Origin: Polynucleobacter sp. HIN7
GTDB taxonomy: Bacteria > Pseudomonadota > Gammaproteobacteria > Burkholderiales > Burkholderiaceae
DNA: 64,000 nt
Assembly: GCF_030297595.1 (NCBI RefSeq)
Contig: NZ_AP028138.1
Span: forward strand, 868,001 to 932,000
Direction of reading: 5' to 3'
Shown: one piece after another, positions 1-64,000 of the stretch
Layout: each line of letters opens with the position of its first letter
How positions within the stretch are numbered: the stretch's first letter is position 1
The notes under the pieces: generated by a model
Told to the model about the DNA's origin: nothing
Seen by the model: only the letters and a program-made list of their open reading frames with translations
Databases searched by the model: none
Program-made: the position numbers and the translations under genes

Positions 1-445
1 TCTGAATAACAGCCTTAGCATTTGCATTACCTTTCTCTGCTAAGTCATTGACGTCATTAAAGTAATCAAACATGAGTAAGGTTTTCTTGAGGGCTTCGGT
101 CGCGGCAGCGCCACACTCCTTATCCTCAAGCAATTCAACTAATGGCTTGATGTTGTAGCCCCCAAGCATGGTGCCCAAGAGTTCGGTCGCTTTGACACGA
201 GAAATCACGGGGGACTGCAGCTTACCTTTAGCAACCGCATCCAAAAACTCAGCTTTCACCTTAGCGGCTTCATCCACCCCAGCAGGCACACGATAGGTAA
301 TTAAATCAAGGAGTTGTGCCTCTAAACCCTTGGGAGGGTTTTGCAGCATTTTGACCAATTCAGCGGTTTGATCCTTGGTTAATGGGAGGGCGGGGATGCC
401 TTGCGCGGCACGTTCGGCTACGTGGGATTGGTATGCGTCTAACAT
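1..445 (-). CDS. acnB: Aconitate hydratase B, N-terminal part (cut by window edge)
   Basis: Reading leftward from an ATG at 445, the 148 visible residues start MLDAYQSHVAERAAQG and include TYRVPAGVDEAA and LLGTMLGGYNI. These are hallmarks of the N-terminal HEAT-like domain of AcnB, the bifunctional citrate/2-methylisocitrate isomerase of the TCA and methylcitrate cycles. The iron-sulfur and catalytic domains lie outside the window, so activity cannot be judged from here. The frame is open to base 1. The gene runs in the same direction as the small membrane protein upstream of it. Confidence 0.93.
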   Translation of the reverse strand, partial: MLDAYQSHVAERAAQGIPALPLTKDQTAELVKMLQNPPKGLEAQLLDLITYRVPAGVDEAAKVKAEFLDAVAKGKLQSPVISRVKATELLGTMLGGYNIKPLVELLEDKECGAAATEALKKTLLMFDYFNDVNDLAEKGNANAKAVIQ

Positions 446-541
446 AAGATTCCTGATCAGAAGTGGGCCAAAAGAACAGGCTATATTGTAAAACTTTACT
501 GACAGCGGATCTAGTGAAAATACCCCTAATCCGCCTGATAT

Positions 542-730
542 TTACAGGATCTCTTCGTCCTTCAGAGCCCAAACCAGGGCAATCACCCAGCCAATTAAGG
601 ACCAACCTAAAAAGAGGTTCAGGGCAAAAATAGCCCCGGTATTGGCGCGTTTGCGGTAAAACGCAATCGCTAATGGGAGGAAGTAAAACAGGGATAAAAG
701 GGTGATGAGGATGGCGAACAATAAACGCAT
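542..730 (-). CDS. Small two-helix membrane protein, superinfection-immunity (Imm) family
   Basis: A protein of about 62 residues starting at the ATG at 730; a TTG two codons upstream is less likely. It has two hydrophobic segments (about residues 2-24 and 36-56) separated by a basic loop FYRKRANTG. The second part (ALNLFLGWSLIGWVIALVWAL) matches the pattern of the T4 Imm/superinfection-immunity family, which is common in non-phage bacterial chromosomes. Nothing phage-like lies nearby, so the family name should not be read as function. Its role is unknown. Confidence 0.7.
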   Translation of the reverse strand: MRLLFAILITLLSLFYFLPLAIAFYRKRANTGAIFALNLFLGWSLIGWVIALVWALKDEEIL

Positions 731-819
731 TCCCAATTTTACTTAGGGCAAGTCCGAAGTCTCTTTTTTTCAATCCGCTCCAGCTATCGTTATAATTGCG
801 TATTACCAACAGACGTTAA

Positions 820-2484
<1,665 letters not shown>

Positions 2485-2494
2485 TTGGATCTTT

Positions 2495-3358
2495 ATGTTT
2501 AATCATTTGTGTGGCTTCGAGATTGGTTTAAACAAACCTTTCTTCTTGATTGCGGGCCCGTGCGTGATTGAGTCGGAGCAGTTTTCCATTGACACGGCTG
2601 GTCAGATCAAAGCAATTTGTGCCGATCTCAACATCCCCTTCATTTACAAGTCCTCCTTTGATAAAGCCAATCGTTCCTCAGGATCCTCGTTTCGGGGACT
2701 GGGAATGGAAAAGGGCTTGGCAATCTTAGAAAAGGTCAAGAAACAAATTGGCGTACCAGTCCTCACCGACGTACATGAAATCAGCGATGTGGCAGCGGTA
2801 GCCTCCGTAGTTGATGTCTTGCAAACCCCAGCGTTTCTCTGTCGCCAGACAGACTTCATTGCTGCTGTTGCTCAAAGTGGCAAACCAGTCAATATTAAGA
2901 AGGGGCAATTCTTATCCCCGTATGAGATGGGTAATGTAGTCGATAAAGCGCGGGCTGCTGCGCGTGAGAAAAATCTACCCGATCAATTTATGGTGTGCGA
3001 ACGTGGTGCCAGCTTTGGCTATAACAACTTAGTCTCGGATATGCGTAGCCTCGCCATCATGCGCGCGACGCAAGCCCCCGTTGTGTTTGATGCAACCCAT
3101 TCTGTGCAATTGCCCGGTGGTCAAGGCAGCAGTAGTGGTGGGCAGCGTGAGTTTGTGCCGGTGCTAGCGCGCGCAGCGGTAGCAGTCGGCATCAGCGGTC
3201 TCTTCATGGAAACCCATCCGGATCCAGCTAAGGCTTTATCGGATGGCCCCAATGCAGTGCCGCTCAATCACTTAAAAGAGCTATTAGCAACGCTGCAACA
3301 GTTGGATCGTGTTGTGAAACAAGCCAATATGTATTTAGAAGACCGATTTGTGGGTTGA
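2495..3358 (+). CDS. kdsA: 3-deoxy-8-phosphooctulonate (KDO-8-P) synthase
   Basis: Condenses phosphoenolpyruvate with arabinose-5-phosphate, the first committed step toward the KDO of lipopolysaccharide. I chose the ATG at 2495, giving 287 residues, the usual size. The frame stays open upstream, but that part overlaps the pyrG end and has no family similarity. Recognisable blocks are [12 protein letters not shown] near the N-terminus, [10 protein letters not shown], and [11 protein letters not shown]. The gene lies between pyrG and eno, and the PEP-producing enolase follows it directly. Confidence 0.96.
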
Positions 3359-4702
<1,344 letters not shown>

Positions 4703-4715
4703 GCCTGCTTGCGTA

Positions 4716-5039
4716 ATGCGCCTGATTATCTACTCGATGTTGGGGTTGCTGATCGTGATTCAGTATCCGCTCTGGTTTGGTCAGGGCGGATGGCTCAAGG
4801 CCTATGAGTTAGAGCGTCAGCTTGATGCGCAGATCCAGAAAAATAAAGCCTTAGAAATTCGGAACAATAAACTGGCTGGCGATGTAAAGGATTTAAAAGA
4901 GGGCACACGTGCAATTGAAGAACGGGCCCGATCAGAGCATGGGATGCTCAAAGAGGGCGAATATTTTGTGCAGATCGTGCCAAAAGAAGGCGCGCCTCAG
5001 AGCCCAAATACTACTCAGGTACCCGTACCCAAACAATAA
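4716..5039 (+). CDS. ftsB: Cell division protein FtsB
   Basis: A bitopic inner-membrane protein of the FtsQLB divisome subcomplex. It has 107 residues: a short cytoplasmic N-terminus, one transmembrane helix (about 3-20), then a heptad-type coiled coil (about 28-70, rich in K, E, L and N), and the conserved EERARSEHGMLKEGEYFVQ segment. Position directly after eno supports the name. It converges with hslO, whose stop is adjacent, and no terminator is visible between them. Confidence 0.93.
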   Translation: MRLIIYSMLGLLIVIQYPLWFGQGGWLKAYELERQLDAQIQKNKALEIRNNKLAGDVKDLKEGTRAIEERARSEHGMLKEGEYFVQIVPKEGAPQSPNTTQVPVPKQ

Positions 5040-6014
5040 TTAGTGTCCTTTGGAAGGTGGTCGCACAGCATCGCTGAGCGTCGTGCTAGCGAAGGCTTGT
5101 TTGCAATCAACGGTATCAAAACGATATTGCATTCCACAAAAGTCGCAGCGAGTCTCTACGGCACCGAGTTCGGCCAATATGCTATCGACCTCTTCTTGAC
5201 CTAACATTCGAATGACATCTGCGACTCGCTCACGCGAGCAACGGCAGGCAAACCGAACGAGGCGTATTGGAAAGCTACGCACACCAAAGCGCTCAGATTC
5301 TTCGAGAAATAAGCGACGCAATAAGGTCTCAGGCGCAACTTCTAAGAGCTCTTCATTGGTAATGGTGCTTCCTAGCATCTGAATGCGCTCCCAACCCTCG
5401 GACATCATCTTGGGGTCATATTGAGAGGCGCCACCGGCATCGGGCATGCGTTGCAATAAAAAACCGCCCAAGGATTTTGAACTTGAGGCGAGCCAGATAC
5501 GGGTATCAATTTGTTCGGAGCGTTGCATATATTGCATGATGGCCTCTGCGACCGTTTCAATCGGCTCGTCCAAACCGGGGTGGGTGGAGGATGGTCGTTT
5601 TAATGCCACGATTCCTTGATAGGGTGTTTGGGATGGCTTGCGATCAATCGGATCGAGGGTGATGGCTAAGCGCCCTGAGCCCTCTGCATCAAGTAATTCA
5701 GCGAGAGTGGCATTGTCAGGAATTTGACCAAAATCGGGATTGAGGGTGACACTCGCCCGAATCTCAAGTTGGGATGTGCATTCAACTACCAAGAGCTGAA
5801 TTGGCCCCTTACTCTGGGCTTGAATAATTAAAGTGCCATCGAGCTTGATGCTAGCCGTTAAGAGCGTGGCTGCTGCAATAAACTCGCCCATCACCTTTTG
5901 TACCGCCGGTGGGTCATTGCGCAGGGCCAAGATGTTCTGCCATGCACTACCAATCGAGACAAACTCACCCCGCACGGGGGCGCCGTCACACACAAAGACC
6001 AAAAGCTGATTCAT
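5040..6014 (-). CDS. hslO: Redox-regulated chaperone Hsp33
   Basis: A cytoplasmic holdase switched on by oxidative unfolding. It has 324 residues. Four zinc-binding cysteines are visible as a C-x-C (FACRCS, about residue 256) and a C-x-x-C (CDFCGMQ, about residue 290), the redox switch. It is on the minus strand, divergent from gltX with only 44 bases between them. Confidence 0.94.
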   Translation of the reverse strand: MNQLLVFVCDGAPVRGEFVSIGSAWQNILALRNDPPAVQKVMGEFIAAATLLTASIKLDGTLIIQAQSKGPIQLLVVECTSQLEIRASVTLNPDFGQIPDNATLAELLDAEGSGRLAITLDPIDRKPSQTPYQGIVALKRPSSTHPGLDEPIETVAEAIMQYMQRSEQIDTRIWLASSSKSLGGFLLQRMPDAGGASQYDPKMMSEGWERIQMLGSTITNEELLEVAPETLLRRLFLEESERFGVRSFPIRLVRFACRCSRERVADVIRMLGQEEVDSILAELGAVETRCDFCGMQYRFDTVDCKQAFASTTLSDAVRPPSKGH

Positions 6015-6058
6015 CCGAAAAATATCCTAAGCAGTTCTGACCTGAGATAATACTGCCC

Positions 6059-7456
6059 ATGCGTATTCGAACTCGTTTTGCCCCAAGCCCAACCGGCTTT
6101 ATTCATTTAGGTAATCTGCGTAGTGCGTTATACCCCTGGGCCTTTGCGAGAAGCAAGGGCGGGGACTTCATCTTGCGGATTGAAGATACCGATCAAGAAC
6201 GCTCCTCCCTCGAGGCCGTTGAGGTGATCTTAGAGGGAATGCATTGGCTGGGCTTAGATCCCGATGAGGGTCCCATCTATCAAATGCAACGCATGGACCG
6301 CTATCGTGAAGTTCTCAAGCAAATGCTCGCCGATGGCTCGGCATACTATTGTTATATGAGCGAAGATGAGCTCAATCGTTTGCGTGACCAGCAAATGGCT
6401 AATAAAGAGAAGCCTCGCTACAACGGCTTTTGGCGTCCCGAACCTGGCAAGACATTGCCAGAACCTCCCAAAGATGCTTTACCCGTAATTCGTTTTAAAA
6501 ACCCAATTGGCGGCTCAGTCATTTGGAAAGATGCCGTTAAGGGGATGATTGAAATTAGTAACGATGAGTTAGATGATCTCATCATCGCCCGTCCCGATGG
6601 CACTCCCACCTATAACTTCTGTGTGGTAGTGGATGATCTCGACATGCAAATTACCCATGTGATTCGGGGCGATGATCATGTGAACAATACCCCACGGCAA
6701 ATCAATATTATGAAAGCGCTTGGTGGTACGCCGCCGGTCTACGCGCACCTACCAACGGTCTTGGATGAGAGTGGCGAGAAGATGAGTAAGCGCAATGGTG
6801 CTCTGAGTGTGCGCGACTATCAAAAAATGGGCTATCTACCTGAAGCGGTCCTAAACTATCTCGCGCGCTTAGGCTGGTCGCACGGCGATGCTGAAGTCTT
6901 TACGCAAGAACAGTTTGTGAAATGGTTTGATTTGGAGCACTTGGGTCGCTCACCCGCACAACATAATCCCGAGAAACTACTCTGGCTTAATCACCACTAT
7001 ATTCAGCAGGGCGATGCAAAACGACTTGCGCAGTTGTGCATGCCGTTTATTCATCAGCAGGGGATTGATCTCTCGCAAGGCCCTGATTTTGAGTCCGTGG
7101 TTAACTTACTTAAAGATCGTGCGAACACCTTGTTAGAGATCGTCGAAGGTGCCAAGCTTTTCTATCAGGGCCGACCCAATCTCAGTAATGAGCAAATTTC
7201 ACAAAATATTCCAAATGCTGTGATCCCAGCCATTGCTGATTTTAGAGAGCGACTAATAGCATCAAATCCCAAAACTAAGGAAGAGGTCGCCACTCAACTG
7301 AAAGCGACGCTCACTCAGTTTCAACTCAAGATGCCCGCCTTGGCAATGCCAATCCGGTATGCGCTATTTGCCACCACCCAAACGCCAGCGCTTGATGCGG
7401 TGATTGCGGTGATGGGTAAGGACGAAGTTGTCGAGCGTCTCTCAAAAATAGGCTAA
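6059..7456 (+). CDS. gltX: Glutamate--tRNA ligase
   Basis: Charges tRNA-Glu with glutamate. It is a class I synthetase of 465 residues. The HIGH-type motif appears as [16 protein letters not shown] at the N-terminus, the WHH-type region follows, and the KMSKS loop appears as EKMSKRNGA (about residue 243). The tRNA cluster that follows includes tRNA-Glu(TTC), its own substrate, 130 bases downstream on the same strand. No terminator is visible before the tRNAs. Confidence 0.97.
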
Positions 7457-7490
7457 AATCTTGGATTGTTTTGAAAGTGCACCAATATAA

Positions 7491-7566
<76 letters not shown>

Positions 7567-7585
7567 ACAAAACAAGTAGTCCAAG

Positions 7586-7661
7586 GTCCCCATCGTCTAG
7601 AGGCCTAGGACATCACCCTTTCACGGTGAGTACGGGGGTTCGAATCCCCCTGGGGACGCCA
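7586..7661 (+). tRNA. tRNA-Glu (anticodon TTC)
   Basis: 76 nt with encoded CCA. The acceptor stem is GTCCCCA/TGGGGAC. The anticodon stem TCACC/GGTGA encloses the loop CTTTCAC (anticodon TTC). The T-arm is GGGGGTTCGAATCCCCC. It is the substrate of the gltX product encoded just upstream. Confidence 0.96.
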
Positions 7662-7692
7662 GTCATGCAGTGACGCGCATGATGCAGTATCT

Positions 7693-7769
7693 GGAGCGGT
7701 AGTTCAGTTGGTTAGAATATCGGCCTGTCACGCCGAGGGTCGCGGGTTCGAGTCCCGTCCGCTCCGCCA
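7693..7769 (+). tRNA. tRNA-Asp (anticodon GTC)
   Basis: 77 nt with encoded CCA. The acceptor stem is GGAGCGG/CCGCTCC. The anticodon stem closes on the loop CTGTCAC (anticodon GTC). The T-arm is GCGGGTTCGAGTCCCGT. It is the last tRNA of the cluster and is followed by a terminator. Confidence 0.96.
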
Positions 7770-7780
7770 ATTTCCAAAAG

Positions 7781-7800
7781 CCACCTTCGGGTGGTTTTTT
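7781..7800 (+). terminator. Rho-independent terminator after the tRNA cluster
   Basis: A CCACC/GGTGG stem with a TTCG tetraloop is followed directly by six T residues. It closes the gltX-tRNA transcription unit. Confidence 0.85.
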
Positions 7801-7883
7801 CATTTCCTGGTCATGAAAACCACTATCATTACAACAATATTCTCGTTTGAGGTATTTTTGTTAATTAACCATAGAGGAATTTC

Positions 7884-8477
7884 ATGAAGAAAATTGCACT
7901 TGTAAGCGCAGCAGTATTAATGATGGGCACATCCGCTGTCATGGCCCAAAATAAACCACAGGCAGTCGTTGCTGTTGAAACTGCCCCAGGCGTCTTAAAA
8001 GTAGCTGAAGGTGTTCAGTTCCAAGGTAAATTCAAATCCGTTGATCCAAAAACCCGTGAAGTAGTGATTGTTGGTCCCAATGGTAATGAGTACAAAACCG
8101 TATTGGGTGATGAGGTCAGAAACTTTAATCAAATAAAAGTGGGCGATATTGTTACGCTCACTCATGTTGAGATCCTCGTGGCTGACATTAAAAAGCCAAG
8201 CAAAGTTGAAATCCGTGAGCGTGTTGAAACCGAAAAAGCAGCACGTGCAAAGTTGGGTGACAAACCTGCTGCTGCAATCGAGCGTCAAGTTACTGTAGTT
8301 GCTGACGTAACCGCTGTCGATGAAAAGAAAGGTACTATCACTCTGCGTGGCGCTACCCGTACATTGGATCTAAAAGTGAAGGATCCAAAAGTACTCAAGG
8401 GCGTCAAAGTGGGTACACAAGTTGAAGCAACTGTTACCGAAATCATTGCGATTGAAGTAACTGCTCCCAAGAAGTAA
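7884..8477 (+). CDS. Secreted protein of unknown function, paralogue of the protein at 13683-14312
   Basis: 197 residues with a clear Sec signal peptide (MKKIALVSAAVLMMGTSAVMAQ, cleavage near residue 21), so probably periplasmic. The mature part seems to hold two related blocks of about 50 residues. The first is around KSVDPKTREVVIVGPNG with KVGDIVTLTHVE; the second is around TAVDEKKGTITLRG with KVGTQVEATVTE. This pattern suggests duplicated small beta-barrel units. The second copy of the family lies 5 kb downstream on the other strand. GAGGAA precedes the start and a terminator follows. No function is assigned. Confidence 0.8.
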   Translation: MKKIALVSAAVLMMGTSAVMAQNKPQAVVAVETAPGVLKVAEGVQFQGKFKSVDPKTREVVIVGPNGNEYKTVLGDEVRNFNQIKVGDIVTLTHVEILVADIKKPSKVEIRERVETEKAARAKLGDKPAAAIERQVTVVADVTAVDEKKGTITLRGATRTLDLKVKDPKVLKGVKVGTQVEATVTEIIAIEVTAPKK

Positions 8478-8494
8478 TTTATATCGTATTGAAG

Positions 8495-8525
8495 ACCCGT
8501 CTAGTGTGAACTAGGCGGGTTTTTT
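8495..8525 (+). terminator. Rho-independent terminator
   Basis: The stem CCCGTCTAG/CTAGGCGGG (one T-G pair) with loop TGTGAA is followed by six T. It ends the secreted-protein gene. Confidence 0.88.
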
Positions 8526-8529
8526 CATC

Positions 8530-8709
8530 ATGACCCTCAAGAAAACCGATTTAGCAAAACGCCAAGGTCTTCAGATAGCGCTGCGCCTGAAAAATGCCAG
8601 CAAGGCTGATTTGCAAAACAAGCAAACAAAGTCAAAATTAAACGCCAAACCTGCACCCCTATTGCAGTCAATTTTGCGCAAATCCAAACAAGACGACCCC
8701 AAGCGCTAA
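8530..8709 (+). CDS. Possible small basic protein (59 aa), uncertain
   Basis: An ATG at 8530 opens a 59-codon frame rich in K, R, Q and A (starts MTLKKTDLAKRQG, ends KSKQDDPKR). The composition would suit a nucleic-acid-binding or ribosome-associated peptide, but no family is recognised. It begins five bases after a terminator T-run and has no ribosome-binding site, so it may not be translated. It is the only frame found in the 414-base gap between the secreted protein and the dioxygenase. The remaining stretch (8710-8891) is AT-rich and presumably carries the dioxygenase promoter. Confidence 0.3.
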   Translation: MTLKKTDLAKRQGLQIALRLKNASKADLQNKQTKSKLNAKPAPLLQSILRKSKQDDPKR

Positions 8710-8891
8710 ATTAGTATTAGCCCGAAGTCATTTAGAGTCATCTACCCAATTTAGATATAAAGAGTATTCACATCCAAACTAATTGATCTGATTTGCTCTA
8801 TTTTTGCTTAAATTTGGGCTATTTTTGTAATAGACTAATTTCAGTTCATCAGGAAGTGATTACCAAGCAAAGATCCGAACGGGGGCGTACG

Positions 8892-9965
8892 ATGAGAACA
8901 AGTCAAGCAGTTAATGCCGTGGGTAGTATCCCCAAATCGATTGATGGACCGTGCGCATGGCGAGGCGCCGACCTTGCTCAAAAATCGGATTGGATCGTGC
9001 ACTGGACTCCGGATCAAGTCGCCGAACTCGAGCGCGCAGCTGAGCACTTTGCTAGCACCGGACTTGCTCTTGAGAACATCACACCAGCGAGTTTTCCTCT
9101 TCACAATCTAGAGCCATTTATTCAGGGGCAGCTACAAGAGCTCTTACACGGTCGCGGCTTTGTGATGCTGCGAGGCTTGCCAATCGCAAACTGGTCGATT
9201 GAGAAAGCAGCCACCATTTATATGGGAATCGGTCGCCACATGGGAAGTTTGCGTAGCTCCAATGGCAAAGGACATCTCTTGGGTCATGTGCGCGATCAAG
9301 GCGCCAAAGTGGAGGCGGGCGCGCGTTTTTACCAAACCAACAAGAAGCTGGACTACCACACTGACTCCGCGGACATTGTGGGCCTCTTGTGTCTACAAAA
9401 GGCAAAGCAGGGTGGTGAGTCCTTCATCGCCAGCTCAATGGCTGTTTACAACGAACTTGTGAGGCGCCGCCCCGATCTCATTCCTGCGATGTTTACACCG
9501 TATCCCACCGATCGCCGTGGCGAAGTTCCCGAAGGACGTGACCCCTGGTTTGAGATCCCCATCTTTAACTGGTATCACGGTGAACTATCGTGCGTTTATC
9601 TACGCCATTACATTGAAGAGGCGCAACGACGCTTTCCCAATGCGCCACGCCTCACCAAAGAACAGGTGGAGGTCATGGACTTGATCGATGCAATCTTGCA
9701 AGAGCCCGGATTTGCTCTGCAGATGGCATTTGAACCTGGCGATATTCAGCTTTTGCATAATCATCAAATTCTGCATTCCAGAAATGATTTTGAGAACTGG
9801 CCTGAACCTGAGCGTCATCGTCATTTGCTAAGACTTTGGATTGCCCCGCCATCTGGACGACCTTTGCCCGATTACTTTGCATCTCGTTGGGGCAATACGA
9901 CCCCTGGGGATCGGGGCGGCATTATTGTGCCGGGCACCAAACTCTCAGTGGAATTGAGTATTTAG
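8892..9965 (+). CDS. TauD/TfdA-family Fe(II)/2-oxoglutarate dioxygenase
   Basis: 357 residues from the ATG at 8892; the open frame reaches further upstream but the extension looks non-coding. The iron-binding triad is visible: His156 and Asp158 in YHTDSAD, and distal His295 in NHQILHSR, with a 2-oxoglutarate-binding Arg in RHLLRLW. Members hydroxylate unactivated carbons, often beside sulfonate or carboxylate groups. This protein is longer than taurine dioxygenase (about 280 residues) and has about 70 extra N-terminal residues, so the substrate cannot be named. A Bug-type receptor gene follows, suggesting a shared small-acid substrate. Confidence 0.8.
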   Translation: MRTSQAVNAVGSIPKSIDGPCAWRGADLAQKSDWIVHWTPDQVAELERAAEHFASTGLALENITPASFPLHNLEPFIQGQLQELLHGRGFVMLRGLPIANWSIEKAATIYMGIGRHMGSLRSSNGKGHLLGHVRDQGAKVEAGARFYQTNKKLDYHTDSADIVGLLCLQKAKQGGESFIASSMAVYNELVRRRPDLIPAMFTPYPTDRRGEVPEGRDPWFEIPIFNWYHGELSCVYLRHYIEEAQRRFPNAPRLTKEQVEVMDLIDAILQEPGFALQMAFEPGDIQLLHNHQILHSRNDFENWPEPERHRHLLRLWIAPPSGRPLPDYFASRWGNTTPGDRGGIIVPGTKLSVELSI

Positions 9966-10075
9966 CCCCTAAAAGAGTAAAAACCTAGTTTTAACCCTGA
10001 TTGGTTTCCCAAAAATCGACTTGTAGTATGGGTTGTTGTGCCTATAAAAACATCCCATTGTGGAGGAGACCTACT

Positions 10076-11071
10076 ATGTTGAAGTCTAGTAAACGCCTAA
10101 TTGGCAAATCGATTCTTGCGGGATTAGTTGCAAGTGCGCTTGGTATCAGCCCAGCAATCGCGCAAAACTATCCCAATAAACCCATTACCTTAATTGCCCC
10201 ATACGCAGCTGGGGGTGATAGTGATTTCTCAGGCCGCAATTTAGCCGCTGTTGCAAGCAAATTGATTGGGCAGCCCATCGTGGTACAGAACGTGGTTGGT
10301 GCCTCTGGCACAATCGGCTCACAAAAGGTGAGCGCTGCGCCGCCAGACGGCTATACCTTATTAGTATCACGCGGTGGTTCGCAAGCCATTGTGCCAGCGC
10401 TCGATAGTAAGGCGCCTTATAAGTGGAATGATTTCACAATGATTTCCTTGTTGGATTTCAATCCAGTGGTGTGTGTGGTCAAAAATGACGCACCCTATAA
10501 GACCATGAAGGATCTTATTGATGCAATCCGCGCTAATCCCGGTAAGCTCAATTACGCAACTGCTGGCCCTGGAACAACACAACATTTAGCAGTGGAAGTC
10601 ATGCTCAGTCAGCTTGGATTGCCATCTACTGCTGCCATGATGATCCCGTATAAAGGAGGCGGCGAGGCAACTACCGCATTATTAGGTGGTCAAGTGCAAT
10701 TCATCTGCAACAATCTCACCACCATGGTTGGTCAAATTAAGGGCGGTGCCATGCGCGCACTGGTTACATCAACCCCTAATCGCCTAAAGGACTTCCCAGA
10801 TGTGCCAACTGCCAAAGAAATGGGTATCGGCAACCTAGAGCAAGTCATGGGATGGAGTGGTTTGTATGGGCCCCCAGGATTACCTGCTGAGGTTGTGAAC
10901 AAATGGCAAGCTGTTTTGAAGGAAGTCGCTAAAGACCCAGCTTGGTTACGTGGAAACGATACCGTTGGTGCAATCCCAGCGATTCGGTCACCCCAAGATA
11001 CCGAGAAATTTGCCCGAGAGCAATTTGAGCTCTATAGCAAACTTGGAACACAACTTAACCTTAAGAAATAA
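10076..11071 (+). CDS. Bug/TctC-family periplasmic solute-binding receptor
   Basis: 331 residues from the ATG at 10076, which has GGAGGAG just upstream. The Sec signal peptide ends near AIAQ (about residue 27). The family pattern is clear: YPNKPITLIAPYAAGG, VGASGTIGSQ, PPDGYTLL, LNYATAGPGTTQHLA and FPDVPTAKE. Such receptors bind carboxylates for the tripartite tricarboxylate transporter, but no tctA or tctB gene is in the window. The dioxygenase upstream is the likely functional partner. The ligand is unknown. Confidence 0.9.
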   Translation: MLKSSKRLIGKSILAGLVASALGISPAIAQNYPNKPITLIAPYAAGGDSDFSGRNLAAVASKLIGQPIVVQNVVGASGTIGSQKVSAAPPDGYTLLVSRGGSQAIVPALDSKAPYKWNDFTMISLLDFNPVVCVVKNDAPYKTMKDLIDAIRANPGKLNYATAGPGTTQHLAVEVMLSQLGLPSTAAMMIPYKGGGEATTALLGGQVQFICNNLTTMVGQIKGGAMRALVTSTPNRLKDFPDVPTAKEMGIGNLEQVMGWSGLYGPPGLPAEVVNKWQAVLKEVAKDPAWLRGNDTVGAIPAIRSPQDTEKFAREQFELYSKLGTQLNLKK

Positions 11072-11090
11072 CTAAAACATCTTAAAAACC

Positions 11091-11117
11091 ACGGCCCCAA
11101 AATCTGGGGCCGTTTTT
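11091..11117. terminator. Bidirectional terminator between the Bug gene and the M48 protease gene
   Basis: The stem ACGGCCCCA/TGGGGCCGT with loop AAATC is followed by TTTTT on the plus strand. On the minus strand it is followed by GG and then TTTTT. It serves both convergent genes and overlaps the protease stop codon. Confidence 0.85.
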
Positions 11118-11961
11118 ATTTGGTCACATTCTCTCGCTTTGCCGCCTCGTATAAGGGCATGACCTTCGGTATCAATGCAGAAAGCTCTTTAATACGATTC
11201 TCATTGGAGGGGTGGGTCGATAAAAACTCAGGTGGGTTCTTGCCCTGACTTTCTTTACTCATCTTTTGCCACAGCGTTATCGCAGCGCGAGGATCATAGC
11301 CACCACGCGCCGCAAGCTCTAAGCCAATCGCATCAGCTTCGCGCTCATTCTGGCGAGAGTTAGGAAGTACCATCACGTATTGCATGATTTGATTGGCTGC
11401 ATCAATCGATTGTGCCGAGCCCGCCCCAGCAGCAGCAAGCGCAACATTACTAATAATGTTTTGGGCCAATGCCTGGGAAACTTGCTCCCGTCCATGTTCT
11501 CGTACGGCATGAGCAATCTCATGACCCATGATGGCTGCAATTTCATCATCATTGAGGTTAAGTTTATTAATGATCCCGGTATAAAAAGTAATCCGACCAC
11601 CAGGTGCGCAGGTGGCATTCACAATAGGGGAATCAATCAACTGTAGACCCCAGTTCCAATTGCGGGTATCGTCCCGAAATACCGCGGTCTGTGGAATCAG
11701 TCGATTGGCGATGGTCTTGAGGCGCTCATATTCAGGGCCACTGGTAATGAGGATTTTTTTCTTCTGCGCCGCCTTCGCCTGTTGCTCAAAACTAATCGCC
11801 GACATCCGATCAATTTGCGCTGCGGAGATCATCATGAACTGCGAGCGTTGCACGCCTACAACCCCAGGACGGCTAGTATTGGCGCACGCCACCAAGAGGC
11901 AGCTTGCTACCAAAATACCAACAACTGCTTGAATAAAACGCGGGCGATACATCAGGTGCAT
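11116..11961 (-). CDS. M48-family metalloprotease, lipoprotein
   Basis: 281 residues. A type II signal peptide ends in the lipobox LLVAC with Cys26, so the protein is anchored to a membrane and faces the periplasm. The zinc motif HEIAH lies at 147-151, with the third ligand Glu in NEREADAIGLEL and the downstream STHPSNENRI typical of Oma1/LoiP-type M48 enzymes. The likely role is quality control of envelope proteins. An alternative ATG lies three codons in. Confidence 0.88.
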   Translation of the reverse strand: MHLMYRPRFIQAVVGILVASCLLVACANTSRPGVVGVQRSQFMMISAAQIDRMSAISFEQQAKAAQKKKILITSGPEYERLKTIANRLIPQTAVFRDDTRNWNWGLQLIDSPIVNATCAPGGRITFYTGIINKLNLNDDEIAAIMGHEIAHAVREHGREQVSQALAQNIISNVALAAAGAGSAQSIDAANQIMQYVMVLPNSRQNEREADAIGLELAARGGYDPRAAITLWQKMSKESQGKNPPEFLSTHPSNENRIKELSALIPKVMPLYEAAKRENVTK

Positions 11962-12001
11962 GGTCGTTAAACGCCTGATACGTAACAGCGGATGACCCTA
12001 A

Positions 12002-13642
12002 CTAACTGCGCTTGAGATTGGGGGCAGGTAAGCCCTCGATCAAGATGTTCAAGATCGCTGGTAAGCCTTTGGCCTGTAAGCGCTGCGCAGCAGGTAAGAC
12101 ATCAACCGCATCAGTTACTAACTCTCCAGCACCACCAAACGCCTCTGCAACCTGATCATAGCGGGAAGGTAAAAGCTCACATCCCTTCGCCCGTTCTTGA
12201 CCATATTCCCGAATCTGAATCTGATACTCGGCATTCCAGCAGGCATCATTGCCCACGACCCCAATGAATGGCAGTTGATAGCGAACGGCAGTATCGAGCT
12301 CGGACGAATGAAAGCCAAAGGTGCCATCTCCCATCACAGCAACAACTGGCACGCCTGGCTTGGTGTACGCAGCTGCAGTCGCAAAAGGCAGTGCTGCACC
12401 AATCGAACCAGCAACACCATTAATCACTCGGTTGGGTGCATGCAGGCAAGCCTGTGCCCATTGGCCAATTTCACCACCATCTGCTACTAGTACTGAATCT
12501 GGATGGGAGTCGAGGATGGCTTGTAAGGCAAGCATTGCTCTGCCTGGGTGCGCATGCTTGGGTGTCTTAGATGTAGCGGTTGACCAAGTATTGGGGCGAT
12601 AAGCGATTGCCTCCTTGACCCATGGCAGCCAACTAATATCTTGAGATTTAGCTTGATCACTGTTAGCAGTTTGCAATAAGGTCTCAATAGATGGAAGTAA
12701 ATCAGCTTGCACCGCCAACTCCAACCGCGAGCCGAGTGCATTTTGAGAGCGCTGCAGTTCAGCCGCTTCTGAGTCAATTTGCATAAAGCGCGCATCGGCT
12801 TTGAAAGTTGGTGAGTTACCAAACTTGAGTGTGAAGTCCAGTCGTTTCTCAAGCAATAAGACACAATCACTTTGTGCAAGCACCTCAGCAAAGGCACCTA
12901 AACTGGGATCGCCTACGCCACGAGGACTTTCTGTGGCAATCACTGGCACGCCAAGCGCTTCGCTTAATTGGTGAAGTTCCTCAGTGTATTGGTAGCAACC
13001 ACGCGGACCAACCAAAACCACCGGCTTTTGCGCAGCACGTAACTGCTTTACGATCAACTGTGCATTCTCCAAACTTAAGGGAGGGTTTGATGCAAGTTTG
13101 GGTGCGCCGGGACTCGGCGATGCGGAGGCAGCGGTTAAGGGATTCTCAAGCGCATCGGATGGCAGGCTTAAATGAACGGGGCCTGGTCGACCCGATAGAG
13201 CAATTGCACAGGCTAGCTCAAAATCGGCTGCTAAATATTGGGGGCCCGCACAGGTCCACGATGCTTTGCATAAAGGCGCGGCAATATCAGCTTGGGACAT
13301 TTCTTGGAAGGCGCCTTTGCCTAATTGATTTAGAGGAGCATGCCCAGATAAAAGCACCACAGGAGCTTCGGCCATCGCGGCTGTGTATAAGGCAGATACC
13401 GCATTGGCATGACCTGGCCCACCTGTGACCATTGCAATGCCCACTTTGCCACTCAAGCGAGCATATGCATCGGCCATATGAACGGTTGCCGCTTCATGAC
13501 GCGTATGAATTAATTTAATCGGGTGATCAATCACCGCATCAAAAATTGGCATGATGTGATTACCAGAAAGGGTAAATATTGAATTCACATCCTGTGCCTT
13601 AAAGGCATCCACCAATGAATGCGCACCAAGCCGTTCTGCCAT
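12002..13642 (-). CDS. Thiamine-diphosphate enzyme of the acetolactate synthase family, substrate unknown
   Basis: 546 residues with the three-domain ThDP fold. The catalytic Glu50 is in HTRHEAATVHMADAYAR, the central domain includes VVLVGPRGC, and the cofactor motif starts GDGTFGFH and ends in GND (about residues 437-465). Glu50 is the normal activating residue and separates this enzyme from the nearby glyoxylate carboligase, which has Val there. It could be a decarboxylase, a ligase or a 2-hydroxyacyl-CoA lyase-like enzyme. It is a single gene, upstream of and in the same direction as the M48 gene. Confidence 0.78.
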   Translation of the reverse strand: MAERLGAHSLVDAFKAQDVNSIFTLSGNHIMPIFDAVIDHPIKLIHTRHEAATVHMADAYARLSGKVGIAMVTGGPGHANAVSALYTAAMAEAPVVLLSGHAPLNQLGKGAFQEMSQADIAAPLCKASWTCAGPQYLAADFELACAIALSGRPGPVHLSLPSDALENPLTAASASPSPGAPKLASNPPLSLENAQLIVKQLRAAQKPVVLVGPRGCYQYTEELHQLSEALGVPVIATESPRGVGDPSLGAFAEVLAQSDCVLLLEKRLDFTLKFGNSPTFKADARFMQIDSEAAELQRSQNALGSRLELAVQADLLPSIETLLQTANSDQAKSQDISWLPWVKEAIAYRPNTWSTATSKTPKHAHPGRAMLALQAILDSHPDSVLVADGGEIGQWAQACLHAPNRVINGVAGSIGAALPFATAAAYTKPGVPVVAVMGDGTFGFHSSELDTAVRYQLPFIGVVGNDACWNAEYQIQIREYGQERAKGCELLPSRYDQVAEAFGGAGELVTDAVDVLPAAQRLQAKGLPAILNILIEGLPAPNLKRS

Positions 13643-13682
13643 GATTGCTCCTTAATAATTGCTTTATTTTAATTAGACGTTC

Positions 13683-14312
13683 TTATTTTTTCTGGGTAGC
13701 AGCAGTAGGAGCCGTAAAGGATGCAGCCATTGCATCGTATAAAACAATCTTGACCTCGTCGTTGACGGCAATATCCTTAAGTAGGGCCGCATTCTTGATG
13801 CGGTAGGTATCGGGCTTACCTTTGGGACCCTTAACCGAGATGGTCATCTTCTGGCGATCAATACCAATCACGGTGGCAATAATCGTGGTGGTATTAGAAA
13901 TGACTGAAGCGGGCTTGCTGCCAAGTGGAGCAGAGGTTTGGCTGGTGGTTTGTACTTCGCTGCGAATACCCTGGTTGTTGACCTTAGCCAATTCAATTAC
14001 AACTGCCAACTCATGTGTGACGGTAAGACGATCGCCCACTTTAATTTGGGGGAAGTTCTTGATCTCGGGCCCTGCAACAAAATTGGTCACTGTGCCGTCT
14101 TTATCTTTTAGGGTAACCGTGCGCGTTTTGCTATCGACCTTTGTTACTACTGCATCGACTAATTGATAGACCTCATCAATCCCAGCAGCCGCGATCGGAG
14201 CCTTATTGGGGTCAACCATTGCCGGCTTGTTTTGGGCAAAGCCAGTAGAAGAGAGGCCAATACCTATAGCGAGGATTGCAAGATTTTTTGAGATGTATAA
14301 CGATGAGTTCAT
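13683..14312 (-). CDS. Secreted protein of unknown function, paralogue of the protein at 7884-8477
   Basis: 209 residues from the ATG at 14312; an upstream start at 14342 is possible but would put a non-signal segment first. The signal peptide ends near GFAQ, and the mature protein starts NKPAM, like its relative. Shared blocks include VTKVDSKTRTVTLKDKDG, FPQIKVGDRLTVTHE and a second unit around IGIDRQKMTISVKGPKG. It shows the same two-unit design as the other copy. No function is known. Confidence 0.78.
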   Translation of the reverse strand: MNSSLYISKNLAILAIGIGLSSTGFAQNKPAMVDPNKAPIAAAGIDEVYQLVDAVVTKVDSKTRTVTLKDKDGTVTNFVAGPEIKNFPQIKVGDRLTVTHELAVVIELAKVNNQGIRSEVQTTSQTSAPLGSKPASVISNTTTIIATVIGIDRQKMTISVKGPKGKPDTYRIKNAALLKDIAVNDEVKIVLYDAMAASFTAPTAATQKK

Positions 14313-14346
14313 GATTTTGAGCAATAGTTGATTGAATACCAAATGA

Positions 14347-15261
14347 TTATGACCCGATTTCTCTGGCCCACCAGTTTCCCTTAAATTGACCTGCGAGCCA
14401 ATCGATTAATTTACTAACTTTACTCGTTAGCAGTCGTGGTGAGCTATAGACCGCATGGATCTCTTGAGCGGGCATGGTCCAATCTTCTAACAAGGGCTTA
14501 AGGTGTCGGCTTTGAACGGAGGTATAGGCTACATACCAGGGAAGGGCCGCAATTCCGAGATGTTGCCTGGTTGCAGATAGAAGTGCTGAGAGATTATTGG
14601 AGTAGAGGGGGCCTTGAACCTGAATGGATTTGTTGGAGCCGTCACGACCAGTAAATTGCCAACGATGGTCTCCTTGAACGGAGCTGTAGATCAGTGCGGT
14701 ATGACGACTTAAATCACTGGGTATAGAGGGCGTGCCAGCTTGCATGAGGTATTCAGGGGTGGCGACCAGGACCCAGGGATTGAGACCCAAAAAACGTGCG
14801 CCCAAACTGGAATCGGATAGACGCCCCATCCGAATCGCTAGATCAACACCTTCCTCAACCAAATTAATGTAGCGGTCATCTAAGTTGAGGCTTACCTGTA
14901 ACTGTGGATGATCCCTCATGAACTCTAGGACCAGCGGAGTCAGTACACGACGACCGAAGGCGACCGAGCTACTGATATTGAGTTTGCCTTGTACTTCGGT
15001 TTGTAAGAGGCCGGCTAGATTCTTGGCATCCTCAACTTCATGAATAATTGTTTTGCACTTCTCATAATAAATCTTGCCGATTTCGGTGGGCGTTACCCCG
15101 CGGGTACTGCGATGGAGCAGAAGGGATCCCAGGCGCTTTTCAAGGGCGGCGACATGCTTGGTGGCGGTGGGTTGAGTTATTCCCAAACTGCTCGCCGCTT
15201 TGCTAAATGATCCCGTTTCGACCACTCGTATGAATAAGGAAATGCCTTGAATTCGATCCAT
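14347..15261 (-). CDS. LysR-family regulator, probably of the gcl operon
   Basis: 304 residues. The N-terminal winged helix-turn-helix is SFSKAASSLGITQPTATKHVAALE (about 17-40), and the effector domain begins near residue 90. It is transcribed away from gcl with 128 bases between the starts, the usual arrangement for a LysR gene and its target. It probably senses glyoxylate or a related acid; this is inference from position. Confidence 0.85.
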   Translation of the reverse strand: MDRIQGISLFIRVVETGSFSKAASSLGITQPTATKHVAALEKRLGSLLLHRSTRGVTPTEIGKIYYEKCKTIIHEVEDAKNLAGLLQTEVQGKLNISSSVAFGRRVLTPLVLEFMRDHPQLQVSLNLDDRYINLVEEGVDLAIRMGRLSDSSLGARFLGLNPWVLVATPEYLMQAGTPSIPSDLSRHTALIYSSVQGDHRWQFTGRDGSNKSIQVQGPLYSNNLSALLSATRQHLGIAALPWYVAYTSVQSRHLKPLLEDWTMPAQEIHAVYSSPRLLTSKVSKLIDWLAGQFKGNWWAREIGS

Positions 15262-15321
15262 AAATTATTGATTTAAATGAATTAAAACTAATATATTCCA
15301 AAATAGAATAGATGATATTAA

Positions 15322-15346
15322 GGTATCACACTTCTCAGAATACCTC
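15322..15346. promoter_or_regulatory. Candidate LysR operator upstream of gcl
   Basis: Perfect arms AGGTAT and ATACCT are separated by 13 bases, in the divergent LysR-gcl spacer 43 bases before the gcl start. Size and position fit a LysR recognition site. A second, shorter inverted repeat (TATTC/GAATA) lies at 15294-15311. Confidence 0.4.
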
Positions 15347-15389
15347 AATTTAAGGATGATTCATTCATCTTATTCAAAAGGAGGCAACA

Positions 15390-17180
15390 ATGGCACTCAT
15401 GAAAGCCGCAATGGCAGCTGTTTTGGTAATGGAAAAAGAGGGCATCACCACCGCGTTTGGCGTTCCTGGTGCCGCGATTAATCCCCTGTACGCACAATTA
15501 CGCGAGCGTCAATCCATCACCCATATTCTGGCACGTCACGTCGAGGGCGCATCTCACATGGCTGAGGGCTACACCCGTGCCAAGGCTGGCAATATCGGTG
15601 TTTGTATCGGTACCTCCGGCCCCGCTGGAACGGACATGATTACTGGCTTGTATTCAGCAAGCGCAGATTCAATTCCAATCCTATGTATTACAGGCCAAGC
15701 ACCACGTGCCCGTCTCTATAAAGAAGATTTCCAGGCGGTTGATATCGAGAGTATTGCCAAGCCAGTGACCAAAATGGCCGTCACCGTGCGCGAGCCTGGT
15801 TTGGTACCTCGCGTATTTCAGCAAGCCTTTCACGTAATGCGCTCAGGACGTCCTGGCCCTGTACTGATTGATTTGCCCATCGATGTGCAGTTAGCCGAGA
15901 TCGAGTTTGATATCGATACCTACGAGCCATTGCCGGTTTACAAACCATTTGCCAATAAGAAGCAAATTGAGAAGGCGATGGAGATGTTGATGTCTGCCGA
16001 GAAGCCATTGATCGTGGCGGGCGGCGGAATCATTAATGCAGATGCCGCAGATCTTTTAGTGGAGTTTGCCGAGATTACTGGTGTTCCTGTGATCCCAACA
16101 TTAATGGGCTGGGGTGCAATTCCAGATGATCATCCCTTGATGGCTGGCATGGTGGGTTTACAAACCTCGCATCGTTATGGCAATGCCACGATGTTGGCCA
16201 GCGACTTTGTATTAGGAATCGGTAATCGTTGGGCCAATCGCCATACTGGTTCGTTAGAGGTCTACACCAAAGGCCGTAAGTTTGTACACGTCGATATTGA
16301 GCCAACTCAGATTGGTCGCGTATTTAATCCTGACTACGGCATTGTGTCTGATGCGAAGGCTGCCCTCGAACTCTTCGTTGAAGTAGCCAAAGAGTGGAAG
16401 GCGAAAGGCAAGCTCAAAAATTACAGCGATTGGGTCTCGCGTTGCCAAGAGCGTAAGCGCCTCATGCTTCGCAAAACAAACTTTGATAATGTACCCATCA
16501 AGCCTCAGCGTGTTTATCAAGAGATGAACCAAGCGTTTAAACGCGATACCGTTTATGTATCAACCATTGGTCTTTCACAAATCGCTGGCGGCCAGTTCTT
16601 GCATGTCTATGGCGCACGTCAATGGATTAATTGCGGTCAAGCAGGCCCCTTAGGTTGGACTGTGCCAGCTGCACTTGGTGTGTTGGCTGCTGACCCAACT
16701 CGCACCGTCGTTGGTCTTGCAGGTGATTATGACTTCCAGTTCTTGATTGAGGAACTGGCCGTTGGCGCTCAGTTTAAATTACCACTCGTCATGGTTCTCG
16801 TGAACAACAGTTACTTAGGTCTCATCCGTCAGGCGCAGCGTGGCTTCGATATGGATTACTGTGTACAGCTCGCGTTTGACAATATCAACGTACACGATGA
16901 CAACCTGAAGGGCTATGGCGTTGATCACGGTAAGGTGGTTGAAGGCTTAGGTTGTAAAACCTTGCGCGTTACCCATCCAGGCAAGATTCAGGAGGCTTTG
17001 ATTGAGGCCCAGAAGATGGCCAAAGAGTATCGAGTCCCCGTAGTCGTTGAAATCATTTTGGAGAAGGTCACCAATATCGCCATGGGTACCGAGATCAATA
17101 ATGTCAACGAGTTTGAAGACATTGATTGCCGTCACCCAGCCGGTACTGAAGGTTTGGTAACGGCCGGTCTTTTAGAATAA
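15390..17180 (+). CDS. gcl: Glyoxylate carboligase (tartronate-semialdehyde synthase)
   Basis: Joins two glyoxylates into tartronate semialdehyde and CO2 using ThDP. It has 596 residues and starts [17 protein letters not shown]. The position of the usual catalytic Glu holds Val51 ([10 protein letters not shown]), the known signature of Gcl. The ThDP motif runs from AGDYDFQF to LVNNSYLG. A strong AAAGGAGG site precedes the ATG. The genes hyi and glxR follow, completing the glycerate route for C2 acids such as glycolate, glyoxylate and allantoin products. Confidence 0.96.
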
Positions 17181-17210
17181 ATCTTTTTTAAACTCACCAG
17201 AGGAACTGGA

Positions 17211-17987
17211 ATGCCAAAGTTTGCTGCAAATCTAACCATGTTGTTTAATGAAGTGCCCTTTATGGAGCGCTTTGATCGTGCAGCCGCTTGTGGTTTTCAG
17301 GCAGTCGAGTTCCTCTTTCCATATCCGTTTGCAGCGAGCGAGATTAAAGCAGCGTTAGATCGTAATCAACTCAAACTGGTGTTGCATAATTTGCCCGCTG
17401 GTAATTGGGAGGCGGGTGAACGTGGCATTGCGTGCCTGCCCGATCGAGTCGAGGAGTTTAAGTCTGGTGTTGCTAAGGCGATTGAATATGCCAAGGCTCT
17501 CGGGGTTGGTCAGCTCAATTGCTTGGCCGGCAAAGTTCCAGACGGCGTTGATCACAAGACCTTGCACGCAACATTTGTGAGTAATTTGCGGTACGCAGCG
17601 GCTGAACTGAAAAAACATCAGCTCAAATTGCTAATTGAACCTATCAATACATTTGATATCCCTGGTTTCTTCTTGTCTACCACCGCCCAAGGAATTGCAA
17701 TCTTGGATGAGGTGGGTGCCGATAACGCTTTCTTGCAATACGACATCTATCATGCCCAACGCATGGAAGGGGAGTTAGCCAATTCCATGAAGAAGTACCT
17801 CAGTCGCATTGCGCATCTGCAGTTAGCAGACAACCCTGGTCGTAATGAGCCCGGGACTGGTGAAATTAACTACGCCTATTTGTTCAAGTTCATTGATCAA
17901 TTGGGATATCAAGGTTGGATCGGCTGCGAATATAAGCCAGCCACCACCACGGAAGCCGGCTTGGGTTGGTTGAAGTCGATCTCCTAA
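17211..17987 (+). CDS. hyi: Hydroxypyruvate isomerase
   Basis: 258 residues, a TIM-barrel of the AP-endonuclease-2 superfamily. It interconverts hydroxypyruvate and tartronate semialdehyde. Metal-binding and catalytic blocks are visible: LLIEPINTFDIPGFFL, LQYDIYHAQRMEG, HLQLADNPGRNEPGTG and GCEYKP. It lies 30 bases after gcl with an AGAGGAA site, so it is in the same operon. Confidence 0.93.
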   Translation: MPKFAANLTMLFNEVPFMERFDRAAACGFQAVEFLFPYPFAASEIKAALDRNQLKLVLHNLPAGNWEAGERGIACLPDRVEEFKSGVAKAIEYAKALGVGQLNCLAGKVPDGVDHKTLHATFVSNLRYAAAELKKHQLKLLIEPINTFDIPGFFLSTTAQGIAILDEVGADNAFLQYDIYHAQRMEGELANSMKKYLSRIAHLQLADNPGRNEPGTGEINYAYLFKFIDQLGYQGWIGCEYKPATTTEAGLGWLKSIS

Positions 17988-18026
17988 AATCAATTTAGTT
18001 CGTTATTTTTCTTCAAAGGGATTGCT

Positions 18027-18926
18027 ATGAGTGCAAAGAAATTGGGTTTTGTTGGATTAGGCATTATGGGTTCACCAATGGCTGGTCATTTAATTAAGGG
18101 TGGTCATTCGGTCTATTTAGCAACCCGTAGCCAAGTACCCGAGGAGCTCATCAAGGCCGGCGGGATTGCCTGTAAGACCCCTGCCGAAGTGGCTCAACAT
18201 GCCGACATCATCTTCACAATGGTTCCTGATACACCCGATGTTGAAAAAGTTCTGTTTGGGGAGAACGGTATCGCGTCCGGAATTAGTAAAGGCAAGATTG
18301 TGGTGGATATGAGTTCCATCTCACCGATTGCGACCAAAGAGTTTGCTAAAAAGCTCAACGATCTTGGGTGTAACTATGTCGACGCCCCGGTATCGGGTGG
18401 TCAAGTAGGCGCACAAAACGCCACGCTCTCGATTATGGTTGGAGGAGACGAAGCGGTATTTAATCAAGTCAAGCCGCTTTTTGAGCTCATGGGTAAAAAC
18501 ATTAACCTAGTGGGTGGTAATGGAGCAGGGCAAACCGCAAAAGTGGCTAATCAAATCATTGTGGCTCTCAATATTGAGGCGGTTGGTGAGGCTCTCTTAT
18601 TTGCTGCTAAAGCAGGTGCTGATCCAGCTAAGGTTCGTCAAGCCTTGATGGGCGGCTTTGCAAGCTCGAAAATTTTGGAAGTGCATGGTGAGCGCATGGT
18701 CAATCGCACCTTTAATCCAGGCTTTCGGATTGAGTTGCATCAAAAGGATTTGAACTTGGCGCTTAGCAGTGCCAAAGCACTCGGCGTTTCATTACCCAAT
18801 ACGGCAACTGCCCAAGAGTTATTTAACTCCTGCGCAGCTCACGGTGGCAAGGCCTGGGACCATTCAGCCATGGTAAAGGCGCTCGAGACCTTAGCCAACT
18901 TTGAGATTGGACAAAAAGCAAACTAA
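18027..18926 (+). CDS. glxR: 2-hydroxy-3-oxopropionate (tartronate semialdehyde) reductase
   Basis: 299 residues. Reduces tartronate semialdehyde to D-glycerate with NAD(P)H. The Rossmann motif is GFVGLGIMGSPMAGHL, the substrate loop DAPVSGGQVGAQ, and the catalytic Lys is in GQTAKVANQI (about residue 171). It is the third gene of the gcl-hyi-glxR operon. A glycerate kinase is not present in the window. Confidence 0.94.
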   Translation: MSAKKLGFVGLGIMGSPMAGHLIKGGHSVYLATRSQVPEELIKAGGIACKTPAEVAQHADIIFTMVPDTPDVEKVLFGENGIASGISKGKIVVDMSSISPIATKEFAKKLNDLGCNYVDAPVSGGQVGAQNATLSIMVGGDEAVFNQVKPLFELMGKNINLVGGNGAGQTAKVANQIIVALNIEAVGEALLFAAKAGADPAKVRQALMGGFASSKILEVHGERMVNRTFNPGFRIELHQKDLNLALSSAKALGVSLPNTATAQELFNSCAAHGGKAWDHSAMVKALETLANFEIGQKAN

Positions 18927-18932
18927 GACACT

Positions 18933-19538
18933 ATGCCCGATCATCCTGATCTGCTAATTGTCTATTTGCACGGATTTCGGTCCTCACCGAACTCCTCCAA
19001 AGCACAACTGACCAGGGATGCAATTGCATCCCTCGTTGAAAAAGGCAAATCCATTGACTGGTATTGCCCTCAATTGCCCCCATCACCCGCAGAGGCGATC
19101 GCGATGATCAGGGCAAAAATTGAAACAGTAAATCCCAAACGGATTAGTTTTATTGGCTCATCGCTTGGTGGCTTCTATGCAACTCATTTAGCCGAGCAAT
19201 TTCCTAATGCGCGTGCTGTGTTACTGAATCCAGCAGTGCGAGCTGCTCGAGAGTTGGCACCTTATGTTGGGCAACTGACTGCCTATGACAGCGATGAGCC
19301 TTTTGATTGGCGCGCAGAGTATGTCGAACAGTTGCGTGCCCAGCAAGTCGAAGCGGTCACCCATCCCGAGCGCTATTTACTGGTTGCAGCAACAGGCGAT
19401 GAGTTACTCGACTGGCATGAGATGGTTGACTTTTACCCCAATGCGAACCATGTCGTAATTGAGGGGAGCGATCATGGCATCACAGAGTATCCTCTGTATT
19501 TAGATCGTGTAGTTCACTTTGCCAGTTATCTCGACTAA
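18933..19538 (+). CDS. YqiA-type alpha/beta-fold esterase
   Basis: 201 residues. The oxyanion-type start is YLHGFRSSPNSSKA, the nucleophile Ser sits in GSSLGGFYA, and the Asp/His pair occurs near ATGDELLDW and GSDHGITEY. The family comprises small cytoplasmic esterases of uncertain substrate. It starts 6 bases after glxR, so it may ride on the same transcript. Its end overlaps the convergent LysR gene by 4 bases. Confidence 0.85.
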   Translation: MPDHPDLLIVYLHGFRSSPNSSKAQLTRDAIASLVEKGKSIDWYCPQLPPSPAEAIAMIRAKIETVNPKRISFIGSSLGGFYATHLAEQFPNARAVLLNPAVRAARELAPYVGQLTAYDSDEPFDWRAEYVEQLRAQQVEAVTHPERYLLVAATGDELLDWHEMVDFYPNANHVVIEGSDHGITEYPLYLDRVVHFASYLD

Positions 19539-20395
19539 GAACTAGAATTAATCCCAGTTCTAAATTGTTCTTCAATCGCTTTGGTGATTTTGGTGCGGGC
19601 ATGATTTTTTCGTTCAAGTAAGCCCACCCGACGATAAATCGTTTTACGGGGCGGATTTGCAATCACAATTCGTTTGTCTTTATCCCACTCAACATTGGCT
19701 AATTTTGGTACTACGGCATAGCCGAAGCCTTGGCGAACTAATTCAATAATGGCCTCTACCGAGTTAACCACCATGCTGTTGCGTATCTCTAAACCATTGA
19801 CCCGAATAAAGCGATCGACTAGCTCCCCAGTCCAGGTTTTGGGTTCAAACCGAATGAAGGGGAGATTGGCAGGGTTCTTGCCTTTGGGGTATATCAAGAT
19901 CATGGGCTCTTCATACAGCAAGGTCCAGCGAACACTTTTGGGTAATGCGTAAGGGGATTCAGTAACGATGGCTGCATCGAGCATGCCATCAATCACTTGT
20001 TGCAAAAAATCGCTCGATAGGCCGGTACTAATTTTTAATTCCAGACCTGGATACTCATCTTTCAAATGGTCCAATGTTTTACCAAACTGACCCATTAGGC
20101 TTGAGACCAAAGCGCCCACGGTAAGAGAGCCAGAAAGTCCCGTCCGAAATTGACTTCCGAGGGATTCATAGCGGGAGAGAATATCTTGGATGGGCTCAAT
20201 CAGAGCGCGGCCTTGATTATTGAGGATTAGTGAGCGTTTATTGCGATCAAATAGCGTCACACCCAATTCGGCCTCGAGCTGTGCAAGCTGTTGTCCTGCA
20301 GCAGCGGGGGTCAAGCCAATTTCACGGGCCGCAGCAGCCACGCTGTTGTGACGCGTGATGGCGATGAAATTTTTAAGTACCCGGATGCTGGTCAT
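19535..20395 (-). CDS. LysR-family regulator, probably of the frd/ttd-like operon
   Basis: 286 residues. The helix-turn-helix is SVAAAAREIGLTPAAAGQQLAQLE (about 18-41), followed by a substrate-binding domain. It is divergent from the frdB-like gene with an 82-base spacer that contains a 7-bp inverted repeat and a -10 box. The natural target is the six-gene operon to the right; the inducer is unknown. Confidence 0.84.
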   Translation of the reverse strand: MTSIRVLKNFIAITRHNSVAAAAREIGLTPAAAGQQLAQLEAELGVTLFDRNKRSLILNNQGRALIEPIQDILSRYESLGSQFRTGLSGSLTVGALVSSLMGQFGKTLDHLKDEYPGLELKISTGLSSDFLQQVIDGMLDAAIVTESPYALPKSVRWTLLYEEPMILIYPKGKNPANLPFIRFEPKTWTGELVDRFIRVNGLEIRNSMVVNSVEAIIELVRQGFGYAVVPKLANVEWDKDKRIVIANPPRKTIYRRVGLLERKNHARTKITKAIEEQFRTGINSSS

Positions 20396-20401
20396 TGATT
20401 C

Positions 20402-20440
20402 AATAGTAAATAATTTTTTTATCTCAATTAAAATACTATT
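20402..20440. promoter_or_regulatory. Inverted repeat in LysR/frdB divergent spacer
   Basis: Perfect 7-base arms AATAGTA (20402-20408) and TACTATT (20434-20440) lie in the spacer between the two divergent genes. This is a candidate site for the adjacent LysR protein. The region is very AT-rich, so chance occurrence is possible. Confidence 0.3.
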
Positions 20441-20465
20441 CGATTTATTTTTTATTGTCTATCCC

Positions 20466-20471
20466 TATAAT
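20466..20471 (+). promoter_or_regulatory. Consensus -10 box directly before the frdB-like start
   Basis: A perfect TATAAT ends 6 bases before the ATG at 20478, with an AT-rich candidate -35 (TTTATT) 16 bases upstream. No ribosome-binding site fits between box and start. If this box is used, transcription begins at or near the start codon and the message is leaderless. Confidence 0.45.
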
Positions 20472-20477
20472 GCTTAC

Positions 20478-21209
20478 ATGAATCCAAGCATCCTCAAAGT
20501 AAAAGTCTGGCGGGGCACCGATGACGGTGAGTTTGTAGAGTACGACGTGCCACGTGCCGCCAATCAAACAGTATTGGACGTAGTTACCTACATCCAACGC
20601 AAAATTGACCCAACTCTAAGCTATCGTTTTGCATGTCGTGTAGGAATGTGCGGCTCCTGTGCGATGACGGTGAACGGTAAAGCACGTTGGACCTGCCGTA
20701 CTCATGTTGCCAAAATTGCAGATCAAAATACGCTTGAGATTGCGCCTCTCGATAATCTACCCATCATCAAAGACCTGGCCACCGATATGCGCGAGTTCTT
20801 TGACAAGATGAGTAAGGCGGTGGGTTACTTTAAAGGTGATAAAACCCGATTTGATGATTTTGCACAAGTCAAACCAGATTCAGAGGAGCGTCAATTGGCG
20901 AATGCTGGTATTGAGTGCATTGGTTGTGGGGTTTGCTACGCCTCGTGTGAGGTGGTCTCATCACGTGATAGTTATTTAGGTCCAGCCGCCCTCAATCGTG
21001 CCTGGACCCTAGTGAACGATGAACGCGATACCCAGCAACTGGATCGCTTGCGTGCGGTCGCTGGGGATGCAGGATGTCATTCATGCCATACGCAAGGTAC
21101 CTGCTCAGAGCGCTGCCCTAAACAGATTGAGCCAACCGCTGGTATTGCAGGATTGAAAAAGATGGTTGGTCGTGCAGCAGTTAGGGGTAGCAAATGGGGC
21201 AAACTGTAA
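20478..21209 (+). CDS. Succinate dehydrogenase/fumarate reductase-type iron-sulfur subunit
   Basis: 243 residues from the ATG at 20478. The N-terminal ferredoxin domain holds the [2Fe-2S] ligands in CRVGMCGSC and the following WTCRT. The C-terminal domain has CIGCGVCYASC and CHSCHTQGTCSERCP for the [4Fe-4S] and [3Fe-4S] clusters. It passes electrons between the flavoprotein (encoded last in the operon) and the membrane anchors (encoded next). Subunit order B-C-D-(ttdA-ttdB)-A is unusual. Confidence 0.9.
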   Translation: MNPSILKVKVWRGTDDGEFVEYDVPRAANQTVLDVVTYIQRKIDPTLSYRFACRVGMCGSCAMTVNGKARWTCRTHVAKIADQNTLEIAPLDNLPIIKDLATDMREFFDKMSKAVGYFKGDKTRFDDFAQVKPDSEERQLANAGIECIGCGVCYASCEVVSSRDSYLGPAALNRAWTLVNDERDTQQLDRLRAVAGDAGCHSCHTQGTCSERCPKQIEPTAGIAGLKKMVGRAAVRGSKWGKL

Positions 21210-21559
21210 TGACCAGCGGCGCGATTCTTCAGGCCAAACTTTGGTACTACCAACGCATCAGCGCCATGGTGCTTACGCTGTGTGTCGCAATCCATCTCGT
21301 AATTATCTATTACGCTATTCAGGATGGCCTAAGTGCTGGAGAAATCTTGGCGCGTACGCGAGGTAATCTTGCCTTTGCTCTTTTCTATGAGATCTTTGTT
21401 CTGGCTTGCTTTGTTCATGCGCCCATTGGCTTAGCAAATATTCTGCGTGAGAACATCCAAAGCGCATTTCTGATTCGGGCGCTTCCAATATTGCTTGCCG
21501 CATTCATCCTGATCCTGGGAACGGCTGCTGTTATTGGCGTAGTGTGGGGTGCGCCATGA
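21194..21559 (+). CDS. Succinate dehydrogenase/fumarate reductase-type membrane anchor subunit 1
   Basis: 121 residues with three transmembrane helices (about 25-46, 62-85, 95-118). His in CVAIHLVIIYY and in LACFVHAPIGL are candidates for heme b binding. The start overlaps the end of the iron-sulfur subunit gene by 16 bases, which indicates translational coupling. Confidence 0.82.
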   Translation: MGQTVMTSGAILQAKLWYYQRISAMVLTLCVAIHLVIIYYAIQDGLSAGEILARTRGNLAFALFYEIFVLACFVHAPIGLANILRENIQSAFLIRALPILLAAFILILGTAAVIGVVWGAP

Positions 21560-21918
21560 GCAAGGCGGGGCGTCGACTCGACTTTCGAACCAAGGCGCAT
21601 TGGTCTTACTTTGCCTATTACCTGCATCGCGTCTCTGGACTCTTGCTAGCGTGCTTTTTGCCACTGCACTTTTTTTTCCTCTCGCGCTCCCTGTACGGAG
21701 AAGCGGAACTGGGACGGTATCTGCAGTTTACCGACCATCCCATGGTCAAGTTTGGTGAATGGGGACTGGTGACTTTGTTAGCCCTTCATCTAATTGGCGG
21801 CACCCGTTTATTGGTGATCGAGTTTGGAATCTGGAAAGGCCTCCGAAAGGCCTGGGTGCAGGTGACCTTAATTGGCTCCTTAATTAGTGGAGCCTTGTTT
21901 TTAATTCTTTCTCGCTAA
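21556..21918 (+). CDS. Succinate dehydrogenase/fumarate reductase-type membrane anchor subunit 2
   Basis: 120 residues with three transmembrane helices. The block YYLHRVSGLLLACFLPLHFF is typical of SdhC-like cytochrome b subunits, and a further His lies in LALHLIGGTRLL. I chose the ATG at 21556, which overlaps the previous stop as ATGA; a GTG four codons upstream is less likely. Together with the preceding subunit it forms the quinone-reactive anchor. Confidence 0.83.
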   Translation: MSKAGRRLDFRTKAHWSYFAYYLHRVSGLLLACFLPLHFFFLSRSLYGEAELGRYLQFTDHPMVKFGEWGLVTLLALHLIGGTRLLVIEFGIWKGLRKAWVQVTLIGSLISGALFLILSR

Positions 21919-21930
21919 GGCGAATCATTT

Positions 21931-22806
21931 ATGGAACTGAACCTGCAACACGTTGAAGATGCATGCAAAGAGCTTTACATCCGGGCCTTGAAATTATTAC
22001 CTGACGATATTAAAGAGGGAATTAACGATCTCAAACAGAAAGAGCGCGATGCTCGCGCGCAAGTGGTGCTGGAGACGATGGTCACGAATATTGCCGTGGC
22101 AGAACGTGAAGATAATCTGCTTTGTCAAGATACGGGATTGCCAATCTATAACGTTTGGATTGGTCGAGATGTTCAATTTGATGGAGTCCAGCTGAAGCAG
22201 GCGATTCGAAAGGGCTGTGAGCGGGCCACAACGGAATACCCCTTACGCTCATCCGTTGTGCACCCCATCACCCGAAAAAATAATCACACCTCCACTGGTA
22301 TTGACATGCCAGCAATTCATATTGATTTTATGGATAAGCCCGGCGTGATTGAGATTGAAATGATTCCCAAGGGCAGTGGCTCGGAGAATAATTCGTTTCT
22401 GAAGATGGCCATTCCAGCTGAAGGAATCTTAGGAGTTAAAGCATTTGTCATTGAGAGCGTTGTCAACGCTGGCGGTAAGACCTGTCCACCGACCATTGTT
22501 GGTGTTGGGGTGGGCGGCACATCCGACCAATGCGTGGCACTTGCAAAGCGCGCTGCTACTCGGCCGCTTGGCACTATTTGCAGTGATGCGGAAGGCGCCC
22601 AGTTGGAGAAGGAGCTAAGTACCGCAGTCAATCAACTCGGAATTGGTCCCCAGGGACTTGGTGGTGATGGTACAGCGTTTGCAGTGCATGTGGAATTGGC
22701 GGCTACGCATATCACCATGAACCCTGTTGCAGTCAATATGCAATGCCACTCGGCTCGACGCGCGCGGGCATCGATTGGATCACACGGTATTGAATACGGC
22801 TTTTAA
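21931..22806 (+). CDS. Class I fumarase / tartrate dehydratase, alpha subunit
   Basis: 291 residues, the N-terminal half of a class I iron-sulfur hydro-lyase. The three cluster-binding cysteines are visible in LLCQDTGLP (Cys65), GGKTCPPT and NMQCHSARR. Two-subunit members include fumarases and L-tartrate dehydratase (TtdAB). Placement inside a fumarate/succinate oxidoreductase operon favours fumarate-malate chemistry, but tartrate or a related diacid cannot be excluded. Confidence 0.85.
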   Translation: MELNLQHVEDACKELYIRALKLLPDDIKEGINDLKQKERDARAQVVLETMVTNIAVAEREDNLLCQDTGLPIYNVWIGRDVQFDGVQLKQAIRKGCERATTEYPLRSSVVHPITRKNNHTSTGIDMPAIHIDFMDKPGVIEIEMIPKGSGSENNSFLKMAIPAEGILGVKAFVIESVVNAGGKTCPPTIVGVGVGGTSDQCVALAKRAATRPLGTICSDAEGAQLEKELSTAVNQLGIGPQGLGGDGTAFAVHVELAATHITMNPVAVNMQCHSARRARASIGSHGIEYGF

Positions 22807-22814
22807 GGAAGATC

Positions 22815-23423
22815 ATGGCGCACTACAACCTAGCAACACCAGTCAGTGAGGGTGATATCCGCAAGTTGAGGATTAATGACACCGTTACCTTACAACAGAC
22901 CTTATTTGGTATCCGCGATGCAACGCAAATTCATTTATTTGATCGGGGACGAAAAACTAAATTTGATCTTCAGGGGCATGCTGTGATTCATACAGCACCC
23001 AATGTTCGTAAAGTGCCTATTAGTTCTGACTTCCCAGCGGGTTATGAGCCGATTTGCATTGGCACAACGACATCGGATCGAATGGAGCGGTTTACAGAAC
23101 CTCTCATGCGGGAATACGGGGTTCGCATGATTGTGGGTAAAGGTGGCTTACGGGAATCATCCGCAAAAGCGTTTGAGCAGTTCGGTGGCGTCTATCTTGC
23201 CATTATTGGTGGCACTGCGGCTCTTGAGACTACCTGGATTGACCAAATTGAGGACGTGGATCTCGATGACCTAAACCCTGAATCACTCTGGAAGTTCAAA
23301 ATTAATCAATTTGGTCCTTTGTTAGTGGCGATGGACAGCCACGGGGGCAGCATCTATCAAGAAGTGAAATCCGATGTTGCAAGTAACAAAGAAGCGGTAC
23401 TTAAAAGCTTAGGCATTGTCTAA
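22815..23423 (+). CDS. Class I fumarase / tartrate dehydratase, beta subunit
   Basis: 202 residues, the C-terminal (swivelling) domain of the same enzyme. It has GYEPICIGTTTSDRM, the MIVGKGGL loop, and IGGTAALE and WKFKINQFGPLLVAMDS near the end. It follows the alpha gene by 8 bases with an AAGGAAG site. The partner subunit is required for activity. Confidence 0.86.
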   Translation: MAHYNLATPVSEGDIRKLRINDTVTLQQTLFGIRDATQIHLFDRGRKTKFDLQGHAVIHTAPNVRKVPISSDFPAGYEPICIGTTTSDRMERFTEPLMREYGVRMIVGKGGLRESSAKAFEQFGGVYLAIIGGTAALETTWIDQIEDVDLDDLNPESLWKFKINQFGPLLVAMDSHGGSIYQEVKSDVASNKEAVLKSLGIV

Positions 23424-23440
23424 AGAAAGAGAAGGTTGGT

Positions 23441-25162
23441 ATGTCATCGATTGAAACCATTCAAACTGATATCTTGGTCCTAGGCTCCGGCGGGGCAGGT
23501 CTCTTTGCAGCTTTGCATGCGCATCAAGCCAACCCAAATTTGCATATTACGATTGCAGTAAAAGGTCTTTTGGGCAAATGCGGTTGCACTCGTATGGTTC
23601 AAGGCGGCTATAACGTTGCGCTGGCCGAGGGTGATTCGGTTGAACGCCACTTTATGGACACCATCGAGGGTGGCAAATGGCTATCTGATCAAGAGCTCGC
23701 TTGGACCTTGGTGACTAAATCGGTTGAACGAATTCATGAGCTCGAGAATGAATTGGGCTGCTTCTTTGATCGCAACCCTGATGGCACGATTCATCAAAAA
23801 GCATTTGCTGGACAAACCTTCGATCGTACGGTTCATAAGGGCGATCTCACTGGAATTGAAATCATTAATCGCTTGGCAGAGCAAGTTTGGGCTCGTGGAA
23901 TTCATCGCTTAGAGGAACATCGTGCGATCGAATTAATTAAAAGCACCGACGGTAAAGCAATTGCTGGAGTATTAATGCTCAATATGCGCACTGGTCAATT
24001 TGTGATGGTGCGTGCTAAGGCAGTCTTATTGGGAACCGGTGGCGGCCCCACGATGTATAAATACCATACCCCATCGGGTGATAAAAGCTGTGATGGATTG
24101 GCCATGGCCCTTCGAGCAGGATTGACGCTGCGCGATATGGAAATGGTGCAGTTTCATCCAACTGGAATGTTGGCTGGCCCCGATACGCGTATGACCGGAA
24201 CGGTTTTGGAGGAGGGCTTACGAGGAGCGGGTGGTTACCTACTAAACGGTAATCAAGAGCGCTTTATGGGTAACTACGATCCACGCAATGAGCGCGCCAC
24301 ACGTGATATTGTCTCGCGCTCGATTTACTCCGAAATGCGCGCTGGGCGGGTTAGCCCAAATGGTGGGGTTTATATTCAGATGCATCATCTGGGGCCCGAC
24401 AATGTTCGTAAATTGTTCAAAGGAATGGTCGAGCGTTGTGCCGACTCGGGATTTGATTTGGCAGGAGGATTGGTTGAAGTTGTTCCCACCGCCCATTACA
24501 TGATGGGTGGAGTGGTGTTCCACGCGGACACTAGTACGGATCTGCCTGGCCTATTTGCTGCTGGTGAAGATACCGGTGGCGTACATGGTGCGAACCGATT
24601 GGGCGGCAATGGTGTTGCAAACTCCACAGTATTTGGTGGGATTGCCGGCGATACGATGGCGCGCTATGTATCCGATCGAGAGTTCTTGGAATTTGATCCC
24701 GTAATGATCGAACAAAGTATTGCGATACATCGCAAACCACTAACACAAGCCCAAGGGGATATTGAGTTCATTCGCGATGAGTTGGCTGATTGCATGTGGG
24801 ATCAGGTGGGTATCTTACGTAATCGCAAGGATTTAGAAGCGGCCCGGGAACGCTTAGATCGCTTAGATCAAATGTTGCAAACCATGGGAGTGGGTGATAC
24901 CAACCCTGCATTTAATCTTACATGGCAGGATTGGATGAATTTACGTAATCTATTGCTAGTTAGCAAAACTGTTGTAGGGGCTGCCATCGCTCGCGAGAAC
25001 TCTCGGGGGGCGCATTATCGTGAGGACTACCCTGAAGAAGGCGACCTGGAGACTTCCTACTATACGGCTGTGCAAATGGTTGGCGATCAATTAACGATCG
25101 ATAAAAAACCTGTGATATTTAGCATGGTCAAACCAGGCGAAACTATTTTGGTGGAGGCATAA
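23441..25162 (+). CDS. Fumarate reductase/succinate dehydrogenase-type flavoprotein without the FAD-linking His
   Basis: 573 residues. The FAD-binding fold starts LGSGGAGLFAAL; the substrate domain has QFHPTG, EGLRGAGGYL and AHYMMGGV, and the FAD C-terminal motif is LFAAGEDTGGVHGANRLGGN. By eye alignment on the QGG block, the His that carries covalent FAD in SdhA/FrdA is Cys49 here (GKCGCTRMVQGG). FAD is therefore probably bound non-covalently, as in aspartate oxidase. The operon with iron-sulfur and membrane subunits still argues for a quinone-linked complex acting on fumarate, succinate or a similar diacid. Confidence 0.85.
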   Translation: MSSIETIQTDILVLGSGGAGLFAALHAHQANPNLHITIAVKGLLGKCGCTRMVQGGYNVALAEGDSVERHFMDTIEGGKWLSDQELAWTLVTKSVERIHELENELGCFFDRNPDGTIHQKAFAGQTFDRTVHKGDLTGIEIINRLAEQVWARGIHRLEEHRAIELIKSTDGKAIAGVLMLNMRTGQFVMVRAKAVLLGTGGGPTMYKYHTPSGDKSCDGLAMALRAGLTLRDMEMVQFHPTGMLAGPDTRMTGTVLEEGLRGAGGYLLNGNQERFMGNYDPRNERATRDIVSRSIYSEMRAGRVSPNGGVYIQMHHLGPDNVRKLFKGMVERCADSGFDLAGGLVEVVPTAHYMMGGVVFHADTSTDLPGLFAAGEDTGGVHGANRLGGNGVANSTVFGGIAGDTMARYVSDREFLEFDPVMIEQSIAIHRKPLTQAQGDIEFIRDELADCMWDQVGILRNRKDLEAARERLDRLDQMLQTMGVGDTNPAFNLTWQDWMNLRNLLLVSKTVVGAAIARENSRGAHYREDYPEEGDLETSYYTAVQMVGDQLTIDKKPVIFSMVKPGETILVEA

Positions 25163-25186
25163 AAAAAGCCCAGATCAACTGGGCTT
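25161..25186 (-). terminator. Terminator for the Bug gene (minus strand)
   Basis: The stem AAGCCCAG/CTGGGCTT with loop TTGAT is followed by seven T on the minus strand. It lies just beyond the stop of the minus-strand receptor gene and also sits at the end of the flavoprotein gene, where it may act weakly. Confidence 0.85.
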
Positions 25187-25209
25187 AAGAGATATGAAGG
25201 GTTTTATTG

Positions 25210-26190
25210 TTATTGACTTAAATTGCGAGCCTTCACAATCTTTTCCCAGTTTGCACCTTCTTTTTTAATCTGAGCTGCGAATTCTTGTGGTGTATTAAGA
25301 ACCGGGGTTAAGCCAGCACCTTCAACGCGTGCCTTGAACTCAGGGTTCTTAAAGGCTTCTAGAGTTGAGCGATAAATTTTGTCGACAATCGCGTTGGGTG
25401 TGCCAGAAGGGACCACCAAACCAAACCAACCCGTGTTTTCAAAACCAGGAATTGTTTCTGCAATGGTAGGTACGTCTGGTAATTGTGGAACACGTTTCGT
25501 ACTGGTAACGCCCAGAGGACGAATCTGCCCCGATTTTGCAAACCCAGTCGCAGCAGTTAAGTTACCCACCATAAAATCAATTTGACCAGCAACCAAGTCG
25601 TTTAATGCTGCAGATTCACCCTTGTAAGGAACGTGGGTGGCATTGATGCCAGCAGCATAGGTAAAGTTTTCACCCGCCATATGCACTTGGCTACCAATAC
25701 CTGCAGAACCAAAGTTGAGGTTCTTGGTTTTAGCCAATGCAATTAATTCCTTAACGTTCTTCGCAGGCACCTTTGGGTTTACCGATAGAAGCATTGGGCC
25801 GCTTGCGACATTGGTTATAACCTTGAAATCCTTGTCGTAATCGATTGGCAATTTCTTATAAAGGTAGGGATTTACGGTCAACATACTGCCTGAAGCCAGC
25901 ATGATGGTGTATCCATCGGCAGGGGACTTAGCTACTAAATCCGCAGCGATATTGCCTCCCGCACCGCCTTTGTTCTCCACAATCACGTTTTGTTTCCACT
26001 CGGTGCTTAATTGCTGGGCCAACAAACGACCCAAAATATCGGTTGTACCACCAGCAGCAAAGGGAATCACAAGCTTTACAGGCTTATCAGGCCAGCTTTG
26101 CGCCTGAATCGAAGGGCTTGTGAACGCGATCGAACTGGCCGCCACAAGACCCAAGGCAAACTTCATACGACTAAGTACGGTTTTATACAT
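25210..26190 (-). CDS. Bug/TctC-family periplasmic receptor, candidate sulfolactate-binding protein
   Basis: 326 residues with signal peptide (cleavage near SIQAQ, about residue 31). Family blocks are WPDKPVKLVIPFAAGG, VENKGGAGGN, PADGYTIMLAS, LNFGSAGIGSQVHMAGE and LPDVPTIAE. It is divergent from the sulfolactate genes with 90 bases between starts. In Chromohalobacter a tripartite tricarboxylate transporter (slcHFG) serves the same pathway, so sulfolactate is a reasonable ligand guess. The membrane subunits are absent from the window. Confidence 0.87.
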   Translation of the reverse strand: MYKTVLSRMKFALGLVAASSIAFTSPSIQAQSWPDKPVKLVIPFAAGGTTDILGRLLAQQLSTEWKQNVIVENKGGAGGNIAADLVAKSPADGYTIMLASGSMLTVNPYLYKKLPIDYDKDFKVITNVASGPMLLSVNPKVPAKNVKELIALAKTKNLNFGSAGIGSQVHMAGENFTYAAGINATHVPYKGESAALNDLVAGQIDFMVGNLTAATGFAKSGQIRPLGVTSTKRVPQLPDVPTIAETIPGFENTGWFGLVVPSGTPNAIVDKIYRSTLEAFKNPEFKARVEGAGLTPVLNTPQEFAAQIKKEGANWEKIVKARNLSQ

Positions 26191-26248
26191 ACTGATCTCC
26201 TTGGTTATCTATCTTCTGATCCATTTAATCACATATTCGATCGGCCGC

Positions 26249-26260
26249 CTCTTGCAAGAG
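26249..26260. promoter_or_regulatory. Perfect 12-bp palindrome in the Bug/slcC divergent promoter region
   Basis: CTCTTGCAAGAG is its own reverse complement and lies 20 bases before the slcC start, between divergent genes. It could be an operator for the GntR protein encoded at the end of the operon; no copy of the same sequence was noticed near the GntR gene. Confidence 0.35.
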
Positions 26261-26280
26261 ATCTAAGTCATCTATATGAT

Positions 26281-27222
26281 ATGGATATGTCTAATATTTT
26301 CATCTCGGAATTCATTACGAGTCAAGCCCTAGAAACCCTTAAGGTTCGGCATATGGTTATTTATCAGCCAGATGCCTATCAAGACCCAAAGCAAATGGCT
26401 GATTCCTTGGTCAGCGCCGATGCCTGGATTGTGCGAAATCTAAGCAAAGTTTCGAAGGAATTGGTCGAAGGAGCCAAGCAGTTGAAGGTGGTTGGTCGCT
26501 TAGGCGTTGGCCTTGAGAATATTGATTTACATGCCTGTGCTGAGCGAGGCATTCGGGTGATCCCGGCCACCGGTGCGAATGCTGAGTCGGTAGCCGAGTA
26601 TGTGCTTGGCACTGCGATGGCACTCATGCGCTCGTATCGCGAGGCCACGTTAGAAACTCTCGCAGGAAAATGGCCCAGACCGACTTACTCCAAATGCCAC
26701 GAAATTGCTGGTAAAACAATTGGCATCGTCGGATTTGGGAGTATTGGTCGTGTCGTTGCTGAAAAAGCACTCGCGCTGGGAATGCGCTGCATTGCCTACG
26801 ATCCTTTCATTAAACAATCCTCTATTGCCATAAAGGGTGGGGATGTCGTAATGCGCTCGCTATCGGAAGTACTTGCAAATAGCCAAATTGTTAGCCTGCA
26901 TCTGCCATTACTCCCTGAGACTAAGGGTCTATTCAATCAGAATTTGCTCAACCAGATTCAAGAAGGTGCTTATCTAATTAATACAGCTCGTGGCGGCATT
27001 GTGGATGAGCTAGCGCTCGCACAGTCTTTGAAATCCGGCAAGCTCGGTGGAGCAGCGCTAGATGTGTTTGCGCTTGAGCCCGCAAAGGACCTTAGTCATT
27101 TTATTGGTGTGCCGAATTTAATTCTGACGCCACATGTAGCAGGCGTTACCGAAGAAAGCAATGATCGTGTGAGCACCATGATTGCCCGAGAAGTTAATCT
27201 ATTTTTGGAGAAGAATACGTGA
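26281..27222 (+). CDS. slcC: D-2-hydroxyacid dehydrogenase family, probable (S)-sulfolactate dehydrogenase
   Basis: 313 residues from the ATG at 26281 (another ATG two codons on). The open frame continues upstream into the Bug gene, but that part is non-coding. The NAD motif is GIVGFGSIGRVVAE. Catalytic Arg, Glu and His sit in NTARGGIVDE, ALDVFALEP and LTPHVAG. SlcC oxidises (S)-sulfolactate to 3-sulfopyruvate. The specific name rests on the neighbours comC, suyA and suyB; sequence alone gives only the family. Confidence 0.75.
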   Translation: MDMSNIFISEFITSQALETLKVRHMVIYQPDAYQDPKQMADSLVSADAWIVRNLSKVSKELVEGAKQLKVVGRLGVGLENIDLHACAERGIRVIPATGANAESVAEYVLGTAMALMRSYREATLETLAGKWPRPTYSKCHEIAGKTIGIVGFGSIGRVVAEKALALGMRCIAYDPFIKQSSIAIKGGDVVMRSLSEVLANSQIVSLHLPLLPETKGLFNQNLLNQIQEGAYLINTARGGIVDELALAQSLKSGKLGGAALDVFALEPAKDLSHFIGVPNLILTPHVAGVTEESNDRVSTMIAREVNLFLEKNT

Positions 27223-28229
27223 GTCATTCATTTCAGGAGCTAGTACAACTTGCTTATCAGGGCTTATGTGCCGCTGGAGTTAAACATGAGGCAGCAGCAG
27301 ATACCGCCTTATTTTTAGCCTTAGCAGAGATTGATGGATTAGCCTCTCATGGCCTAGCACGGGTTGCACAGTATTCGGGGCATGCTAAACATCAGCGAAT
27401 TAATACTCAAGCAGTCATTAAGACGCATCCCTATAAATCCTCGGCAGCATTAGTTGACGGTCAAGATGGTCTTGCATTTCCTGCGCTGAAGTACGCAACA
27501 GATCTTTCAGTAAATCTTGCACATCGCCATGGCGTTGGCTTGGTGGCAATTAAGAACACCCATCATTTTGGTGTTGCGGGTCACTATACAGAAGCCGCAG
27601 CTAGAGCTGGATACATCTCGATTTTGCTCGGTAACACCCCTGCGGCAATGCCGATGGCTGGCGGCACCAAAGCGGTCTTCGGAACCAATCCACTGGCTGC
27701 TGCCTTTCCAGTTCAGGGCAAGGATCCTTTGGTCATTGATATGTCACTCTCTGCAGTGGCGCGAGGCAAATTATTAGTGGCATCCAAAAAAGGGGAGTCA
27801 ATTCCATTGGGTTGGGCTCTAACTGCTGACGGCCAGCCCACCACCGATCCGAATGAAGGTCTTAAGGGTTTAATGGTTCCGCTCGGTGGTGATAAAGGTG
27901 CGTTATTGGCACTCATCATCGAACTACTTGCAGTTGGTTTATCGGGAAGTCAGTACTCGTATGAAGCTGATAGCTTCTTTTCAATGAAGGGTAATAAGCC
28001 ACGATTAGGTCAGCTCATCATCACGATTGATCCTGGTCTGCCAGGTAAGGGTGTCTACCGCAATCGTATGCTTGACTTACTAAACACCTTTGCAAGTGAT
28101 ATGGGTGTGCGATTACCTGGACAACGTCGCTTTGCCGTACGCCAAAAGGCAATGAAGGCTGGAGTTGTGGTCAATGAAGCAGTATTGCAAGAGATTCAGA
28201 ATGGCATTCAAAGCCGTTGGAATAGTTAA
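27219..28229 (+). CDS. comC: Malate/L-lactate dehydrogenase (Ldh_2) family, probable (R)-sulfolactate dehydrogenase
   Basis: 336 residues. The catalytic His lies in KNTHHFGVAGHYTE, with cofactor-binding TKAVFGTNPLAAAFP and VIDMSLSAVARGK. ComC reduces 3-sulfopyruvate to (R)-sulfolactate, so with SlcC it inverts the stereocentre. The start overlaps the slcC stop by 4 bases (GTGA), a sign of coupled translation. Other family members act on malate, ureidoglycolate or related acids; the context decides the call. Confidence 0.76.
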   Translation: MSHSFQELVQLAYQGLCAAGVKHEAAADTALFLALAEIDGLASHGLARVAQYSGHAKHQRINTQAVIKTHPYKSSAALVDGQDGLAFPALKYATDLSVNLAHRHGVGLVAIKNTHHFGVAGHYTEAAARAGYISILLGNTPAAMPMAGGTKAVFGTNPLAAAFPVQGKDPLVIDMSLSAVARGKLLVASKKGESIPLGWALTADGQPTTDPNEGLKGLMVPLGGDKGALLALIIELLAVGLSGSQYSYEADSFFSMKGNKPRLGQLIITIDPGLPGKGVYRNRMLDLLNTFASDMGVRLPGQRRFAVRQKAMKAGVVVNEAVLQEIQNGIQSRWNS

Positions 28230-28256
28230 TAAGTCAATCTTTAAAGGAGAGAAAGC

Positions 28257-28538
28257 ATGATTCACTTTGTCGTACATGAACCCGGAGATGTGGTGGGTGT
28301 CGTAGTAGTGGAGGGCGTGAAAGCCGGTAATGACCTAACAGGGTGGGTGATGGACGGCGATACCACCCTGAACATTAAATCCGAGAGCGATATTCCGATT
28401 GGTCACAAGATCTCATTAAAAGATTTAAAGGTCGGTGATACCGTGATCAAGTACGGAATTGATATTGGCAAAGTAGTCGCCCCAATTAAAAAGGGCGAAC
28501 ATTTGCACGTTCAAAACGTCAAGACAAAGCGCTGGTAA
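28257..28538 (+). CDS. suyA: (R)-sulfolactate sulfo-lyase, alpha subunit (SAF domain)
   Basis: 93 residues, a single SAF domain like the N-terminus of altronate dehydratase. The pattern PGDVVGVVVVEGVKAG, SESDIPIGHKISLKDLK, GDTVIKYGIDIGKV and GEHLHVQNVKTKRW matches SuyA as I know the family. It is a separate small polypeptide, as in SuyAB, rather than part of one chain of about 495 residues. A strong AAAGGAGAG site precedes it. Confidence 0.84.
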   Translation: MIHFVVHEPGDVVGVVVVEGVKAGNDLTGWVMDGDTTLNIKSESDIPIGHKISLKDLKVGDTVIKYGIDIGKVVAPIKKGEHLHVQNVKTKRW

Positions 28539-28586
28539 TCGATTAGCCAACTGATTAACTAATTTTTTGATTGAGAGAAAGAACAA

Positions 28587-29759
28587 ATGATTGATTTGAA
28601 AAAAGCGACCTTTATGGGATATCGTCGTGAAAATGGACGTATGGGTATTCGTAATCACGTAATTATTTTGCCCCTTGATGATTTGTCGAATGCGGCCTGC
28701 GAGGCGGTAGCAAACAATATCAAGGGCACCATGGCAATCCCACATCCTTATGGGCGTTTGCAGTTTGGTGCTGATCTAGAACTCCATTTCCGCACCCTGA
28801 TCGGCACTGGCTGCAATCCCAATGTGGCTGCAGTTGTGGTGATTGGAATTGAGCCCCAGTGGACCAATACCGTAGTTGAGGGGATCAAGAAATCAGGTAA
28901 GCCTGTTGAAGGATTCTGGATTGAAGGCAATGGTGATACAGCGACCATTGCTGCTGCAAGCAAAGCTGCCTACAAGATGATGAAGCACGCATCGAAGTTA
29001 CAGCGTGTCTCTGCACCCTTGTCTGAGCTCTGGGTCTCTACCAAATGCGGTGAATCCGACACCACCTCAGGTTGCGGTGCCAACCCGACCGTTGGCAATG
29101 CCTTCGATAAGCTCTATGACATTGGCTCTACTTTGGTGTTTGGTGAAACCACTGAATTAACCGGCGGTGAGCATCTAGTAGAAGCGCGTTGCCGTACCCC
29201 TGAAATCAAAGCGAAGTTCAAACAAGTCTTTGATCGTTACCAAGATGTGATTGAGCGTCACAAAACCAGTGATCTTTCTGACTCACAACCAACCAAAGGA
29301 AATATTGCCGGTGGCCTAACAACTATTGAAGAAAAAGCACTAGGTAATATTCAAAAGATTGGTAAAAAGTGCATGATTGATGGCGTATTGGATAAAGCCG
29401 AAACCCCAACTGGTAAAGGTCTGTACTTTATGGATTCCTCATCAGCGGCTGCTGAGATGGTGACCCTATGTGCAGCCGCGGGGTATGCAGCCCATTTTTT
29501 CCCAACCGGACAGGGCAATGTGATTGGTAACCCTATTCTTCCAGTGATTAAGCTATGCGCAAATCCAAAAACAGTACGTACGATGTCTGAGCACATTGAC
29601 GTCGATGTTTCTGGAATCTTGCGCCGCGAGGAAAACATGGATACCGCCGGAGAGAAATTATTAGATTGCCTCTTGCGAACTGCGAATGGCGAGCTAACCG
29701 CTGCTGAGATTTTGGGTCATCGCGAGTTTGTTCTCACTCGCTTATACGAATCGGCCTAA
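28587..29759 (+). CDS. suyB: (R)-sulfolactate sulfo-lyase, beta subunit
   Basis: 390 residues, UxaA/GarD C-terminal family. With SuyA it cleaves (R)-sulfolactate to pyruvate and sulfite, probably using an iron centre. Blocks [83 protein letters not shown] and [10 protein letters not shown] agree with the SuyB pattern I recall. Conserved Cys in GTGCNPN and TKCGESD may bind metal. It follows suyA by 48 bases. Confidence 0.84.
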
Positions 29760-29769
29760 TTTGTCCCAT

Positions 29770-29795
29770 GGGCCATTCAGACGTCTGACTGGCCC
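29770..29795. promoter_or_regulatory. 26-base near-perfect palindrome between suyB and the GntR gene
   Basis: The arms GGGCCA/TGGCCC and the core TCAGACGTCTGA are both perfectly self-complementary; only one base pair of the 26 is mismatched. It ends 8 bases before the regulator ATG and is not followed by a T-run, so it is not a normal terminator. It may be an autoregulatory operator or an mRNA hairpin covering the ribosome-binding region. Confidence 0.5.
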
Positions 29796-29803
29796 GGATT
29801 GGT

Positions 29804-30523
29804 ATGAAAGCAATTACTGCGTATCAAGAAGTAAAACAGAAGATCACGGGCGATATCGTCCGTGGTCGTTACTTTATGGGCGAGGCCCTGCCTGCTGAAA
29901 AGGAGTTGGCAAAAGAGCTGAAGGTATCAATTGGCACTCTCCGCAAAGCAGTGGATGAGCTTGTATCAGAAGGTATTGTGATTCGACGGCAAGGGAAGGG
30001 CACCTTTATTGCCGAGCATGACGAACAGCGCTTGTTGTATTACTTCTTTCATGTGATTAAGCATGACGCTGACCACAAAAAATATCCAACGGTTGAATTA
30101 GTCTCGTTCCAAAGTGCAAGCGCAAATAGCGAAGAAGCAAAAAAGCTTCAACTAAAAGAGGGTTCGCCAGTATGGCGGATTGTCAATCGCCTCTCACTAG
30201 ATGGTCAATGCGTCATCGTCGATCGCCTTACGCTCAGCAAAGAGCGATTTCCAACCTTGACTCGAAGTGCTTTTCAGCATCGTGAGGGCAGTATTTATCA
30301 GTTGTATCAGGCCCAATATGGACAAGTGGTTGCGCGAACCAGTGAGCGATTACGAGCCGGTGCAGCAAGTAAACAAGATGCTGAATGGCTTCACTTAAAG
30401 GTTGGTGACCCCGTAATTGTGATTCGTCGTCTAGCGATTGGAATGCAAGACGAGCCGATTGAGTGGCGAGTCTCAACCCTAAATACCCAGCATTACGAGT
30501 ACTTCAGCGAACTAGGGACTTAA
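29804..30523 (+). CDS. GntR/HutC-family regulator of the sulfolactate operon
   Basis: 239 residues. The winged helix-turn-helix (about 5-70) has LPAEKELAKELKVSIGTLRKAVDEL and IVIRRQGKGTFIA. A UTRA ligand-binding domain follows (about 92-235), with PVWRIVNRLSLDGQ and RLRAGAAS. It is the last gene of the operon, 44 bases after suyB, and its stop overlaps the convergent membrane-subunit gene. A HutC-type ligand could be sulfolactate or sulfopyruvate; this is inferred. Confidence 0.85.
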   Translation: MKAITAYQEVKQKITGDIVRGRYFMGEALPAEKELAKELKVSIGTLRKAVDELVSEGIVIRRQGKGTFIAEHDEQRLLYYFFHVIKHDADHKKYPTVELVSFQSASANSEEAKKLQLKEGSPVWRIVNRLSLDGQCVIVDRLTLSKERFPTLTRSAFQHREGSIYQLYQAQYGQVVARTSERLRAGAASKQDAEWLHLKVGDPVIVIRRLAIGMQDEPIEWRVSTLNTQHYEYFSELGT

Positions 30524-31476
30524 GCAATACGCTGGTAATACAGATTTTGTGGGTGGTTGGATTCAGCAAAAAATAGCCAGCGCTCTGCCATTAGACCAAG
30601 CAGATGCACTAAAAACGCTACGATAATTAAATTTAAGCTAGCTTGACTTGCCGCAAATACCAGTAGGGTAACTGGAAGCAGATAAGCCCCAAAAAATGCC
30701 AGCTTGCGAACATTGGCGACAAAGAAATTGGATTGCTGATGAAAAAACTCACGCGTATTAAAACTACCACCCATCATTCCCATCGAAATTTGTCGAACGG
30801 GGCCTTGCTGGATTCCGGTCGCCGACTGCAAGGTTGATTTTGGCTTAAGGCTGCGATTTCGTTTCCAGATCCAGAGTTTCAGAGTGAGCGATAGCAACAG
30901 TAAGAATCCGGTAAAACCAGTCACACCAGCAATGTTTTGAGAGGTGACGATAGCTTGTTCAGGTAGCCATGCTGACCAAATGGTAAATAGGGTCATTAGC
31001 AAAAACCATCCTGAAGCAAACCCAAGTGCAATGAAATTAACCATGGTCATCGGATGGGCCCACTCTTGAATAAACCGAATGCATTGGTAAATCATGGCAG
31101 TGCACACCCACAGAAGAACTGCAAAAATACCGAGTAACATCCACAGCCAATTGGGAATCGAACCCATTTGCCAGGAGTAAATATAGGCTAGAACTGTGAG
31201 GGCGATGAAACTTGGTAATACCAACACCTCACGCGAGAGCCAGGAAGTTCTCCACATCAAAATGGCGCGCCATGCACGCTCTGGATGCCCCAGATGAAAA
31301 AATGAGGCGAGTAATCCACCAGCCAATAGCAATAGCACGATTGGAAAAGCCAGGTAGTTCATGAAGTGACTGGGCAATGGATCACCTGCTAGATGCAAAA
31401 CGAGAAGGCTCATCACCATACCCTGAGCCATACCGGCCATACCGGTAAAGAAGATGAGTGAGAAAGCGGGATGCAT
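30520..31476 (-). CDS. soeC: DmsC-like membrane anchor, probable SoeC of sulfite dehydrogenase
   Basis: 318 residues with about eight transmembrane helices and the N-terminal HPAFSLIFFTGMAGMAQGM typical of DmsC/SoeC anchors. The motif FHLGHPERAWRAI is the DmsC family signature. It passes electrons to quinone. It overlaps the soeB stop region by one base. The anchor is DmsC-type and not NrfD-type, which fits SoeABC better than polysulfide or tetrathionate reductases. Confidence 0.75.
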   Translation of the reverse strand: MHPAFSLIFFTGMAGMAQGMVMSLLVLHLAGDPLPSHFMNYLAFPIVLLLLAGGLLASFFHLGHPERAWRAILMWRTSWLSREVLVLPSFIALTVLAYIYSWQMGSIPNWLWMLLGIFAVLLWVCTAMIYQCIRFIQEWAHPMTMVNFIALGFASGWFLLMTLFTIWSAWLPEQAIVTSQNIAGVTGFTGFLLLLSLTLKLWIWKRNRSLKPKSTLQSATGIQQGPVRQISMGMMGGSFNTREFFHQQSNFFVANVRKLAFFGAYLLPVTLLVFAASQASLNLIIVAFLVHLLGLMAERWLFFAESNHPQNLYYQRIA

Positions 31477-32126
31477 TAGTTTTCTGCCTTTACAGCCGCA
31501 ATGGTTTCAGTAATCGAGCGGGGCAAGTAGTGATTGGCTGGTTGGGTCTGCCATTCAGGCATTAAACCGTATCCACCTCGTTGGGCAATCGCCTTACTGG
31601 CATCTGACTCTGGATCATGTACATCACCAAAGATCCGAGCGCTGGTTGGACAAGCTAAAACGCAAGCTGGCTTACGCTCTGACTCTGGTAGGGTCTCGCT
31701 ATAGATGCGATCGACACATAAGGTGCATTTGGTCATCACCTGCCGGTCCTCATCGAGCTCACGAGCTCCATACGGGCAAGCCCAAGCACAATACTTACAA
31801 CCGATGCACTTGTCATAATCAACCAGCACAATGCCATCTTCTTTGCGCTTATAGCTAGCTCCGGTTGGGCAAACGGGCACGCATGGTGGATCCTCACAAT
31901 GTAAACAGGATTTCGGGAAATGCACGGTCTCCATTTTTGGAAATACACCAGCCTCAAACGTTTGGACCCGATTAAAAAAGGTGCCGCTGGGATGAGCGCC
32001 GTAAGGATCTTGATCGGTCATCGGGCCAGCTGATCCCTGCGTATTCCATTCTTTGCATGAGGTAACGCATGCATGGCAGCCCACGCACACATTTAAATCA
32101 ATTACGAGTGCTAACTGTTTACTCAT
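31476..32126 (-). CDS. soeB: Four-cluster ferredoxin subunit, probable SoeB
   Basis: 216 residues with four Cys groups for [4Fe-4S] clusters: CVGCHACVTSC, CLHCEDPPCVPVC, CIGCKYCAWAC, and CTLC with CVLAC. No signal peptide is present, so the protein is cytoplasmic. It links the molybdenum subunit to the membrane anchor. The start overlaps the end of soeA by 8 bases. Confidence 0.82.
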   Translation of the reverse strand: MSKQLALVIDLNVCVGCHACVTSCKEWNTQGSAGPMTDQDPYGAHPSGTFFNRVQTFEAGVFPKMETVHFPKSCLHCEDPPCVPVCPTGASYKRKEDGIVLVDYDKCIGCKYCAWACPYGARELDEDRQVMTKCTLCVDRIYSETLPESERKPACVLACPTSARIFGDVHDPESDASKAIAQRGGYGLMPEWQTQPANHYLPRSITETIAAVKAEN

Positions 32127-35031
32127 TCGGCTTCTTAATTTCGTACGATGATAGTTTGAGCATGCCAGGAACTTCTTTGGCTTGTGCCGCTGGCCAAGTA
32201 TCTAGATTTTCACTTGATCCAGCAGGGGATATCTTGACGCGCACATCGTACCATCCCGCTTGACCAGTAATCGGATCTGAATTGCTGACACGGAAGCTGC
32301 CCTCGCGTGTGCCCATGGGCAGCTCTTCGGTAATTAAATGATTAAGTAGGAAGCCCTTCTTAGACTCATCCGCATTAGGATCAAGATGCCATGCGGATTC
32401 TGCTTTACCAATGGCATTCCAAGTCCAAACAGTCCCAGTTTCAACAGCCTGGGTATGACGGGCCATGCAGCGTACTTTGCCCCATTGGGATTCCACCCAA
32501 ATCCAAGCGCCGTCCTCAATACCATGATCAATGGCCGTAGCTGCATTAATAAACAGGAAGTTATGACTGTGGATTTGTCGTAACCAGGCATTTTGTGAGT
32601 CCCACGAGTGATACATCGCCATCGGCCGTTGCGTAATGGCGTTGATGGAGTACTCGTCTAAATTAGTAACCGCATCCTCCAAAGGTGGATACCAAAAGGG
32701 CAGCGGATCAAAAAATTGGATGATCCGTTCTTTGAGGTGATCCGGCGGTACGCGACCGGGGCGTTGGCCTTTGGCAGCCAGTCGAAACTGTTGAACGATA
32801 TCTGAATACACCGCCAAAATAATCGGATCGTTCTTTTGCCGTAAGGCGTTGGCTTTGGCAAAGTCTAAATAGCCTTGGTTCCAGTTACGCATGTATTGAT
32901 GTTCGGGGGGCATGCTGTAGTGAAAAACACAATTATTTTCTTGGTAGCGCTCCCATTGGTTGGGATTCGGTTCACCACGAATACTTTTATCACCATCCTT
33001 GCCGCGCCAACCCATTAAGAACCCAATACCTGAATCGGGTGCCGTCTGGAAGTTGGTAATGAAGTCGGGATAATCCTTGAACTTTCTTTGTCCATCCGCG
33101 GTTGTGAACGCAGGGAACTTTAAGCGGGAGGCAAGCTCAATTAAGACATCTTGAAAAGGTTTGCATTGTCCGGTCGGCGGCAAAACTGGGATACGTACTG
33201 AATCGCATGGCCCGTCAAATTCAGAGATAGGGCGATCCAACATACTCATTGCATCGTGGCGCTCAAGATAGGTCGTGTCAGGAAGCACGAGATCAGCAAA
33301 GGCCACCATCTCCGATTGAAATGCATCACAAATCACAAGAAATGGAATCTTGAACTGTCCATTTTCATCTTTAGCATTGAGATGCTGTCTAACTTCCATG
33401 GTGTTCATCGTGGAGTTCCATGACATATTGGCCATGAAAATCATTAAGGTATCAATCGAATAGGGATCGCCTTTGACAGCATTAGTAATAACGTTATGCA
33501 TCAATCCATGAGCGGCTAAAGGGTGCTCCCAGGTATAAGCCTTGTCAATACGTAAAGGCTTACCATCCTGATCAAGTGCCAGATCTTCTGGGCGAGTTGG
33601 CCAACCAAGCGGTGCTTTTGCTAATGGCGTATTGGCTTGAATATCGTTTTCAGAAGAGGGCGGTTTGATGTTCGGAGGAATCTGGCGAGGGTAGGGGGCT
33701 TTATGACGAAACCCACCTGGACGATCAATGGTGCCGAGTAGAGTCATTAATACAGCTAAGGCACGCGTGGTTTGAAAGCCGTTGGAGTGTGCAGATAAGC
33801 CACGCATCGCATGAAATGCCACAGGCCGTCCGGTTACCGATGTATGCTGCTGACCAAAGGAATCGGTCCAAGCAATTGGTAATTCAAATGATTGCTTAAA
33901 TGCGGTGTGCGCCATTTCCTTGGCCAGTAAGCGAATGCGTGCCGCTGGAATCGAGGTAATTTTCTCGGCCCACTCGGGCGTGCAAGTCTTAACTTGACGA
34001 CGCAATAATTCAAATGCAGGGGCAACCCGCTTGCCCTGATGGGGGCCGGGACCCATGACATACTCGCCTGATAGGGCAGGGTCAACATCATTTGCAAAAC
34101 AGGCTTTTGCAGCATTGCTTTTGATGTCCCAAATGTATTTGTTATGAGGAATGTCGGTATTAATTGGATCCGACTCAGGATCAAATAAAAATAATCCTTC
34201 TTCAGGACCCGCATCAAGACAAACCAACTGCGATGAGTTGGTATACCGCTTTAAGAATGGATGATCGACTTGATTGGATGCAATTAACTCATGCATCAAA
34301 GCCATGAATAGCGCGCCATCAGTACCCGGTTTAATTGGAATCCATTCATCGGCGATCGCTGAATAACCAGTTCGTACGGGATTAATTGAAATGAATCGCC
34401 CACCATTGCGCTTGAACTTCGACAACGCAATCTTCATTGGATTGCTATGATGATCCTCCGCAGTGCCAATCATCACAAATAATTTGGCTCGCTCTAAATC
34501 GGGACCGCCAAACTCCCAAAAGCTACCCCCAATGGTGTAAATCATGCCCGCGGCCATATTGACCGAACAAAAACCTCCGTGGGCTGCATAGTTAGGAGTG
34601 CCAAATTGACGAGCAAATAAGCCTGTAAGAGCTTGCATTTGATCGCGTCCAGTAAACAGTGCAAATTTTTTGGGATCGGTTTCTCGGATACCTCGTAAAC
34701 GATCTTCCAAAATACTAAAGGCTCGTTCCCAAGAGATTTCTTCAAACTCCGATTGGCCGCGCTCTGAACCTGGCTTACGTAAGAGTGGCTTCGTGATCCG
34801 CGCAGGGGACTTCTGCTTCATGATGCCCGATGCACCCTTGGCACAAATGACCCCCTGATTCAGCGGATGATTTGGATTGCCATCAATATAGACCAGTTCG
34901 CCATCCCGCAAATGCGCTCGGATGCCACAGCGGCAAGCGCACATATAGCAGGTCGTGGTTTTTACCTCAGTCGCCGAGTTTTGCGAATGGATCGGATCGT
35001 GAACTGGTTGGGAGGATAGGAATTTGAACAT
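32119..35031 (-). CDS. soeA: Molybdopterin oxidoreductase, probable sulfite dehydrogenase SoeA
   Basis: 970 residues from the ATG at 35031, the size of known SoeA (a longer reading from 35082 is possible). An N-terminal [4Fe-4S] site is formed by Cys28, Cys31, Cys35 and Cys63 (CYMCACRC, VICAKG). A Cys in HGGFCSVN is a candidate Mo ligand. The enzyme is DMSO-reductase family with a C-terminal molydopterin-dinucleotide domain. There is no twin-arginine signal, so it faces the cytoplasm, where SuyAB releases sulfite. The order soeA-soeB-soeC is conserved. Other cytoplasmic-facing DMSO-family enzymes remain possible. Confidence 0.75.
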   Translation of the reverse strand: MFKFLSSQPVHDPIHSQNSATEVKTTTCYMCACRCGIRAHLRDGELVYIDGNPNHPLNQGVICAKGASGIMKQKSPARITKPLLRKPGSERGQSEFEEISWERAFSILEDRLRGIRETDPKKFALFTGRDQMQALTGLFARQFGTPNYAAHGGFCSVNMAAGMIYTIGGSFWEFGGPDLERAKLFVMIGTAEDHHSNPMKIALSKFKRNGGRFISINPVRTGYSAIADEWIPIKPGTDGALFMALMHELIASNQVDHPFLKRYTNSSQLVCLDAGPEEGLFLFDPESDPINTDIPHNKYIWDIKSNAAKACFANDVDPALSGEYVMGPGPHQGKRVAPAFELLRRQVKTCTPEWAEKITSIPAARIRLLAKEMAHTAFKQSFELPIAWTDSFGQQHTSVTGRPVAFHAMRGLSAHSNGFQTTRALAVLMTLLGTIDRPGGFRHKAPYPRQIPPNIKPPSSENDIQANTPLAKAPLGWPTRPEDLALDQDGKPLRIDKAYTWEHPLAAHGLMHNVITNAVKGDPYSIDTLMIFMANMSWNSTMNTMEVRQHLNAKDENGQFKIPFLVICDAFQSEMVAFADLVLPDTTYLERHDAMSMLDRPISEFDGPCDSVRIPVLPPTGQCKPFQDVLIELASRLKFPAFTTADGQRKFKDYPDFITNFQTAPDSGIGFLMGWRGKDGDKSIRGEPNPNQWERYQENNCVFHYSMPPEHQYMRNWNQGYLDFAKANALRQKNDPIILAVYSDIVQQFRLAAKGQRPGRVPPDHLKERIIQFFDPLPFWYPPLEDAVTNLDEYSINAITQRPMAMYHSWDSQNAWLRQIHSHNFLFINAATAIDHGIEDGAWIWVESQWGKVRCMARHTQAVETGTVWTWNAIGKAESAWHLDPNADESKKGFLLNHLITEELPMGTREGSFRVSNSDPITGQAGWYDVRVKISPAGSSENLDTWPAAQAKEVPGMLKLSSYEIKKPNE

Positions 35032-35219
35032 GCAGCGACTTATAGTTATCTCTGAATTGTAGCGACATTTCAGTGAATTCACAGGTATTACAGCACCATT
35101 TGTTTTATAAATTCATGATTGAAATCAATGATTTGAAGATATTCTTGGATAGTTACCGTAAAGCTCATTTTATGAGCCTTTAATGAACCACAATGATCTC
35201 TCAAAACAAGGAGAGGGTC
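35032..35219. other. Spacer upstream of soeA and the small ORF
   Basis: AT-rich divergent spacer that should hold the soeA promoter. A short hairpin GCTCAT-TTT-ATGAGC lies at 35163-35177. No gene or RNA is recognised. The rest of the soeA-to-HNH gap holds the 31-codon frame at 35220-35315 and then about 130 bases with nothing identified apart from the HNH ribosome-binding site. Confidence 0.5.
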
Positions 35220-35315
35220 ATGAAAAAACTATCGGAATGGATCGTTTGGTTGGTATTCGCAGAGCGTCCTGGGGAGTGGGGTCGTAAAGAATGGGTTTGT
35301 AAACGATTTGAGTAG
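35220..35315 (+). CDS. Possible Trp-rich micropeptide (31 aa)
   Basis: The ATG at 35220 is preceded at a good distance by AAGGAGAGG, one of the strongest ribosome-binding sites in the window. The frame begins MKKLSEWIVWLVFAERPGEW and has four Trp in 31 residues. The first half is amphipathic to hydrophobic and could sit at the membrane. No family is recognised. It stands alone in a 418-base gap between soeA and the HNH gene. Confidence 0.5.
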   Translation: MKKLSEWIVWLVFAERPGEWGRKEWVCKRFE

Positions 35316-35449
35316 AAACCAAGCTCTTTCCAGCAATTACTCATAAATCCTCTGGGGGCTTGAAAAACGTCATCTTTTTATAGGAAACTTAGACTATATT
35401 AAGAGTTATCAGGCGTGCCATGGCGCTAAGACCATGACAGAGAGGAGGA

Positions 35450-36028
35450 GTGGTGCTCAGCATTTTGAAGTTGGATGCGGGCGGTATCCCCCAGTGCTGG
35501 ATAGATGCTGAGGATGCAACCCGACATTATGCGGATGACAGCGTTTCATGGACGCTGGGTGAACCTGTCGCCATCATGCGTGGTGGCATCTCTCGTTTAA
35601 CCGGCCAACAATCGATCATTGAGCTGCACTCCATCATTGCTGTTAAGGGCTCTGCAAAAATAAATTTGTTTGATGTGGTTCCAGCCATCACGAAACGCAA
35701 GCTCTATCGACGTGACCGCGGCCTATGCGCCTATTGTGGCTGCCGAATCTCAGAGCACGATGCTGAAGCAGAGCATATTGTTCCCAACAGTAAAGGCGGT
35801 AGCTACACCTGGATGAACCTAGTTGTCTCATGCCGTCCTTGCAATCAACGCAAAGGTAATCGTACGCCCGAGAGAGCGGGGATGAGCCTTCTCTACGCCC
35901 CTTATACGCCTAGTTTGTACGAAGATATGATTTTGAAGGGCAGAAATATTTTGGCAGATCAGATGGATTTTCTGGCTGCCAATCTGCCGAAGGATAGCCG
36001 CATCTTGCAAGACCCATTTTGGGTCTAA
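35450..36028 (+). CDS. HNH endonuclease
   Basis: 192 residues. The C-terminal HNH domain is clear: zinc-binding CAYC and CRPC pairs frame AEHIVPNSKGGSYTWMNLV. The start is GTG at 35450 or 35453, after GAGGAGG. No methyltransferase is adjacent, so this is not an obvious restriction system. Proteins of this type (HNH with an N-terminal domain of about 80 residues) are widespread in beta- and gammaproteobacteria and of unknown function. Confidence 0.85.
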   Translation: MVLSILKLDAGGIPQCWIDAEDATRHYADDSVSWTLGEPVAIMRGGISRLTGQQSIIELHSIIAVKGSAKINLFDVVPAITKRKLYRRDRGLCAYCGCRISEHDAEAEHIVPNSKGGSYTWMNLVVSCRPCNQRKGNRTPERAGMSLLYAPYTPSLYEDMILKGRNILADQMDFLAANLPKDSRILQDPFWV

Positions 36029-36063
36029 TTGATTGCAGTAGCAATCGTTCGCTGAGTCTTTTT

Positions 36064-37044
36064 ATGAATGGTTTGCGCTTACTCAAACCGCGTACGATTG
36101 TGCTGTTTGCAATCACCATATCGGTATTGGTCCATCTTTACATATTTGTTGGGTTTCCCAGTTTTTTATTCTCTAAGGCGGCTCCATTAGAAGATGTGAC
36201 CGTCGCCGAGCTGCGTGTCGAACCTGTTAAAAAAGTTCAGTTAAGTAAGCCACCCGCACCTGAGCCAAGCGTGCGGGATCAAAGCTCAAATGCAGTGGGC
36301 GATGGGGCGGTCATTGAGTCCGGTGGCGGGAACGGTACAGGGCAAGTGGAGCAAGAAGGTCAGGCTTTTCGAGTTCCCGATCCTGGTATTTATTACTACG
36401 ATGCCTATCTCGATGGCCAATACTTGCAAACGGCTTCAATCGAGTGGCAATTTGATCCAAAACTTGGCTATCGATTATTCATCAATATTCCCTATGCATT
36501 TGTTGGGCCATTTATCTTTGAATCCCGAGGAAAGATTGATGCCTACGGATTGGCCCCTGATTTTTATGTGGAGCACCTTGGGAGCCGGCCAGCACGATTT
36601 ACCCGATTTGATCGCGATGAAAAGGGGGGAGGGAAGTTATTCTTCTCTCAAAAGCCAGATCAATTAAAAGATATTCCACCTGGCACCCAAGATCGTTTCA
36701 GTCTCATGATGCAGCTTGCATCACTACTAGCGGGCAATGATCAGATTGATGAAAAAGGTACCGTGCGAGAAGTTCCAATTGCTAATTTGGATACAGTGGA
36801 GACCTGGCGCTTTCAAAGCCAAGGTGAAGAATTATCGGATGCAGTATCGACTCTAGGACCCACGGTCCTGCGGCACTACAAGCGCTTACCTGTCAAGGAG
36901 ATGGACCACAAGCGCAGAAATGACATATGGTTAGTGAAAGATTTTGGCTGGATACCGGGTAGGGTGCGCCTGGAAAATGAAAAGGGTCGAACCTTTGAAC
37001 TATTTCTAAAGCAAGTCGACCCAATTGCAGATTTGCCCAAGTAA
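36064..37044 (+). CDS. DUF3108-family protein, membrane-anchored
   Basis: 326 residues from the ATG at 36064. An N-terminal transmembrane helix (about 11-33) is followed by a Pro/Gly/Ser-rich linker (about 60-95), giving a TonB-like layout. The large periplasmic domain (YYYDAYLDGQYLQ to DIWLVKDFGWIPGRVR) fits DUF3108, found beside envelope genes. Its function is unknown. Confidence 0.72.
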   Translation: MNGLRLLKPRTIVLFAITISVLVHLYIFVGFPSFLFSKAAPLEDVTVAELRVEPVKKVQLSKPPAPEPSVRDQSSNAVGDGAVIESGGGNGTGQVEQEGQAFRVPDPGIYYYDAYLDGQYLQTASIEWQFDPKLGYRLFINIPYAFVGPFIFESRGKIDAYGLAPDFYVEHLGSRPARFTRFDRDEKGGGKLFFSQKPDQLKDIPPGTQDRFSLMMQLASLLAGNDQIDEKGTVREVPIANLDTVETWRFQSQGEELSDAVSTLGPTVLRHYKRLPVKEMDHKRRNDIWLVKDFGWIPGRVRLENEKGRTFELFLKQVDPIADLPK

Positions 37045-37047
37045 AAC

Positions 37048-37527
37048 TTATTTGACTGTTTTCTTGCGGATAATCTGACCAATCATATTAAAGAGGACCG
37101 CCCCAGACATCGAGGCAGCAAATATTCCGCTAAAGGCAACAACGATGGGTAAGATTTTCCAGTTATCTGGTAGCGGAAAGCTTCCATAACCGACCGTGGT
37201 ATACATCTCGCCAGCAAAGTAAAAGGCGTTGGTATCGACCTCAAAAATCTTCAGTGCAATTAGTGCGTAGGACCACACCACAATATCGACCAAATGGGTC
37301 ATTAACACCAGGCCAACAGCAATCATATAAAACGGGATCGATAACCAAAAAATGTTTCGGTTGTCTGCCCAGTCAATCAACACTTGGTAGATCTTGCCAA
37401 TCAATAGGATTAGTAGCGCATGGGCAACCAACATACCAATGGCCGTCATAAATACAACGGTTAGCTGGTCTGGGAAGCTTTCACCAACTTGCTGCGCAAG
37501 AGTAAAGAAGTTTGGAAGGGATGACAT
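37048..37527 (-). CDS. Two-pore-helix potassium channel protein (Ion_trans_2)
   Basis: 159 residues with four hydrophobic segments. The selectivity filter TTVGYG is followed by SFPLPDNWKILP, and the last helix GIFAASMSGAVLFNMIG fits the inner pore helix. There is no RCK or cyclic-nucleotide domain, so gating is unclear. It stops 3 bases from the convergent DUF3108 gene. Confidence 0.82.
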   Translation of the reverse strand: MSSLPNFFTLAQQVGESFPDQLTVVFMTAIGMLVAHALLILLIGKIYQVLIDWADNRNIFWLSIPFYMIAVGLVLMTHLVDIVVWSYALIALKIFEVDTNAFYFAGEMYTTVGYGSFPLPDNWKILPIVVAFSGIFAASMSGAVLFNMIGQIIRKKTVK

Positions 37528-37584
37528 CGCTATTGAATGCTATATGTTATTTGACATAATAATGATTATACGCAAATATGATAT

Positions 37585-38298
37585 CTAGCCCTTAGGCTGG
37601 GATTCCACGGCTACAGGCTTTGGACCCCCCTCATATTTGGTTTTATAGAGCTTTTCCCAACGCGAACGCAGACCTCTCGATATCTCTTCTTGATTGAATA
37701 AATCTGCAACATCAATGGCACTAAAGCCTTGGTGATTGCGGATTTGCAAATCGGCGCCACGATCAAGCAATAGTCTTACTAGCTGAATATTCCCAGATCG
37801 CACAGCCATCATCAGTGGCGATGTATCACTATCAGACAAGGCGTTTACCTGAGCACCTTTATCCAACAGAAACTCCGCAACTTGCAAATGACCGTTAGTA
37901 CAGGCGTAATGCAGTGGCGTCCAACCCGATTTATTAATCGTAGCGGCCCGCTTATCGACCAGGGTCTTAACCTCAGGTAGCAGCCCATAAAGCGAAGCCA
38001 TCATCAGAACGTTTTCACCCGAGAGGTTCGGTTGGTCGACATCCAAATTCTTAAGAGTAAGAAGGTAATCGAGGGTGGTACGCGAGTTCTCTCGCACTGC
38101 GTAAACCGAGATCGGATTGCCACCGCGAACGAGCAAATTGGGGCTTACGCCGTCTTGTAGGAGCCTTTTCACTTGCGCAAGGTCGTCAAATTGGACAGCG
38201 CGCGCCATTCGATCGGTCTGCTCTTGAGATTGGGCAATAGCAAAACCTGAGATAAAGCTTAGGGCGGTAAGAGCAATAAAACTGCGACGTAGCATCAT
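37585..38298 (-). CDS. Secreted ankyrin-repeat protein
   Basis: 237 residues with signal peptide (cleavage near FAIAQ, about residue 22). Four to five ankyrin repeats follow, clearest in GWTPLHYACTNGHLQVAEFLLDKGAQVNA and SPLMMAVRSGNIQLVRLLLDRGADLQ. It is probably a periplasmic protein-binding module. It overlaps the end of tatD upstream by 4 bases, so it is likely translated with the tatD-holB unit. Confidence 0.85.
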   Translation of the reverse strand: MMLRRSFIALTALSFISGFAIAQSQEQTDRMARAVQFDDLAQVKRLLQDGVSPNLLVRGGNPISVYAVRENSRTTLDYLLTLKNLDVDQPNLSGENVLMMASLYGLLPEVKTLVDKRAATINKSGWTPLHYACTNGHLQVAEFLLDKGAQVNALSDSDTSPLMMAVRSGNIQLVRLLLDRGADLQIRNHQGFSAIDVADLFNQEEISRGLRSRWEKLYKTKYEGGPKPVAVESQPKG

Positions 38299-39083
38299 GA
38301 ATAACTTCTATTTAATTGAAAACATTGAAAAAAATTATCTGTAGTTTGCTTGGCAATACGTTCAACTGGTTCACCACGCAATTGAGCAATATAGCTCGCC
38401 ACATGCGCTACCCAGGCAGGCTCATTGGTTTGGCCGCGGTGCGGTACGGGAGCCAAATAGGGTGAATCGGTCTCAATGAGCAATCGGTCTAAAGGCAAGG
38501 CCTTACAGGTTGCCTGAAGATCCTTGGCATTCTTGAAGGTCACGATTCCAGAAAACGAGATATAAAAACCAAGTTCAATTGCTGCCTTGGCCACTTCATA
38601 AGACTCTGTGAAGCAATGCATCACACCACCAATCGCATCAGCGCCCTCCTCTCGCATGATTCGCAAGGTATCTTCTGAGGCCGAACGCGTATGGATAATC
38701 AAAGGCTTTTTGGCAAATAAGGCAGCGCGAATATGAGTCCGAAAGCGTTCGCGCTGCCACTCCATTGAGTCATAGGATCGATCACCCATTCGGTAGTAAT
38801 CAAGCCCGGTCTCACCAATCGCAATGACTTTATCGTCTTTGGCTTCCTCAACTAAAAACTCAAGCGTTGGCTCGGGGGTTTCCTCGTAATCCGGGTGAAC
38901 GCCAACCGAAGCAAATAAATTTGGATAAGTGTGGGCGAGTTGCTTCACCTTGGGAAAATCTGGAATGTCTACGGAGATGCAAAGCGCATGACTCACATTG
39001 GCGCGCATCATATTCCCCAAAACCTCGGGAAGGCGATCTTGGTATTCTGGGAAGTCGAGATGACAGTGCGAATCAATAAACAT
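38295..39083 (-). CDS. tatD: TatD-family metal-dependent DNase
   Basis: 262 residues from the ATG at 39083; longer starts give a non-homologous extension into holB. Metal-binding motifs are FIDSHCHLDF, IGETGLDYYR, IIHTRSA, GGVMHCFT and IETDSPYLAP. The enzyme is a 3'-5' exonuclease/deoxyribonuclease. It lies directly after holB in the same direction, a common arrangement. Confidence 0.93.
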   Translation of the reverse strand: MFIDSHCHLDFPEYQDRLPEVLGNMMRANVSHALCISVDIPDFPKVKQLAHTYPNLFASVGVHPDYEETPEPTLEFLVEEAKDDKVIAIGETGLDYYRMGDRSYDSMEWQRERFRTHIRAALFAKKPLIIHTRSASEDTLRIMREEGADAIGGVMHCFTESYEVAKAAIELGFYISFSGIVTFKNAKDLQATCKALPLDRLLIETDSPYLAPVPHRGQTNEPAWVAHVASYIAQLRGEPVERIAKQTTDNFFQCFQLNRSYS

Positions 39084-39094
39084 AACAACTAATT

Positions 39095-40234
39095 TTAGTC
39101 TGCAAAGAGCTGTTGATATTGCAAGAGCATCGATTCCATTTGAACCCGTGTGGACAAGGGGTGATTCTCGTGACGACGAGCGAGCGTTAGGGTTGACCAC
39201 AATCGCTGAGCTTTTGCCAATTGCAGTTGGGACGCTAGTTGCCCGATGAGTTGGGCATGCCGGCGGTAGTAGCGCACCTCCCCTAACTGGCGAGATAATT
39301 GCAAATCAAACAGCCAGCGTTGCATACACATTAATAAAGCGGAATACGGGGCTTTTTGAACCTTCTCTGCGCATTCCAAGTAAGCAATCTGAGGCCCTTT
39401 GCTTAAAGCCTCTAACAACACTCTCGTGGCATGGATGGCAAGACCAATGCCATCCTTATCATCGCCGAGATGCCTTACCAAAATCTGATCCTTTGCGCTT
39501 AGCGGTGCACCCGCATGCTCATCGATCGTAGCTTCCAGTTCCTCGGTTCGAACCGTATCCGTTAGTAATAATTTCAGCTCAGATTGCAACCAATCAAGCG
39601 CCAGCTCCCGACTTGGTTTTGGTAAGGCAATCAGTTGGCAACGTGACCGTATGGTTGGTAGCACTCGATCAATGCGGTCGCTCACCAGAATAAAAATTGT
39701 GTCGGGATTGGGCTCCTCCAATGATTTGAGCAAGGTGTTGGATGCATCCTCTCGCAAACTTTCTAAGGGATAAATCAAAATGATGCGTTTGCCACCCCGG
39801 TGCGAACCAATATTGATGCCCCCAAGCGCCCCTCTCACCTCATCAATTTTGATGAAAGCACTCTCTTTCTTTCCATCGCTATCGTCTTGGTTCTCAGAGG
39901 CTGCAGGGTCGATTTTTGGGCTTCCTTCCAGTTCAGCTTGGACCAAGCGCCCTTTTAAGCTTTGCGGTAGTAAAGCAATAAAGTCTGGATGATTTCCAGT
40001 ATCAAACCAACGGCATGCCTCGCAAGAATTGCAAGGCTTATGCCCTGTTGAGAACAAATCAGCCTCACACAGCAGTGCCTTAGAAAGCCAGCGGGCAAAA
40101 TCAAATTTACCGATGCCCGGCTGCCCATGAAACAAAATTGCCTGGGGGGTTGCCTCCAAATTGAATGCTTTACCAAGCGCATCAAACCATGGCAATAGCT
40201 TCACTGATTCATGATGAATATTTTCTATTGGCAT
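39095..40234 (-). CDS. holB: DNA polymerase III subunit delta'
   Basis: 379 residues, part of the clamp-loader complex. The modified P-loop is FHGQPGIGKFDFA, the zinc cluster CNSCEAC with an upstream Cys, and the SRC motif is in IRSRCQLIALP. It lies between tmk and tatD, the conserved tmk-holB-tatD order. Confidence 0.94.
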   Translation of the reverse strand: MPIENIHHESVKLLPWFDALGKAFNLEATPQAILFHGQPGIGKFDFARWLSKALLCEADLFSTGHKPCNSCEACRWFDTGNHPDFIALLPQSLKGRLVQAELEGSPKIDPAASENQDDSDGKKESAFIKIDEVRGALGGINIGSHRGGKRIILIYPLESLREDASNTLLKSLEEPNPDTIFILVSDRIDRVLPTIRSRCQLIALPKPSRELALDWLQSELKLLLTDTVRTEELEATIDEHAGAPLSAKDQILVRHLGDDKDGIGLAIHATRVLLEALSKGPQIAYLECAEKVQKAPYSALLMCMQRWLFDLQLSRQLGEVRYYRRHAQLIGQLASQLQLAKAQRLWSTLTLARRHENHPLSTRVQMESMLLQYQQLFAD

Positions 40235-40287
40235 GGATTTTAGAAAAAACCTATCATGAAATTATTCATATAAATCAGTAATTTGCA

Positions 40288-40923
40288 TCAGTAATTCAAC
40301 TGAATTTCTGATAAATGCTTCCAGATCAGCTCTTGCGATTGCCGTGCATCAATCACCATAAAGCGGCCGGGATCGGCCTTAGCACGTCGCAAGTACTCAT
40401 TGCGAACGTTCTCAAAAAAATGCAGATCCAAGCGTTCAAACTTATCGGGGGTTCTCGCCTTCGAGCGACGCTGCTCCGCAATCTCGCCAGGTAGGTCAAA
40501 TAAGAGCGTGAGGTCCGGCTGTATCAATTCAGCCCCCCTCCCCTGCACCAGAGTCTCAAGTGTATTTAAGGTATCGAGACTTAAACCCCTTCCACCCCCC
40601 TGATACGCAAAGCTGGCATCGGTAAACCGGTCCGAGATCACAATCTTGCCAGCCTGTAAGGCGGGCTCAATAACCTGAGCTAGGTGCTCACGTCTAGCGG
40701 CAAACATGAGCAAGGCTTCAGTCTCAATATGCATCGGCTCTTGCAATAAAAGTTGCCTTAGTTTTTCACCCAAAGGGGTGCCGCCTGGCTCACGAGTAAG
40801 CACAACCTCATGATTGGGATAGCGCTGCCCTAAATGCTTGGCAAAGGCTTCAAGGTGAGTACTCTTCCCAGCACCATCGATGCCCTCGAAGCTAATAAAA
40901 AAACCGGGACGATTGATATCCAT
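40288..40923 (-). CDS. tmk: Thymidylate kinase
   Basis: 211 residues. Phosphorylates dTMP to dTDP. The P-loop is [16 protein letters not shown], the DRX motif [17 protein letters not shown], and the lid [12 protein letters not shown]. It follows mltG by 3 bases in the same transcription unit. Confidence 0.96.
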
Positions 40924-40926
40924 TGG

Positions 40927-41994
40927 TTACTTTACCGACTTGGTCGACGATTGGGCAGGCAAGCGCTGATAGCGATCAACCGCAGCCTCATGCTCTTTCA
41001 AGGATGGAGAAAAATGACTACTGCCATTGCCCTTGGCAACAAAATACAGTGCATTGGTGGGAGCGGGTTGCGCAGCGGCAATTAGCGATTCTTTGGAGGG
41101 TATTGCAATCGGGGTTGGAGGTAAGCCATAGCGCATATAGGTATTGTAGGGAGTATCGCGGCGTAAATCGGTTTTTCGGATATTGCCATCAAATCGTGGG
41201 CCGATTCCATAGATGACCGTTGGATCGGTTTGCAACATCATGCCCTTTCTGAGCCGATTATGAAATACCCCAGAAATTAATCCACGCTCAGACGCTTGGC
41301 CGGTTTCCTTCTCAATAATCGAGGCAAGGATCAGTAATTGATATGGGCTCTTTAAGACCTGATCATTAGGCTGGCCTTGCAGATAAAGATCCCATGCATT
41401 CGCTAATTGCTTTTGCATACCCACATAAGCACGTTGATAAATACTCGAATCTAAATCATCGGGATCAAATACATAGGTGTCTGGAAATAACCACCCTTCT
41501 GCACTCGGCTGCGTTAGCCCTAAGAGCTTAGCGAGCTGAGCATCACTGAGCGAATTCGTTTGATGAGTTAGTGCTGGGTGCGCATCAATTGCTGCCCGAA
41601 CCTGCCATATGGTCATGCCAGGAATAAGCTTCACAACCTCCCGAACTCGATCGCCCCGAGCCATTTGCAGCAGTATGCTGCCCAAGCTCGCATTGGCCGG
41701 AAACTCATAAGTGCCGGGCTTTAATGATGAAGCGACTCCAAGGGATCGAGCGCCGATTTGGAAAACCAAAGCAGGAACCCTAATTCCCTGGTCTTGCAGC
41801 TGGCTTGCGATCTTTGAGACCCCGGATTTCGGTAACACCTTAAACCGCACGGCAGCATCTTCTACCTTGGCCTGGCTGGACAAAGCAGATTTGGGTGGCA
41901 CCACCCCCCATGTGAATAAAGCAAGGTAATACAGGCAGGTAATACCGATGAGCGATAGAAACCCAAGACCCACTAATCGTTTACTCAGAGCCAT
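40927..41994 (-). CDS. mltG: Endolytic murein transglycosylase
   Basis: 355 residues from the ATG at 41994 (an ATG 14 codons upstream is less likely). One transmembrane helix (about 5-27) precedes a LysM-like and a YceG catalytic domain. The catalytic Glu lies in LASIIEKETGQASERGLISGVFHNRL. It ends glycan chain growth in the periplasm. The operon is mltG-tmk-holB-tatD. Confidence 0.94.
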   Translation of the reverse strand: MALSKRLVGLGFLSLIGITCLYYLALFTWGVVPPKSALSSQAKVEDAAVRFKVLPKSGVSKIASQLQDQGIRVPALVFQIGARSLGVASSLKPGTYEFPANASLGSILLQMARGDRVREVVKLIPGMTIWQVRAAIDAHPALTHQTNSLSDAQLAKLLGLTQPSAEGWLFPDTYVFDPDDLDSSIYQRAYVGMQKQLANAWDLYLQGQPNDQVLKSPYQLLILASIIEKETGQASERGLISGVFHNRLRKGMMLQTDPTVIYGIGPRFDGNIRKTDLRRDTPYNTYMRYGLPPTPIAIPSKESLIAAAQPAPTNALYFVAKGNGSSHFSPSLKEHEAAVDRYQRLPAQSSTKSVK

Positions 41995-42094
41995 GGTAAG
42001 CAATAGAAAATTAGATGACTTAGAAAGTTTTTGCACATAGCACTATGATAAAAGGCTAAAGAACTGACATGACCATCATCGATCAAGCAACGCT

Positions 42095-43027
42095 ATGAAC
42101 CCACCCACCATTTGCCGCTTACCAGACTGGGGCCTGATTCTGGTTGAGGGACCCGATGCAAGTTCATTTTTACAAGGTCAGTTAACGAATTCAGTGCTCG
42201 GGTTAACCACCACCCCCACCGGAGGAGTTGCTCATGGAAGTTCAGCCGTCCGATTGACTGGATATTGCACTGCCAAGGGTCGCTTACTCGCCTCTGCATG
42301 GATTAGTTTGCATTCATCCCAAACAGCAACACAATATGCATTATTTGTCTCGCGTGATCTTGCGTCGGCTTTTGCAAAACGACTGAGCATGTTCGTTTTG
42401 CGTTCCAAAGTTACGATTCGTGACGCAAGTGATGATTGGCTCGTATATGGCTCTCTTGAGACTATTGAGGGGCTTCTCCCTCGCCTTCCAGCCGATGCAA
42501 TTGCCTTAGCGATGCAATCCCCCGGTGACACAAATCCTACAAAGCGGATTGTGTTTGCATCCCAAATGACAGTCGACGCCCAACTCAATTCAAGCGAGTG
42601 GAATGCAGCAGAAGTAGCCAGTGGCATTCCCCGAATTGTGGCGGCTACGCAGGACCAATTTGTTCCTCAAATGGTGAACCTGGAATCCGTGGGTGGGGTC
42701 GATTTCAAGAAAGGGTGCTACCCAGGCCAAGAAGTCGTTGCTCGCAGCCAATATCGAGGGGCGATTAAGCGTCGCCTCTATTTGGCTAAAGCACAAATTC
42801 CTTCTGAGTCCTGCCTGCCAGCAACCGAGATTTTTCATGAAGAGGATCCAGGCCAGCCGGCCGGAATGGTCGTGCTCTCAGCGCCTAATTCGAATAACCC
42901 TGATTGGATAGATCTTCAAATTGAATGCAAATCAGAACTTGCGCAAAGCGGCAAACTTCACCTTGGTGACGCTAGCGGCCCCAGTCTGGAGCTTGGAAAA
43001 CTACCCTATTCCCTAGTTGAGATTTAA
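42095..43027 (+). CDS. ygfZ: Folate-binding Fe-S cluster repair protein YgfZ
   Basis: 310 residues of the GcvT-like fold. The diagnostic motif KKGCYPGQEVVARSQYRG is present at about 205-222. YgfZ works with tetrahydrofolate in maintaining certain iron-sulfur enzymes. It is divergent from mltG, as in many betaproteobacteria. Confidence 0.93.
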   Translation: MNPPTICRLPDWGLILVEGPDASSFLQGQLTNSVLGLTTTPTGGVAHGSSAVRLTGYCTAKGRLLASAWISLHSSQTATQYALFVSRDLASAFAKRLSMFVLRSKVTIRDASDDWLVYGSLETIEGLLPRLPADAIALAMQSPGDTNPTKRIVFASQMTVDAQLNSSEWNAAEVASGIPRIVAATQDQFVPQMVNLESVGGVDFKKGCYPGQEVVARSQYRGAIKRRLYLAKAQIPSESCLPATEIFHEEDPGQPAGMVVLSAPNSNNPDWIDLQIECKSELAQSGKLHLGDASGPSLELGKLPYSLVEI

Positions 43028-43044
43028 TCAGGCATAGTATTGAT

Positions 43045-43902
43045 ATGTGCCTCATTTTATTTGCCTGGAAATCGCACCCAAAATACCCATTGGTGGTAGC
43101 TGCCAATCGGGATGAGTTCTACGAGCGCAATACCACTGGCATTGCTTGGTGGCCTGAGCATCCAGATGTATTGGCCGGTCGAGATCATGCTGATGTGATT
43201 GGTAGTCCAGGCACCTGGTTAGGGCTCAATCGGCAGGGGCGTTTTTCTGCACTTACGAACGTGCGCTCACCCAGTGAGAAAAAACCCGATGCGAGAACCC
43301 GAGGTGAGCTACCCTTTTTATATCTTACGAACCCAGATAAACCCAGCCACTTTATTGAGAAGCACAGCAAGCGCTTTGATCAGTACAACGGTTTTAATCT
43401 ATTGATGGCTGATCTGAGTGATCCGAGCGATGCTCAAATGCACTGGGTGAGCAATCGCGTGGTGATGGGTAAATCCGTGCGCCCCCGCAAAACATTTCCA
43501 AGTCAGCCACTAGCTCCAGGCGTCTATGGGCTATCGAATGCCATGCTCGATACTCCATGGCCCAAAGTGAATCACCGGATTGCTGCGTTTGCTCAAACTC
43601 TAGCCATGGATGCTGGCGGCTTAAAAAATGCCGATGCCTATCTCCACGTATTAGCCGATGACCATCAGGCACCTGAACGTGAACTTCCAAGCACCGGTGT
43701 TAGTTTGGAATGGGAAAAAGCGCTTTCTTCGGCTTTTATTCGGACCGAACATTACGGCACGCGTTCAAGCACAGTATTGCGAGTTCGTAACGACGGCAAC
43801 TATGAGATGGTGGAGCGACGCTTTGATGCCAAGGGCGTGATTGCGCACGATGTAATTACCGGAAATTTAATTGGCTCCGCTTGGGCCAATTACTCGGTGT
43901 AG
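43045..43902 (+). CDS. NRDE-family (TANGO2-like) protein
   Basis: 285 residues. It starts MCLILFAWKSHPKYPLVVAANRDEFYER, which contains the family-defining NRDE motif and an N-terminal Cys typical of Ntn-type hydrolases. GLSNAMLDTPWPKV is another family block. Bacterial members have no firm function; heme trafficking has been suggested for relatives. It lies 17 bases after ygfZ. Confidence 0.87.
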   Translation: MCLILFAWKSHPKYPLVVAANRDEFYERNTTGIAWWPEHPDVLAGRDHADVIGSPGTWLGLNRQGRFSALTNVRSPSEKKPDARTRGELPFLYLTNPDKPSHFIEKHSKRFDQYNGFNLLMADLSDPSDAQMHWVSNRVVMGKSVRPRKTFPSQPLAPGVYGLSNAMLDTPWPKVNHRIAAFAQTLAMDAGGLKNADAYLHVLADDHQAPERELPSTGVSLEWEKALSSAFIRTEHYGTRSSTVLRVRNDGNYEMVERRFDAKGVIAHDVITGNLIGSAWANYSV

Positions 43903-43904
43903 CA

Positions 43905-45371
43905 ATGGCTTTTCCCTTACAGGGTGACAATACCTGTCAATCAATTGCACCCACACCCATACCAGAGCCCTATTGGGTCGGATTCTCATCTTTACTCGGA
44001 CAAGAGCTCGGTATTGCCCTTAATGAATCTGGTCTTCCTGCCGACCTACTTTGGTTGGATGTCTTAAGTGGTAATACATTAGCTACCAAAGAACATGCTT
44101 TTTCTAACCCAATCGCCACAGCATATAGCGGTCACCAATTTGGTGTCTGGGCTGGGCAACTGGGTGATGGTCGCGCCATTCTCTTGGGCGACATTGGTCC
44201 CTATGAGATTCAATTAAAAGGCTCCGGAATCACCCGCTATTCGCGTATGGGAGATGGTAGAGCTGTTTTGCGTTCATCCATTCGTGAGTTTTTGGCTAGT
44301 GAGGCCATGCATGCTCTTGGCGTACCAACTAGTCGAGCTTTAGCGGTGACGGGATCCAAAAAACCAGTCATGCGAGAGACCCTTGAAACTGCAGCGGTCT
44401 GTACGCGCTTAGCCCCCAGCTTTCTGCGCGTAGGTCATTTTGAGCACTATGCGGCTGCGCGCCAAACCGAGCATCTCCAGCAATTGGCCGAGTATCTTCT
44501 CGATAGCCATTACCAAGAGTGCAGAGATGGTGATGATCCTTATCTTTCATTATTCTCAGCGATTAGTCGTCGTACTGCTGAGCTTGTGGCACATTGGCAA
44601 TCCTTGGGCTTTTGCCATGGGGTTCTCAATAGTGACAACATTAGTGTTTTAGGTCTTACCATCGATTACGGCCCCTTTGGAATGATGGATCGCTTTCAAA
44701 TGGATCACATCTGCAACCACAGTGATTCGCAAGGAAGGTATGCCTATCATCGCCAACCACAAACCATGCATTGGAATATGGCGTGCTTGGCAGGCGGCAT
44801 ATTGCCTTTATTAGAGAAGAGGTATTCAACCGAAGAGGCCCAGCAGAAATTACAAACTGCGCTCGAGCAATTTCCGAATCAATACCGTGAGGCTTGGTTA
44901 CGGCGCTTTCGTGCAAAGCTGGGTTTAATGAATGAGCACGCCAATGATTTCGCATTAATTGAGAACTTACTGGAATTAATGCATCAGAATCGAGTGGATT
45001 TCACAAACACATTCCGTCTTTTTGCTCAGGTTCAATCGCATGCCGATGATCAAACCAATCCATTACGCGATCAGTTCATTGACCGCCAAGGGTTCGATCT
45101 ATGGATGCAATCCTACTTGGATCGACTAAAACTTGAACGGCTGTCTGATTTTGATCGACAGAGTGCCATTCTCAATACCAATCCAAAATTTATTTTACGC
45201 AATTACTTGGCACAGCGCGCCATCGAACTCGCCCAGCAGGATGATTTTTCTGAAGTCCAAAAACTTCTCAAGATCCTCGAAAATCCGTTTGCAGAGCAAG
45301 CTGAACATGAGGCTTACGCTACCCCTCCCCCCAAAGAGCTCGAGGATGTTGTCCTTAGCTGCTCCTCTTAA
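43905..45371 (+). CDS. selO: Protein adenylyltransferase SelO (pseudokinase)
   Basis: 488 residues from the ATG at 43905, immediately after the previous stop. Conserved blocks are YSGHQFGVWAGQLGDGRAI, LKGSGITRYSRMGDGRAVL and FCHGVLNSDNISVLGLTIDYGPFGMM. SelO transfers AMP to Ser, Thr or Tyr of redox proteins. Some homologues end in a selenocysteine; this one ends VLSCSS with ordinary Cys. Confidence 0.94.
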   Translation: MAFPLQGDNTCQSIAPTPIPEPYWVGFSSLLGQELGIALNESGLPADLLWLDVLSGNTLATKEHAFSNPIATAYSGHQFGVWAGQLGDGRAILLGDIGPYEIQLKGSGITRYSRMGDGRAVLRSSIREFLASEAMHALGVPTSRALAVTGSKKPVMRETLETAAVCTRLAPSFLRVGHFEHYAAARQTEHLQQLAEYLLDSHYQECRDGDDPYLSLFSAISRRTAELVAHWQSLGFCHGVLNSDNISVLGLTIDYGPFGMMDRFQMDHICNHSDSQGRYAYHRQPQTMHWNMACLAGGILPLLEKRYSTEEAQQKLQTALEQFPNQYREAWLRRFRAKLGLMNEHANDFALIENLLELMHQNRVDFTNTFRLFAQVQSHADDQTNPLRDQFIDRQGFDLWMQSYLDRLKLERLSDFDRQSAILNTNPKFILRNYLAQRAIELAQQDDFSEVQKLLKILENPFAEQAEHEAYATPPPKELEDVVLSCSS

Positions 45372-45392
45372 TCCTTCTTTACAATCCAATCT

Positions 45393-45803
45393 ATGACTAA
45401 AAGTGATGAGCAATACCGTCAAGAGCTATCGGAGATTGAGTATCGGGTAACGCGCCAAGCGGCGACCGAACCACCCTTCTCAGGTCGGTACTGGGATCAT
45501 TGGGAAAATGGTCTCTACCGTTGTGTCTGCTGTGGCACGCCATTATTTGTATCAAGCACCAAATTTGATGCCGGATGCGGTTGGCCAAGTTATCACAGCC
45601 CCGCCAATCCTCAGGTTATTAGCGAACATCGTGATTTGACGCATGGCATGATCCGAACCGAGGTCCGTTGCTCAAACTGCGATGCCCATCTTGGACACGT
45701 CTTTGAAGACGGTCCAGAGCCTACTGGACTGCGCTATTGCATTAATTCTGCGTCATTGCGCTTTGAGCCAAGTCAAAACGCCACCCTCAAGCAATCCTCA
45801 TGA
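45393..45803 (+). CDS. msrB: Peptide methionine-(R)-sulfoxide reductase
   Basis: 136 residues. It has two zinc-binding pairs (CVCC and CSNC) and the catalytic Cys in [12 protein letters not shown]. It reduces the R-sulfoxide of methionine in the cytoplasm. It starts the tight msrB-yciB-bolA-parvulin group, overlapping yciB by 4 bases. Confidence 0.95.
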
Positions 45804-46351
45804 AAAAATTTCTCTTTGACCTATTCCCGGTCATCCTCTTTTTTGCTGCATTCAAGCTTGCCGATATCTATGTAGCAACCATCGTGGCGATCATTGCAAC
45901 TATTGCCCAAATTGTGTGGCTTTATCTGCGTCGGCAAAAAATTGAGGGCATGCAGTGGGCGAGCTTAGTGCTCATTGTTGTCTTTGGTGGTCTCACCATA
46001 CTGTTAAAAGATAAAACCTTTATCCAGTGGAAGCCCACCGTCTTATATTGGTTATTTGCAGCAGTGCTCTTCTTTAGCGCCCAGTTCTTTAAGAAAAATT
46101 GGATTGAGAGCCTCATGGGAAAGCAAGTGACCTTGAAACCCGGTAGTCCACGCTCAGTCTGGATTAAGCTCAATCATGCCTGGGCGGCATTTTTCTTCTT
46201 CATGGGTGTTCTGAACCTTTATGTGGCCTATACCTTTTCTGAGGATGTGTGGGTGAACTTCAAACTCTTTGGTGGCATTGGTTTGCTTATTCTCTTCATC
46301 ATTGCCCAAGGACTGTGGTTAAGTCGTCATATGGAGACGGATGAAGCATGA
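45800..46351 (+). CDS. yciB: Inner-membrane-spanning protein YciB (septation protein A)
   Basis: 183 residues with five hydrophobic segments. It starts [18 protein letters not shown], and the C-terminal half has [21 protein letters not shown]. It affects cell-envelope integrity and division in relatives. The stop overlaps bolA. Confidence 0.93.
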
Positions 46352-46626
46352 TGACCAATCAAGAGCGTATTGCCGCATTTCAGTCTAGTTTGCAAAAGCA
46401 ACTCCAGCCATCTCATCTAGTCATTGAAGACGAGAGTCATTTGCATGCTGGTCATGCGGGTGCTGCTGGGGGCGCAGGTCACTTTCGGATCAAAATTACA
46501 GCGCAGGCATTTATGGGTCTTAACAGCGTGGCACGTCACCGCTTAGTATATGGTGCATTGAAAGGGTTCATGCCGCACGAGATCCACGCACTGGCCATCC
46601 ATGCACTTGCACCAAATGAGTCATAA
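46348..46626 (+). CDS. bolA: BolA-family protein
   Basis: 92 residues (ATG at 46348 or 46351). The BolA fold is recognised from LVIEDESHLHAGHAG, GHFRIKI and RHRLVYGALKGFMPHEIHALAI. BolA proteins partner with monothiol glutaredoxins and influence morphology and stress responses. Confidence 0.92.
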   Translation: MMTNQERIAAFQSSLQKQLQPSHLVIEDESHLHAGHAGAAGGAGHFRIKITAQAFMGLNSVARHRLVYGALKGFMPHEIHALAIHALAPNES

Positions 46627-46654
46627 TTCCTCTTTTATCCCCTTTATTCTCTAT

Positions 46655-47446
46655 ATGCGTCTGACCAAAAAAATCATCTTCGCCTGCTCTATCGGCTTCA
46701 TAAGTACCGCAGTAATGGCTCAAAATGCAGCGATTGTGAACGGCAAGCCCATTCCCAAGGCGCAACTTGATCGCCTCATTAAAAATTCAGGGCAATCTGC
46801 AAGCGATCCAAAAATTCGTGAGCAAGGCCGTGAACTTCTCATTACCCGTGAACTGATTATTCAAGAATCGGATAAACGTGGTGTTAGTCAAAAGGATGAT
46901 GTCAAAGATCAAATTGAGCAGGCTCGCTTAGGAGTATTAGTAGCAGCCCTGTTTGATGATTACATTGATAAAGGCGGCGTTACCGAAGAAGATTACAAAA
47001 CAGCATACGACTCCATTAAGAGTCAATTTGGCGGTAAAGAATACAAAGTACGGCATATTTTGGTAGAGAAAGAAGCCGATGCCAAAGCTCTCATTGCCAA
47101 AATCAAGGCCGGTGCAAAGTTTGGTGATCTGGCCAAGGCTAACTCCAAAGATCCGGGCTCTGCTCCTGAGGGTGGAGAGCTTGGTTGGGTAAGCGATAAG
47201 GCACTCGTTCCTGAGTTTTCTAAGGCAATGATCTCTTTGCAAAAAGGCCAGATGACCGATAAGCCTGTGAAGTCCCAATTTGGCTGGCATATTATTCAGC
47301 TCGAAGACGTACGTGATGTGAAGATACCCCCAATGGCTGAAATCAAGGAGCAGTTAAAGACAATGCTGATGCAAGATCAGGCCTGGCAAAAGGCTAAGTT
47401 CTCTGAAATGATGAAGAAGATTCGCGAGAGAGCCCGGATTGAGTAA
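46655..47446 (+). CDS. Periplasmic parvulin-type peptidyl-prolyl isomerase
   Basis: 263 residues from the ATG at 46655, with a signal peptide (cleavage near AVMAQ, about residue 22). A SurA-like N-domain precedes the rotamase domain, recognised from [34 protein letters not shown] and [14 protein letters not shown]. It helps outer-membrane protein folding. A longer reading would overlap bolA. Confidence 0.92.
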
Positions 47447-47831
47447 GATGATTTTGCACACCATGCTGCGCGTGGGCGACATTGCCCGCTCGGTTGATTT
47501 CTACACCCGCGTATTAGGTATGAACTTACTGCGCACAACGAATCGCGAGGAGCAAAAGTACTCTCTCGCCTTTGTGGGATTTGGGCGTGGTAATGAGGAT
47601 GGGCAGGCGGAGATTGAGCTCACCTATAACTACGGCGTGAGCACGTATGACCACGGTAGCGCATACGGTCATATCGCAATTGCTGTCCCCGATGTTTACA
47701 AGGCATGCGAGGATATTGCTGCTGCTGGAGGCACGATTACTCGTTCTGCCGGCCCAGTTCAGGGTGGCAAAACATTGATTGCCTTCATCACCGACCCCGA
47801 TGGATACAAGATCGAACTGATTCAACGCTGA
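47439..47831 (+). CDS. gloA: Lactoylglutathione lyase (glyoxalase I)
   Basis: 130 residues. The metal-dependent glyoxalase fold is shown by [42 protein letters not shown] and [15 protein letters not shown]. It detoxifies methylglyoxal with glutathione. Overlaps the parvulin end by 8 bases. Confidence 0.95.
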
Positions 47832-47854
47832 TTGAATGCACTTGGCTGATTTAT

Positions 47855-49048
47855 ATGCAAGCTAAGTATGAGGTTCGGGTTCTAAATCAAATTTCGGATG
47901 TCCCGCAGCAGGCATGGGACTCAATCCTCCCGCCCACTGCTGGCCCCTTCATGCAGTATTCATTTCTGAGTCTTTTAGAGAAAACCGGTTGCGTGAGTGC
48001 AGAAACGGGATGGCAGCCATCGCATCTGGTGCTCTATGAAGCTGGTAGTGACGCGCTTCTTGGCGTATTGCCTCTCTATCTCAAAACTCACTCCTATGGA
48101 GAATATGTCTTTGATTGGTCCTGGGCAGAGGCCTATACCCAAGCAGGGCTTCCCTACTTTCCAAAAGCACTGAGCGCCATCCCATTTACTCCGGTTACCT
48201 CTTCGAGATTATTAGCCCGATCAACTGAGCATCAAGAAGCCCTAATTACCGGTTTAAAACAATTGGTTGGCGAGCTAAATCTATCATCTGCCCACCTTCT
48301 TTTTCCTGTCGAAGAGGAGGCAAAGCTTCTTAGTGAGGCGGGATTCTTAAAGCGGGAGTCGGTCCAGTTTCATTGGCATAACCATGGCTATCATGATTTT
48401 GAGTCCTTTTTATCTACCCTCACCATGAAGCGCCGCAAGAATATCAAGCGTGAACGTAAGCAGGTACAAAGTGCAGGGATTACCTTTGAACACCTTCCCG
48501 GAGAGTTAGTCACCGAGGAGGATGTGCTGTTCTTCTATCGCTGTTATCGCAATACCTATCAGAACCACTACTCCACTCCCTATCTAAATCAACTCTTTTT
48601 TCAGGAGTGGGTACAGCAGATGCCCTGCAATCTTCATTTGATTGTTGCAAAGCGTGAAGGTCAAGCGATTGCCAGCGCTCTATTGGTCGTTGATCGTGAA
48701 CAAAGTAAAGCCTATGGACGGTATTGGGGATGCGTGGAGCAACATGCCTGTCTACATTTTGAGACCGCCTTCTATCAAGCAATTGAGTATTGCATCCGCG
48801 AGGGAATCCAAACCCTGGAAGGTGGTGCGCAAGGTGAGCATAAGATGGCGCGAGGGTTTATGCCAACCAGCGTCTTCTCATACCACCATCTGAGTGATCC
48901 ACGCTTTGCTGCTGCAGTGGCACGATTTCTGGAGCGTGAGCGTCAAGGGATTGGCCTATATCTTGATGAATTAGCTGAACATAGCCCCTTGCGCCAAGAC
49001 CCTAATTCAAGCAGCCTCGGCAGGATTGAACTTGATGCATTAAAGTAA
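47855..49048 (+). CDS. FemAB/GNAT-like protein (DUF482 family)
   Basis: 397 residues from the ATG at 47855; the frame is open upstream through gloA. It matches DUF482 proteins: GPFMQYSFLSLLEKTGCVS, MKRRKNIKRERKQV, and GTNP-like ends EGGAQGEHKMARGFMP. These are acyltransferase-fold proteins related to FemAB peptidoglycan enzymes, with unknown substrate. Confidence 0.85.
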   Translation: MQAKYEVRVLNQISDVPQQAWDSILPPTAGPFMQYSFLSLLEKTGCVSAETGWQPSHLVLYEAGSDALLGVLPLYLKTHSYGEYVFDWSWAEAYTQAGLPYFPKALSAIPFTPVTSSRLLARSTEHQEALITGLKQLVGELNLSSAHLLFPVEEEAKLLSEAGFLKRESVQFHWHNHGYHDFESFLSTLTMKRRKNIKRERKQVQSAGITFEHLPGELVTEEDVLFFYRCYRNTYQNHYSTPYLNQLFFQEWVQQMPCNLHLIVAKREGQAIASALLVVDREQSKAYGRYWGCVEQHACLHFETAFYQAIEYCIREGIQTLEGGAQGEHKMARGFMPTSVFSYHHLSDPRFAAAVARFLERERQGIGLYLDELAEHSPLRQDPNSSSLGRIELDALK

Positions 49049-49051
49049 GGC

Positions 49052-49285
49052 ATGAGCTCAATCAATAACGGTGCTAATTCTTTGGGAATCGGTGATAGTG
49101 ATTCTGATTCCCCATGCATTGGGATCTGTTCCACCCTCTTTGACGAGATCTGCAAAGGTTGTGGCCGTACTGCCTTAGAAGTCAGTAACTGGGTCTTTAT
49201 GAGCCCCGAAGAGAAGCAATCGGTCTGGGCTCGTATTCAGGCAGAAGGTACTGCCATGCGCTTTACCCGCGAGCAAAAATCTTAA
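49052..49285 (+). CDS. DUF1289-family small protein
   Basis: 77 residues. The family core [22 protein letters not shown] contains four Cys likely to bind a metal or Fe-S cluster, followed by [20 protein letters not shown]. It is a common single-domain protein of unknown function. It starts 4 bases after the previous gene. Confidence 0.9.
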
Positions 49286-50889
49286 CCCGCAAGTTCCTGG
49301 CTTCGCAAATACTCCTCATAGGTGCCGGAGTAGTCATTAATCGTGCCATCAGGTTTGATCTCCAGAATCCGATTTGCTAAGGCTGAAACAAACTCGCGGT
49401 CATGGGAGACAAAAATCAGAGTGCCATCGAATTTCTCAAGGGCGATTTGTAAACTCTCAATTGACTCCATATCCATATGATTGGTTGGCTCATCCATTGC
49501 GAGCACGTTATGCTTTTGAAGCATCAACTTACCCCAAATCATGCGCCCCTTCTCGCCACCCGAAACCACCTTCACCGATTTACTGATCTCATCGCCTGAG
49601 AATAAGAGGCGCCCTAAAATCCCGCGTACGACCTGATCGTCATCACCTGGTTTGCGCCATTGGGTCATCCACTCAATGAGGTTCTCATCTTTAGGAAAGC
49701 ATTCGCTGGTATCTTGCGGCATCACACCCACATTGGCATTCTCAGCCCACTTCACATCCCCAGTATCAGCAGCAATGCCATCAAAGCGTTTACTCAGAAT
49801 GGTTTTCAGTAAGGTGGTCTTCCCTGCGCCATTCTGACCAATAATCGCGATCTTCTCACCCGGACGAATCGCAATCTTGAAGTTCTTAAAGATCACCCGA
49901 TCAAACTGTTTGGTGAGCGCATTACACTCCACTGCCATATTGTGTAACTTCTTCTCAGTTTCAAACCGTATAAATGGGTTCTGGCGCGATGAGGGCTTAA
50001 TATCAATCAGCTCAATCTTCTCGAGTTGGCGCTGGCGTGAGGTCGCCTGTCTAGCCTTTGAGGCATTGGCCGAGAAGCGACTCACGAATGCCTGAAGTTC
50101 AGCCATCTTCTCTTTGGCCTTGGCATTAGCCGCCATTTGCTGGGCCCGTGCCTGGGTGGATGCCAACATATAGGAATCGTAGTTGCCAGGATAGACCTTC
50201 AGCGTACCGTAATCCATATCGGCCATATGCGTGCACACTTCATTTAGGAAGTGGCGATCATGCGAGATGATGATCATGGTGCTATTGCGTTGATTCAGAA
50301 TTTCTTCGAGCCAATGAATCGAATGAATATCTAAGTTATTGGTTGGCTCATCAAGCAGCAAGACATCTGGATCCGAGAATAATGCCTGAGCAAGCAAGAC
50401 ACGCAATTTCCAGCCCGGTGCAATATTGCTCATCGGGCCATTGTGTTGCTCTAGTGGAATGCCAATCCCAAGCAGCAACTCGCCAGCACGTGCTTCAGCG
50501 GTATAGCCACCAAACTCGGCATACTTGGCTTCGAGCTCAGCCGCACGCATATAGTCTTCGTCAGTGGCATCGGGGTTGGCATAAATCGCATCGCGCTCTG
50601 CCGCCGCTTGCCACATTTCGGCATGGCCCATCATCACTACATCGAGCACCCGAATATCTTCGTACGCAAATTGATCTTGACGCAACTTTCCTAAACGAAT
50701 ATTGGGTTCAAGGCTGACATTGCCAGCCGATGGCTCCAACTCTCCGCCAAGGATTTTCATAAAGGTTGATTTGCCACAACCATTGGCGCCAATTAAGCCG
50801 TAGCGATTGCCGCCACCAAACTTGACTGAGATGTTTTCAAACAGGGGTTTTGCCCCAAACTGCATGGTGATATTAGACGCGTTTAACAC
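49282..50889 (-). CDS. ybiT: ABC-F ATPase, YbiT subfamily
   Basis: 535 residues with two nucleotide-binding domains. Walker A motifs are GANGCGKST and GQNGAGKTT, and the B motifs [11 protein letters not shown] and [11 protein letters not shown]. It starts [21 protein letters not shown], typical of YbiT, and has the linker with [19 protein letters not shown] proteins act on the ribosome, not in transport. It converges on the DUF1289 gene. Confidence 0.94.
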
Positions 50890-50960
50890 AAGAACTTTCT
50901 CAATAATGATGCCGTGCTGGCAAAGCTCGTTATTTTAACGGTCTTCCATGCCAGTGATGC

Positions 50961-52601
50961 TTAATACGCAGCAGCAAGCCCATCTCGGCGACTATCGCTT
51001 GCTGCAACATAGCCATCGTCAATTTGATCAGATAGGCGCCAGATAAATTGGCCAGAACCAAAATCCATATAGGGATCATCCACCTTTTTCAGAACATGCC
51101 CCCGTTCGATGAGGCCCTTAACCGTTTGAGGATCCATATTGGCCTCGACATCGAGACTGAAATCTCGATTGATCTTCCAACGCGGTGCATCACACGCAGC
51201 TTGGGGCTGCTGTTGATAGACCAACATGCGCAAGAGGGTTTGTAAATGCCCTTGCGGTTGCATATCACCTCCCATCACTCCAAAACTCATTTGGGGAACG
51301 GTTTTGCCATTCACTTCTTTAGTTAAGAATGCCGGAATGATCGTATGAAATGGTCGCTTATTGCCTGCCACCACATTGGGTGATTGAGGGTCTGATGAAA
51401 ATCCATATCCCCGATTCTGAAAACTAATTCCCCAGTTCGGTTCCACTACACCAGAGCCAAAACCCATGTAATTACTCTGAATAAACGAGATCATGCGTCC
51501 CTTTTCATCAGCCGCACTTAAATAGATAGTGCCTCCCGTATTGGGCATGCCAAAGGTAAATTGGGTGGCGCGTTGTAAATTAATTTCCCCTGCTCGCTTG
51601 GCAAGGTATTTGGGATTAAGCATCTGTTCGGGGCTGACCTCCATCGAGCGCGGATCCGCTACATATCGATAAATATCTGCGAAGGCTAATTTCATGGCCT
51701 CGATTTGCAAATGCTGACTATCGACACCGTCTACTGGATACTTTGATAGATCATGGTTCTCTAAGATCCCCATCGCCATTAGAGCGCCAATCCCCTGGCC
51801 ATTTGGGGGTATCTCATGGACGTCATAGCCCTGCACCCGTGTTGAGATGGTACCAACCCAGTCTGGCTGATAGTTAGCCAAATCACTGGCCTTCAATGCC
51901 GCTTGGTGCTCCTGAGCAAATTCAACGATTGATTTGGCAATCTCACCTTCATAAAAATCACGGATGCCCTTTTGGGCAATTTGCTTCAATGCTCGTGCAG
52001 CTGCTGGAAAATGAAAGATCTCACCCGTGAGTGGTGCTCGACCATTTGGCATGAATGCCTTAGCAAAACCTGGCTGGGGGCTAAGCTCCTTCACAGCGGC
52101 AGCCCACTTATGCGCCACGATTGGTGCAACCGCATGCCCACGCTCTGCAATCTCAATGGCGGGCTGCAGGATATCAGCCAAAGGCAAGGATCCAAAGCGC
52201 TGATGCAGCGCCTCCCAGCCAGCAATGGCGCCCGGCACGGTCACACTATCCCACCCTCGCATGGGGCGATTAACAAACCCCTTTGAATCGCGTCCATACT
52301 TCGTGGTAAAGTAGTCAATACTCCAGTCGGCTGGTGAGACCCCTGAGGCATTTAAGCCATGTAGTTCATGCCCATCCCAAACGATGGCAAAACAATCGCT
52401 GCCTAAACCATTAGAAACTGGCTCAACGATCATTAAGGCCGCTGCGGCAGCAATGGCAGCGTCAATTGCGTTACCCCCCTGCTGCATCATCTTCAATCCT
52501 GCTTGAGCGGCATAGGGATGGGAGGTTGAGCAAATATTGCGGCCAAAAACGGGCATCCGTACAGTGGGATATGGGTTGTGCCAATTAAACGGTGAGCTCA
52601 T
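50961..52601 (-). CDS. Gamma-glutamyltransferase family protein
   Basis: 546 residues, Ntn-hydrolase precursor. The nucleophile Thr is in NTGGTIYLSAADEKGRMISFIQSN, which would be exposed by self-cleavage. The N-terminal block GGNAIDAAIAAAAALMIVEPVSNGLG is classic. There is no signal peptide, so unlike GGT of E. coli it is probably cytoplasmic and may be an acylase. The TTH usual before the nucleophile is replaced by GGT. It overlaps msrQ by 4 bases. Confidence 0.87.
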   Translation of the reverse strand: MSSPFNWHNPYPTVRMPVFGRNICSTSHPYAAQAGLKMMQQGGNAIDAAIAAAAALMIVEPVSNGLGSDCFAIVWDGHELHGLNASGVSPADWSIDYFTTKYGRDSKGFVNRPMRGWDSVTVPGAIAGWEALHQRFGSLPLADILQPAIEIAERGHAVAPIVAHKWAAAVKELSPQPGFAKAFMPNGRAPLTGEIFHFPAAARALKQIAQKGIRDFYEGEIAKSIVEFAQEHQAALKASDLANYQPDWVGTISTRVQGYDVHEIPPNGQGIGALMAMGILENHDLSKYPVDGVDSQHLQIEAMKLAFADIYRYVADPRSMEVSPEQMLNPKYLAKRAGEINLQRATQFTFGMPNTGGTIYLSAADEKGRMISFIQSNYMGFGSGVVEPNWGISFQNRGYGFSSDPQSPNVVAGNKRPFHTIIPAFLTKEVNGKTVPQMSFGVMGGDMQPQGHLQTLLRMLVYQQQPQAACDAPRWKINRDFSLDVEANMDPQTVKGLIERGHVLKKVDDPYMDFGSGQFIWRLSDQIDDGYVAASDSRRDGLAAAY

Positions 52602-53206
52602 GATCGTGTCTTTATTCTTCGAAGTTGTTCACGGATAACGGGAATCCGCACTACTAACAATATCAAGATTATCCCAGCATAGATGTAAACGGTCTGAAAA
52701 TCGTTTTTGCCGGCCTTATGCCAAAAGTAATGCAGTACCCCAAGGATGGCAATCAAATAAATGAGGCGATGCAGTGTGCTCCAGCGACGTCCTAACCAGT
52801 GCATCGCTGCTCTGTTCGAGGTAATAGCCAAAAGACTCATGCATGCAAAGGCAACAAACCCTACGGTAATGAATGGGCGTTCAATCACGTCTGCAAACAT
52901 CTCTTGGAAATCAAGATTGTGATCCAGCCAATACCAAATCGTGAAGTGTAAGAATGCATAGAAGAATGTAAATAGCCCCAGCATCCGACGCATTTGGATC
53001 CAGCCAGACCATGCCGTTATCCAATGCATTGGACTCATGGCCAAGGTGATGCACAAAAAGGTAATGGTCCAGGTACCAGTTGAACGAGTAATGAACTCGA
53101 CAGGATTAGCACCCAGCTGTCCAGCATAGGCAAGAACAAATAATCGGGCAAGCGGAATCAGCGCTACAACAAAGAGCCAGCGCTTGATCTGCGTAATTGC
53201 AAGCAT
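52598..53206 (-). CDS. msrQ: Heme-binding subunit of the periplasmic Met sulfoxide reductase
   Basis: 202 residues, six transmembrane helices, ferric-reductase-like. His residues in FYAFLHFTIWYWLD and WSTLHRLIYLIAILGVLHYFW are expected heme ligands. It carries electrons from quinol or flavin to MsrP. Starts 3 bases after msrP. Confidence 0.93.
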   Translation of the reverse strand: MLAITQIKRWLFVVALIPLARLFVLAYAGQLGANPVEFITRSTGTWTITFLCITLAMSPMHWITAWSGWIQMRRMLGLFTFFYAFLHFTIWYWLDHNLDFQEMFADVIERPFITVGFVAFACMSLLAITSNRAAMHWLGRRWSTLHRLIYLIAILGVLHYFWHKAGKNDFQTVYIYAGIILILLVVRIPVIREQLRRIKTRS

Positions 53207-53209
53207 GCT

Positions 53210-54178
53210 TTAGTAAAACTTACGCAAATCCATCCCTGCATAGAGCTTGGCAACATACTCGCCATAGCCATTAAAGGGCTCAGTTTTAATCTTGGGTGCA
53301 AAGATCCCCCGACCATCAATGCGACGCTCCGTGGCTTGACTCCAACGTGGATGACTCACCGCTGGATTGACGTTTGAATAAAAACCATATTCGCGTGGTG
53401 CGGATGCGCTCCAGCTCGTGAGCGGTTGTTTCTCGGTCAAGCGAATCGTTACTAAGGATTTGGAGCTCTTAAAGCCATACTTCCAGGGTACGATCAAACG
53501 AATGGGCGCACCATTTTGTTTGGGCAATAACTCGCCATACATCCCAAACGTAAGAAGAGTTAATGGGTTCATGGCCTCATCCATCCGCAGACCCTCACGA
53601 TAAGGCCAATCGAGTACGGGTCGCTTTAATCCAGGCATCTGTTTAGGGTCAGCCAGACTAATAAACTCGACATACTTGGCAGAGCCCAGGGGCTCCACTC
53701 GATTGAGAAGATGTGATAAGGCATAGCCATTCCATGGAATCACCATCGACCAACCTTCCACGCAGCGCAGTCGATAAACGCGCTCTTCCATGGGTGCCAA
53801 CTTCAGTAGTGCATCAATATCGAGTGTGACCGGTTTTTTTACCATCCCCTCGATTGATACGGTCCAGGGTCTAGTTTGTAAACGATCGGCAAACTTGGCA
53901 GGATCATCCTTATCCATTCCAAACTCATAGAAATTATTGTAGGTGGTTGCATCCTCATACGAGGTTTGGGTCTCGCGGGTGGAGTATTGCTCATTAAGCT
54001 TAGAAGGTAATTTCTCGCGCGGTGCTGCTGTTTTAGCAAAGGCATCGCGCTCAAGCCAGGATCCCATGCCCACTGCTGCACTTCCCAGGGCAATGGTTTT
54101 TAACCATTGACGACGGTTCTCAACAATCGCACGTGGAGTGATTTGACTGGGATGAATTCTTGGGTCTTTAAATATCAT
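53210..54178 (-). CDS. msrP: Protein-methionine-sulfoxide reductase catalytic subunit
   Basis: 322 residues of the sulfite-oxidase fold with a twin-arginine signal ([17 protein letters not shown]). The molybdopterin Cys is in [17 protein letters not shown]. It repairs oxidised methionine in the periplasm and is directly followed by msrQ. Confidence 0.95.
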
Positions 54179-54882
54179 CGATCTACCTTTAATTGAAATG
54201 GTGTGAAATTAGTATTGGTATCGTAATAATCCTCGTTCTCTTTACGCTTCAAGTATCCCACCACCGCATAGGTCAGCGGGGTTGCCAAAATCTCCCACGA
54301 GGTTTTGAGGATATATTGTGCAATCGCTACCTGAATAATCTCATTCGTGGGCCAAATCGCATAAAAGGCCAAGAAATAGAATAATGAAGAATCCACCAGC
54401 TCACCAACCGCCGTTGAGCCGATCGTGCGGGTCCATAAATACTTCCCTTGGGTCCAGATCTTCATCTTGGCCAGCACATAACTATTCGTAAAACTGCCGC
54501 ACCAAAATGCCAGCATGGAAGCCAATGCGATCCGCCAAGAATTACCAAAGACCGTTTCTAGACCATGCTGATAGTTCGCCATATAGGATCCCGGTGCCAC
54601 TGGTAGCGCGATCACGATCAAGGCCATGATGGCAGCAAAGCCAAGGGCTGTAAATCCGGCCCATACTGCGCGACGATCATAGGCATAGCCATAGACCTCG
54701 GTCAGAATGTCGCTAAAGAAGTACGAGATGGGGAAAAATAGAATCCCGGCGCCAAAGATGACGTAACCAAAATATGGCAGCTCAACCGTCGCCGCCTTAC
54801 CGGCTCCAATGAAGTTTGAGCAAAGCAGCACCGCGACGAATGCCCCCAGGATTAGGTCGTAATAGCGATACTGGCGACGCAT
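54175..54882 (-). CDS. Queuosine-precursor transporter (YhhQ/QPTR family)
   Basis: 235 residues with about six transmembrane helices. Family blocks include [34 protein letters not shown] and [18 protein letters not shown]. It imports preQ precursors for tRNA queuosine. It overlaps the msrP start by 4 bases. Confidence 0.9.
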
Positions 54883-54978
54883 GGGATGTTAAGGCCTTAT
54901 AGGTTCGGTGAGGCGGTTAAAAGGGGAAATATTTCATAGAATAGCGGTATTGGCATGAATTCACAGAATAGGTAAATA

Positions 54979-56157
54979 ATGAGTAAGCCGCAGTTTCATT
55001 GGGAAGACCCCCTCCTCTTGCAAGACCAATTGACCACCGAGGAGCGCATGATTGCCGATGCGGCCCGTGAGTATGCTCAGGGGAAGCTGGCCCCGCGGGT
55101 GCATGAGGCCTACCGCTCTGAAACAACCGATCCAACCATCTTTCGAGAAATGGGTGAATTGGGCCTACTTGGCATTACCATTCCCGAGGAATACGGTGGC
55201 GCTAACCTCAATTACGTCTCCTATGGCCTCATTGCCCGTGAAATTGAACGGGTTGACTCTGGCTACCGTTCCATGATGAGTGTGCAATCCTCCTTAGTGA
55301 TGGTACCCATTTACGAATTCGGTAGCGAGGCTCAAAAGCAAAAGTACCTTCCTAAATTAGCTACTGGAGAATGGATCGGATGCTTTGGTCTCACAGAACC
55401 AAATTACGGCTCAGATGCTGGTGGCATGATCACACGCGCCAAGAAAGTTCCTGGCGGATATTCGCTCACAGGCTCCAAGATGTGGATCTCCAACTCCCCG
55501 ATTGCTGATGTATTTGTGGTGTGGGCAAAGAACGATGATGATCAAATTCGGGGCTTCATCCTTGAAAAAGGCATGAAGGGCTTAAGCGCCCCCAAAATCA
55601 CTGGCAAACAAGGGCTGCGCGCCTCGATTACCGGTGAAATTGTGATGGATGAAGTATTTGTGCCCGCTGAAAATGAGTTCCCAGAAATTACGGGTCTGAA
55701 AGGCCCCTTCACTTGTCTAAACTCAGCGCGTTATGGTATCTCGTGGGGAGTACTCGGTGCTGCGGAATTTTGCTGGCACGCAGCACGCCAATACACTTTA
55801 GATCGAAAACAGTTTGGCAGACCTTTAGCGGCCAATCAACTCATTCAGAAAAAATTAGCCGATATGCAAACCGAGATTACCTTGGCACTGCAAGGCGTTC
55901 TGCGATTGGGGCGCATGAAGGATGAAGGAAGCGCTGCCCCTGAGATCACCTCCATCATGAAGCGCAACTCCTGTGGCAAATCGCTTGATATTGCACGGAT
56001 GGCACGCGATATGTTGGGCGGGAATGGTATCTCGGATGAGTACGGTGTGATCCGTCACATGCTCAATCTTGAGGTGGTTAATACCTATGAAGGCACGCAC
56101 GATATTCATGCCCTCATTTTGGGTCGAGCCCAAACTGGTATCCAGGCGTTTAGCTAG
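54979..56157 (+). CDS. gcdH: Glutaryl-CoA dehydrogenase
   Basis: 392 residues, acyl-CoA dehydrogenase fold. The catalytic Glu sits in [16 protein letters not shown] and the substrate Arg region in [16 protein letters not shown], both typical of GcdH, which oxidatively decarboxylates glutaryl-CoA to crotonyl-CoA. It ends 8 bases inside the convergent mnmH gene. Confidence 0.92.
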
Positions 56158-57205
56158 ATTGCAAAAGTTGCTGCGCTAATTCAAGATAGCTTGCCTGCTG
56201 CGCACTTTGGACCTTGAGAGTACGAGCATTTTGATATTGGCTAAAGTTGCGAGCAATTGAATCTTGATACGCTGGATCGTAGTGCTTAATCAGTAATTCT
56301 TCGACTAATACTGGGTAGCGCCCCTCAGTGGCCAATTGCTGCCATTTTGTAATTTGTTCCTTGCCATAGCGTTGCGTCAACAGACTCAGCAAATGCCGCA
56401 GCCCATCATGATCACTTAAGAGATGGACGTACTCTTCCATCAGTACATCGACCCGCACCGAGCGATCCGCTTTGATTTCAACGCAATCTCCCTGCCGAAT
56501 TTGATCCATCAGAGCATCTGGAATATGCAGGCAACCCACCTTCTTACTCTCCGACTCGACATAAATGGTTTGATCAAATGTAAATTGCCGTAACGCATTC
56601 CATAGGCGACTCTCAAACATTTTCTGACTGGGCTGCACTTCATTAGGCAAGCCACCCAGCACTGAGCCACGATGGGCCGCGAGACCCTCGAGATCCAAAA
56701 CTTGAGCATGACTATTTAAGGCTTGTAATAAACGAGTTTTACCGGTGCCAGTCATGCCACAAATAACGGTGAACTTTGCAAGCGGCGCCCAGCGCTCAAG
56801 ATCAGCAATCACCTGACGCCGATACCCTTGATAGCCACCTTGCAGCTGCTGGGCCCTCCAACCAATTCGTTGCAGAATATGAGCAAAGGCACCACTTCGC
56901 TCCCCGCCCCGCCAGCAATACACCAAAGGTCGCCACTCACGCGGCTTTTGAATAAAGTGTTCTTGCAAATGACTGGCAATATTTTTAGCAACTAGAGCAG
57001 CACCTAATTTCTTGGCTGCAAAGGGAGACTCTTGCTTATACAGTGTGCCAACAGTAGCACGCTCTTCATTGTTTAATACCGGGCAATTGATCGCGCCTGG
57101 AATATGATCTAAGGCATACTCAGCAGGTGAGCGCGCATCAATAATGCAATCAAACTGACCTAAGCTCTGACCCAAGGTCTCGGGGGAGAGTAAAGCGGAA
57201 CTCAA
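56150..57205 (-). CDS. mnmH: tRNA 2-selenouridine synthase
   Basis: 351 residues. An N-terminal rhodanese domain (about 15-135) has the catalytic Cys in [16 protein letters not shown]-terminal P-loop domain starts [15 protein letters not shown]. It exchanges sulfur for selenium in the wobble base of some tRNAs. No selD is in view. Confidence 0.93.
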
Positions 57206-57627
57206 CGCAGCCCTAAATTTTGCTTAATTGGTTCTGGCCACGGTGCAGGACGATTAGTCTTGAGATTAACCCACACCAAGGTTGCGCCACCGGCTGCACA
57301 TAGTTCTTCTGGATTGCTCGCAAGCGACATGAGGTTATAGGTATCCACGCTGGTACGCCCCACTTTACCAATATAGGTACGCACCACAATATCAGCAGGG
57401 TAACTTACTTGGGCATAGAAATTACAAAATGCGTTTGCAATTAAGGCACCACCTTCATCGTGATGCGCACCGAATCCAAACGACTCAATCCAATGAATAC
57501 GGCCTTGCTCCATGTACCGAAAGTAAAGTGTATTGTTCACGTGACCAAATGCATCCATATCACCCCAACGTAATGGGATGATCGTTTCATGAACAAATTT
57601 CTTATCGGCAGGAATTTCAATGCGCAT
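57202..57627 (-). CDS. 4-hydroxybenzoyl-CoA-type thioesterase
   Basis: 141 residues, hotdog fold. The active-site pattern RWGDMDAFGHVNNTLYFRYMEQ contains the family Asp. It hydrolyses acyl-CoA thioesters of unknown identity. It starts 4 bases inside the mnmH region. Confidence 0.9.
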   Translation of the reverse strand: MRIEIPADKKFVHETIIPLRWGDMDAFGHVNNTLYFRYMEQGRIHWIESFGFGAHHDEGGALIANAFCNFYAQVSYPADIVVRTYIGKVGRTSVDTYNLMSLASNPEELCAAGGATLVWVNLKTNRPAPWPEPIKQNLGLR

Positions 57628-57676
57628 GATTGAGGAGTTCTAAATGACAAAGCAAAGCGCTAGTTTACCTCTAGGC

Positions 57677-58114
57677 TTATGCTTCCATCCGTATTTGGGC
57701 GCGCAGATCCCGGTAGAACTGAGGCCTTGCATCAAGAGGCACGAAGATACCGATCGGCATTTCCTTGCTTCTCTCCTCCACCCGAATTAAACGCTTACCG
57801 CTCTCCTCTTGCGTAAGCGTTAGCCAACGGGTATTAAATACATGGCGCTCGAGCTTTCCACCAATACTTTTTTCGATCTTCAGGGCCGTGCCATCGATAG
57901 CAATTGATTCGTAGTCGAGCGCATGCCGTGCGTAGACGATCAGCGCAATACCAAGTACGGTTAACTCAATCACGGTGAAGATCAAAATCATCCAAACGCC
58001 ATGAAGCAAAAAGTACGTGGCAATAAACGATGAAAACAGAAACATCGATAAATAGAAATAACCAACCTGGCGTGGCGTGAACGAACAATTTCGTTTCGTG
58101 TGCCACGTACGCAT
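57677..58114 (-). CDS. DUF2244 membrane protein
   Basis: 145 residues with two transmembrane helices (about 17-37 and 41-62) followed by a soluble domain with PIGIFVPLDARPQFYRDLRAQI. DUF2244 proteins are widespread in betaproteobacteria, often near cytochrome oxidase genes; no function is established. Confidence 0.82.
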   Translation of the reverse strand: MRTWHTKRNCSFTPRQVGYFYLSMFLFSSFIATYFLLHGVWMILIFTVIELTVLGIALIVYARHALDYESIAIDGTALKIEKSIGGKLERHVFNTRWLTLTQEESGKRLIRVEERSKEMPIGIFVPLDARPQFYRDLRAQIRMEA

Positions 58115-58119
58115 GGGGA

Positions 58120-58425
58120 TTATTTTGCTAAGAGAGCATTGGCGTATTGATCCATGGATCGCGCCAAATCCAGATCAAGTTTTGTGAGACCGCCAGCGTC
58201 ATGAGTCGAGAGCGTAACCTCAACCCGATTCCAGACATTAAACCACTCGGGATGATGATTCATTTGCTCAGCCATGAGTGCACACTGGGTCATGAATGCA
58301 AAAGCTTCCTTGAAGTCCTTAAACTGGTACGAACGGGTAATGGCATCTCGATTAGCAACCATTGCCCAATGCGCTAGATCAGTCGCAATGGCCAAGCGCT
58401 CGTCTGCACTGAGAAGGCTTGCCAT
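58120..58425 (-). CDS. phhB: 4a-hydroxytetrahydrobiopterin dehydratase
   Basis: 101 residues from the ATG at 58425; longer reading overlaps the next gene. The active-site pattern ALMAEQMNHHPEWFNVWNRVEV has the three His expected for pterin-4a-carbinolamine dehydratase. It recycles the pterin cofactor or acts in folate repair. Confidence 0.93.
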   Translation of the reverse strand: MASLLSADERLAIATDLAHWAMVANRDAITRSYQFKDFKEAFAFMTQCALMAEQMNHHPEWFNVWNRVEVTLSTHDAGGLTKLDLDLARSMDQYANALLAK

Positions 58426-58433
58426 GGCAATAC

Positions 58434-58778
58434 TTAAGAGTTTTGTAAGGCCAGTTGATACAAAAAGGTTGAGCGCGCGCCCGAGCGGCAAAAGGCTAAG
58501 ATCGGTTGCGGCATTGCCTTAAGGAGATTGGCCATCTCCACCACTTGCTCGGGAGTAATTGCACCGCTCACCACGGGTAAGTAGGCATATTCAAGGCCAT
58601 GCTCTTTGGCCATGGCAGCGATGGAAGCATTGCTAGGTTGCTCTGGGCCCTCTTCACCATCTGGGCGATTATTAATAATGCTCTTGTAACCCTGCTGTGC
58701 AATTTGAGCAACATCGGTCGGCTCAATTTGACCAGCGGTTCCAAAATTGGGGTTGTGACATGAAATATGAACGCTCAT
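58434..58778 (-). CDS. TIGR01244-type sulfur transferase/phosphatase-like protein (BLH N-domain)
   Basis: 114 residues with the phosphatase/rhodanese-like loop AFCRSGARSTFLY containing the catalytic Cys and Arg. The start GQIEPTDVAQIAQQGYKSIINNRPDGE is typical of the beta-lactamase-hydrolase (Blh) domain family. Homologues often sit beside YeeE/YedE genes for sulfide and persulfide handling, and three such genes follow downstream here. Confidence 0.87.
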   Translation of the reverse strand: MSVHISCHNPNFGTAGQIEPTDVAQIAQQGYKSIINNRPDGEEGPEQPSNASIAAMAKEHGLEYAYLPVVSGAITPEQVVEMANLLKAMPQPILAFCRSGARSTFLYQLALQNS

Positions 58779-58807
58779 AGGATCCTTACAAATATCTCAT
58801 CAAGAAT

Positions 58808-59245
58808 TTAAACAGACTTTTTCTGGGTTCGCTCGAACAACCACATCCCCGCAACCATGGCGACGACAAAAACTAAGGCTTTGGTTTCACCGGAACCAAG
58901 AGAGACCAGCGCAGGCCCCGGACAAAAACCAGCAAGTCCCCAACCCACACCAAACATTGCACTACCAATAATTAAGGGACGATCAATGTCGCGCCGAGTT
59001 GGGATATGCATTGCGCCACCCAAAAAACTCTGGGTGCGTTTCTTGGCTAAGTAGAAAGCAATGAGCCCTACAAGCACAGCACCGCCCATCACAAAAATGA
59101 GAGATGGATCCCAGTTGCCAGCCAGATCAAGGAAGGCCAAGATTTTGGCAGGATTGGTCATGCCTGAAATCATTAAACCAAGACCAAACAAAACGCCGAT
59201 GAGATACTCGCTACCGTTTGAAAAGAAGGATTGATTTTGATTCAT
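58808..59245 (-). CDS. YeeE/YedE family (DUF6691) half-protein
   Basis: 145 residues with four hydrophobic segments. The conserved Cys pattern GWGLAGFCPGPALVSLG is the DUF6691 signature. It pairs with the next gene as two half-transporters for sulfur compounds (PmpA/PmpB-like). Confidence 0.87.
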   Translation of the reverse strand: MNQNQSFFSNGSEYLIGVLFGLGLMISGMTNPAKILAFLDLAGNWDPSLIFVMGGAVLVGLIAFYLAKKRTQSFLGGAMHIPTRRDIDRPLIIGSAMFGVGWGLAGFCPGPALVSLGSGETKALVFVVAMVAGMWLFERTQKKSV

Positions 59246-59249
59246 CGAC

Positions 59250-59681
59250 TTAGATCCAATGCCGCACGAGATACACCACTAAGAATCCACAACCCATAAA
59301 TGTGAGGGTTGCAAGCAAGGAACGTGGTGACAGGCGCGATAAACCACAAATGCCGTGACCACTGGTGCAGCCCGATCCATAGCGAGCACCAAAGCCTACT
59401 AATAAACCAGCTACGATGAGCGTGATGTAATCCGCATCAATGACTGCGTTTGTGCTCATCTGGAACACATACTTTCCCCACAAAGGAGCGGTTAACAATC
59501 CCAATATGAAACTGGCGCGCCATAACCAATCGCTTTTCTTGGGGCCAATCAAGCCACCCAAAATGCCACTGATTCCGAGAATGCGGCCGTTGATGAGAAC
59601 GTATAGCGCAGCCGCAATTCCCAGCAAAATACCGCCTACTAGAGCGGGCCCCGGGGTAAAGGATGTCCAATCGACTGTCAT
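59250..59681 (-). CDS. YeeE/YedE family half-protein
   Basis: 143 residues with four hydrophobic segments. The Cys motif YGSGCTSGHGICGLSRLSPRSL is the defining block of YeeE/YedE sulfur transporters. Located 4 bases upstream of the other half (on the minus strand), so both are surely co-expressed. Confidence 0.88.
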   Translation of the reverse strand: MTVDWTSFTPGPALVGGILLGIAAALYVLINGRILGISGILGGLIGPKKSDWLWRASFILGLLTAPLWGKYVFQMSTNAVIDADYITLIVAGLLVGFGARYGSGCTSGHGICGLSRLSPRSLLATLTFMGCGFLVVYLVRHWI

Positions 59682-59697
59682 GACATCATTTTAATAC

Positions 59698-60825
59698 TTA
59701 ACAGGGTTTTGGACTCATGCGCCACTGTAAGTATTGAAGCCCCAAATAGCCTCCCAAGAAAAATCCAGGGAGTGCAATAAATGCATTGAGTGCTAAAGTT
59801 GATATTCCACTCAAGCCCTGCCCGACCGTACACCCCATCGCAGTGACTCCGCCAAATCCCATCAGCGCGGCACCCACGAGATGATTGGCAGTATCCTCAA
59901 CACCCCGAAATGCTTCCCAACGAAAACGTTTGCTGATGATGGCGCTAATCGCCGAGCCAACAATCATGCCCAACACCGCCACAATGCCAATGGTGAGCAC
60001 TTTAGACTTATCACTCGTGAACATTAACCAATCCAAGGAATAGGCATACGGCGCCACAAATGAGAGGCTTTCCATCCGACCCGAGTTCGTCACCAAGAAT
60101 GCTTCTTGCAATGTATTGGGGTCCTCTTCAAGATGCGCAAAGTGCCCGGATACCCACCAAATAGCGGTGATCGCCAAGCCAACCCCGACTCCTGCTAAGA
60201 GATTATCAATAGTCCAAAACGATTTCTTTAAAAGTGCGTAGGCAATAAAGGCGCCACCAATCACAAGGGACAGAATCCAACGTAGTTGTTCTTTGCCCAT
60301 ACCAACGCTGGCGGAAAGAACGCTTGGCAAATCTTGTGAGGTTTTGAGATTCAATGCCACTTGGTCGATCGAATTGGTTCTCAGGACTCCTAAAAATCCA
60401 CGCATGGTCATATAGGCAACGAGTCCCAACACAATAAATACCACGATGGATTTCAGATTGCCACTGCCGATCCGAACGAGGGTTTTGCTACCGCATCCGG
60501 ATGCCAGAACCATCCCGATCCCAAATAGAACGCTACCGATTAGGGTCGATAGATAAAGCACGCGGTTACCGGTATAGAGGGATTTGGTGACATCAATCCA
60601 TCCAAGGTGGGACATCGTAGCAACCCCCAGTATTGCGATGCCAATCGCTAAGCACCATTGGCGCATACGAGACCAATCTTCCATTAGGAGGCCATCGGAT
60701 ACGGCACCCAGTGTGCAAAAGTTCGTGCGCTGCATGATGGCGCCCAACACTGCGGTAATCGCAAAGGTAATCAGCAAAGCCTGACTACCCAGAGAGCGAA
60801 TCTGCTCTGGTGATAAATCAGTCAT
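59698..60825 (-). CDS. Full-length YeeE/YedE (TsuA-like) thiosulfate/sulfur transporter
   Basis: 375 residues with about nine to ten transmembrane helices. Cys in RTNFCTLGAVSDG, SGCGSKTLVRIGSGN and AMGCTVGQGLSGIS lie where TsuA has its thiosulfate-handling cysteines. In the sox setting, import or export of a reduced sulfur species is likely. Confidence 0.88.
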   Translation of the reverse strand: MTDLSPEQIRSLGSQALLITFAITAVLGAIMQRTNFCTLGAVSDGLLMEDWSRMRQWCLAIGIAILGVATMSHLGWIDVTKSLYTGNRVLYLSTLIGSVLFGIGMVLASGCGSKTLVRIGSGNLKSIVVFIVLGLVAYMTMRGFLGVLRTNSIDQVALNLKTSQDLPSVLSASVGMGKEQLRWILSLVIGGAFIAYALLKKSFWTIDNLLAGVGVGLAITAIWWVSGHFAHLEEDPNTLQEAFLVTNSGRMESLSFVAPYAYSLDWLMFTSDKSKVLTIGIVAVLGMIVGSAISAIISKRFRWEAFRGVEDTANHLVGAALMGFGGVTAMGCTVGQGLSGISTLALNAFIALPGFFLGGYLGLQYLQWRMSPKPC

Positions 60826-60833
60826 GATGATTC

Positions 60834-61151
60834 CTAGGGTTTAAATTTGTAGTATTGTTGGTTTAGGTAAGCAACGACGTCTGCTTCATCCTCTGGGAAT
60901 AGATCTAGGCGTAATTCGGTATTACAGCGTGCGACCATCACTTTCAAGCGATCTAAGCCCTTCACCCGACGATCCTTGCGGGTGTAAATCAAAGTGCCAT
61001 CACCCAAGCCAGACTTCTCAGCATGGCATTGATAGCACTTGGTATCTTCAATCTTCTTGCCATTGGCAAGGTTGGGCGCAGCCACGACAGGCTGCGCGGC
61101 TAATCCACCTAAAACACCGATGAAAATTGCTAAGGTCGATAAAGTCTTCAT
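60834..61151 (-). CDS. Small periplasmic cytochrome c of the sox cluster
   Basis: 105 residues from the ATG at 61151 with a signal peptide ending near VVAA. One heme site CYQCH. The block RLKVMVARCNTELRLDLFPEDE has a lone Cys in a SoxA-like arrangement, and could supply the distal ligand. It may accept electrons from the Sox enzymes. Confidence 0.85.
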   Translation of the reverse strand: MKTLSTLAIFIGVLGGLAAQPVVAAPNLANGKKIEDTKCYQCHAEKSGLGDGTLIYTRKDRRVKGLDRLKVMVARCNTELRLDLFPEDEADVVAYLNQQYYKFKP

Positions 61152-61292
61152 AGTATTTGTATGTATCAATTTCTGAAGATGTGATTCTATCGGACTGAAT
61201 TAAAAAACTACAGCAAAATCAGTGTTTTAGAAGCCAAAATCAAGATTATTCCGTAATGCTAATATAAGCAAAAGTTATAAAGCAATGAGTAA

Positions 61293-61727
61293 TCAGGGCC
61301 GGATATAGGCGTATTTATCCTTAAATTGCAGGTCAGCAATCCGAACCACGCCGGAGGGGGTGAACTCGGCATCTAGGATAAATTGATCGCGCTTGAGGTT
61401 GCGGTTGCGCAGGGTAATCTCGCAGACTTCAAAACGTACCCCACGAGACTTTAAGGCGGCAACCAGTGGAGCGTATTCGGTTCCATTCTTGTCTTTGCCA
61501 CCCTCCATCAGAATATCGACCCCGTTGGCATGGGTCACCACAATAATTTTGGTCTGTGGTGAGACATCGAGGTGATTGCGTATATTGCGTAAGCCTTTTA
61601 AGCCTTGGGTAGCTGCATCATCGATGTGATAAACCACCCGGGTTGATTCGGCTTTTGCTAAATTAGAGCCAATCGTTAAAGCGATGGCTAGAAAGCCCAT
61701 CAATACTGCACGAACGAATGCTTTCAT
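61293..61727 (-). CDS. Periplasmic DsrE-family protein
   Basis: 144 residues with a signal peptide (cleavage near NLAKA, about residue 27). The DsrE fold is recognised from KIIVVTHANGVDILMEGG and the conserved Cys in RFEVCEITLRNR. Cytoplasmic DsrE proteins carry sulfur; this exported version sits directly after soxB and may hold or pass sulfur in the periplasm. Confidence 0.83.
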   Translation of the reverse strand: MKAFVRAVLMGFLAIALTIGSNLAKAESTRVVYHIDDAATQGLKGLRNIRNHLDVSPQTKIIVVTHANGVDILMEGGKDKNGTEYAPLVAALKSRGVRFEVCEITLRNRNLKRDQFILDAEFTPSGVVRIADLQFKDKYAYIRP

Positions 61728-61754
61728 ACCATCCTCCAGTTAAAAAAGGAACGA

Positions 61755-63485
61755 CTAAATAGGAGCCATCCCCGGATTACCCTTGACACCTTTAATGACA
61801 GGCTCATTAAGCTTCACGGCCTTAATGGTCTTCACCTCCCGCAAGTGACGTGCCATTAGATCCCAAATGGCTTCGCCGCCGGCATTCTTTGCCTCTTCCG
61901 AAACCGGCGCCCAGCCAGCTACTTTATAGGTCTTACCTGCCTCAATCAGATTGCCATTTAAGCGCATCTCAGAAATGCGTTTGCCAGCACCACCCGCTGG
62001 ATCAATCGTATATTGCAAGCCACCGACCCGCACCATATCACCACCCTGTTGGTAGTAGGGATCGGGGTTGAATAAATTATCAGCGACGTCTTCCAATACG
62101 GTTTTGATCATCTCACCACTCATATTGGTGACCGTGGTGTAGGGATAAGTAATCGCGGTCTGATCGAGTAGATGCTCCATCGTGATCGACTCACCAGGCA
62201 ATAAGGAGGTGCCCCAACGGAAGCCAGGCGAGAATGAAATCTCCGCATTCTTTTGCTTTAAGAGCCCATCTAAGATCACTTGATCAAAACTACCATTGAA
62301 GTTACCACGGCGATACAAGAGGCCATCGGTCACTGCGAGCTTCTCAGCAAGCTTAGACTCATACGGTGCCCGAATCTTCTTAATCAAAGCACTCATCCCT
62401 GCGTCTGCGGGCAATAAGTTGGAGAATACCGGTAGAAGTTTGTAGCGGAAGTCGCTTACTTTGCCGCCCTTCACATCAAAATCCAAAACGCCTAAGAACT
62501 TACCATTGGATCCAGCGTTGGTAACCAAGGTGACGCCACCAGGATTTTTCACTTTCACGGGGGCTGGCACGCCATCGTGCGTATGGCCACCCATGATGGC
62601 ATCAATGCCCCGTACGCGGGAGGCCATCTTTAAATCCACATCCATACCATTGTGTGAGAGCACAACAACGACTTTTGCACCCTTCGCACGCGCTTCATCC
62701 ACCACCTTTTGCATATTCTCTTCTTGAATACCAAAGGTCCAGTTGGGTGTGAAATAACGGGGGTTCGCAATCGGTGTGTATGGGAATGCTTGGCCAACTA
62801 CGGCAACCTGAACACCATTCATGGTCTTCATGGCATACGGCGCAAAGACGGCATCACCAAAGTCGGCAGTCTTAATATTTTGAGCGACAAACGAGACCTT
62901 ACCCCGGAAATCCTTCTCCACAATCTCCATGACGCGTTTCTCACCCAAGGTCATTTCCCAATGGGGGGTCATCACGTCAACGCCCATCGCTAGACAGGCA
63001 TCCACCATATCCTGACCATTAGTCCAAAGCGCTGTTCCTGAGCCCTGCCAGGTATCGCCCCCATCAAGTAATAATGCGCCAGGTCGGCTCGCCTTAATTT
63101 GTTTAACCAATGCCGCCAAGTGAGCAAAGCCACCAACCTTGCCATAGGTCTTCGCTGCAGAAGCGAAGTCTAAATAGGTAAAGGCATGCGCATCACGCGT
63201 GCCAGGTTTCACCCCGTAGAACTTCAATAAATACTCACCCACCAAATGGGGTGGCTTGCCTTCTTGTGCGCCAATGCCTAAATTGACATTGGGTTCACGA
63301 AAGTAGATTGGGAGCAATTGCGCATGGCAATCCGTGAAATGCAAGAAGTGCACATTGCCAAACTTTGGCAGGTCATAAAACTTCTGTGCAGCACTTTGAG
63401 CATGAGAAAAATTGGACTGCAAGCTCATTCCACCAGCCGATGCCACTGCAAGGGCTTGCAGAAACTCCCGTCTACTAAAAGACAT
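61755..63485 (-). CDS. soxB: Thiosulfohydrolase SoxB
   Basis: 576 residues with a twin-arginine signal (SRREFLQALAVASAGG). Dimanganese site motifs are LHFTDCHAQLLP, LLDGGDTWQGSGTALW, VVVLSHNGMDVD and GGHTHDGVP. It hydrolyses sulfate from SoxYZ-bound intermediates in the periplasm. Adjacent soxX confirms the sox cluster. Confidence 0.96.
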   Translation of the reverse strand: MSFSRREFLQALAVASAGGMSLQSNFSHAQSAAQKFYDLPKFGNVHFLHFTDCHAQLLPIYFREPNVNLGIGAQEGKPPHLVGEYLLKFYGVKPGTRDAHAFTYLDFASAAKTYGKVGGFAHLAALVKQIKASRPGALLLDGGDTWQGSGTALWTNGQDMVDACLAMGVDVMTPHWEMTLGEKRVMEIVEKDFRGKVSFVAQNIKTADFGDAVFAPYAMKTMNGVQVAVVGQAFPYTPIANPRYFTPNWTFGIQEENMQKVVDEARAKGAKVVVVLSHNGMDVDLKMASRVRGIDAIMGGHTHDGVPAPVKVKNPGGVTLVTNAGSNGKFLGVLDFDVKGGKVSDFRYKLLPVFSNLLPADAGMSALIKKIRAPYESKLAEKLAVTDGLLYRRGNFNGSFDQVILDGLLKQKNAEISFSPGFRWGTSLLPGESITMEHLLDQTAITYPYTTVTNMSGEMIKTVLEDVADNLFNPDPYYQQGGDMVRVGGLQYTIDPAGGAGKRISEMRLNGNLIEAGKTYKVAGWAPVSEEAKNAGGEAIWDLMARHLREVKTIKAVKLNEPVIKGVKGNPGMAPI

Positions 63486-63505
63486 ACAACTCCTTTGAAA
63501 TTGGT

Positions 63506-64000
63506 TTACTGATTAACGGGGGAGTTCGGATCTAATAACAAGGCCATCACGTCTTGCATTTGCTTCTCGGTCAACAAATTGAAGTGACCAAAGCGCGGCA
63601 TATTGCTGCACACGTTATAAGCCTTGGAGTTGTAGATTCGATTCCAGGTATAGGTCACAACTTCTTTGCTGTAACCGCGTAGCTTGCCGTAGTTCCAGAG
63701 GCTTGGGCCAATGTTTCCGTAGGAGAGCTCAGCTTTATTAATTTGATGACAGTTATAGCAACCACCACCATTCACTGCATCCGCTTTATCACTCCAGGTC
63801 GCGCCGCGACCACTCTGCGCAATTCGCTCACCGGCCTTCCAGTCGCCGATGTATTTGCCATCAGCGGGTTGCTTAATACTTGCCATATTGGCCTTCTGAA
63901 TCGACTCAGCCTGCTTAGGGTTGCCCTTACCTGCTAATACCGCAGGATCCGAGCAATACTTTTGTGCAGCATCTTGCTTCAGACGATCAATCGAGGCGAT
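63506..64000 (-). CDS. soxX: Sulfur-oxidation cytochrome SoxX (N-terminus cut by window edge)
   Basis: The frame runs open to base 64000, with 164 residues visible. The heme site GGCYNCHQINKAELSYGNIGPSL and the C-terminal CSNMPRFGHFNLLTEKQMQDVMALLLDP identify SoxX, the partner of SoxA that links thiosulfate to SoxY. The Met in NMPRFGH is the expected distal heme ligand. The visible upstream part (YCSDPAVLAGKGNPKQAES) extends before an internal ATG at 63886 and belongs to the protein. The signal peptide is outside the window. Confidence 0.94.
   Translation of the reverse strand: MASIDRLKQDAAQKYCSDPAVLAGKGNPKQAESIQKANMASIKQPADGKYIGDWKAGERIAQSGRGATWSDKADAVNGGGCYNCHQINKAELSYGNIGPSLWNYGKLRGYSKEVVTYTWNRIYNSKAYNVCSNMPRFGHFNLLTEKQMQDVMALLLDPNSPVNQ

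Follow-up and report, generated by a model that had tools for sequence, protein, structure and literature searches.

Among the closest described counterparts of the locus reported here is the SlcC-ComC-SuyAB pathway of Chromohalobacter salexigens and Paracoccus wurundjeri (PMC12421959), with which it shares two dehydrogenases of unrelated folds encoded beside suyA and suyB, a split lyase, and sulfite as the product (predicted here from the genes). The HpsNOP-SuyAB pathway for DHPS in Cupriavidus pinatubonensis employs the same lyase family. According to Chen et al. 2024 (PMC11489063), bacterial degradation of 3-sulfopropionate was previously unreported, save for a thesis by J. Mayer, cited in that paper, in which Roseovarius nubinhibens converts 3-sulfopropionate to sulfoacrylate and then to sulfolactate. 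R. nubinhibens is reported to degrade sulfolactate via sulfopyruvate and Xsc, not SuyAB (PMC6278857). 3-Sulfopropionate is produced by gut Enterococcus, excreted by Burkholderia and Cupriavidus, and used as an electron acceptor by Bilophila (PMC11489063). In the literature searched, outside which most subscription journals lie, no genes were found described for the conversion of 3-sulfopropionate to sulfoacrylate.

Polynucleobacter bacteria are common in freshwater plankton and have small genomes. The window (the whole 64,000-nucleotide stretch of DNA that was analyzed) belongs to a Polynucleobacter-like genome of 1.8 Mb, and we favor, with some reservation, the view that its slcC-comC-suyAB genes serve the later half of an extended C3-sulfonate route starting from 3-sulfopropionate. 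The three compounds of this proposed route are those of the R. nubinhibens thesis; genes are not named in the passages of PMC11489063 on that route, whereas here the route is proposed from genes. The locus would supply candidate genes for 3-sulfopropionate breakdown, together with a one-residue signature by which to spot them in genomes, and would place the whole sulfonate-to-sulfate chain in Polynucleobacter.

Sulfolactate genes and the identity of SuyAB

Five closely packed ORFs, all on the plus strand, make up slcC-comC-suyA-suyB-gntR (26281-30523). The SlcC-like D-2-hydroxyacid dehydrogenase (26281 or 26287-27222; PF02826/PF00389) is linked to suyAB in relatives; its gene has two in-frame ATGs, at 26281 and 26287, and the longer ORF begins with TTG at 26011. 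The ComC-like Ldh_2 dehydrogenase (27219-28229; 336 aa; PF02615) has a start that overlaps the preceding slcC by 4 bases, and its top NCBIfam match is L-sulfolactate dehydrogenase NF040650, at 209.8 bits well below the cut-off of 500. SuyA, the SAF-domain subunit of the sulfolactate sulfo-lyase (28257-28538; 93 aa), is a borderline match to PF08666 (20.8 bits, 0.2 below the cut-off) whose gene adjoins suyB in relatives. It is followed by the catalytic subunit, SuyB (28587-29759; 390 aa; PF04295 and PF20629), assigned by its position in a tree, and by a GntR/UTRA regulator (29804-30523; 239 aa; PF00392 and PF07702). The initial annotation had named two dehydrogenases, a SAF protein, a UxaA C-terminal type protein and a GntR regulator, with a lyase split into 93 and 390 residues; ORFs and Pfam families agree with this gene set, and the two lyase chains are indeed separate SAF and UxaA C-terminal type ORFs. 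It had also called the operon complete, which holds for the core, but the set exceeds the annotated interval and takes in an SDH-like/fumarase-like module, a TctC gene and soeABC-like genes.

The TctC-type periplasmic binding protein (25210-26190, minus strand; PF03401, 236 bits) is a possible sulfonate binder with an SlcH-like role. A TctC gene adjoins slcC/comC in all ten fetched genus relatives (L202-L211). In the window only TctC sits next to slcC, both TctA genes of the genome being located elsewhere. Downstream of slcC-comC-suyAB, on the minus strand, lie adjacent genes for a SoeC-like membrane anchor (30520-31476; PF04976 DmsC), a SoeB-like iron-sulfur subunit (31476-32126; Fer4 families) and a SoeA-like molybdopterin subunit (32119-35082; PF00384/PF04879/PF01568), the last a proposed sulfite dehydrogenase. 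Copies 80% identical to the SoeB-like protein are encoded close to suyB in two Variovorax loci (L057 and L072), and a SoeA-like gene is close to suyB in the same two loci and in L197 and L198. The best NCBIfam match of the SoeA-like protein is PhsA, below its cut-off, with no SoeA model among the matches.

Membership of SuyAB in the sulfolactate sulfo-lyase family is shown by phylogeny. Twenty SuyB sequences form one side of a branch with support of 100/98; these include the window protein and an hpsN-linked protein of C. pinatubonensis, while E. coli UxaA and GarD fall outside, on very long branches. In C. pinatubonensis HN-2 the genes hpsN-hpsO-suyAB are linked, and the window SuyB is 76% identical to the protein encoded there. 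SuyB matches within the family descend in identity to 73%, followed by a gap down to 40%. It is highly improbable that SuyAB is an altronate/galactarate-type dehydratase in an operon that degrades sugar acids, even though galactarate dehydratase is the one NCBIfam model that SuyB matches (146 bits of the 731 required) and the sole solved relative found is 6u7l, a galactarate dehydratase. The hpsN-linked C. pinatubonensis protein has an equally weak match to the same NCBIfam model (152 bits), SuyB is surrounded by sulfite genes, and the altronate/galactarate dehydratases are single chains with a fused SAF domain, whereas here the chain is split and the score lies below the curated cut-off. We reject the sugar-acid reading on the tree position of SuyB, which bears out the argument of the initial annotation against altronate dehydratase. 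The predicted activity of SuyAB is the cleavage of (R)-sulfolactate to pyruvate and sulfite.

The D-2-hydroxyacid and Ldh_2 dehydrogenase genes are adjacent and beside suyAB, which is the two-dehydrogenase racemase layout. A putative racemase role for SlcC and ComC, acting on opposite enantiomers, is carried over from Chromohalobacter. Unlike the SlcC-ComC-SuyAB pathway, the genes here are joined to the SDH-like/fumarase-like module and to soeABC-like genes, a lone TctC gene adjoins them, and slcC is missing at some related loci (not seen in L203, L206 and L208, three of the ten fetched genus relatives). No Chromohalobacter record was found among the best 80 suyB loci from a contig scan of 585 relatives; the nearest stand-ins among these 80 are Halomonas salina L096 and Sinorhizobium mexicanum L114. 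A search of the genome for HpsN returned as its best match a HisD-like protein that is 33% identical; a DHPS route through HpsN is therefore unlikely and was rejected, and free sulfolactate or 3-sulfopropionate fits better as the substrate. That the bacterium feeds on a product of plant sulfoquinovose breakdown, as the initial annotation held, is a supposition.

A succinate dehydrogenase-like and fumarase-like module

Upstream of slcC, an sdhBCD-fumAB-sdhA-like module occupies 20478-25162 on the plus strand. Its first gene encodes an SdhB-like iron-sulfur subunit (20478-21209; TIGR00384, 194 bits against a cut-off of 88; PF13085), the start being an ATG within a longer ORF that begins at 20355. 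There follow an Sdh membrane anchor-like subunit (21194-21559), which falls short of both TIGR02968 (33.5 bits, cut-off 41.8) and PF01127 (24.7, cut-off 25.8), and an Sdh cytochrome b-like subunit (21544-21918) above the cut-off of TIGR02970 (57.6 bits against 52.3). The proposed 3-sulfoacrylate hydratase consists of a FumA/TtdA-like type I alpha chain (21931-22806; TIGR00722, 286 bits, above cut-off; PF05681) and a FumB/TtdB-like beta chain with a TTSDRM motif (22815-23423; TIGR00723, 139 bits, cut-off 145; PF05683, above cut-off). Like class I fumarase and L(+)-tartrate dehydratase TtdAB, it is a two-subunit iron-sulfur hydratase; the alpha chain aligns with the three Cys common to E. coli TtdA and FumA, and TT..RM is kept in type I. 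It differs from them in that its genes adjoin an SdhA-like gene, and in that a second type with TATASFRF exists.

The last gene of the module encodes an SdhA-like flavoprotein (23441-25162), the proposed flavoprotein subunit of a 3-sulfopropionate dehydrogenase. Such proteins form their own clade, separate from SDH, FRD and NadB, with support of 100/100, although the tree program warned that long branches meet there. In E. coli SdhA numbering, we take Arg286, His242, His354 and Arg399 to be catalytic, Thr254 to belong to the substrate pocket and His45 to bind FAD covalently. The equivalents of Arg286, His242 and His354 are conserved in 63 of 63 SdhA-like sequences and Arg399 in all 62 that reach it; this set contains close relatives and leaves out L092, which has no usable SdhA-like ORF. 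Thr254 is replaced by Glu in 63/63, preceded by an insert of five to six residues that bears Thr-Arg/Lys (Ala-Arg in one), and His45 is replaced by Cys in all 62 sequences that reach the site. The true SdhAs of relatives keep Thr254 and lack the insert (20/20). The complex thus resembles succinate:quinone oxidoreductase (complex II) in its four subunits and conserved catalytic Arg/His, but differs in the Glu at position 254, the loop insert, the absence of the FAD-linking His and the separate clade. Judged from the gene content, the SdhA-like protein is not a TCA enzyme, because a separate true SdhA is encoded in this genome and likewise in all 20 relatives tested.

Co-occurrence of the module with suyB

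In the genus (40 genomes), a full SuyB and an SdhA-like protein (E<=1e-120) occur together in 11 genomes and neither occurs without the other; 28 carry neither and one (G094) contains remnants of both. At the listed positions, module and suyB lie no more than 8.4 kb apart in all 11. Polynucleobacter hirudinilacicola MWH-EgelM1-30-B4 (L042) and P. campilacus MWH-Feld-100 (L046) are relatives that possess the locus. In the rest of the family, a SuyB of the clade was found in 24 of 26 genomes with an SdhA-like protein, partial in two of the 24 (G219 and G233), with suyB within 12 kb of the SdhA-like gene in 16 of the 26. In 398 genomes of the phylum, 11 have an SdhA-like protein, 15 have SuyB and five have both; outside the family the respective numbers are eight, 11 and two, and in those two the genes are on separate contigs. 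A module gene is present at 21 of the 80 named suyB loci (the best 80 from the scan of 585 relatives), some stretches among the others being short. Outside the genus, 15 of 17 type I loci include suyB in the fetched stretch. Relatives share ancestry, and P values for the locus and site counts are descriptive only.

Twenty SdhA-like loci, namely all eight phylum hits outside the family and 12 of the 26 family hits, the latter hand-picked to include linked and unlinked cases, were compared with true-SdhA loci; a later locus survey added the remaining 14 family hits. FumA and FumB adjoin the SdhA-like gene in 20/20 loci and true SdhA in 0/20, and TauE is found at 11/20 against 0/20. SorT and SoxC matches above their cut-offs occur next to modules. 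Seven of the 20 SdhA-like loci have none of five searched sulfite/sulfonate genes; three of these gain TauE with one extra TauE reference, and another carries an HpsN relative. A TPP enzyme near some modules was considered as Xsc and rejected, its Xsc scores being far below cut-off.

The pairing of suyB with the module recurs in Methylobacterium, and Rhodococcus jostii RHA1 has a type I module ~19 kb away from suyB. Two haloarchaeal plasmids encode SdhA-like and SdhB-like proteins, TauE and a SuyAB-like pair, and an ArgH-like lyase gene is close by; FumAB was not found on these plasmids, and the UxaA-like proteins, tentatively called SuyAB-like, are 33-35% identical and outside the SuyB clade in the tree. 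Chance neighborhood of the SDH-like genes is unlikely because of their co-inheritance with suyB and the true-SdhA control.

Proposed pathway, alternatives and a second hydratase type

In the pathway we propose, a quinone-linked SdhBCDA-like complex would oxidize 3-sulfopropionate to 3-sulfoacrylate, sulfonate counterparts of succinate and fumarate, respectively. The type I FumAB-like hydratase would add water to 3-sulfoacrylate, giving 3-sulfolactate as the malate analogue. By the CIP rules, (R)-sulfolactate is the spatial analogue of (S)-malate, and (R)-sulfolactate is the substrate of SuyAB, which would yield pyruvate and sulfite. The SoeABC-like enzyme would then oxidize sulfite to sulfate, with quinone as electron acceptor. 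TctC is the probable binding protein for the sulfonate that enters the cell, and SlcC and ComC would invert (S)-sulfolactate imported from outside. The argument from (R)-sulfolactate leaves the retention of comC at slcC-less loci unexplained. Replacement of Thr254 by Glu indicates a substrate other than succinate itself; taken alone it gives no pointer to a sulfonate, and a Glu beside an anion is odd unless paired with the inserted Arg/Lys.

We regard it as unlikely that sulfolactate alone is degraded, through SlcC/ComC inversion and SuyAB cleavage, with the SDH/fumarase-like genes forming a neighboring operon with another job. That 59 of the 80 named suyB loci (the best 80 from the scan of 585 relatives) have no module gene in the stretch, and that module and suyB may lie apart, speak for such a division; the 11/11 co-occurrence and linkage in the genus, the presence of suyB at 15/17 type I loci outside it, and the pairing in Methylobacterium, with a similar one in haloarchaea, speak against it. 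There is likewise a small chance that a different compound resembling succinate, such as sulfosuccinate or methylsuccinate, is the module's substrate and joins the same pathway, since catalytic Arg/His are kept while the distal pocket is altered, and type II modules adjoin sulfite dehydrogenases and exporters, mostly without suyB. Dehydrogenation and hydration of sulfosuccinate could yield oxaloacetate and sulfite. Sulfosuccinate would, however, not need suyAB, slcC or comC alongside, methylsuccinate would release no sulfite, and the SSADH-like and sulfolactaldehyde-reductase-like genes by the NT-26 module agree with an aldehyde and an acid of a C3 sulfonate.

The hydratases split clearly into two types, type I with TTSxRM (39 sequences) and type II with TATASFRF. 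Type II is mostly distant from suyB and often beside a malonate-semialdehyde-type dehydrogenase (MMSDH); nine type II loci have MMSDH, seven of them in one genus (g3), and a partial MMSDH match in M. nodulans (L128) was excluded by the length threshold of the later locus count. Pseudomonas sp. MPC6 is one carrier of a type II FumAB. The type II hydratase may release sulfite directly. A broader reading, which we put forward tentatively and consider doubtful, is that bacteria and haloarchaea possess a sulfonate counterpart of the citric acid cycle's succinate-fumarate-malate arm, with a dedicated complex II look-alike of the Glu254 clade as 3-sulfopropionate dehydrogenase and two hydratases of differing outcome. 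Type I would make sulfolactate for SuyAB, and type II would hydrate the sulfonate-bearing carbon to give malonate semialdehyde and sulfite, making a lyase unneeded, with the MMSDH-type enzyme taking up the malonate semialdehyde. If R. nubinhibens is type II and makes sulfolactate, as in the cited thesis, the malonate-semialdehyde idea fails there. At one of 17 type II loci (G196, L263), suyB, slcC and comC lie within 20 kb; the type II module of Paracoccus versutus has slcC/comC ~5 kb away and suyAB ~19 kb away.

Gene content of the sulfolactate locus

The window (G000:C1:868001-932000) comes from a single-contig genome of 1,795,157 bases, and open reading frame and family searches recovered in it the slcC-comC-suyA-suyB-gntR set (26281-30523) that the initial annotation had described. 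The operon is followed on the opposite strand by three soeABC-like genes (30520-35082); family matches indicate a molybdopterin oxidoreductase together with an FeS and a DmsC-type subunit. Upstream, a divergent gene at 25210-26190 encodes a TctC binding protein, preceded on the plus strand by sdhB-, sdhC-, sdhD-, fumA-, fumB- and sdhA-like genes (20478-25162). SlcHFG is a TTT transporter that has been assigned to sulfolactate (PMC5812351); here, in contrast, the operon is adjoined by the TctC gene only, and two TctA genes were found elsewhere in the genome. Genes for glyoxylate carboligase, hydroxypyruvate isomerase and tartronate semialdehyde reductase (15390-18926) represent ordinary glyoxylate assimilation.

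SuyB matches listed across 299 family genomes ranged from 100% down to 73% identity, with the next drop to 40%. In a 25-row tree, one branch (support 100/98) held all 20 SuyB rows, including a C. pinatubonensis HN-2 protein adjoining annotated hpsN and hpsO. E. coli UxaA and GarD fell outside it on very long branches, so SuyB does not group with sugar-acid dehydratases, in agreement with the initial annotation. The nearest named suyB loci (best 80 of 585 relatives) include six from Polynucleobacter (L033, L040, L042, L043, L046 and L047), and our literature search found no paper joining this genus with sulfolactate. A SuyB 90% identical to that of the window is on a contig labelled Thermoflexus (L037) that looks mis-binned; one labelled Chitinophaga (L079, 78%) may be a further case.

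For sulfite disposal, the window and L202, which is closest to it, have a SoeA-like protein as the candidate; SoeA-like genes also occur near suyB in Variovorax (L057, L072) and at L197 and L198. SoxC was found in five of 10 genus relatives (L204, L205, L207, L209 and L210), all with a YeiH-type exporter; the L204 SoxC scored above its curated cut-off.

Inheritance of the SDH-like module with suyB

Judged by gene distribution, the SDH-like/fumarase-like module belongs with the sulfolactate operon. Among 40 genus genomes (39 plus the window's own), full-length clade SuyB was found in 11, and the SdhA-like protein (23441-25162; E ≤ 1e-120) in the identical 11, with listed positions at most 8.4 kb apart in each. 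Both were absent from 28, and the remaining genome (G094) contains fragments of both. In the family outside the genus, 24 of the 26 genomes with the SdhA-like protein also had clade SuyB (partial in G219 and G233), and 16 of the 26 had the two within 12 kb. On Methylobacterium plasmids, the module occurs together with suyAB, slcC-like and comC-like genes and TauE. Against this association, 398 phylum genomes yielded the SdhA-like protein in 11 and SuyB in 15, with both in five, and a module gene was seen in the stretch examined at only 21 of the 80 named suyB loci (best 80 of 585 relatives).

Remnants in G094 (L212) comprise SdhB, FumA, FumB, a partial SdhA-like protein and pieces of SlcC and SuyB; this locus seems to have been lost as a unit. 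In G264 (L138/L208), suyB is matched over its whole length, but an in-frame TAG interrupts the sdhA-like gene at codon 78 of its match and FumA gives a short match; this may reflect decay of the module or errors in the assembly. Two haloarchaeal plasmids (L127, L255) have SdhA-like and SdhB-like genes, TauE, a UxaA-type split (SuyAB-like) pair and, nearby, an ArgH/XcbC-superfamily lyase. FumAB was looked for on both plasmids and not found; the lyase is a possible non-homologous sulfoacrylate hydratase. For an Ldh protein also encoded on one of these plasmids, the best-scoring family was sulfolactate dehydrogenase, below the cut-off (340 of 500 bits).

A module distinct from the citric-acid-cycle enzyme

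By phylogeny and gene context, the SdhA-like protein is not the citric-acid-cycle enzyme. A second SdhA-type protein of this genome (positions 957395-959116; 34% identity) groups with E. coli SdhA in a 40-row tree. In this tree, the SdhA-like clade stands apart from SDH, FRD and NadB with 100/100 support; the program warned of long branches. True SdhA was additionally present in 20 of 20 relatives tested. We compared 20 SdhA-like loci (all eight phylum matches outside the family and 12 of 26 family matches, hand-picked from linked and unlinked ones) with 20 true-SdhA loci. FumA and FumB adjoin the SdhA-like gene at 20/20 versus 0/20, TauE occurs at 11/20 versus 0/20, and at least one of SuyB, TauE, a sulfate exporter, a sulfite oxidase or SoeA at 13/20 versus 0/20. 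Among the seven loci without these markers, three gained TauE with one further reference and one has an HpsN relative.

The substrate pocket is also changed (E. coli SdhA numbering). Glu replaces Thr254 in all 63 SdhA-like rows, which include close relatives, and Cys replaces His45 in all 62 rows reaching that site. An insert of five or six residues between His242 and residue 254 carries Thr-Arg or Thr-Lys (Ala-Arg in RHA1). R286, H242 and H354 are kept in 63/63 and R399 in all 62 rows reaching it. True SdhAs have Thr, His and no insert (20/20). In E. coli SDH, Arg286, His242, His354 and Arg399 are catalytic, Thr254 lies in the substrate pocket and His45 binds FAD covalently.

Proposed substrate and two hydratase types

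Exchanging one carboxylate for a sulfonate converts succinate, fumarate and malate to 3-sulfopropionate, 3-sulfoacrylate and 3-sulfolactate. Because enzymes resembling complex II and fumarase are encoded beside sulfolactate genes, this analogy, together with the changed pocket, suggests 3-sulfopropionate as the module's input. Bacterial degradation of this compound had not been reported before, according to PMC11489063, which cites a thesis for an R. nubinhibens route via sulfoacrylate and sulfolactate; the Bilophila mechanism is described as unclear in PMC12890257. SuyAB cleaves (R)-sulfolactate (PMC12421959, PMC6278857, PMC12890257). By our own derivation from CIP rules, this enantiomer corresponds spatially to (S)-malate, so SlcC may be dispensable when 3-sulfopropionate is the input. 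A search for slcC at L203, L206, L208, L040 and L047 did not find it. Retention of comC is unexplained by this argument. This bacterium may encounter 3-sulfopropionate, sulfolactate or both; a proposal that one Burkholderiaceae sequence variant feeds secondarily on products of sulfoquinovose (PMC13372026) is compatible with this, though not specific. At L204, genes for a GlcD-like oxidase and for a TPP enzyme lie between module and slcC (7284-10338); relatives of the TPP enzyme were matched at L205, L207 and L209 and lie near modules in Methylobacterium and Sulfitobacter.

FumB carries either a TTS.RM (type I) or a TATASFRF (type II) motif. Outside the genus, the 34 loci selected by their SdhA-like protein (26 from the family, eight from the phylum) divide into 17 of each type. 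SuyB lay within the fetched stretch at 15/17 type I loci, with a contig end close by at the remaining two, versus 1/17 type II loci; MMSDH was found at 0/17 versus 9/17, seven of these nine in one genus. Plasmid type II loci variously carry SorT (above cut-off), annotated soxC, TauE and sulfate exporters. Such gene content would allow direct desulfonation to malonate semialdehyde at type II loci. Two possibilities speak against direct desulfonation: roseobacters, R. nubinhibens among them, may just pass sulfolactate on to different enzymes, and a sulfonated aldehyde could be the substrate of MMSDH-type enzymes at an upstream step. At L190 and L263 (Amidohydro_2) and at L128 (annotated amidohydrolase), the gene after type II FumAB encodes an amidohydrolase.
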